From positions 1 through 27,059 of IMG/VR virus record IMGVR_UViG_3300010392_000854: a stretch of DNA of 27,059 nucleotides; one strand, given 5' to 3'. The position numbers were made by a program, and so were the translations under genes. Below the pieces are notes generated by a model that saw only the letters and a program-made list of their open reading frames with translations, was not told where the DNA came from and ran no database searches. Below, piece after piece: positions 1-27,059 of the stretch. This DNA comes from a virus. How positions within the stretch are numbered: position 1 is the first letter of the stretch; every line of letters starts with the position of its first letter.

Positions 1-1726
1 GGAAGTCACCGGCTCCGGTGGACGCCTCGAACGAAGCCTTGCCCGTGCCGTTGTCGTACGTCAAAACGTAGTTGTCTTGGCCAGCGCCAATGGTCTGGTC
101 GGAGTCCAAGGTCATTGTTCCAAGGACGATGTCACCCGTACCGTTGGGAGCGAGTGTGATGTCTCCATTAGCCCCGCCGTCCAGCGAGAGTAGCGTGTTC
201 CCGTCCACGTCATGCGACACAACACCCGCGAGGTAGGAGATGGTAGAGTCGCCTAGTGTCCCGTCAAAGGCGATGGTGTCCCCAGCGTCCAACTCGATGT
301 TGTTGCCATTACAGTCCAGAGTCCCACCCAGCTGCGGCGTGGTGTCCTCTACAACGCTAGCGAGGAAAGCGAGATCCGCTTCAAGTTCCGACCGCATCGC
401 TGTGTAGGTGATCACCCGATGGGCCGCAGCCGTCGCGTCGTAGAACACGAACTCATCGCTGTTCGACAAGTCCGTCTCGTTGGTCATGCCCGGCAGATCT
501 AGGTCGAAGGTCCTGGTCGAAGCAATGGTGCCACCACCTGTGAGGCCAACACCAGCGGTCATAGTCACACCAGAGTGGGCAACGTGCTCATCCGCTACAA
601 AGTCAGAGAAGTCGTCGTGGCCAGCCCCCGGGTTCAGCAAATCGTTGCTGCCAAGGTCCAGATCACCACCGGCAGTCATAACATTGGTATCGGCGAGGGT
701 CCACCCAGAGTCCTGCCCAGTTGCACCGCCCGTACCATCAAAGCGGATGAGGGCATTGTCTGTGGAGCTACCAGGCCCGGAGAAACTCCCACCAGCAGCC
801 GCCGCTTCCAGTCTGACAGTCCCGCTGGAATCGTCATATGTTAGGACGTAGTTATCCTGCCCAGCTCCAACCGTTTGGTCCCCGTCAATAGTCATAGTAC
901 CGAGGACAATGTCCCCCGTGCCATGCGGAGCCAGGGTGATGTCACCATTGCTAGTGGAGACGAGGCTGTTGCCATTAACGTCGAGGTCGCCACCAAGCTG
1001 GGGGGTAACGTCATCAACAACGGCGCTCATGCCGGCCGCACCTGACGGGAGGTTGCTGGGCAAGACCTTGCGCATTGCACCGGCGCTGTTGTCCCACATG
1101 AGGAGGTAGTCAGCCGCCGAGTCAACTGTAGCCTCTGCCGTGTACCCATCGATGTTCAACGCCGTGTCGATGCCCTTGAGGTGGGCCGCCAGATCGTCGG
1201 CGTCGTCGGCTTCGGCGGGGGCAGCGTCCGGCGTGTAGTACGTCGGGGTGAAGTCAATGTCCACCTTGTCGCCGTCGAGCTCGTTAGGCCCGGCTACAAT
1301 CAAGGAGGCCGCAATGGTCGTGATGCCGCTGCGGAGCTGGTTGCTGGGCACAGGCGTACCCATGGTCTCCTCGACCACGAACAACGAAGACTTGACGTGG
1401 GGGTATCGGTCACCCGACGTAGGGATGTCGTCGACGAAGATGTCGTAGTGGTACTCGTCCGGACTCCAGTCGGTCGTGTACGCGTCGTCGATGGTGTAGG
1501 TGTACTGGCCGTTCGCAGCATCCGTGAGTACGATGTCACCACCGGTGGTGCTCAACACGAGCAACACAGGCCCACCCGCCCACAGGCGAACGGTCATGTA
1601 GACGTACGCACCCGTAATGTCCACGGGAGTCGTGCCGTCCGAGGTGACTGTCAGAACTTCGCTGCGGGTTTGACCCCGGTACAGCGTTACGGTCTGACTC
1701 TCTAGGGCGTAGATTGGATCGGCCAT
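1..1726 (-). CDS. Tail fibre protein, N-terminal part (runs off the left edge)
   Basis: The reading frame starts at the ATG at 1726, six bases after a strong GGAGG, and stays open to base 1, so at least 575 residues are present and the C-terminus is missing. The first ~125 residues (starting MADPIYALESQTVTLYRGQ) read as a beta-rich domain with the pattern of the phage BppU-type N-terminal domain: a charged RGxT start, a strand ending VDITGA, and a final strand entering a linker at about residue 130. This would be the virion-attachment end. After it come repetitive shaft segments, including two near-identical 37-residue blocks, and a segment GVTMTAGVGLTGGGTIAS typical of trimeric phage fibres. 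It is the last gene of the late operon seen here, after the ejection proteins, as in T7 where gene 17 follows gene 16. The receptor-binding tip lies outside the window. Family assignment is by pattern only. Confidence 0.8.
   Translation of the reverse strand, partial: MADPIYALESQTVTLYRGQTRSEVLTVTSDGTTPVDITGAYVYMTVRLWAGGPVLLVLSTTGGDIVLTDAANGQYTYTIDDAYTTDWSPDEYHYDIFVDDIPTSGDRYPHVKSSLFVVEETMGTPVPSNQLRSGITTIAASLIVAGPNELDGDKVDIDFTPTYYTPDAAPAEADDADDLAAHLKGIDTALNIDGYTAEATVDSAADYLLMWDNSAGAMRKVLPSNLPSGAAGMSAVVDDVTPQLGGDLDVNGNSLVSTSNGDITLAPHGTGDIVLGTMTIDGDQTVGAGQDNYVLTYDDSSGTVRLEAAAAGGSFSGPGSSTDNALIRFDGTGGATGQDSGWTLADTNVMTAGGDLDLGSNDLLNPGAGHDDFSDFVADEHVAHSGVTMTAGVGLTGGGTIASTRTFDLDLPGMTNETDLSNSDEFVFYDATAAAHRVITYTAMRSELEADLAFLASVVEDTTPQLGGTLDCNGNNIELDAGDTIAFDGTLGDSTISYLAGVVSHDVDGNTLLSLDGGANGDITLAPNGTGDIVLGTMTLDSDQTIGAGQDNYVLTYDNGTGKASFEASTGAGDF
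53..163 (-). repeat. Fibre shaft repeat, copy 2
   Basis: Encodes a 37-residue block beginning DITLAPNGTGDIVLG and ending QDNYVLTYD. It matches the block at 833-943 in 33 of 37 residues. Each copy follows a segment containing TPQLGG(T/D)LD, so the duplicated unit is larger than the conserved core. Confidence 0.85.
833..943 (-). repeat. Fibre shaft repeat, copy 1
   Basis: Encodes a 37-residue block beginning DITLAPHGTGDIVLG and ending QDNYVLTYD, the partner of the block at 53-163. The four differing residues are N/H, L/I, S/G and I/V. Tandem modules like this are common in trimeric phage fibre shafts. Confidence 0.85.
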
Positions 1727-1738
1727 CGGAGCCTCCTA

Positions 1739-2107
1739 CTAGCGAGTGTCTTTGGCGGAGCACCAGTGCCGGATGGTACCGGAACCGGCAGAGCGGACAT
1801 ACTTGATGCGGACTCGCTCATACACGGCGTCATCGCCGGTCAAGACCAGGAAGCCGCTCACATCGCCACCCGTAACCACCGGCTGCGTGACGGTGGACGT
1901 GATGTCCTCCCAGTCGGTGTCGTCGGCGAGGTCGGGGCTACCCTTGTTGGTTGCCCACACCGTGACGGTGCACGCGAAGCTGGACGCGTCGTCGTCTACG
2001 TCCCACTGAATAGAGCCCGCCGGGGCGTGGGTCAGGTCCACCGGTACGCTGTAGCCCGTGGTGGTGGTACCATCTAGGGCGATCTTGTTCTCTGCTTTTT
2101 TCGTCAT
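1739..2107 (-). CDS. Small beta-rich virion protein (putative tail accessory)
   Basis: A 122-residue protein whose ATG overlaps the stop of the preceding ejection-protein gene (ATGA), so it is probably translationally coupled. It looks like a single beta-sandwich: alternating hydrophobic strands, a central TVTVWATNKG strand, a W-E-D-I-T turn, then a C-terminal pair (YERVRIKYVRSAGSG, TIRHWCSAKD). This pattern recurs in small phage structural proteins that bind or decorate fibres. The next gene downstream is the tail fibre, which suggests a role in fibre attachment or as a virion accessory protein. No enzyme motif is visible. The function is inferred from position and predicted fold only. Confidence 0.6.
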   Translation of the reverse strand: MTKKAENKIALDGTTTTGYSVPVDLTHAPAGSIQWDVDDDASSFACTVTVWATNKGSPDLADDTDWEDITSTVTQPVVTGGDVSGFLVLTGDDAVYERVRIKYVRSAGSGTIRHWCSAKDTR

Positions 2108-4809
2108 GGTCTTGCCTCAAGTTTCTGTGCGGCGGAGGGGGCGGACTGTGTGCCCTTGCCAGAGTTGTCGGGGGCTGCAGCTTGTGCCGCCTGTACTTGC
2201 TCTTCGTTGAGCTGATCGAATGTCGCTTGGTACTGGTTGAACTGGAGCAGGCTGGCATGCGTCGGCTGGCCCAAAAGCACGCCGATCTGAACCTTGAGCT
2301 CCACAGACGCGTTGCGTTTGATGCTCTCGTAGTTCGCCATGAGCCCCTCCATGAACTCTTGCTGGTGCCCGGGGTGAAGCTCCTGGGCGGTCTCGGCCTG
2401 CTCGGGGGTCAGGCGCAGTGCCGCGAGGTCCTCGTAGATACTCGCCGGATCGAAGGCTGCCCGTGCGTACCGCATCCACTTGGCAACCTCGCGGGGGTCT
2501 GCTTGATAGTCGTCGCCGAACAGGTGCTGCATGGCACCGCTGTTCTTGGGCATGCGCTGCCACAGGAACCCCATGGTCTTGAGCAGCTGGGTGCGGGCTA
2601 GGTTCGCCGTCTCAGGGGCGATCTGGTCCAGCCCGCTGGTAGCTCCTTCCACGAGTCCCAGGATGACCTGCGGATCGTTCACGATGGCGGCCATCTTCTC
2701 CTGCAGGGTCTTGAACTGAGCGGGCTCACCCTTGGGCATAGCCTCGCCGGGCTCGAGAAACCCCTTGAGCACGTCGTGGGTCCTGATGAGCGTTGGCGAG
2801 TGCCGGCCACCGCCCCGGGCGACCTTGCCAAGTGCGCGACCTATCCGCCCCTGTGCTGTCTGCGAGCGACCTACGAGCATAGTGAGGTCGCCTTGAATTG
2901 CGTCTGCGGCTTTGCGGCCAGCCTTGTATCCGGCCCTAGACACGATGCCGCGGGTAGCCTGCTCTGCGACGACACCTGCGCCGTGGGCACGAGCTACTTT
3001 GCCAACGGCGGCCTGGCTGCCTCGCCCTACAGCTGCGCCCGCAAGCCCGCTAAGAAGACCGCTCCGTTTGGCGGCGCCCTTGGTAGCTATCTTGTTGAAG
3101 GCCATGAACGCGATCAGCGCCTCGGCTTCGCGCGGCAGAGGTACTACGTCGGTCACGCCGGCGGCCTCGGCTGCACCTACCATCGTGGCCAGCTTGCTGG
3201 TGTTGCCCCGGAAAGCTTCGGCGACACCAGAGCCCCTGTTCTTGGCCAGCGCCCGGGTCACGGTCTCTTCGATCTGCTCGGTGATGGCGTCGAAGCCGGC
3301 GTGCTTCAGGCTCGCAGCACCGCCCGTCTGGGAGGCACCCTTCGCGGCCTGGATGTACTCGCCGTACTTGCGCATGATGTTCTTGGCCTTGGCCGTGTCC
3401 ATGCCGACGTCCGAGAGCGCTTTGGTCACGCCGCTCGCCGAGATCTCGCCGCCCAGTATCTCCTGGAGGGCCTTCCGAGTCGCCGTGAGTGTCTCGATCT
3501 TCTTGGGGTCGATGCGCAGTGCGTCGTCGAGGAGCTGCCCTGACTGGCTGTTACCGCCTAGCGCGATTGGTGTGGTCACCGACGGCTGAGCTTTCTGTAG
3601 CCGCGGCGATGTCCGCGAGGCCTGGGTGTCCGCGCGGCGAAGCTGTGCGCTAGCCCCGGAGCCCGTACTTGCCGGCGCCCCCGTGAACTCGTCCGCCGCA
3701 CGCCCTACCCGTATGTCGTCTGCGAGCCCCGTGAGGTCCCCGTGTGGAACAGGTCCCCTGAGCTCTTCGAGCCGGCCGGTAACGCTACGGTCTGCTTGCC
3801 GTGCCTTGAACGCAGCCTCCTCAGCAGCCTCCAGCTCTTTGAGCAGTTTGCCGTAGCTGCGCTTGGCCAGCGCAGGCGTCTTGTTGATCTTGTCCTGGAG
3901 CACCGCGATGTTCGCGTCCAGCTTGGTGAGCCGCTTGGAGCTAGTGATCGAGGGGCCGCCGATGCTCTGCCCGGCTGGTATTCCGACCTCGTCCAGCTTG
4001 CGAGCCGCCGCACCCAGCTTCTGGGTAGGTCCGCCAATCACCTTCGGGGTAGCAGTCGCGACACCTACCTGCCGTGCTACGTCGTCGGCCTGCGCTAGGT
4101 TCGTGGCGAACAGGTCCGAGACTTCGTCGGCTTGCTTACCTACGAGCGTGACCCGGGGCAAGACCTTCTTGGCTGCCGCAGAGAACCCTGCCGCCACACC
4201 GCCACCCAGCACGCCCGTAAGCCCACCGAACGCCAGCGAGCCTGCCACGTCCTCCGCTGCAAGCTCTTTGTTCTGCAGGCTAGCCTCGCCGACAGTCCTG
4301 GCTACGTTGTAAATCGAACCGTCAACAGCGCCCTCGGCTAGCAGCTGGGCCGTCTTGGACCCGAAGCGCTTGCCAACGCGCTGTCCTGCGCGGTGCCCTA
4401 CCCGGGTGATAGCACCCGTCGGGGTGAGCCGCGCCGCCTTGCCGAGGATGTTGGTGCCACCGCTAGCCAGTGTAGTTGCCAGCAGCGAACCGATCTCGAT
4501 GACGTCGCCAGCGGTACCCAGGGCCTCTCTGCGAGCGAGTGCTGCTTCCGAGTCCTGACCCAGGTCCTGTGCGATGGTGTCGTAGAAAGGGACGACGCCG
4601 CGACCGATCGCCTCACCAACGGCCTTTGACCTCTCGAGTGGTGTGCTGGCCTGCGCAGCCTTTGCTTTCTGCCCGAGTGCATCGGCACGCTCAGCCCCTG
4701 TCACATGTCGAGCACCGGCCCGAATTGCGTCCTTGACTCGGCTCTCGGGAACCTTCTGCAGGTTTCCCGCTGAGTCGATCAGGTCAACTATCTTCTCGTT
4801 TGGTGGCAC
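2104..4809 (-). CDS. Large internal virion / ejection-type protein (901 aa)
   Basis: A 901-residue protein starting at a GTG (4809) that directly abuts the TAA of the gene before it; AAGGAAG lies about 11 bases upstream. The first ~45 residues (DLIDSAGNLQKVPESRVKDAI) resemble a short N-terminal motif that I associate with other large phage-borne proteins. Residues ~95-215 are Gly/Ala-rich and hydrophobic, including LAFGGLTGVLGGGVAAGF, and could insert into a membrane. The middle is Ala/Lys-rich and helical; a second Gly/Ala-rich hydrophobic stretch lies at ~560-640. The C-terminal ~200 residues are helical. Size, composition and position between nozzle and fibre genes match the ejected internal core proteins of podoviruses (T7 gp14-gp16 by analogy). 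I see no lytic transglycosylase catalytic motif of the T7 gp16 type. Confidence 0.65.
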   Translation of the reverse strand: MPPNEKIVDLIDSAGNLQKVPESRVKDAIRAGARHVTGAERADALGQKAKAAQASTPLERSKAVGEAIGRGVVPFYDTIAQDLGQDSEAALARREALGTAGDVIEIGSLLATTLASGGTNILGKAARLTPTGAITRVGHRAGQRVGKRFGSKTAQLLAEGAVDGSIYNVARTVGEASLQNKELAAEDVAGSLAFGGLTGVLGGGVAAGFSAAAKKVLPRVTLVGKQADEVSDLFATNLAQADDVARQVGVATATPKVIGGPTQKLGAAARKLDEVGIPAGQSIGGPSITSSKRLTKLDANIAVLQDKINKTPALAKRSYGKLLKELEAAEEAAFKARQADRSVTGRLEELRGPVPHGDLTGLADDIRVGRAADEFTGAPASTGSGASAQLRRADTQASRTSPRLQKAQPSVTTPIALGGNSQSGQLLDDALRIDPKKIETLTATRKALQEILGGEISASGVTKALSDVGMDTAKAKNIMRKYGEYIQAAKGASQTGGAASLKHAGFDAITEQIEETVTRALAKNRGSGVAEAFRGNTSKLATMVGAAEAAGVTDVVPLPREAEALIAFMAFNKIATKGAAKRSGLLSGLAGAAVGRGSQAAVGKVARAHGAGVVAEQATRGIVSRAGYKAGRKAADAIQGDLTMLVGRSQTAQGRIGRALGKVARGGGRHSPTLIRTHDVLKGFLEPGEAMPKGEPAQFKTLQEKMAAIVNDPQVILGLVEGATSGLDQIAPETANLARTQLLKTMGFLWQRMPKNSGAMQHLFGDDYQADPREVAKWMRYARAAFDPASIYEDLAALRLTPEQAETAQELHPGHQQEFMEGLMANYESIKRNASVELKVQIGVLLGQPTHASLLQFNQYQATFDQLNEEQVQAAQAAAPDNSGKGTQSAPSAAQKLEARP

Positions 4810-7023
4810 TTATCGGCCGACTTCCTTCTTGAGAGCCTTGATCCGCGCCTCCTGCACCCTGATGGCATCCTTCGTGACTCCGGGGGTTTTCTTCAACCCT
4901 TCGAGCTGCTTTTCCATCTTCTTGATGCGCCTGTGCTTGGCGTTGTTCTTGGGGTCGGTGGCCGAATCGATCTTCTCCCAGTCGCGCTGGGCCTTCGACC
5001 TCTCGACGCCGCTCTTCTCGTTCTTGCGCACGTAAGCACGGGCGGTGTTGGCTGCATCGCGTTCAGCCACGCTCAGCGTGCTCGGGTCACGCTTTGCTGT
5101 CTCAGCAAGGTACTCCCGTGCCGATGACATAGTGATAACGCCGTCCTTGTCGAACAGCTTGCCGTGCTCAACGTGGACGCCACCGCCGCGGACACCCGAA
5201 TCTTCGTCTGAGAAGCGACCGTCCTCTGGAGAGGGGTTCGCATCGGGGTCTGTGAGGTTGAGTGCAGCTGCACCCGAGGTCTTAGGTAACTCAAAACGAA
5301 TGCCGCCAGCGGCACGGACCTCGTCGAGAGCACCGTATCTACTGTACACGAACTCGTCAGCTTGACCTTGAAGTGCGCCGAGGGCGTCCCGCCACACACG
5401 CTTTGCCCGGTCCTTTCGCAAGAATCGGATGAAACTCATCGAGTCGCCACCCGCAGCGTCGAGGACCATCTTCATGTCCTTGTCGGAAGGGATGCCCTTG
5501 ACTTGGTCCATGGCGTTCAACACGTGTGCCTTGATCCTTGAATGAATCTGCTCGAACCGAGGATCCCTTTGCTTCATGGCGATCACTCGCTCCAAGAGCT
5601 CGTCAGGGATCTCAAGCAACGACTGCAGTGTGCGCCCTGAGTGTGCAAACCCAACAAGCGTAGTGTTGACCTCCTTGATGTCGCCAATGTTCTTCGGGTT
5701 GCGGAACTTGAAGACCTGACCGTTCCCCAGTACCACACGGGGGTTCGCAAGGAAGCCCCCCTCAATTTCGACGAACTGGCTGCCTTCGTCTTTCTTCTTG
5801 CGACCAGAACCACCGCGCGCCTTGGCCGCAGCCGCCTGCCGCTGGTTATACAGCTGACCAAACGTCACGCCCTGCTTGCCCATGAGGGCGCCCACCTCCA
5901 TGAGCTTCCGCCCATAGTCCTCGCGGCGCTTGCCTATGAAGTCCAGGTACGCCGCCTTCACAGTCTGGTCCTGGGTCTTGGCCATCTCGGCCTTCGCCGT
6001 AGCGATAACAGACCCCAGCCGCTGAGCCTCGCCGAACTTCAGTTGGATGTTCGAGTGACGCTGCTGCATGAGCAGACTGTCCATGTTCTTGCCCTGCTGG
6101 GCGCGAATACGCAGTGCCCTGTTGAGGTTCGACCGCTGGCTTTGAAGGTCGCGGTCGATCAGCTTGTTCAGTTGCTGCGCGATGGGGTTGGGCCCGCCGA
6201 ACTTCCCTTGTCGCACCTGGAGTGCCCGGAACATCGCGCTACCCAGGAAGGTGACCACGGTACCGAACGTGCCGATGTTCTCCCACACAGACTGCGGCGC
6301 CTCCTGGCCCTGCTGAATCCTGGCGTCCTGCTCGAGCATGTCCCGGGCAAGCTTGGCCTGAGCCGCTTGAAAGTATGCACCTGCCTTGGCCTCGCGACGT
6401 GCAGTCTTGGCCCGCTCGCCAGCCTCTTGACCGGCCAGCCGCTCAGAGGTGTCCGCATCGGCAAGTGCCTTCTTGTACTGGATCTCGGCGCCCCGCTCCC
6501 GCAGGTGGTGCCCCTGGGCGAAGTTCGCTACCCCGCCACCGAACATGTTGCCGATGACCTGCCCCATCGCAGGACCGATCACCGTAGCTGCAAGGCTGCC
6601 GATAGCACCGGCAATCGTCTCGCCGGCCGCGCGGTACTGGGCCCGCTCCTCGTCGGAGAACAGCTGCTCGGGTTGCTCCGGGGCGGGAGTCGGCTCGATA
6701 GCTCCGCCCGGTGTGATCGCCGGCTGCGTAGGTTCGCCCGCGAGGTCGATCTGGTCGGGCCGCTCGGTGCGGGCCGGTAGCCCATCGTCCTGGGTAGCCG
6801 CAAGATCAACTGCCCCTTGCTGTGCCGCCTCAACGCCAGTGGCAATAGCGCCACCAACCTGCGACACCAACCCGGGGTCCGGCGGCAAGTCAATAGGCTG
6901 GTCCTGGACAGGTACCTGCGGCGCCTGAATCCCCAGATCGACGGGGGACTTGTAGCCCGCTGCAGTAGGATCCGCCCCTACAGGAAGCGGTACTGGGTTT
7001 TGGTCGTCGTCTGGGTAGGCCAT
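4810..7023 (-). CDS. Internal virion / ejection-type protein (737 aa)
   Basis: A 737-residue protein whose ATG overlaps the preceding stop (TAATG). Residues 1-125 are Pro/Gln/Asp-rich and probably disordered. Residues ~128-165 are a Gly/Ala hydrophobic stretch containing AGAIGSLAATVIGPAMGQVI, a plausible membrane-active segment. Residues ~170-240 and ~275-400 are long charged Gln/Ala/Arg helices with coiled-coil character. A basic GRKKKDE stretch follows, then a mixed domain, and the protein ends in a highly charged coiled coil (RIKKMEKQLEGLKK). This is the usual composition of proteins stored in the podovirus head core or portal and ejected with DNA. Position supports the same role. No catalytic motif is recognised. 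Confidence 0.6.
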   Translation of the reverse strand: MAYPDDDQNPVPLPVGADPTAAGYKSPVDLGIQAPQVPVQDQPIDLPPDPGLVSQVGGAIATGVEAAQQGAVDLAATQDDGLPARTERPDQIDLAGEPTQPAITPGGAIEPTPAPEQPEQLFSDEERAQYRAAGETIAGAIGSLAATVIGPAMGQVIGNMFGGGVANFAQGHHLRERGAEIQYKKALADADTSERLAGQEAGERAKTARREAKAGAYFQAAQAKLARDMLEQDARIQQGQEAPQSVWENIGTFGTVVTFLGSAMFRALQVRQGKFGGPNPIAQQLNKLIDRDLQSQRSNLNRALRIRAQQGKNMDSLLMQQRHSNIQLKFGEAQRLGSVIATAKAEMAKTQDQTVKAAYLDFIGKRREDYGRKLMEVGALMGKQGVTFGQLYNQRQAAAAKARGGSGRKKKDEGSQFVEIEGGFLANPRVVLGNGQVFKFRNPKNIGDIKEVNTTLVGFAHSGRTLQSLLEIPDELLERVIAMKQRDPRFEQIHSRIKAHVLNAMDQVKGIPSDKDMKMVLDAAGGDSMSFIRFLRKDRAKRVWRDALGALQGQADEFVYSRYGALDEVRAAGGIRFELPKTSGAAALNLTDPDANPSPEDGRFSDEDSGVRGGGVHVEHGKLFDKDGVITMSSAREYLAETAKRDPSTLSVAERDAANTARAYVRKNEKSGVERSKAQRDWEKIDSATDPKNNAKHRRIKKMEKQLEGLKKTPGVTKDAIRVQEARIKALKKEVGR

Positions 7024-7580
7024 TATCTGCCTCGGCCGAGAAGTGCTTCGATTAGTGCAGGGTCCATGTACGGGACGTCCTGCTGGGGCTGCTCAGACGG
7101 AATGCCCCGAGCAACACCAGAGACCACACTCGAACCTATGCGAGGAGTGTCGCGAGGAGCAGGGACACCAGAGCCCAGCCCCGGGTGCGTCGACAAGCCT
7201 CCCGCCGTCAACGCACGGGCGTCTGCCTCGGGAAGCGTCCCTAGGTCGGGTGTCCGTTGGCTCCGTGCACTGACTTCCGGCAGTGTTCCCATGTCGGAAC
7301 CCACTTGTACTTCCGGCATCGACAGGTTCGCCTCCCTGTGTCGCCGTGCCTCGGCGTGGGCAAGTGCCCTCTGCCTCAGCCTCTCGCGAAATGCGGTCTC
7401 TCGCCTCTCGCCTGGCGTACTCACAGCCGTGTCACCCTCCGGGCCCGCAGTGATCTCGGCCCCCGGGTGTCTGGCTCGTAGCGCCTTGTCGCGGATAGTA
7501 CCCCCATCAGGGTCGCGGTCCTCCAGCATGAGGATGAGCTTGTCAAAGAATTCGTCGTCGAAAAGAGGTCCATTGGGCAT
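7023..7580 (-). CDS. Hypothetical Pro/Arg-rich virion-operon protein (185 aa)
   Basis: A 185-residue hydrophilic protein with a good AAAGGA nine bases before its ATG. The first ~35 residues are acidic (FDDEFFDKLILMLEDRD); then come a basic helix (ETAFRERLRQRALAHAEARR) and a low-complexity Pro/Ser/Gly tail. The tail has a short internal repeat, GTLPEVSAR and GTLPEADAR. Its stop overlaps the start of the 737-aa ejection-type protein, so the two are co-translated and may act together, for example as a small core or chaperone-like partner. I do not recognise the family. Confidence 0.6.
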   Translation of the reverse strand: MPNGPLFDDEFFDKLILMLEDRDPDGGTIRDKALRARHPGAEITAGPEGDTAVSTPGERRETAFRERLRQRALAHAEARRHREANLSMPEVQVGSDMGTLPEVSARSQRTPDLGTLPEADARALTAGGLSTHPGLGSGVPAPRDTPRIGSSVVSGVARGIPSEQPQQDVPYMDPALIEALLGRGR

Positions 7581-7592
7581 GATGTGTGTCCT

Positions 7593-8486
7593 TTATGGGG
7601 TGGGGGTATTCCAGTTACCATCCTGGGCGTTTGTACCGCCGAACGAATACCCCCCGCTACCCTTTCCCTTGCCACCGCCGCCTGCTCCGCCGAGGAATGC
7701 CTCCGCGAGCCCGGTGCTGATGCCGAGGAACTGGTCCGTCGAGTTGGGTGCGGGTGCCTGACTGATGAGCCCGAGGTACCGCTGCGTCTCGGCCTGCTGT
7801 GCTGCCTGCCGCCCCGCCAACGCCTGCCGGAAAGCCTCCATGGCCTGGTCCTGCTGGCGCAGCTGAGAACCCACGTTGAACTGGCCACCCTGCTGACGCA
7901 TCTGTGCGTTGTTCAGGGCTAGGTTCTGGTCCTGGCCTCGGAAGCCCTGCAGCGCACCGCCAAGCTGCCCGAGGGCCCCCAGCGACGCCTGAGTGCTCCC
8001 CAGAGCCGCCGCATTGGCCCCGGCCGCCCCGAGTTGCGCCATGCCCCGCTGACCCTGTGCGCCCGCTACAAGCGAACCACGGCCCCGTGCGCCCGCCATT
8101 TGGGACGCCATGATCTGGTTCTGGCTTCCGACCTGCTGGCCGACCTGCTGCCTGACCAGCTGCTGGGCTAGGCCATTCTGGCCGGTGTTCGCCTGGAGTG
8201 CCCGGATGAGCGCCTCTTGGTCGCCGCGGAAACCACTGGTGCCCGCCTGATGGATGCCCGCCGTAGGTGCCGGCCCCATCAGTCGCTGCCCTAGCTGGTC
8301 GCTGCGCCCCGCGCCCGTCCTGAGCCCGGGGTCAATGTCTCGAAACTCGTTGTTCTGGAGCTTCTTTTGGCGGTCGGCAGGGGATTCACCGAACAACAAG
8401 CCGGCCGCGCCACCCGTGCTCAGGTTGACGAGCTTACCGCCCGCGTCATTTTCTAACCAACCACCGAAGTCGTCTTGCCAACCCAT
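7593..8486 (-). CDS. Ala/Gln/Gly-rich putative ejection protein (297 aa)
   Basis: A 297-residue protein starting two bases after the nozzle gene stop. Residues ~95-240 are almost entirely Gln, Ala, Gly and Leu in long predicted helices (for example QQLVRQQVGQQVGSQNQ). The C-terminus is a Gly-rich flexible tail (GGAGGGGKGKGSGG). Short Gln/Ala-rich helical proteins placed directly after the tail nozzle are typical of podoviral ejection proteins (compare T7 gp14 and the P22 gp7/gp16/gp20 group, by position and composition only). It would be the first of four probable internal proteins encoded in a row here. Confidence 0.6.
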   Translation of the reverse strand: MGWQDDFGGWLENDAGGKLVNLSTGGAAGLLFGESPADRQKKLQNNEFRDIDPGLRTGAGRSDQLGQRLMGPAPTAGIHQAGTSGFRGDQEALIRALQANTGQNGLAQQLVRQQVGQQVGSQNQIMASQMAGARGRGSLVAGAQGQRGMAQLGAAGANAAALGSTQASLGALGQLGGALQGFRGQDQNLALNNAQMRQQGGQFNVGSQLRQQDQAMEAFRQALAGRQAAQQAETQRYLGLISQAPAPNSTDQFLGISTGLAEAFLGGAGGGGKGKGSGGYSFGGTNAQDGNWNTPTP

Positions 8487-8488
8487 AA

Positions 8489-11400
8489 TTACCCGTGTTT
8501 TCCGCTAGGAGTTCTGAAGGCGCCACCGTAGCTCTTGTACTCTAGGGCGACTGCTGTTAGTTCAAAGCCTGCTCCCGGCGTTCCTGGTAGCACTGTGCGA
8601 ATGCGAAACTTGATTGCGGTGACGAGCTGCGTACGTGGACTATGCGAGACCATGTACACCGAGTCGGGCTTCTCGAGATCCGAGATGCCCCACGCCTCGC
8701 CGCCACCCAGCGTAGCGTTGCCACCCCACGTATCGAGGGCAAGGCCGTCCGACGGGTCCCACGCCCACGTGTACTCGTAGTACTCGCGATAGTTGATCGC
8801 GACGTCCACCTCCAGCGTGTGCTCGCTGCTGTAGTTGCCGAGCAACTGAGCAAGGTAGCACCGCCAGTACCGCTGCACCCCTGAGGGTACCATCCACGCT
8901 AGCTCCATGGTCAGCGCCACGCCGGCACCGTCATCCTGGTAGTGCGCAGCTCGCTTGAATACGTTCTCGCCGTCTGTGCGCAGATAGTAGTAGTCGTCGT
9001 CGATCACCACACTGTCGAGCCCTGCATGGCCATCAAAGGTGCTCCACGCGTTGTGCTCGTAGTTGAAGTGCAACGTACGGTCACCGGCCGTCAGGAAGAC
9101 GACACTGTTCTCGTCCGGGACAAGGTCCGCCCCCGTGATCGTGACGTCGTTGTACGCCTCTACGTCCGCCCCGATGTACACCACCTGGAGGTTGCGCCCC
9201 ATCAGGTAGATGCCCTTGTCGGACTGGAACGCGATACCGTTCGGGAGCCGCACGATGCTGTCGGGGTTGCTGCAACCAACGTCGGTGCTCACCAACGTGG
9301 GTACCGTGTAGTCCTGGCCCAGCAAAGTGTTCCCCGGACCCTCGCCCCGCAGTGCGTACACGCGGTCCTCTTTGAAGATCAGTAGGAACTGGTCCATGCT
9401 CGCCAGCGCCGTGACGTCGCCACCCTCCCGCGGGGTCTGGAGCACGAACGGCAGACTGAACGCCGGCCCCTCGAAACCCTCCGGGCGATCCGTGTACACC
9501 AGCTGGGTGCTGTCCTCGCCGTTCACTGCGAACAAGCGGTCGTCGTGGGCGGTGATCAACGACACTGCGCCGGGTGCGGTCTTATCGGTGATCCCGATAC
9601 TGGCATAGAAGTTCTCGCCGGCCTTGACGCTCGCGTCTGCGGTGTCGTCGGTGAACGTGACGTCCGTATTTGACGAGTTCTGGGCACTGAGCTCGCCCAC
9701 CGCCGATACGCGGTATGCCAGCCCATCCGAGTCGGAGGCGGCCGTGCGGTACACGGCAATCTCAACGCCAGTCTTGGAGCTGAACTGCAGCGCCGGTATG
9801 TCGAACACCACATTGGTGGTCCCGGGGTCGTCCGCCGTAGTCAGCGTGAACGAGAACGCCCTCGACTGCCAGCGCTTACCTGTGGCGTCGTACCACTCGT
9901 AGCACACGAAATACAGGTAGGTGTTGGCTCCGGTGGCCATGGCCCGCGAGTAAGGTTGCCCAGAGACCGCGCTACCCAGTGTGCCCTGGGTGAGGTCCAC
10001 CTCCGGGTAGAACCAGAACCCCTGCTCCACCACAGTAGAGCCGTCATACTGGAACAGGGCACTACCGGCTATGTACAGCGAGTCGCGGTACTCCTGGGTA
10101 GTGGTTTTGGCCGCCAAGTCCAGGGTCACGAGCCTACACCCTGACTGCGAGTACTGACTGAATTGGTCAGCTTCTACAGTGAAAATCTTCTTGTCGTTGA
10201 CCACGAACTGCATCTGGTCGCCGTTGAGGTACCCCGGTTGCCACTGGTTCCGCGCTGTCACGGAAGTCAACTCCGGGGCGACCCTAGCTACCGCAGTCGC
10301 GTCTGGGTCGAGGAGTACCACCGTGGGCTGCAGCGTGGATGAGCGCTGTACAGGTACCACCCAGTCGCGATTCAGAGTAGCCGATAGCGCACTTCGCCTA
10401 GTAGCGCCGCCGTGCAGCGTGACATCGTAGGCGAACACGCCCGTATACGTCGGGGTGGTGTTGCTGGTATCACCGCTGACCCGCACCTCGCGGATGTCGT
10501 CACCCCACTGGAGAAGCAGCGAAATGTCGTTGGCTGGATCAGACGCGCCGGTGTTGTTCGACACCGCGGTACCTCCCGTAGAGGTTGCCGACAGCGTAGG
10601 TCCGCTGAGCTTAGCCCCGTCGTCGGACGGAATCCACTCAGACTTAGTGTTGGCGAGAGCCCCGTAGAAAAACAAGATGCCCGCACCCTCATGCACATGG
10701 GCCGTAATGTACGAGGTAGCAGCTGTAGCCTGCGTCTCGGGGGTCTTGGTTGGATGCGCCAACCCCGTGCTGCGATAGAACAAGAACCTGTGGCCGGTGG
10801 TGCTGCGGTAGCACACAACCATCCACGGTACAGGTGTCGCCGCATCAGAGTCGCCATCAGGGTCCCACGCCGCCGTGAACAGCTCGTCGCCGTGCAGGTC
10901 ACCAAGCATCAGCCTGCGAGACTGTATCGTCTGGCCACACGTCGCGACAACGATGTCCGAGTAGTAGGTGTCGATGAACACCAGCAAGAAGTTGGTTGAC
11001 GTTGCCAACAGCACCGGCTGTGATGCGTTTGCGTTGACCTCCGTGGGTGCCACCACCTGGGTGCGGTTGCTGTCCTCCATGTAGAAGTACAGCGCCGTCC
11101 CTTCCAGCCACGCGTGCGCCCGCAGGTCACCCAGCTGGGCGTACATAGGCTCTGTCTGGTCGGCAGGCCTGTCGGCCACCGGCTCAGTGGTCAGTTGCCC
11201 GCCCGTGAAGTTACCGCGGTGCCCCCACCGGTCCAGTACACGCCCGTACACCGCGCCGTCCGAAAACCCTACGAGTTCCTGCGCACGCTTGTCAACAGAA
11301 CGCAGACCATCTACAGAGAGTTCGTCCAGGTCGCGGGGCACAAGGGCGTCGTACCCGAACCGAGCTACCACCGAGCCGTGCTTGGTGAACATGCCATTGA

Positions 11401-11497
11401 CGATGTCAAGGCACTTCGGCGGTCGCACCAGCTTGGGGTCAGTCTTGGTGTCGATACCCCCGGCAACGGGGTACTCTATGATGGGGAACCGGGCCAC
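8489..11497 (-). CDS. Tail nozzle / tail tubular protein B-like (1002 aa)
   Basis: A 1002-residue beta-rich protein. It begins FPIIEYPVAGGIDTKTDP and continues with a GSVVARFGYDAL segment; this start (GG-D-K-T-DP, then KxGxxxxRxGY) is characteristic of podoviral stabilisation/nozzle proteins. Near residues 735-800 it has DVGCSNPDSIVRLPNGIAF and SDKGIYLMGRNLQVVYIG, a signature of beta-propeller-like nozzle proteins related to T7 gp12. The start is a GTG in a TAGTG overlap with the preceding fibre-like gene, with AGGA four bases upstream; no internal ATG gives a better start. It would form the distal tube of the short tail, on the adaptor encoded at 12842-13582. It is longer than T7 gp12 (about 790 residues), so extra domains are likely. 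Confidence 0.8.
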   Translation of the reverse strand: MARFPIIEYPVAGGIDTKTDPKLVRPPKCLDIVNGMFTKHGSVVARFGYDALVPRDLDELSVDGLRSVDKRAQELVGFSDGAVYGRVLDRWGHRGNFTGGQLTTEPVADRPADQTEPMYAQLGDLRAHAWLEGTALYFYMEDSNRTQVVAPTEVNANASQPVLLATSTNFLLVFIDTYYSDIVVATCGQTIQSRRLMLGDLHGDELFTAAWDPDGDSDAATPVPWMVVCYRSTTGHRFLFYRSTGLAHPTKTPETQATAATSYITAHVHEGAGILFFYGALANTKSEWIPSDDGAKLSGPTLSATSTGGTAVSNNTGASDPANDISLLLQWGDDIREVRVSGDTSNTTPTYTGVFAYDVTLHGGATRRSALSATLNRDWVVPVQRSSTLQPTVVLLDPDATAVARVAPELTSVTARNQWQPGYLNGDQMQFVVNDKKIFTVEADQFSQYSQSGCRLVTLDLAAKTTTQEYRDSLYIAGSALFQYDGSTVVEQGFWFYPEVDLTQGTLGSAVSGQPYSRAMATGANTYLYFVCYEWYDATGKRWQSRAFSFTLTTADDPGTTNVVFDIPALQFSSKTGVEIAVYRTAASDSDGLAYRVSAVGELSAQNSSNTDVTFTDDTADASVKAGENFYASIGITDKTAPGAVSLITAHDDRLFAVNGEDSTQLVYTDRPEGFEGPAFSLPFVLQTPREGGDVTALASMDQFLLIFKEDRVYALRGEGPGNTLLGQDYTVPTLVSTDVGCSNPDSIVRLPNGIAFQSDKGIYLMGRNLQVVYIGADVEAYNDVTITGADLVPDENSVVFLTAGDRTLHFNYEHNAWSTFDGHAGLDSVVIDDDYYYLRTDGENVFKRAAHYQDDGAGVALTMELAWMVPSGVQRYWRCYLAQLLGNYSSEHTLEVDVAINYREYYEYTWAWDPSDGLALDTWGGNATLGGGEAWGISDLEKPDSVYMVSHSPRTQLVTAIKFRIRTVLPGTPGAGFELTAVALEYKSYGGAFRTPSGKHG

Positions 11498-12561
11498 TAT
11501 TCCTGACTCAGGGTGATAACCAGGTCCTCAAGAATCATGTTGGATGTGCCTGTCGCTGTGTAGCTGAAGAGGACGTAGTAGGTGGAGTCAGTGACTACCG
11601 TGTGATCAATACCCGCCGCAGACAGCTCACCCGTAGCAGTATCATTGTTGCTGCCGAGGCTAGACCCGCCGTTGTACAACGTCATGCTGAGGTCGTTGTT
11701 GTCGTTGTTGGTCACAACATTCACCTTGACCTCGTCGATGCGAGACCCTACGGGCAGCGTAAGCCCGTAGAAGAGGTTTTGTGTGCCCGAGTTAGCTGTG
11801 TTGTCCACTGCGCCGGCGTAGTTACCCCACCCACTGGACGAGGCAGGCGAGTACGCCAACATCGACACCGTGTACTCCGTGTCGGTGTACTTGTACGCAG
11901 CCAGCGGGGTGCTCGTGTCTGCTACGTTGATGTTCCCCGAACTGTCCATGCTCAGGGCGATCTCTGCCGCCGGGAGCGCCGAAGCGAACGTGACGTTGTG
12001 GTCCGGGAGGGTGAACGTCCTGTCGGCCGTAAGGGTGTCGGGCGAAAGCCGGTGACGGAACCCAGAGGCGTCGTGGAGATCCACGTCGGCAGTACGTACC
12101 TTAGCAAAGTCGTCTGCGCCAGCGCCATTCTTGAGCTGGTAGCTGTCCGAGGCGGAGTCCCAGTTGACGACCACGCCAGCCGAACCATAACCTGTGCCAG
12201 TGATCACGCCAGTAGCCGAGACGTTCAACGCCCCGTCCACCGAGATCTGGACTTCGTCGCCGTTGCTATTGGTGAACCACAGCTCGTCGAAGCCACCACC
12301 GCCGGTAGCGTCCGCCTGGGTCCAAAGGTGCTCCGAGCCAGGCGAGGCCACCTGGGTCGTGAACGCCAACCCCTTGACGTTGGTGACCAGCTGGGAATCA
12401 ACATCAAAGGTCGCGTCGATGTCCATGCCTGCCGGCGTCACCTTGTCCTCTAGGCGGCCAACGACCTCTGTGAGGATATCCGTGACGTCCTGGGAGGCGC
12501 CGGTCTCTGCGTCGCCAACCGCCGGGACTGTGTCTGAGAATGCGTCGCCGTATATGCCCAC
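11497..12561 (-). CDS. Fibre- or spike-like virion protein (354 aa)
   Basis: A 354-residue protein starting at GTG (12561) in a TAGTG overlap, with GAGG eight bases upstream. Residues ~1-60 are helical and may attach to the virion. Residues ~70-200 are Gly/Asp/Ser-rich short strands typical of phage fibres, including RLSPDTLTADRTFTLPDH. Residues ~225-354 read as a beta-sandwich ending TSNMILEDLVITLSQE. It lies between adaptor and nozzle genes, away from the main fibre at the left edge, so the virion probably carries two kinds of fibre or a collar/neck appendage. A head-fibre role is also possible. Family identity is by pattern only. Confidence 0.65.
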   Translation of the reverse strand: MGIYGDAFSDTVPAVGDAETGASQDVTDILTEVVGRLEDKVTPAGMDIDATFDVDSQLVTNVKGLAFTTQVASPGSEHLWTQADATGGGGFDELWFTNSNGDEVQISVDGALNVSATGVITGTGYGSAGVVVNWDSASDSYQLKNGAGADDFAKVRTADVDLHDASGFRHRLSPDTLTADRTFTLPDHNVTFASALPAAEIALSMDSSGNINVADTSTPLAAYKYTDTEYTVSMLAYSPASSSGWGNYAGAVDNTANSGTQNLFYGLTLPVGSRIDEVKVNVVTNNDNNDLSMTLYNGGSSLGSNNDTATGELSAAGIDHTVVTDSTYYVLFSYTATGTSNMILEDLVITLSQE

Positions 12562-12854
12562 TAGAATACCTCGATCTTGATGTTCGCCGTAGCGCTAGCC
12601 GTGATGGGAATCACCGAGGCGGTCATCTTCCCACTGCGATGCACAGTGGCCGCGGCATCGATGTCGATAACTCGCCACCCAATGGGAACACGGTCGAGCC
12701 CGTGGCGGACGTTCTTCTCGGTGGTGCCTACCGCGGCAAACACGATGGCCACCGACGCAGCAAAGGTCCCGCCCTGGGCGTCAACCTTGCGTTCGAGCGC
12801 ATCGAGCGCCCGCTGCACCTCTTCGTCCGAGACGCGAGGGACTACCAGGGCCAT
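12561..12854 (-). CDS. Small conserved-looking virion protein (97 aa)
   Basis: I place the start at the ATG at 12854, which has GGGAG five bases upstream; a GTG six bases earlier has no room for a ribosome site. The gene overlaps the end of the adaptor gene by 13 bases. Residues 1-25 form a helix (SDEEVQRALDALERKV). The rest is beta-rich and contains VRHGLDRVPIGWRVIDIDAA followed by ATVHRSG, a sequence style I have seen in short proteins next to phage fibre genes. The neighbour downstream is the 354-aa fibre-like gene, so it may be a fibre-linking or fibre-foot protein. This is an inference; no catalytic residues are seen. Confidence 0.65.
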   Translation of the reverse strand: MALVVPRVSDEEVQRALDALERKVDAQGGTFAASVAIVFAAVGTTEKNVRHGLDRVPIGWRVIDIDAAATVHRSGKMTASVIPITASATANIKIEVF

Positions 12855-13582
12855 TCCCACTCCCGAAGGGGGGTAGGTGCCCCCGTGCTCTCGGCAGTGC
12901 GCCTACCGAACCGGCGGGTGCGCCGAATGTGGGTGCTCTGCAGCAGGTCGCGGGCAGCCTGGGCCGCCTTGATCTCCTGCTCGATGATCTGGAGCCGCGC
13001 CGGCAACGGACTGCCGGCAAGCCTGTCGTCCTTCTCGAGGACCTGGATCGCCGCCTCCAGCACCACCCACTCGTCGTAGGCGAGCGCCCCGTTCATCGAG
13101 GTGCTCTGGGTGGCCGCGTCCGAGACCGTGTCCACGAGCGTCTTGGGCTCCGGGACATAGGCAATGACGTAGGTGCCACTGTCGGGCTGCGGGTTGAACT
13201 GGATCTTGAGCGAGTCGCTCTTCTCGAACAGCTGGTAACCGAGGGCCGGCCCCGTGCTACCCGGTCGCCCGAGCGGTCGCCGCCCCGGATTCGACTGCGA
13301 GAGTTCGCGGTGCCCACCTTCGCCGTCGTTGTACTCTTCGAACACGCCGTAGGCCGCGAAGAAGTCGGTCGGCAACGAGTAGTACGGTGCCCCGCTTGCA
13401 GCGACCACCTTGGTCTTGACGTTCTTGAGCAGGTGCGCCACAGAGAGCTTACCGTACAGCTTGCGCCACGCGGTGTTGATGTACGTGTTCAGGTCCGAGT
13501 CAGTGTGCCGATCAGCATAGTTCTCAATGTCGGCTTTCTGCCGAACCCGGGTGCGTAGCGTGCTCAGTGTAGTTTGGCGCAT
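12842..13582 (-). CDS. Head-tail adaptor / tail tubular protein A-like (246 aa)
   Basis: A 246-residue protein whose start LSTLRTRVRQKADIE followed by DSDLNTYINTAWRKLY is the usual opening of podoviral adaptor proteins (T7 gp11 / P22 gp4 class): an amphipathic helix with R-x-R-x-x-A-D, then a helix with N-x-x-x-x-x-L. A middle Tyr/Pro-rich beta part (YYSLPTDFFAAYGVFEE) is followed by helices and a basic C-terminus. It would form the ring between portal and nozzle. The ATG lies only a few bases after the U-tract of an intrinsic terminator, and the only purine-rich stretch upstream is locked in the terminator stem, so its expression should depend on readthrough. No other convincing start is available. 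Confidence 0.75.
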   Translation of the reverse strand: MRQTTLSTLRTRVRQKADIENYADRHTDSDLNTYINTAWRKLYGKLSVAHLLKNVKTKVVAASGAPYYSLPTDFFAAYGVFEEYNDGEGGHRELSQSNPGRRPLGRPGSTGPALGYQLFEKSDSLKIQFNPQPDSGTYVIAYVPEPKTLVDTVSDAATQSTSMNGALAYDEWVVLEAAIQVLEKDDRLAGSPLPARLQIIEQEIKAAQAARDLLQSTHIRRTRRFGRRTAESTGAPTPLREWEWPW

Positions 13583-13585
13583 AGT

Positions 13586-13617
13586 AAAAAAGGTGCCCCC
13601 GGGATAGTCCCGAGGGC
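13586..13617 (-). terminator. Rho-independent terminator between head and tail genes
   Basis: On the minus strand the RNA folds as GCCCUCGGGA-CUA-UCCCGGGGGC, a 10-bp stem with one G-U pair and a 3-nt loop, followed by ACC and six U. It lies directly after the stop of the 225-aa gene and before the adaptor gene. In T7 the late terminator is at the matching place, between the capsid gene 10 and adaptor gene 11. Confidence 0.85.
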
Positions 13618-13624
13618 GTCAGAC

Positions 13625-14302
13625 CTAGGTCTGGTTTTGGGTCAGCTGGGGGCTGAGCTGCATCGTGAGACGCACGTTGAGCCGAGGACCGTCGAGGTCA
13701 ACAGCCGCGGCGCTCTCTGCCGCAGTGCCCGCAGTAGGGATCAGGAGGTACGAACACGCAGTGACTGCATCAGCTGCAGCAAAGGTGAGCGTGGGGACGC
13801 CTGCTCCGTCGTAGGTCACGGTGACCTCTGAGGTGGCGGTGGGGGTTCCGGCCGTCAGGACCTCCAGACGACCAGTGTATGTGCCAGTAGTGGCCTCAAC
13901 GGCGACAACGTACCCTGCCTCTGCGGCAGTGTGTACGTGCGTGGTGACCGTTTGTGAGGTAAGGTAGGCCGGCGCATCGATGGACGGGACGTCCGACGCA
14001 CGCTCTACCTTGACGGTTACCTTCCGGGTCGAGGAACTGTAACTGTCGACGTGCGCCACAGCGTTCACAAGGCCAGTGGCCTCTAGAGTCGCCGTCGCAC
14101 AAACCATCTGGTTGAACTTCTGGGGAAGCTCGATGGTGTACTCGCCAGTTGTCGACCTTGCGACCTTGACGTTTCGTCCACGAAGGTTGGTAGGATCGTT
14201 GGATCCGTCCAGCTCGAACGAGACATCGAAGTCATACTTCTTGGGTTCGTTGCAAACGCCGTTGTTCCAGAACTGACGATTGAGTCTTCCGACTGCTGCC
14301 AT
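13625..14302 (-). CDS. Probable head accessory / capsid decoration protein (225 aa)
   Basis: A 225-residue beta-rich protein with a strong AAGGAG six bases before its ATG, lying directly after the major capsid gene and before a terminator, so it is placed for high expression with the capsid protein. The N-terminus (LNRQFWNNGVCNEPKKYDFD) is followed by strands such as VKVARSTTGEYTIELPQKF. The C-terminal half (~130-215) is Thr/Ala/Val-rich and could be an Ig-like or jelly-roll domain. Position and abundance signals suggest a capsid decoration, head-fibre or head-completion protein. I do not recognise a named family. Confidence 0.65.
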   Translation of the reverse strand: MAAVGRLNRQFWNNGVCNEPKKYDFDVSFELDGSNDPTNLRGRNVKVARSTTGEYTIELPQKFNQMVCATATLEATGLVNAVAHVDSYSSSTRKVTVKVERASDVPSIDAPAYLTSQTVTTHVHTAAEAGYVVAVEATTGTYTGRLEVLTAGTPTATSEVTVTYDGAGVPTLTFAAADAVTACSYLLIPTAGTAAESAAAVDLDGPRLNVRLTMQLSPQLTQNQT

Positions 14303-14328
14303 GGGGTACTCCTTTCAGGAGACCTGTG

Positions 14329-14358
14329 GGGGCAAGGCGGCCGAAACCGCCCCGCCCC
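14329..14358 (-). other. Intergenic stem-loop after the major capsid gene
   Basis: The sequence GGGGC-AA-GGCGG, a six-base loop, CCGCC-CC-GCCCC can fold into two GC stems separated by an AA/CC internal loop. It lies between the capsid stop and the ribosome site of the next gene. There is no U-tract on the minus strand, so it is not a normal terminator; an mRNA-stabilising or processing hairpin is more likely. Confidence 0.45.
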
Positions 14359-14367
14359 TAGAGGCTA

Positions 14368-15669
14368 CTAGGATGCTGAGGTGATGTTGAAGACTGCGTT
14401 CTCGAACATGTTGTGGCAGGCAAGGTTGCCGTACCACTTGCAGCGGAACTCCATTGCGTCGTCACCCGTGAGGTAACGCCACCGAGCACCGTCCGCCATG
14501 GCGACGTGAGGAAGTCCACCGAGGTGGTAGAACTTCCAGGTGTCACGCCTGAGAGCGTAGCCGCGGTCGTTGGGCATGTAGGATGCCGCGTAGATGGGGA
14601 TGTCGCCCTTGGACGACTTGTAGGTGAGCGACGGAAGACCGAAGCTCGCCTTGGTACCATCTTTGCGGAATGCCCGCGATCCCAGCTCCTGCTCGAGCTG
14701 GTTCCAGTTGTCGTGGCTGAGCCAGATGGAGTCCGGGCGAGCCCCGTACTTGAACATCTTGGCAAACAGCTTCTTGATGGTCAGCTCGATGCTGCCCTGA
14801 TCAGCCTGTCGCCAGCCCTGGAGGCGCTGGACGTCGTCGAGACGGTTCATTCCGAGGAACGTACCACTGGTCTCGGCAACGAGCGGAATCCAGTCCGCTA
14901 CGCCAACGATGAGGTTGCCGGCATCACCTTCGGCGGTGACGTCGAAGCCACTGGATCGGAAGATGAAGTCGTCGGCGGTGATCGCCGTGGTGATCGCGCC
15001 AGAGGTGGCGTCATAGTCGCCGTCGAGCTCGATGGTGCCTGCGTCGATGTCGATGCCGACAACGTACATGCCACCTGCGTCGAGACCGGTGTCGGTGCCC
15101 GAGCCATCCTCGGCGGTGTTCGTACCGACGCGCATACCGATGCTGAAGTTGCCGACGTCGTCAGCGTTCTCCAGAGTGATCACCTCATCAGCGATGGAAC
15201 CGACCACACCGAGGTTGCCGTTCTGGCCACGCCAGCACGCCTTCTCCAGGTCCTCAGAGACCTGCTCGATCATGTCCTCCATCTCTTTTTGCTTGACGGG
15301 GTAGAACGCGCCCTTCTTGTCGCGGGAGGCCATTGCGGCTTCCTCGTCGATGGTCACGTAGCCGTAGTACTTCTTCCGGTCGAGCTTGACCGTCTTGATC
15401 TTACTGGAGCTGTTGGCACCAGCAGACGCGGTCTGCGCCAGTGGAAGGGTTGGGCCAAGGCCTTGCGGCTTGGAGTACCGGTACGGGATGTGAAGGTGAC
15501 CGCCCGAGTCATCCACGGCATAGCCGGTGAACTCATCAGCCTTCGGTACCCACCGAAGGAGGTCGCGTTCGCGATTGGAAAGCTGCTTGACTACACGCTG
15601 TGGGAACAGCTCTTTGTAGGCAGCAGCCGCGGCGCTCAAGGTGAGCGCGGCAGAACTTGGTTGTGCCAT
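14368..15669 (-). CDS. Major capsid protein (HK97-like fold, inferred)
   Basis: A 433-residue protein following the scaffold gene, with GAAGGA nine bases before the ATG. An N-terminal helix (residues ~10-40, KELFPQRVVKQLSNRERDLL) is followed by an E-loop-like strand region (HLHIPYRYSKPQGLGPTLPL) and a long helix (~125-150, VKQKEMEDMIEQVSEDLEKA). Residues ~150-245 are an Asp/Thr/Gly-rich inserted beta domain. Then come VADWIPLVAETSGTFLGMNR and a C-terminal domain with PDSIWLSHDNWNQLEQELG, matching the order seen in many podoviral coat proteins. Position after portal and scaffold strongly supports the call. The inserted domain may be surface exposed. It should be the most abundant virion protein. 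Confidence 0.85.
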   Translation of the reverse strand: MAQPSSAALTLSAAAAAYKELFPQRVVKQLSNRERDLLRWVPKADEFTGYAVDDSGGHLHIPYRYSKPQGLGPTLPLAQTASAGANSSSKIKTVKLDRKKYYGYVTIDEEAAMASRDKKGAFYPVKQKEMEDMIEQVSEDLEKACWRGQNGNLGVVGSIADEVITLENADDVGNFSIGMRVGTNTAEDGSGTDTGLDAGGMYVVGIDIDAGTIELDGDYDATSGAITTAITADDFIFRSSGFDVTAEGDAGNLIVGVADWIPLVAETSGTFLGMNRLDDVQRLQGWRQADQGSIELTIKKLFAKMFKYGARPDSIWLSHDNWNQLEQELGSRAFRKDGTKASFGLPSLTYKSSKGDIPIYAASYMPNDRGYALRRDTWKFYHLGGLPHVAMADGARWRYLTGDDAMEFRCKWYGNLACHNMFENAVFNITSAS

Positions 15670-15685
15670 TATCTAGGGTCCTTCT

Positions 15686-16708
15686 CTAGCGTTCCTTCTT
15701 CATGGCCTCCGCAGCAACCTTACGAGCCCTAGCGAGCCGGTAGCGCTGCTGTTCTTGCGGAGTCATGTCTTCCCACTGCTTACGGGGTCGACGGGAACGC
15801 TGCATGTTATTGCGGAGCGATTTGGGTTTTCCTTTGCCCTTTTTCTTGCTCTCTGAGAGGGACTTCTTGGCTTTACGCGGCTTACTATCGGTTGCCGCGG
15901 GCATGAATGGGGCATACTCCGCCTCTAGGGACGTGAGTAGCTCCTCGATGGCCGGTACCTGGCCAGTGCGCTGTGCTGCAGACACAGCGGCTTGAAAAAT
16001 TCGTTCTGAGACTTCGGTGTCGCCCTTGACTTCGAGCAGCTTGCTCACCGCCGGGAACGCCTCCGTGTCGAGGCCTTTGACGCTCTTGGTGACATTGCCG
16101 CGGAACTCGTCTACGAGGGCCTGCTCCTTGGCCTGCTGGGCCTTGGTCTTGTAGCCTTCGAGCTCAGCGACCTCCATCTCGGCCCTGCGCTTGCGACGCT
16201 GGAGCTTGAACTCCTCGTCGGCGTCATCGCCCAGTGAGCCCTGGAAGAACTCCTCGCCGATGCCCACTAGGTCGTCCTGACCCAGCTCCTTCATCAGCTC
16301 GATGCGATCGTACTCGGCCAGCTTCTTGAGCTTGGCGATCTGCGCCTTCAGCTCGGCGGCCTCTTTGCGGGCTTCCGCCGCCTGCACGCGAGCCTCTTTC
16401 TCCGCCCGGAGTGCCGTGATGTCGTCGTCGGCGGGGGTCTCGTCCGCGTCGTCGTCGTCCTCGTCCGCGTCGTCGTCAGGAAGCTCTTCGTCGCCCTCGA
16501 CTAGTTCTTCGTCCTCGTCGTCGAGGTCCGGGAACTCATCAGGGGCTTCAGGCTCCTCAGCGTCGTCGTCGTCGTACGATGGCTCCTCGTCGTCCATCAC
16601 CGCAGCTGCGGCGGCCTGGGCTTTCGCCAGGAGGTCTGTGTCAACGTCGAGGGGGTTGTTGTCTTCGTCGTAATCGGTAGGGCCTTCGCCCTCAGGTAGA
16701 TCGGTCAT
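15686..16708 (-). CDS. Capsid scaffolding protein (340 aa)
   Basis: A 340-residue protein between portal and coat genes, the standard scaffold position. Residues 1-95 are extremely acidic, with long runs of Asp and Glu. Residues ~98-135 are a charged Ala/Glu/Lys coiled coil (KEARVQAAEARKEAAELKAQ). Residues ~165-260 are further helices. The last ~80 residues are strongly basic (KKSLSESKKKGKGKPKS, then RRPRKQ), the kind of C-terminal tail that binds coat protein in scaffolds such as those of P22 and T7. No protease motif is visible, so scaffold removal by exit is more likely than cleavage by this protein. Strongly polar composition and position make the call fairly safe without sequence homology. 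Confidence 0.8.
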   Translation of the reverse strand: MTDLPEGEGPTDYDEDNNPLDVDTDLLAKAQAAAAAVMDDEEPSYDDDDAEEPEAPDEFPDLDDEDEELVEGDEELPDDDADEDDDDADETPADDDITALRAEKEARVQAAEARKEAAELKAQIAKLKKLAEYDRIELMKELGQDDLVGIGEEFFQGSLGDDADEEFKLQRRKRRAEMEVAELEGYKTKAQQAKEQALVDEFRGNVTKSVKGLDTEAFPAVSKLLEVKGDTEVSERIFQAAVSAAQRTGQVPAIEELLTSLEAEYAPFMPAATDSKPRKAKKSLSESKKKGKGKPKSLRNNMQRSRRPRKQWEDMTPQEQQRYRLARARKVAAEAMKKER

Positions 16709-16731
16709 AACTAAGCTAAGTCCTATCGTAG

Positions 16732-18672
16732 CTAGATGAGTGTACTGACGGGCGTGCCTTGCTGTGTAGTGGCGACTCCCGCCTGGAGGTTTCCTTCTGG
16801 CCCGACGTTCGTCGGTGCCAAGTTAGCCTGTAGTGCCGCGGGGTCCATGCCCATCTCGGCCATCGCCTGCTGCTCGCGGATCTTGTCGGCCGCGTTCGCT
16901 TGGGCGGTACCCTCGTCAACGAGGCCCTGCGCCTGTGCCATCCACGTCTCGTAGTTGTGGAGCACCTTCGGCGGGACTTCCTTCTGGTTGCGTCGGCGCA
17001 AGTAGGTGAGGTGCACCATGCGCATGCCGGTCTGGAGGTCCTGGTACCCCGAGGGGGCCGGGAACGGCTGAACGTCGCGGTCCAGTTTCTCCAAGGTGTG
17101 CTTGATGTCCCTGACGCGAGCCCCTAGCAGCTGTACCTCACCCTCTAGGTCGGGCGACGGCCCTTGAAGCTCCATCCCACGCTCGGGCGAAATCCACCCG
17201 TTGAAGATCCACGTGTTGATGGTGTCCTCGCGGCTCGCCGGCAGGCTGTTGAAGCTTGAGCTGGCCTCGATCTGAAGGTCGAAGTGGTTGCCGCTCTTGA
17301 GCAACTCGAGCAAGTGATCCCAGTCGATCTCGTCCACCAAGGTGCGATTCTGGAACGCAACCTTGCCCTTGGACTTGAACAGCTTGGCACTCAGGTACAT
17401 GATGTGCTTCGCGCACTCGATGTACATGTTCTCGTACCGGCGGGCCTGCTTGGCGAACCGCTGGTTCTCGATCATGTTGAATTCCCGCAGCGCCTTCGAG
17501 CTGTCTAGGCGGACGTTGTCCGGGAGCTTGGCTTGCGCCGACATCTGCGAGATACCGCCACGAGCGAACATACCGTTCTTCTCGCGCTCTCGCTCGTTGT
17601 ACAGCTCAGCCTGCACCGCCGGCCAGTTGACCATCTCGGGGCGGTTGCCCTGCACCCTGATGATCTTGGCGACGCTGTCGTCGAGCTGCTCTACAGAGAT
17701 CTCAGACCCGACGTCCGCAAAAATACGCGGCACCGCCACAATGTCCTGGCAGAGTCGAATCTTCCAGTCGAGCTCGTTGTATCGGATCTGACCGCTGGCA
17801 AGCTCTTCCACGAGCGGTCGCCCGTAGAACTGCCCCGGCAAATCGAACCACCGAAAGAACACGAACGGGAAGACGTCGCGGTCGTAGACCTCGTCCACCA
17901 GCGTGACGTTCTCCAGACAGATGATGTGCCTGCCAGGCTCGCCCATGTAGCCACGGCGCCACCCTTCGAGGACCACAGCGAACTCCGCCGACACGGCATT
18001 GTAGTCCGTGTAGTGACCGCTACCTGCCTCGTGGGCCACCCGGATCTCAGTCTCGAAGTCCGGGTACGCCGCAATCAGCATGTCCTTGGGCACTAGCTTG
18101 CGCTGAAATAGCTCCTGGGGCATGCCGTACCGGGCGCATCGCTCATCGACCACGATCTCGTCGGGGTGCACCCGCTCGACAAAGTAGTCTACCTCGTTGC
18201 CGTTCTCGTCGTACTCGAAGTCCAGCTTGAGGCCAGCGGTAGCCGCCCACGTCGAGTCATCAAAGATCTGGTGGCCCTTGTCGTAGACGTTGTGACGCTT
18301 GAACTCGGCCTCTATGTAGTGGCCGATGTCCTGGGCCATGCGCTCCACCGTGAAGGACGCGTCCTTGACCACGGGTGTCGGCTTCGGCCTGTTCTTCCCC
18401 ACGAGCGCCGAGATGGTCTCCACCACCTGCGACGTGATGTTCTCATGGGTGGTGCTGATGGGAGCGTAATCCTGGGGCCGCTCCTCTTGAGTGCCCCAGT
18501 CGATGCCCGGGATACGCCGGTTCGTGTACAGGCAGGCGTTCAGGAAGTTGGCCTGTTTGATCGCTACCTGATTCTGCTCGATACCAGAGACCTCCGAGAA
18601 CAGACACTCGTGTGCCATGTCGTCGGGGTAGTCGTACCAGCGTTGATCGTCGTATCCTGGGCGGTCGGTCAT
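16732..18672 (-). CDS. Portal protein (646 aa)
   Basis: A 646-residue protein with AAGGA seven bases before the ATG, overlapping the preceding stop (ATGA). Residues ~78-105 (ENITSQVVETISALVGKNRP) followed by K-P-T-P carry the usual portal opening, where an Asn-containing helix leads into NRPKPT. It continues with a large mixed domain containing VFFRWFDLPGQFYGRPLVEE and a helical segment near 395-430. The final ~110 residues are Gln/Ala-rich helices, consistent with the portal crown or barrel. It would form the twelve-subunit ring through which DNA is packaged by the terminase encoded upstream and to which the adaptor binds. Length and gene order fit P22- and T7-type portals. Confidence 0.85.
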   Translation of the reverse strand: MTDRPGYDDQRWYDYPDDMAHECLFSEVSGIEQNQVAIKQANFLNACLYTNRRIPGIDWGTQEERPQDYAPISTTHENITSQVVETISALVGKNRPKPTPVVKDASFTVERMAQDIGHYIEAEFKRHNVYDKGHQIFDDSTWAATAGLKLDFEYDENGNEVDYFVERVHPDEIVVDERCARYGMPQELFQRKLVPKDMLIAAYPDFETEIRVAHEAGSGHYTDYNAVSAEFAVVLEGWRRGYMGEPGRHIICLENVTLVDEVYDRDVFPFVFFRWFDLPGQFYGRPLVEELASGQIRYNELDWKIRLCQDIVAVPRIFADVGSEISVEQLDDSVAKIIRVQGNRPEMVNWPAVQAELYNEREREKNGMFARGGISQMSAQAKLPDNVRLDSSKALREFNMIENQRFAKQARRYENMYIECAKHIMYLSAKLFKSKGKVAFQNRTLVDEIDWDHLLELLKSGNHFDLQIEASSSFNSLPASREDTINTWIFNGWISPERGMELQGPSPDLEGEVQLLGARVRDIKHTLEKLDRDVQPFPAPSGYQDLQTGMRMVHLTYLRRRNQKEVPPKVLHNYETWMAQAQGLVDEGTAQANAADKIREQQAMAEMGMDPAALQANLAPTNVGPEGNLQAGVATTQQGTPVSTLI

Positions 18673-19004
18673 GAGTCGTCCTTGCTCGTGTCGCTGTTAG
18701 CTCTCGAGTAGGGCGAGACGTATTCTGGGGGTTTTCCGTCGGGCCAGAGCGCGGGGTTCTGTCGGAAGTCCGCGTGTTCCTCTGGGTCGGGTTGAAGCTT
18801 CTGGCGACGCTCGGCGGCCGCCATGTCTAGCAGCTGCCGCGGGTTCGAGGGGGTCGAGAACTTGGGTGCCTCTTCCTCCTCCTCGACGCCGTGGAACTCG
18901 ATGCGCAGGTCGCCGTAGCTGAACGACGAGACGCCGTGATCAGCTAGGGCGGCACACAGCTCCTCGATGAGAGCTGCGTTAGGGATGTCACCTATCCCCG
19001 CCAA
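18669..19004 (-). CDS. Small acidic hypothetical protein before portal (111 aa)
   Basis: A 111-residue protein that overlaps both neighbours: its end overlaps the portal start (ATGA), and its start overlaps the peptidase gene by 13 bases. The start is a TTG (19004) with GAGGG about 11 bases upstream; there is no in-frame ATG near. The N-terminus forms a helix (NAALIEELCAALADHG), then a strand, an acidic patch (EEEEEA) and a Pro-rich disordered C-terminus. I do not recognise it. Small proteins here can be portal partners or packaging accessories, but nothing in the sequence proves that. Confidence 0.55.
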   Translation of the reverse strand: MAGIGDIPNAALIEELCAALADHGVSSFSYGDLRIEFHGVEEEEEAPKFSTPSNPRQLLDMAAAERRQKLQPDPEEHADFRQNPALWPDGKPPEYVSPYSRANSDTSKDDS

Positions 19005-19489
19005 CGGGCTTTGTACCCTCGGTTGTCGTAGTGCACGAAGTTGTCGTAGTGCCCTAGGCCACCCTCAGGGATAGCACCTATGCGAATCAGGCCCTCCATG
19101 ATCTGGTAGACCTGACCGGAAGTGTACCCTGCGACCACGAAGTCGATAGCGAAGCCCGGGCGTCCGCCGTCGGCGGCCTCGGCGCGAACCTCGTCGCCGT
19201 GAACGTGGCCCCACATGTGGAAGCTGCGAGGTGCACCGCCTACGTACTGGTTGTACCTCGGCGGCCGGTAAGCGCTGATGACGGTAACAGGCCGGCCCAC
19301 GAAGGTGCGGAAGACCTGGATGCCCTTCTCGAGGAACACCTCTACCTCGGGGATTAGGCACTCGGGAATGAGTGTGCCTGTGCGAGGCATCAGCTCCGAC
19401 TCGTTGAAGTCTGTGCTGAGCTGCCGCGCCCCTGGTGCCACATAGTCCGCGTCGGAAGCGGGAATATATGGTCTGCGCTGCTGTGTCAT
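18992..19489 (-). CDS. M15-type zinc peptidase (D-Ala-D-Ala peptidase-like)
   Basis: A 165-residue protein with GGAGG eight bases before the ATG. It follows the Peptidase M15_3-type pattern: LSTDFNESEL near residue 24, VTVISAYRPPRYNQYVGGAP (68-87), the first metal ligand in SFHMWG (His91), the Asp of FAIDF (Asp116), and the last His in HYDNFVHYD (His153). Family members hydrolyse D-amino-acid peptide cross-links in peptidoglycan. Normally His and Asp sit in a compact SxHxxGxAxD motif; here about 17 extra residues (positions 95-112) separate them, so the loop is enlarged. It lies between terminase and portal, unusual for a classical endolysin, and no holin is seen next to it. It may be a lysis enzyme or a virion-associated wall-degrading factor. 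Confidence 0.8.
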   Translation of the reverse strand: MTQQRRPYIPASDADYVAPGARQLSTDFNESELMPRTGTLIPECLIPEVEVFLEKGIQVFRTFVGRPVTVISAYRPPRYNQYVGGAPRSFHMWGHVHGDEVRAEAADGGRPGFAIDFVVAGYTSGQVYQIMEGLIRIGAIPEGGLGHYDNFVHYDNRGYKARWRG

Positions 19490-19493
19490 CTAC

Positions 19494-21209
19494 TTACCCT
19501 CCTAGTAGCTTTTTGAACTGCGATTGGTCGTACGGGTTGAAGAACTTCGGGCCTTTTTCGTAGTGCTGGTTCGTCCACGGCTTTTCAATCTTGTGGAAAC
19601 CGGTATTCGAAGTTCGGGCACTGGCGTGAAGCGCTTCAATTTCCTGTTGCTCTTGGAGCTCGAAGAATTGTGGTGAACCGTAAGCCGGGGCCTGCTTGAC
19701 CTTCTTGAAGAAGTGGTGGAACGCAAAGCGCCACGTATAGAGGCAGGCGTCTGAGAGGTGGTTGTCTGCTTTCGCGTCTTCCTTGATGCGGCCAGTGCGA
19801 ATCGCCCCTTTGCGGCCGAGTCCACGGAAGTCCCACTGTAGGGCCATCCATTCGTTGAACAGCTGACCGCCGTGTAGAACCCTGAGCCGCCCCTCGTGGA
19901 GATCCGAGTTGAGCAGCTCGATGTGATCAAACTTCTTCGACTTCTCGGCCGGCTCGATAAAGTAGCCGTATTGCTTGTTGACCGTCTCGACGATCATCTT
20001 GCCCTGGGCGCCCATGTCGGCGACCATGTTCTGAATCTTGCCAAACCGCTCCACGATGCGCTGAATGACCTTGACGATCATCGGCACAATCAAGTGCGGG
20101 TGCTTCTCCTCGTAGACCTGGTACAACACCGGGTTGGTGGGCGAGTACGCCATCACCACAAAGGCACTGTCGTCCTCGAAGCCGAGGTCCATGCCCAAGA
20201 TGTACCGCCAGTCGTCGTGGCCAGCCTCGTTGAGCGGTAGCCCGTGCTCGTTCCGGCCATCGCCGTACTCCGTACGCCACGTGCACCGGCAAGCCTCGGG
20301 CGGCCCGTCCTGGCGCATGATGCCGCTGAGGGCGTACACCATCGTGTCGTTGGTCGAGACCCACCGCCCCAGGTACTCGCGCACCCAGATGGGGTTGTCG
20401 TCGGCCCACTTCTGGGCCTGCTTGACCATGAGAGCGTTCTTCCAGATGTCTGGGCGAAAGACGTTCTCGGCCACGGTCCAGTGGTGCCGGCTCCAGTTCG
20501 GAATCATCGGCTGCCCGTTGTACAGCGGGTTGTTCTTCCAGAACGGCTCCGGGTTGTAGGCATCGATCGTCCGAAGATCGCCGTCCTCGTCCTGCCAACC
20601 CGCGCACGTCGCCTCGTAGAAGAGCCCGCTCAAGAACTTGCCCGGGGTCCCGATCAGCGCGATAGTGCCGCTGACGTCGTTCGTCGCCGGCATCAGCACC
20701 TCGTGGATCAGCTCCCGGAAGATGGCCTCGCGCAACGACTTACACTCGTCAACGACCACCAACTTGTAGGCGCCACCCCTGAGCTTCTCGATGTCGGCCA
20801 AGCTCTCGGCGCCGCACAACATGATCTTCGACCCGTTGGGCAGGTAGCAGACACGCTCGCCCACCTTTGGGTCGGCCCCCAGGTGATACTTCTCAGAGAA
20901 CTCACGCAGAGGGGCCCAGTACAGCTTCGTCGCGTTCTTCAGCGACAACGTACAGATGACGACCTCGCACCCAGGGTTCTCGAGAGCCACCACAAGGCTG
21001 TACGAGATCGCCGTATGCGTCTTGCCGGCCCGCCTCGGGCACAGCAGCGATTTCCACCGAAACGGGTCCTCGACAAAGTAGCACTGGCGCTCGAAAAGGT
21101 CGCCCTTGATCGCTAGCGCCGCCTTGCAATCCCGCTCCGCCTGCTGTTGCGCCGCCGAAGTGCGCTGGGCGCTTTTCTTCAGCAAGAAGTCGGTTTTGCG
21201 GGTGCTCAT
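19494..21209 (-). CDS. Terminase large subunit
   Basis: A 571-residue DNA-packaging motor protein with both expected domains. The ATPase has a Walker A motif CPRRAGKT (57-64), Walker B LVVVDE (150-155) and coupling motif LIGTPG (185-190). The C-terminal RNase H-like nuclease has Asp341 in GMDLGFEDD, Asp398 in VADMGAQG and Asp487 in HLSDACLY. All key residues are present, so it should be active. It cuts the concatemer and pumps DNA through the portal encoded downstream. Its ATG overlaps the stop of the GNAT-like gene (ATGA) with only a weak ribosome site, suggesting coupling. About 80 residues after the nuclease form a basic, aromatic tail that may contact the portal. Confidence 0.95.
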   Translation of the reverse strand: MSTRKTDFLLKKSAQRTSAAQQQAERDCKAALAIKGDLFERQCYFVEDPFRWKSLLCPRRAGKTHTAISYSLVVALENPGCEVVICTLSLKNATKLYWAPLREFSEKYHLGADPKVGERVCYLPNGSKIMLCGAESLADIEKLRGGAYKLVVVDECKSLREAIFRELIHEVLMPATNDVSGTIALIGTPGKFLSGLFYEATCAGWQDEDGDLRTIDAYNPEPFWKNNPLYNGQPMIPNWSRHHWTVAENVFRPDIWKNALMVKQAQKWADDNPIWVREYLGRWVSTNDTMVYALSGIMRQDGPPEACRCTWRTEYGDGRNEHGLPLNEAGHDDWRYILGMDLGFEDDSAFVVMAYSPTNPVLYQVYEEKHPHLIVPMIVKVIQRIVERFGKIQNMVADMGAQGKMIVETVNKQYGYFIEPAEKSKKFDHIELLNSDLHEGRLRVLHGGQLFNEWMALQWDFRGLGRKGAIRTGRIKEDAKADNHLSDACLYTWRFAFHHFFKKVKQAPAYGSPQFFELQEQQEIEALHASARTSNTGFHKIEKPWTNQHYEKGPKFFNPYDQSQFKKLLGG

Positions 21210-21688
21210 ATGTCTTTTTGGCGGGCCAACTCAGGCTTGTGAGCCCTGTGGTACGGCCCAAGTACCCTGATGAAAGCGGTGTCCTTCGTGCGGTGGGTGA
21301 AGCGATGCCCGTGGGTGAAGCCCGCCTCCGAAAGCAGCTGCTGCGAGAAGCGTCGCTGGCGGAGCCCCGCCTTGATGAACAGGTAGTGCAGGACCAGCTG
21401 GCCCCGGCGATCCTTTTCGAAGCAGATAAAGCCCGCGTAGGTGTCAACCTTCGGGCTATCCAGGATCAGAATCTCAGCGCCTCGACTAACGAGCTGCCGC
21501 AGAGTCTCCATTGCCACTGGCAACGACCAGTTCCGCGGCAAGGTACCGGACCACTTTGACTTGCGCCAGGTCTTCCAGTACCCGTCTACAACGAATATCT
21601 CGTCAGGAGTCGCCTGATTCTTGTCGTTCGGGAACGGCGCCAAGCCCAGCAAGGCGTCGCGTACCCTGAGGATTTTGAGAGAGCTCAT
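21206..21688 (-). CDS. GNAT-like hypothetical protein between terminase genes (160 aa)
   Basis: A 160-residue protein between the small-terminase candidate and the large terminase. Residues ~73-125 have the strand-strand-helix order of an N-acetyltransferase core: GAEILILDSP, a strand YAGFICFEK, strand QLVLHYLFIK, then helix AGLRQRRFSQQLLSEAGF in the place of the acetyl-CoA loop. The classic RxxGxG/A loop is replaced by LRQRRF, so catalysis is uncertain. The start ATG at 21688 overlaps the upstream gene by 86 bases and lacks a clear Shine-Dalgarno; the conserved-looking opening LKILRVRDAL followed by PDEIFVVDGYW suggests the long form is right. The role is unknown; it could modify a virion or host protein or be a structural relic. 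Confidence 0.6.
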   Translation of the reverse strand: MSSLKILRVRDALLGLAPFPNDKNQATPDEIFVVDGYWKTWRKSKWSGTLPRNWSLPVAMETLRQLVSRGAEILILDSPKVDTYAGFICFEKDRRGQLVLHYLFIKAGLRQRRFSQQLLSEAGFTHGHRFTHRTKDTAFIRVLGPYHRAHKPELARQKDI

Positions 21689-22052
21689 AGTCTAGGGTGC
21701 GAAGAGCTTTCAAGTATCGCTGCTGATTGATGCGGCCTTCCGCACGAATCATGTCAACCACCGCGGCAATCTTCTCCTCGGTGGTCATGGCATCCGAGGC
21801 GACCTTCGCCTTCTCCTCGATGCGCATGAACATGTTGCCTAGCCCCTGGATGGCCTGCGACAGCTCTTTGGCTAGTCGGGCCATGCCAGCGTCCCAGCCG
21901 GTCTCGCCGGTGAACATGGCTTCGCGATGGCGGCGGAGATGCTCCCACAGGACCTTCTTCTGGGCGTTGAAGAGGTCCTCGATCTTGACCGACCGCTTGT
22001 CGAAGTTCTTGAGCCCGGTGTAGTCCTTCTCAGGTGGCTTTTTCTTGGTCAT
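21603..22052 (-). CDS. Putative terminase small subunit (149 aa)
   Basis: A 149-residue, mostly helical charged protein with GGAG six bases before the ATG. Residues ~20-75 form long helices (VKIEDLFNAQKKVLWEHLRR; MARLAKELSQAIQGLGNMF), and ~90-125 another helical pair (EEKIAAVVDMIRAEGRINQQ). The tail is Arg/Gly/Glu-rich. Small terminases are short helical oligomers that bind the packaging site and are encoded just before the large subunit; here only the GNAT-like gene separates them. No clear N-terminal helix-turn-helix is visible, so the call rests on position and fold type. Confidence 0.5.
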   Translation of the reverse strand: MTKKKPPEKDYTGLKNFDKRSVKIEDLFNAQKKVLWEHLRRHREAMFTGETGWDAGMARLAKELSQAIQGLGNMFMRIEEKAKVASDAMTTEEKIAAVVDMIRAEGRINQQRYLKALRTLDYELSQNPQGTRRLAGLGAVPERQESGDS

Positions 22053-22191
22053 GCATCTCCACGCGCAAGGCCTCAGCGCCGCCCCTGGGCGACCTGGAGT
22101 GGTCCGCGAACGGTACTCACAGGCGGGTGGGTCTCACCGCTTACCAGCTCCCGGGGCTATTCGAGGCTCCGGTGGCCTCGGTTCGACGACC
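22053..22191 (-). other. Spacer between GroES-like and small-terminase genes
   Basis: This 139-base non-coding spacer contains two small perfect inverted repeats, GGTG-N5-CACC at 22126-22138 and CGAGGC-N7-GCCTCG at 22162-22180. Neither has a following U-tract on the minus strand, so neither is a normal terminator. They may stabilise or separate the GroES-like part of the late mRNA. No additional small gene is supported here. Confidence 0.4.
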
Positions 22192-22521
22192 CTATTGGGC
22201 CGCCGGTGATCTGTTTACGCAGCCAGCGATGTGGTCCTCGCGCAGAAAGGCAAGGTCCTCGTTGTTGGCATCGACCGCCACAGGCTGCACCTTCTTGATG
22301 ACGCGAACTTCGTCGCCCACCTGGATGCCTGAGTCGCAGTTCTTGCCAACGGCTCGCACGAAGATCTGGCCCTTGGACGCCTGAGACTCGACGGGGATGT
22401 ATAGGCCGCCCTTGGTACGCTCAGCCGAGACAAACTCGACTAGCACGTACTTGTTGAAGGGGGTGATCTGGTCGATGTCCAGCTTGGGCGTCTTGTCGGC
22501 GGTCTTGATAAGTAGTGACAT
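22192..22521 (-). CDS. GroES-like co-chaperonin (Cpn10 family)
   Basis: I choose the ATG at 22521 (109 residues), with GGAAAG eight bases upstream, over a TTG 15 bases earlier. The Cpn10 landmarks are in order: ITPFNKYVLVEF (first strand), the mobile loop ERTKGGLYIP (34-43) with the hydrophobic tip that binds the chaperonin, KGQIFVRAVG, IQVGDEVRVI (66-75) and the C-terminal DLAFLREDHIAG. The N-terminal extension and the long loop around 44-51 are phage-like. T4 gp31 is the known precedent: a phage GroES substitute needed with host GroEL to fold its coat protein. As first gene of the late operon, it is well placed to help fold the coat protein. No GroEL is encoded in the window, so it would work with the host chaperonin. 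Confidence 0.85.
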   Translation of the reverse strand: MSLLIKTADKTPKLDIDQITPFNKYVLVEFVSAERTKGGLYIPVESQASKGQIFVRAVGKNCDSGIQVGDEVRVIKKVQPVAVDANNEDLAFLREDHIAGCVNRSPAAQ

Positions 22522-22635
22522 ACGAGGTCTTTCCAACGTAAGGGGTTATTTAGCCACGCTTGAACGCGTTGCCAGAACGGGCAAGACTCAGCTAAAGCAC
22601 CGGGAAGCGTAGCTAGCTTGTCTGCCCCGTCGCGA

Positions 22636-22710
22636 GCTATGTATTCTTCTGTCGCTGTTCTCAGTACCCAGAGACGGGCTCGACAGCAGCGCTCGGTCAG
22701 AATACATAGC
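22636..22710 (-). repeat. 12-bp perfect inverted repeat in the late leader
   Basis: GCTATGTATTCT at 22636-22647 is the exact reverse complement of AGAATACATAGC at 22699-22710. Inside it CTGTCG and CGACAG can pair, and then TCTC with GAGA, giving one long nested hairpin. It lies downstream of the late promoter and upstream of the GroES-like gene, so the late mRNA leader would contain it. Each arm also reads as an extended -10 element (TATGTATTCT), so paired promoters facing each other are an alternative. Confidence 0.75.
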
Positions 22711-22748
22711 GTACTTTGGCGGTTCTAACCTCCAAAGGGTTCCCCTCT

Positions 22749-22777
22749 AGTATACCACAACGGATATCGCGTGTCTG
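22749..22777 (-). promoter_or_regulatory. Late-operon promoter, sigma70-type with extended -10
   Basis: Minus strand: -35 CAGACA (complement of 22772-22777), 17-bp spacer, -10 TATACT (complement of 22749-22754) preceded by TG-N, an extended -10. Transcription would start near 22742 and give a leader of about 220 bases before the GroES-like start codon. It is the best sigma70-like match found in the window. Confidence 0.6.
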
Positions 22778-22794
22778 TAAGCCACCTCACAGAC
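22773..22794. promoter_or_regulatory. Operator candidate overlapping the late -35 box
   Basis: GTCTGT at 22773-22778 and ACAGAC at 22789-22794 form a perfect inverted repeat with a 10-base spacer. The left arm covers the -35 box of the late promoter, so a dimeric protein bound here could repress or activate late transcription. Confidence 0.45.
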
Positions 22795-22984
22795 CTGGAA
22801 GAAAGTTGACCGCCGAGGTACCGCCGCACGTGAATTCAGGGGGTTACGAAGGCCGGGTTCTGGGAAAAAATTCTGGGGGCCAAAACCGTGTGTGCTTTCC
22901 ATCGCCTCCCTTCAGTCGGCGAAAATTTTGCGCCCCCTCCCTGGGGAAACGCACTTTTTGCGTGTCAAGTGCAAAATTTGCGCT

Positions 22985-23001
22985 GGTGACTCCCGACCCC
23001 A
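22985..23001 (+). repeat. GACTCGAGACCCC element, diverged copy
   Basis: GGTGACTCCCGACCCCA matches the copy at 23068-23083 in 14 of 16 positions; the central GA is replaced by CC, which breaks the dyad. It lies directly after the GTGCAAAATTTGCGC site. Confidence 0.55.
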
Positions 23002-23003
23002 CT

Positions 23004-23018
23004 TGACGCAGCGCGTCA
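23004..23018. promoter_or_regulatory. Perfect 15-bp inverted repeat TGACGC-AGC-GCGTCA
   Basis: Six-base arms with a three-base centre, overlapping a CTTGACG hexamer region. It is consistent with a binding site for a dimeric regulator. No copy of this exact site was seen elsewhere. Confidence 0.45.
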
Positions 23019-23036
23019 TGGCACGGGTCTTGCCGG
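23019..23036. repeat. TGGCACGGnnCTTGCCG repeat, copy 1
   Basis: TGGCACGGGTCTTGCCG matches 23264-23280 in 15 of 17 positions; both are imperfect palindromes (GGCA-N-GG ... TGCC). A shorter relative is at 23235-23249 (TGGCACGGGGGGTGC). Confidence 0.5.
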
Positions 23037-23067
23037 TGGGGCCTGTTGACCATGCCTGGCGTGTCGT

Positions 23068-23083
23068 GGTGACTCGAGACCCC
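23068..23083 (+). repeat. GACTCGAGACCCC element
   Basis: GGTGACTCGAGACCCC, a directional near-palindrome centred on CTCGAG. Seventeen bases upstream is TTGACC, a possible -35 box, but the element itself is not a recognisable -10. Confidence 0.65.
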
Positions 23084-23208
23084 TGAGCTCGTGTTCAGAG
23101 GTCTGTTGTCCCCACGCAAAGATTGCGCTTGACAGCAAAGATTGCGCAATAAAGATCTTGACACAGTGATTACGCGGGGTTGGGGGCGTGTCAAGCTAAA
23201 TCGTACTA

Positions 23209-23223
23209 GGGACTCGAGACCCC
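23209..23223 (+). repeat. GACTCGAGACCCC element
   Basis: GGGACTCGAGACCCC, followed by AG as in the copy at 26568-26587. Same orientation as the other copies. Confidence 0.7.
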
Positions 23224-23263
23224 AGTCGATTTTCTGGCACGGGGGGTGCATTGGAGCTCGGCC

Positions 23264-23280
23264 TGGCACGGCCCTTGCCG
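23264..23280. repeat. TGGCACGGnnCTTGCCG repeat, copy 2
   Basis: TGGCACGGCCCTTGCCG, the partner of 23019-23036. Its dyad centre is at the CCC. Confidence 0.5.
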
Positions 23281-23379
23281 CACGTTGTCACGCCGGGTTA
23301 CACCTCCCCCTGTCAAGCGCAAAGATAGCAGGGCCAGGCGCAAACTTAGCGCACACAGGGCGGCCGAGGTGTGATAGAT

Positions 23380-23394
23380 TGGAATTCTATTCCA
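23380..23394. promoter_or_regulatory. Operator-like inverted repeat upstream of the first early gene
   Basis: TGGAAT-TCT-ATTCCA, a perfect dyad with six-base arms and a three-base centre, 40 bases before the first early start codon. An AT-rich GATAGATT just upstream could be part of an early promoter, but no good -35 box is in register. Confidence 0.45.
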
Positions 23395-23433
23395 GTCGTT
23401 CACAATCACCGCAACCCAGGAGCCAAGTCAACC

Positions 23434-23610
23434 ATGCCGACCCCCAAGAACGAGCGCACCCTACGCCGCCTCGCTGCTCTCATCCGGGACTATGCCGACG
23501 ATGTCCAAGCGCTTCGCACCGTGCCTCACTCCAAGCTACAGAGCACCTTGCACAGTTTGCTAGACGACATGCACGCAGACGTGAACCGCTTCGCCCAACA
23601 CGTCAAGTAG
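23434..23610 (+). CDS. Small helical hypothetical early protein (58 aa)
   Basis: I choose the ATG at 23434 because AGGAG lies 11 bases upstream; an in-frame GTG at 23371 has no ribosome site and would run through the operator-like repeat. The 58 residues are helical and charged: an N-terminal basic tail (PTPKNERTLRR), a helix AALIRDYADDVQALR and a second helix KLQSTLHSLLDDMHADVNRF. This is a two-helix protein that may dimerise. It is the first gene after the control region, so it may be made early and in quantity. No family is recognised. The leader sequence AACCCAGGAG is shared with the next gene at 23695. Confidence 0.6.
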   Translation: MPTPKNERTLRRLAALIRDYADDVQALRTVPHSKLQSTLHSLLDDMHADVNRFAQHVK

Positions 23611-23622
23611 ACCAGTAGTCGC

Positions 23623-23652
23623 TTGACACTGCCCTAGTCCACCGACTAGGGT
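23623..23652 (+). promoter_or_regulatory. Internal early promoter with an operator-like dyad in the spacer
   Basis: TTGACA at 23623-23628 and TAGGGT at 23647-23652 are 18 bp apart. Between them lies a perfect inverted repeat, CCCTAGTC-CACC-GACTAGGG (23632-23651). It could be a promoter controlled by a protein at the dyad, or an mRNA hairpin between the first two early genes; there is no U-tract for a terminator. Confidence 0.45.
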
Positions 23653-23694
23653 AGCTGTGAGGTTACTACCAACCCCGAACCCAGGAGATAACCG

Positions 23695-23880
23695 ATGACA
23701 ACCACCGACACCAAGACCCCGACCCCCACTCAGCGCATTGTCGCCACCGGTGCTCGCATGGGCCTGCAGCGTTGCCGCGATGGCGTACTCAGGCCGGCGG
23801 CGGACACTGCCGAGCCACTGCCCCTGGATTTGCCGTACGCCCTGCGGTGCATCGCCCTTGCTGGCGTGGAGGTCTACTAA
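23695..23880 (+). CDS. Small hypothetical early protein (61 aa)
   Basis: A 61-residue protein with AGGAG seven bases before its ATG, preceded by its own possible promoter. The N-terminus is Thr/Pro-rich and flexible (TTTDTKTPTPTQ), then a short basic stretch (MGLQRCRDGVLRP), and a C-terminal hydrophobic helix (LPYALRCIALAGVEVY). Its TAA overlaps the ATG of the next gene (TAATG), so they are coupled. I do not recognise it. It is too short to infer a role. Confidence 0.6.
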   Translation: MTTTDTKTPTPTQRIVATGARMGLQRCRDGVLRPAADTAEPLPLDLPYALRCIALAGVEVY

Positions 23881-24086
23881 TGGCCAACCCCACGCACCGT
23901 ATCATGGCCGTCCGTACCTACCCCGGCGGCGCCAACAGCTACACTAGCCGCGAGATGGTAGGGTTTGCCTACTCGGCGAGTGAGGCACGCGACAAGGTCG
24001 CACAGGCTGTGTTCCATGGGGCAGACGGCGCCAGCGCAGTACTGCTCTGCAACAATGTCACAACTCACCGACTAGGGGACCAGTAG
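23880..24086 (+). CDS. Small hypothetical early protein (68 aa)
   Basis: A 68-residue protein starting at the ATG in a TAATG overlap; longer in-frame extensions upstream only shadow the preceding gene. It reads as beta-alpha-beta: strand IMAVRTYPGG, helix SASEARDKVAQAVF, strand ASAVLLCNN, reminiscent of small ferredoxin-like folds. It lies in the early operon between unknown genes. No catalytic motif is visible. Confidence 0.6.
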   Translation: MANPTHRIMAVRTYPGGANSYTSREMVGFAYSASEARDKVAQAVFHGADGASAVLLCNNVTTHRLGDQ

Positions 24087-24087
24087 C

Positions 24088-24459
24088 ATGATTGGACCAA
24101 TCCAGAGGCCCGACTACCCCGCACTGCTTGCGGCCATCCGCACCACGCGAGGCAAGAACAAGGGGCAGCTGCGCCGCTCACGTGGCAAGCTTTCCGGGCG
24201 AGCGTATTACCTTTGGCGCTGGACCCGCTTCCACGCCGGTATTGATACCACGCTTCCGATGGTGGCTGAATGGGAGCTGGACCCCTCCGACCACTACCGC
24301 GACAGCCTGAACGCGGCGGCCGAGTACATTGCTACGTCTGCAAGTATCATCGGCATGCAGGGCAACTGGTTGCGTTTCCTCGACCGTGTTCCCGCGGGTA
24401 CCTCGGTAGGACGACACGTATGGCGACGGGCCTTCTACGGCGAGGGGGGTGCGTCATGA
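24088..24459 (+). CDS. Hypothetical early protein (123 aa)
   Basis: A 123-residue protein with AGGGGA nine bases before the ATG, one base after the preceding stop. The first half is basic (TTRGKNKGQLRRSRGKLS) and then aromatic (YYLWRWTRFHAG), compatible with nucleic-acid binding. The rest contains helices (YRDSLNAAAEYIATSASII) and a basic C-terminus. Its stop overlaps the next ATG (ATGA). No known family is recognised. Confidence 0.6.
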   Translation: MIGPIQRPDYPALLAAIRTTRGKNKGQLRRSRGKLSGRAYYLWRWTRFHAGIDTTLPMVAEWELDPSDHYRDSLNAAAEYIATSASIIGMQGNWLRFLDRVPAGTSVGRHVWRRAFYGEGGAS

Positions 24460-24728
24460 GCGCACAACGAATCAACCGACTAATGCGATGGGGCTGGCTA
24501 CTCTGGCATGCGGCCCCCCTTCACGATGAGTGCCCATGGGACCGCGTAATGCGCGGCAGCCGATACTTGCGGAGCTTACCCCACGACGACATACTGTGGG
24601 CGATGGTAGGCTGGCGTGCGGCCGATTGTGGGCAGTGGTCCAGCCATGTAGAGCGGGGCTTGGTATCAGACACTGCGTGCCAGTTTACTGTCATGCACCC
24701 CGGCGGCCGACTGGCCCTAAATCGCTGA
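24456..24728 (+). CDS. Trp-rich hypothetical early protein (90 aa)
   Basis: A 90-residue protein starting at the ATG in an ATGA overlap with the gene before it. It is unusually rich in Trp (MRWGWLLWH, CPWDR, ILWAMVGWRA, QWSSH) for its size, and basic overall. The Trp and His spacing suggests a compact fold or a surface for binding a partner. No transmembrane segment of normal length is convincing. The family is not recognised. Confidence 0.6.
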   Translation: MSAQRINRLMRWGWLLWHAAPLHDECPWDRVMRGSRYLRSLPHDDILWAMVGWRAADCGQWSSHVERGLVSDTACQFTVMHPGGRLALNR

Positions 24729-24748
24729 ACCTCCACGAAAGGCACACA

Positions 24749-25144
24749 ATGGCCCTATACGACACAATCACCATTTCCGACCTAACTGAGTACCACTACA
24801 ACTCCGGCGAGGTCACAACCGATTTCCGGTTCTACCTCATACGGAACGGTGAGCCTGCGTTCGTCCGGGCGACAATCATCTGGGATGTCTACTGGGAGCA
24901 ACGGCACCGCGGCCCCGTGTGTGTGGGACGTACCCCGGTGGCCTGCCGTCTCGCCAACGTAAACAAAGCGGTCCGCCTAGATGGCGAGACAATCAAGCTA
25001 CGCACGCTGCTGGACCTTATGGAGACGGCTGAGTGGCTGAAGGTAGACGAAGGCCAGGACGCCTTGGCTGTGCTCTGTGGTATCGCGTGCAACGCACTAG
25101 AGGCACACGCCTACGAAACCAACCCGGACGGAAGGGCACGCTAG
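24749..25144 (+). CDS. Hypothetical early protein (131 aa)
   Basis: A 131-residue protein with AAAGG seven bases before the ATG. The first half is beta-rich (DTITISDLTEYHYNSGEVTT, FRFYLIRNGEPAFVRATIIW); the second half has two helices (TLLDLMETAEWLKVDEGQDA, LAVLCGIACNALEAHAYET). The stop TAG is followed at once by the ATG of the next gene. No motif identifies its function; the alpha/beta layout is compatible with a small binding protein. Confidence 0.6.
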   Translation: MALYDTITISDLTEYHYNSGEVTTDFRFYLIRNGEPAFVRATIIWDVYWEQRHRGPVCVGRTPVACRLANVNKAVRLDGETIKLRTLLDLMETAEWLKVDEGQDALAVLCGIACNALEAHAYETNPDGRAR

Positions 25145-25864
25145 ATGCTACTCTACGAAGGGCCGTCGCTCATCAATGGCGAGCCTATCGTGGCCATTGC
25201 CACGGTCAAATCAAGCAATACAAAGACCGGTGACATGATTCAGACGTGGATTCTACCGCGCGACGTGGCCCCGCATCACGCAGTCAAATCTGGCGCAGAT
25301 GCTAGTGTGTGCGGCGATTGCCCTCACCGGCACTACAGCGGCGGGGCGTGCTACGTACTGCCCTTCCAGGGCCCGCGTGGTGTGTGGGTGGCGTGGAAGC
25401 GAGGTTCATACGATACGCCCAAGCATCGCAGGGCATGGGACCGCGCACGTGGCAAGTATGTCCGACTGGGGGCGTACGGTGACCCTGCCGCGGTACCTGC
25501 TGAAGTGTGGCGCAGGCTAGTCGCCGATGCTCCGGGCTGGACTGGCTACACTCACCAGTGGACGAAACCATACGCGGCTGAGTTGCGCGGGCTGTGCATG
25601 GCGAGCGTAGACAGCGAGGCAGAGGCAGAGCAGGCGGTGGCCATGGGTTGGCGGTACTTCCGCGTGCTAGGCTCCACCGAGAGAATGCCCGACGTGACTG
25701 GCTCCATCGAGTGCCTAGCGGACTCCGCGGGTCGCACGTGCGCTGAGTGCCGCTTGTGCAATGGCGCACGCACAAGGCGAGCCAAGCAACCCAAGAGCAT
25801 CTTTATCGACGTGCACGGAGCACGGTCCAAGCGATTCAGGCCCAAAGGGTTGGTGGTAGTATGA
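25145..25864 (+). CDS. Conserved-looking phage protein with two Cys clusters (239 aa)
   Basis: A 239-residue protein with GGAAGG nine bases before the ATG. It has two likely metal sites: C56-x2-C59-x9-C69 with a nearby His (CGDCPHRH), and C190-x8-C199-x2-C202-x2-C205. Between them are highly structured segments, VRLGAYGDPAAVPAEVW and GWTGYTHQW, and ASVDSEAEAEQAVAMGWRYF, then FIDVHGARS near the end. I have the impression that proteins of this type occur in many environmental phages as unknowns. The CxxCxxC pattern with an extra Cys would suit an Fe-S cluster or zinc. Function is unknown; the DNA-mod/radical-SAM-like alternatives are guesses. It is the largest early gene here. Confidence 0.7.
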   Translation: MLLYEGPSLINGEPIVAIATVKSSNTKTGDMIQTWILPRDVAPHHAVKSGADASVCGDCPHRHYSGGACYVLPFQGPRGVWVAWKRGSYDTPKHRRAWDRARGKYVRLGAYGDPAAVPAEVWRRLVADAPGWTGYTHQWTKPYAAELRGLCMASVDSEAEAEQAVAMGWRYFRVLGSTERMPDVTGSIECLADSAGRTCAECRLCNGARTRRAKQPKSIFIDVHGARSKRFRPKGLVVV

Positions 25865-26004
25865 AAACGAAACCGACTAATCAGTGTGCAAGTTGCGGCC
25901 ATCCCTTTGTAGAGTGGTGGGGCACGACGTGCTCATGCCCACGACACCGTAAGATACCGGTACAGGTACCTGTGTTTGAGGCACGCAAGCGGGGTAACTC
26001 ATGA
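25861..26004 (+). CDS. Mini zinc-ribbon protein (47 aa)
   Basis: A 47-residue protein joined to both neighbours by ATGA overlaps. It carries CASCGHPF and a later CSCPRH, giving C-x2-C ... C-x-C, which could bind one zinc ion. The rest is basic and Pro-rich. Proteins this small often act as adaptors for nucleic acids or host enzymes. Nothing further can be said. Confidence 0.6.
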   Translation: MKTKPTNQCASCGHPFVEWWGTTCSCPRHRKIPVQVPVFEARKRGNS

Positions 26005-26522
26005 CGCGCCGGCCCCGTGACTCGCAGCGTACGGCGGTCTACCGCTGGCAATACCGCGCCGGCATTGTGGAGCACGGCAGCGAACCACAACTCACTCTTG
26101 AGGAATGCCGAGGTTTGGCACACCGAGTGTGGCAAGAGTACCCGACGGGCCCTCGCATCACGGCACGCCCGACTGTGGTAGCTAGCCGTACAGCCACGTC
26201 CAAGCGAGCAGGCTACTGGTACGCCCGGAATCAGATCACCTTGCCACCGTGGGCACTGCAAGCGGGTGTCGTGCTACATGAGGTAGCGCACGGCATCCTA
26301 GCTAGTTGGCTGGACCCCCGTGCCGTTGCGGCGCATGGCCCTCGGTTCGTGCGGGTGCTGGCGGAGCTTGCTATCGCCTACATGAGTCGGCCGCCGGTGG
26401 TCGTGGTTGGCGCACTAGACCGCGCCCGATGTAGTACCACGCACAAACTCACTTTCCTACCCGCGCGGCAATCTGTGAAGTGTGCCGCATTGATGGCGAT
26501 GCCCTGGAGACAATTATCATGA
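26001..26522 (+). CDS. Zinc metallopeptidase-like protein with HExxH motif (173 aa)
   Basis: A 173-residue protein with a gluzincin/SprT-style active site: H93-E94-V-A-H97 in VVLHEVAHGI and a third candidate ligand His112 in AAHGPRFVRVL, 14 residues after the second His. The preceding part has a strand-turn KRAGYWYARNQITLPPWA, as expected just before such a helix. Small soluble peptidases with HEVAH...AHGP are frequent in actinobacterial and phage genomes as unknowns. It has no signal peptide, so it probably acts inside the host cell. Possible targets include host DNA-protein complexes (Wss1/SprT by fold analogy) or defence proteins. Its start overlaps the preceding stop (ATGA) and its end overlaps the next start. 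Confidence 0.75.
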   Translation: MTRRPRDSQRTAVYRWQYRAGIVEHGSEPQLTLEECRGLAHRVWQEYPTGPRITARPTVVASRTATSKRAGYWYARNQITLPPWALQAGVVLHEVAHGILASWLDPRAVAAHGPRFVRVLAELAIAYMSRPPVVVVGALDRARCSTTHKLTFLPARQSVKCAALMAMPWRQLS

Positions 26523-26764
26523 CCGACTGCAAACGTGGCAAGGTGGGGTCTACAGACCTGAGCTCCACTGGGGACTCGAGACCCCAGCGCCAGGCGGGGG
26601 CGGTAACCCCCAAGTCGTGGTACTGCGACGTGTGCCTGATACGCGTGGACGTGGACGCATGCTGCACCGAGTGCGGCATTGACGCAAAGGCGTCATTCTG
26701 GCGCGAAGTGAAGCGAGAGAAGATGCTAGACTTCCGCGAGGGCTTCGAAGAGTGGGACCGGTGA
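26519..26764 (+). CDS. Small zinc-ribbon protein (81 aa)
   Basis: An 81-residue protein starting at the ATG in an ATGA overlap. Cys36, Cys39, Cys48/49 and Cys52 (CDVCLI ... CCTECG) form a zinc-ribbon-like set, followed by a charged helix REVKREKMLDFREGFEEW. The first 30 residues look disordered, and their codons contain a full 20-bp copy of the GACTCGAGACCCC element, so this stretch may serve the DNA more than the protein. Confidence 0.6.
   Translation: MTDCKRGKVGSTDLSSTGDSRPQRQAGAVTPKSWYCDVCLIRVDVDACCTECGIDAKASFWREVKREKMLDFREGFEEWDR
26568..26587 (+). repeat. GACTCGAGACCCC element inside an early gene
   Basis: CTGGGGACTCGAGACCCCAG, the longest and most symmetric copy: six-base arms CTGGGG/CCCCAG, one A-A mismatch on each side of CTCGAG. 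It shares 17 bases with the copy at 23209 and is in the same orientation, but lies 3.4 kb away and within coding sequence. Confidence 0.7.
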
Positions 26765-27059
26765 GTACCTGCGACTGTGGTCGGGGGCCGGTGTTCGCTG
26801 GCGGCGACAGCTGCAAACGGTGCTGGTATCTTGAGACAGGCTACACGGTGCCTGTAAGCCGCTACAGGACGGCTGGTTGCGCTGCGGTTATCGATGCCCT
26901 GCGGACAGGCCCTGCCACTGTAAGCCAGTTGGCGCAGTGTACGGGGCGGTACCCGGAGGCCATCGGGCGCAGTCTTCGAAACGTTTTGCTGCCAAGCGGC
27001 CGAGTAGTATCAGGTGCGCGTGGTAGGTATGCACTAGCAATCAGGAGGGACCTATGGGA
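26761..27059 (+). CDS. Zn-cluster plus winged-helix DNA-binding protein (3' end not in the window)
   Basis: This frame starts at a GTG in a GTGA overlap with the zinc-ribbon gene and is still open at the right edge, with at least 99 residues. It has an N-terminal Cys set C4-x-C6-x11-C18-x2-C21 (CDCGRG, CKRCWY) and then a winged-helix-like domain, residues 42-92: helix AVIDALRTG, helix-turn-helix TVSQLAQCTGRYPEAIGRSL and wing GRVVSGARGRYALA. The order suits a small transcription regulator. Its position in the early operon, next to a copy of the GACTCGAGACCCC element, makes it a candidate operator-binding protein. The frame probably ends soon, since another start lies in it at 27054. Confidence 0.65.
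   Translation, partial: MSTCDCGRGPVFAGGDSCKRCWYLETGYTVPVSRYRTAGCAAVIDALRTGPATVSQLAQCTGRYPEAIGRSLRNVLLPSGRVVSGARGRYALAIRRDLW
27043..27059 (+). promoter_or_regulatory. Ribosome-binding site and start codon of the next gene
   Basis: AGGAGG (27043-27048) lies five bases before ATG (27054-27056), in a different frame from the winged-helix gene. This is the strongest ribosome site of the early operon, so a well-translated gene probably begins here; only its start is visible. Confidence 0.6.

Follow-up and report, generated by a model that had tools for sequence, protein, structure and literature searches.

At the right end of the window (the whole 27,059-nucleotide stretch analyzed here, from a linear IMG/VR fragment) lies a genuine operon of small, early-type genes; with the exception of one gene, g7, they occur in almost no other virus. 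By its sequence, g7 is a clear member of PHROG 2554/Pfam DUF7227 and probably makes a metal-cluster protein when infection starts. The explanation that we propose, tentatively and a little short of even confidence, is that the region would be an accessory module, expressed early, in which most genes are lineage-specific orphans. The exception would be g7, which is found alone in many unrelated phages, at the end transcribed first or close to it, and whose product would most likely be a non-canonical radical-SAM-like or other Fe-S modifier easing takeover or escape.

Operon layout and coding signal

Positions 23434 to 27059 hold eleven open reading frames (ORFs), g1 to g11, all on the plus strand and divergent from the structural genes. 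Junctions of the ATGA type join g4 to g5, g7 to g8, g8 to g9, and g9 to g10; g2 and g3 meet in TAATG and g10 and g11 in GTGA, the stop codon of g6 directly abuts the start of g7 (TAGATG), and g3 and g4 are 1 nt apart, with the remaining gaps being 84 nt and 20 nt. This layout confirms the original prediction of eleven or more small genes coupled by ATGA, TAATG, and GTGA overlaps. When codon usage trained on 18 structural genes was scored against 500 base shuffles, a clear coding signal was obtained for 8 of the 11 ORFs (g1 to g4, g6, g7, g9, and g10; the observed score was reached by 1 shuffle at most), with g6 giving the strongest signal in the operon. Signals for g5, g8, and g11 were not above shuffles (P = 0.33, 0.69, and 0.16), g11 being incomplete at the contig end. 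Because g11 is open there, the operon appears to run on beyond position 27059.

We take the operon to be early because of its divergence from the structural genes and because of the positions of g7 homologues, described below. Host takeover would be a plausible role for it. In our reading, the right end of the window is where the early operon starts in a tailed phage whose terminase is distantly related to the HTVC010P-type podovirus terminase.

For 9 of the 11 ORFs, searches of the libraries and sequence collections covered here returned no homologue. The earlier description of the genes as almost all lacking a recognizable family holds, with g7 and, more weakly, g9 as the exceptions. A nucleotide search of the entire region against phages returned no match, and a search of concatenated g1 to g6 and g8 to g11 against phages returned just two weak matches, both to g9. 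Comparison of gene content with terL relatives did not recover g1 to g11 as a conserved set: only one of the relatives examined has g7, and the other early genes are absent from all of them.

Control region and genes other than g7

The upstream-most gene of the divergent structural and packaging block encodes a GroES-like co-chaperonin (22192 to 22536, minus strand; phrog_3188, E = 8.8e-9; PF00166 Cpn10, E = 3.3e-9, above the cutoff). Between it and g1 lies a divergent control region (22537 to 23433) with clustered repeats. Elements of the GCGCAAWNTTWGC type occur nine times versus 0.31 expected, all within 22919 to 23352, and a second repeat count for control-region elements gave seven matches versus 0.86 expected. 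The region also holds three near-palindromes (GGKGACTCGAGACCCC), and six of the seven TGTCAAG/CTTGACA sites in the whole window fall within 22963 to 23628. A candidate promoter of g2 (23622 to 23655, plus strand) can be read as TTGACA followed by the inverted repeat CCCTAGTC-CACC-GACTAGGG, lying between and over the -35 and -10 positions, with TAGGGT as a -10-like element; a consensus promoter scanner did not call this segment. The 17-bp palindrome core was considered as a shared phage motif and rejected, being found in two IMG/VR contigs.

The operon opens with five plus-strand orphans: g1 (23434 to 23610; 58 amino acids [aa]), g2 (23695 to 23880; 61 aa), g3 (23880 to 24086; 68 aa), g4 (24088 to 24459; 123 aa), and g5 (24456 to 24728; 90 aa). 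The next orphan, g6 (24749 to 25144, plus strand; 131 aa), had no relatives in IMG/VR viral contigs or in phages. Beyond g7, also on the plus strand, g8 (25861 to 26004; 47 aa) is Cys-rich (CxxC...CxC) and has ATGA overlaps at both ends, and g10 (26519 to 26764; 81 aa) is zinc-ribbon-like (CxxC...CxxC) and contains a 20-bp near-palindrome, CTGGGGACTCGAGACCCCAG, within the gene. The last ORF, g11 (26761 to 27057, plus strand), has a Cys-rich N terminus and gave no family match. By eye, a helix-turn-helix-looking segment follows that N terminus.

The product of g9 (26001 to 26522, plus strand; 173 aa) is an HExxH protein (HEVAHG...AHGPRF) and weakly resembles a diverged SprT-like/TIGR04338-like metallopeptidase. 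It shares with these families the HExxH motif and the downstream AHGPRF histidine but scores below both curated cutoffs (PF10263, E = 0.0019, 18.5 bits versus 25.6; TIGR04338, E = 2.1e-6, 27.7 bits versus 90). The same part of g9 gave weak matches in two phages, and no relatives were recovered from IMG/VR. Cys clusters or an HExxH site are present in five ORFs (g7 to g11) rather than the four predicted.

Family membership and predicted structure of g7

The g7 product (25145 to 25864, plus strand; 239 aa) matched phrog_2554 over nearly its full length (residues 1 to 233; E = 3.3e-73), aligning to positions 287 to 521 of the 529-column profile. The Pfam model PF23872 (DUF7227) did not match g7 itself at an E value of 1; it was matched by 44 of 50 close relatives. 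Motifs in g7 are NxKTG, C56xxC59...C69Y, RxGxYGDPxxxP, TGYTH, MAS, C190...C199xxC202xxC205xG, and H224, and they include all of the conserved residues of PHROG 2554/DUF7227 (NxKTG, CGxC...CY, YGDP, TGYTH, C...CxxCxxC, and H). The seven cysteines and H224 are invariant in every one of the 82 to 83 relatives with a residue there. Function is unassigned in both libraries, and we found no functional study of the family in the literature on PHROG 2554, DUF7227, DUF5131, or the Pfam accessions. What had been anticipated as an undescribed system is better seen as one widespread, already described but uncharacterized family among unrelated orphans.

AlphaFold2 gave a confident model of g7 (pLDDT, 91.2; pTM, 0.89), and we predict its product to be a small, partial TIM-barrel-like enzyme. 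Foldseek found no significant match to the model in the PDB (nothing below an E value of 0.3), with TYW1 among the weak matches (probability, 0.13); the GP88 fold likewise had no significant PDB match, and PDB sequence searches with g7, the g7 alignment, DUF5131, and GP88 returned nothing. Queuosine-type DNA modification by a DpdA/TGT-like enzyme was considered because of the Cys...His C terminus of g7 and was set aside, as no TGT appeared in the top 50 PDB fold matches.

In the mechanism that we propose, a metal or Fe-S cluster would be bound by the three invariant cysteines that follow the first core strand, with the conserved YGDP/TGYTH active site beside it, and the four C-terminal cysteines and the histidine would hold a second metal. 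The chemistry would most likely be non-canonical and radical-SAM-like (or otherwise Fe-S dependent), modifying nucleic acid or a host target as soon as the DNA has entered, which may ease takeover or escape. The analysis shows how the operon is laid out, to which family g7 belongs, which of its residues are invariant, what fold is predicted for it, that it is homologous to GP88, and that several of its homologues lie early; the type of metal, the chemistry, the target, and the benefit are our inference.

Comparison of g7 with GP88, DUF5131, and radical-SAM enzymes

Profile-profile, PHROG, and predicted-fold evidence supports GP88 (PF17338) as a sister family of g7. Comparison of the two families with hhalign gave 5.9e-6 (reversed control, 0.076), HGTV-1 GP88 matched phrog_2554 (E = 1.1e-7), and a Foldseek search of BFVD linked g7 to GP88 (probability, 0.97); the GP88 Pfam model did not match g7 at an E value of 1. 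Both families have a GNxK start, Cys...Cys...C[YF], R..(E/G).GD(F/P), Y(T/S), a Cys-rich end with a final histidine, and the same predicted strand order, but GP88 lacks YGDPxxxP and TGYTHQW and often lacks the C-terminal Cys set. The N-terminal cysteines of GP88 are nearly invariant, and a rough pattern count showed the C-terminal set to be frequently lost.

Links of g7 to DUF5131 (PF07505; phage Gp37/Gp68) and to radical-SAM enzymes (PF04055) are suggestive only. Foldseek matched g7 to a Gp37/Gp68-like (DUF5131) protein (probability, 0.87; E = 0.019), the GP88 Pfam model reached a DUF5131 protein at an E value of 0.024, and the best supporting link to radical SAM was that between DUF5131 and Radical_SAM (hhalign P = 3e-4). 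Direct hhalign comparison of g7 showed no similarity to either Radical_SAM (P = 0.29) or DUF5131 (P = 0.27). In DUF5131, as in g7, the first core strand is followed by three cysteines, the last of them in CY, but DUF5131 lacks the C-terminal Cys4/His. Radical-SAM enzymes share with g7 the order of a strand, a Cys cluster, a strand with Gly-acidic-Pro (GDP in g7; compare GEP), and a later serine after strand 4, but there is no profile or significant fold match, and the CX2CX9C spacing of g7 does not fit the radical-SAM motif CX3CX2C. Some radical-SAM enzymes have non-canonical Cys spacings. It is improbable, in our estimation, that DUF7227, GP88, and DUF5131 belong together in a single superfamily whose members are small, non-canonical radical-SAM-like enzymes, often made right after DNA entry to modify a common host target. 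Such a superfamily would extend over phages infecting many bacterial phyla and include at least one virus of archaea, and its activity would be a widespread takeover chemistry.

Distribution and genomic position of g7 homologues

Relatives of g7 were found at 513 IMG/VR loci, in 148 phage records (Mycobacterium, Gordonia, Klebsiella, Microcystis, Roseobacter, and Caulobacter), at 24 loci in bacterial genome contigs, and on 6 plasmids, with one of the two plasmids inspected carrying a phage terminase gene. In T7-like phages, and in mycobacteriophages of cluster A and of the Bongo type, the family is among the first early-region genes. The homologue is the first gene in Bongo, the second in RhynO, the third in Piro94, the third from the record end in CRP-811, and the third from the terminal repeat in S2B, upstream of the RNA polymerase gene. 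In cluster A phages, expression at the right terminus, by Pleft, is very high early in the lytic cycle (PMC6550527). In LUZ100, a truncated copy lies downstream of the host-type promoters P1 and P2; according to its authors, these promoters drive the early genes there, and the products of the region are presumed to act in host takeover (PMC10134795). In Ro1, LMM01, and KB12-38, the homologue lies away from the operon front, and g7 itself is only seventh in its operon. A Pfam and PHROGs scan of 129 neighbors of g7 homologues revealed diverse genes, including one ArdA and a few methyltransferases, with no recurrent partner and no enrichment; g7 travels solo, without a fixed partner, among unrelated phages.

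Alternative explanations

Sequence alone makes zinc equally compatible with g7 as Fe-S, and it is possible, if rather doubtful, that g7 is a zinc-binding protein without a redox role. Both Cys sites would then be structural, and the product would be an inhibitor or adaptor bound to RNA, DNA, or a host protein, as is the case for many of the small proteins that phages use in takeover. Sites rich in CxxC frequently bind zinc, there is no significant enzyme fold match, and the neighboring g8, g10, and g11 products also resemble small zinc-binding proteins. However, invariant polar and Gly motifs (NxKTG, RxGxYGDP, TGYTH, S154, and H224) fall on predicted strands or immediately behind them and look active-site-like, and the loss of C-terminal but not N-terminal cysteines in GP88 is unlike two equivalent structural sites.

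We also consider it unlikely that g7 is a moron-type gene for superinfection exclusion or counter-defense that is useful against particular hosts only, a role that would account for its patchy spread. Its solo, partnerless occurrence over unrelated phages, genome contigs, and plasmids, its presence in just one terL relative, and the antirestriction gene adjoining one homologue fit such a role, but anti-defense families are not enriched around g7 homologues, and no operon gene matched PADLOC, which holds models of defense rather than anti-defense systems. Of the original prediction of a host-takeover or anti-defense island, our results support an accessory operon of early type, made up of small genes specific to the lineage, and leave an anti-defense or host-toxic function putative; in several phages with good annotation, the g7 homologue lies at that end of the early region which carries the host promoters. 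Quite unlikely is an ordinary early set of replication or DNA metabolism accessory genes, in which the SprT-like g9 product and g7 would act in DNA transactions instead of takeover. In RhynO, the DUF7227 gene is followed downstream on the same strand by genes for an SprT-like protein, a Cas4-family exonuclease, and a DnaB-like helicase, and toprim/primase and PD-(D/E)XK genes lie near some homologues; yet neighbors are not enriched for any single pathway, and the check for replication or nucleotide metabolism families proposed with the original prediction matched no operon ORF.

Implications

Apart from g7, the operon consists of ordinary accessory genes, phage dark matter that would be no priority on its own account. 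If our reading of g7 as a probable Fe-S modifier is true, many unrelated phages (cluster A mycobacteriophages, T7-like phages, and Bongo-type phages) carry, close to where their early region begins, a gene whose product combines a strictly conserved metal site with a fold that has no solved relative.

Genome context and operon layout

The window, a linear 27,059-base fragment recorded in IMG/VR with a GC content of 0.62, carries packaging and structural genes on its minus strand. These encode a GroES/Cpn10-like co-chaperonin (22192 to 22536), the terminase large subunit (19494 to 21209; phrog_2, E = 4e-25), an M15 peptidase (18992 to 19489), the head-tail connector or portal (16732 to 18672), and an SU10-type major capsid protein (14368 to 15669). 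The co-chaperonin gene of this podovirus-like phage lies furthest upstream in the packaging block, where it adjoins the divergent control region. Two long minus-strand open reading frames (ORFs) at the structural end (901 and 737 aa; 2104 to 7023) have no Pfam or PHROG match. By terminase, the nearest named phages are HTVC010P-type Pelagibacter podoviruses (~33% over a quarter of the length); searching IMG/VR with the terminase gave 17 relatives, the top one at 53%. The right-hand 10 kb has no nucleotide-level relative in the phage collection.

Divergent from the structural genes, 11 plus-strand ORFs (g1 to g11) fill positions 23434 to 27059. Six of the 10 junctions overlap (TAATG once, ATGA four times, GTGA once), and the remaining tight junctions are one stop directly against the next start and one 1-base gap. 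The coupled operon of small genes originally predicted was correct in substance; Cys clusters or HExxH sites were likewise present, but in five ORFs rather than four. With codon usage trained on the window's structural genes, 8 of the 11 ORFs gave a coding signal, while g5, g8, and the truncated g11 could not be separated from shuffles.

Control region repeats

The 0.9-kb control region between the divergent gene blocks (22537 to 23433) is repeat dense. GCGCAAWNTTWGC-type elements (nine matches versus 0.31 expected) all fall within 22919 to 23352, a cluster far denser than chance in which they alternate with TGTCAAG/CTTGACA; six of the seven window copies of the latter lie in the control region or just after it. 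A 16- to 20-bp near-palindrome, GGKGACTCGAGACCCC (seven two-strand matches versus 0.86 expected), occurs in four copies, three in the control region (22985 to 23000, 23068 to 23083, and 23208 to 23223) and one inside g10 (26570 to 26585; gene, 26519 to 26764); its core is not common to other phages. Upstream of g2 (23695 to 23880), at 23622 to 23655, a TTGACA precedes a perfect 8-bp inverted repeat, CCCTAGTC-CACC-GACTAGGG, that runs into a −10-like TAGGGT, a site that the promoter scanner did not call. Together, these repeats look like candidate operators or a replication origin. The GGKGACTCGAGACCCC copies could be repressor sites, with the g10 copy intragenic as in stoperator systems.

Orphan genes and a probable metallopeptidase-type protein

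Nothing significant was found in Pfam or PHROGs for g1 to g6, g8, and g10, or in PHROGs, NCBIfam, or Pfam for g11. These nine ORFs also had no relatives by tblastn against 50,697 phage records plus the fetched comparison loci. NCBIfam gave no match among the ORFs scanned (g3 to g7, g10, and g11), PADLOC gave none for g1 to g10, and neither g6 nor g9 had a hit in IMG/VR. Since g9 (26001 to 26522) has the motif HEVAHG...AHGPRF and scores weakly against the SprT-like (18.5 bits; cutoff, 25.6) and TIGR04338 (27.7 bits; cutoff, 90) profiles, it is probably a metallopeptidase-type protein, not a formal member of either family. The original statement that almost all of these genes lack a recognizable family holds, with g7 and, weakly, g9 as the exceptions.

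A conserved DUF7227 protein

The exception, g7 (25145 to 25864; 239 aa), matched PHROG 2554 (E = 3e-73) and has relatives in 513 IMG/VR loci and in 148 annotated phage genomes; almost every one of these relatives is labeled hypothetical or carries no annotation. Carriers of the family include cluster A and Bongo-type mycobacteriophages, Gordonia phages, Klebsiella/Raoultella Mydoviruses, Caulobacter S2B, Microcystis LMM01, and Roseobacter and Ruegeria phages; beyond phages, bacterial genome contigs have it at 24 loci, and six plasmids carry it. Pfam DUF7227 was matched by 44 of 50 relatives. Seven Cys residues and H224 are invariant in all 82 to 83 sequences with a residue at those positions, and NxKTG, RxGxYGDP, TGYTH, and S154 are invariant or nearly so. 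The PHROG 2554 profile has 529 columns, and most members are ~240 aa. One deltaproteobacterial MAG locus (L113, ~9824 to 12007) has a DUF7227 ORF of ~680 to 727 aa, a length that points to possible fusion of the domain with additional sequence.

The AlphaFold model of g7 is confident (pLDDT, 91.2; pTM, 0.89). Core strands (31 to 38, 105 to 111, 132 to 136, 152 to 155, 171 to 175, and 218 to 222) alternate with helices, with a three-Cys segment after the first and a Cys4 segment before the last. Foldseek found no significant PDB match; among its weak hits are some partial TIM barrels, namely, ribulose-phosphate epimerase, TYW1, and EAL. Among viral models, DUF7227 proteins came first, then GP88 (E = 9e-4; probability, 0.97), a Gp37/Gp68 protein (probability, 0.87), and, weakly, radical-SAM proteins. 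Because the GP88 protein of archaeal virus HGTV-1 also independently matches PHROG 2554 (1.1e-7) and the profile-profile alignment gave P = 5.9e-6 versus 0.076 for a reversed control, we treat DUF7227 and GP88 as sister families of common descent. The predicted GP88 fold (pLDDT, 90) has the same strand order and no PDB match either. Beyond GP88, DUF5131 connects weakly (Pfam E = 0.024; hhalign P = 0.038) and in turn has a better link to Radical_SAM (P = 3e-4). Strand order, Cys after strand 1, Gly-Asp-Pro after strand 2, and these links suggest a radical-SAM protein, a reading we offer as a hypothesis because the chain is uneven in strength and direct comparison of g7 with Radical_SAM or DUF5131 gave nothing.

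Position and company of g7

An early role for g7, seventh in its operon, is likely. Its homologue is third from the terminal repeat, upstream of RNA polymerase, in S2B and is the terminal gene in Bongo; the homologues in Ro1, LMM01, and KB12-38 occupy nonterminal positions. LUZ100 retains a fragment downstream of promoters P1/P2; its authors assigned these promoters to the RNA polymerase of the host and presume that genes in this region serve takeover (PMC10134795). When the family alignment was compared with nine possibly incomplete records, eight of them terminase relatives, g7 was found in just one terminase relative, which has none of the window's other early genes. In that record (IMGVR_UViG_3300010392_000413), the early block carries g7 with AAA-like, DUF7873, and PD-(D/E)XK genes unrelated to those of the window. 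The neighbors of 66 homologues fell into a small number of recurrent families. Terminase, integrase, and primase were the main ones, and these are markers of genome region and not partners. The pattern for g7 is that of an accessory gene that travels alone.

The operon is real, and most of it is unremarkable phage dark matter; g7 is the one gene of interest. Its position and distribution make the original prediction of a host-takeover or anti-defense island plausible for g7, but the prediction is unproven for every gene. The interest lies in g7 as a predicted early metalloprotein, strictly conserved in many unrelated phages, that may represent an unassayed enzyme family.
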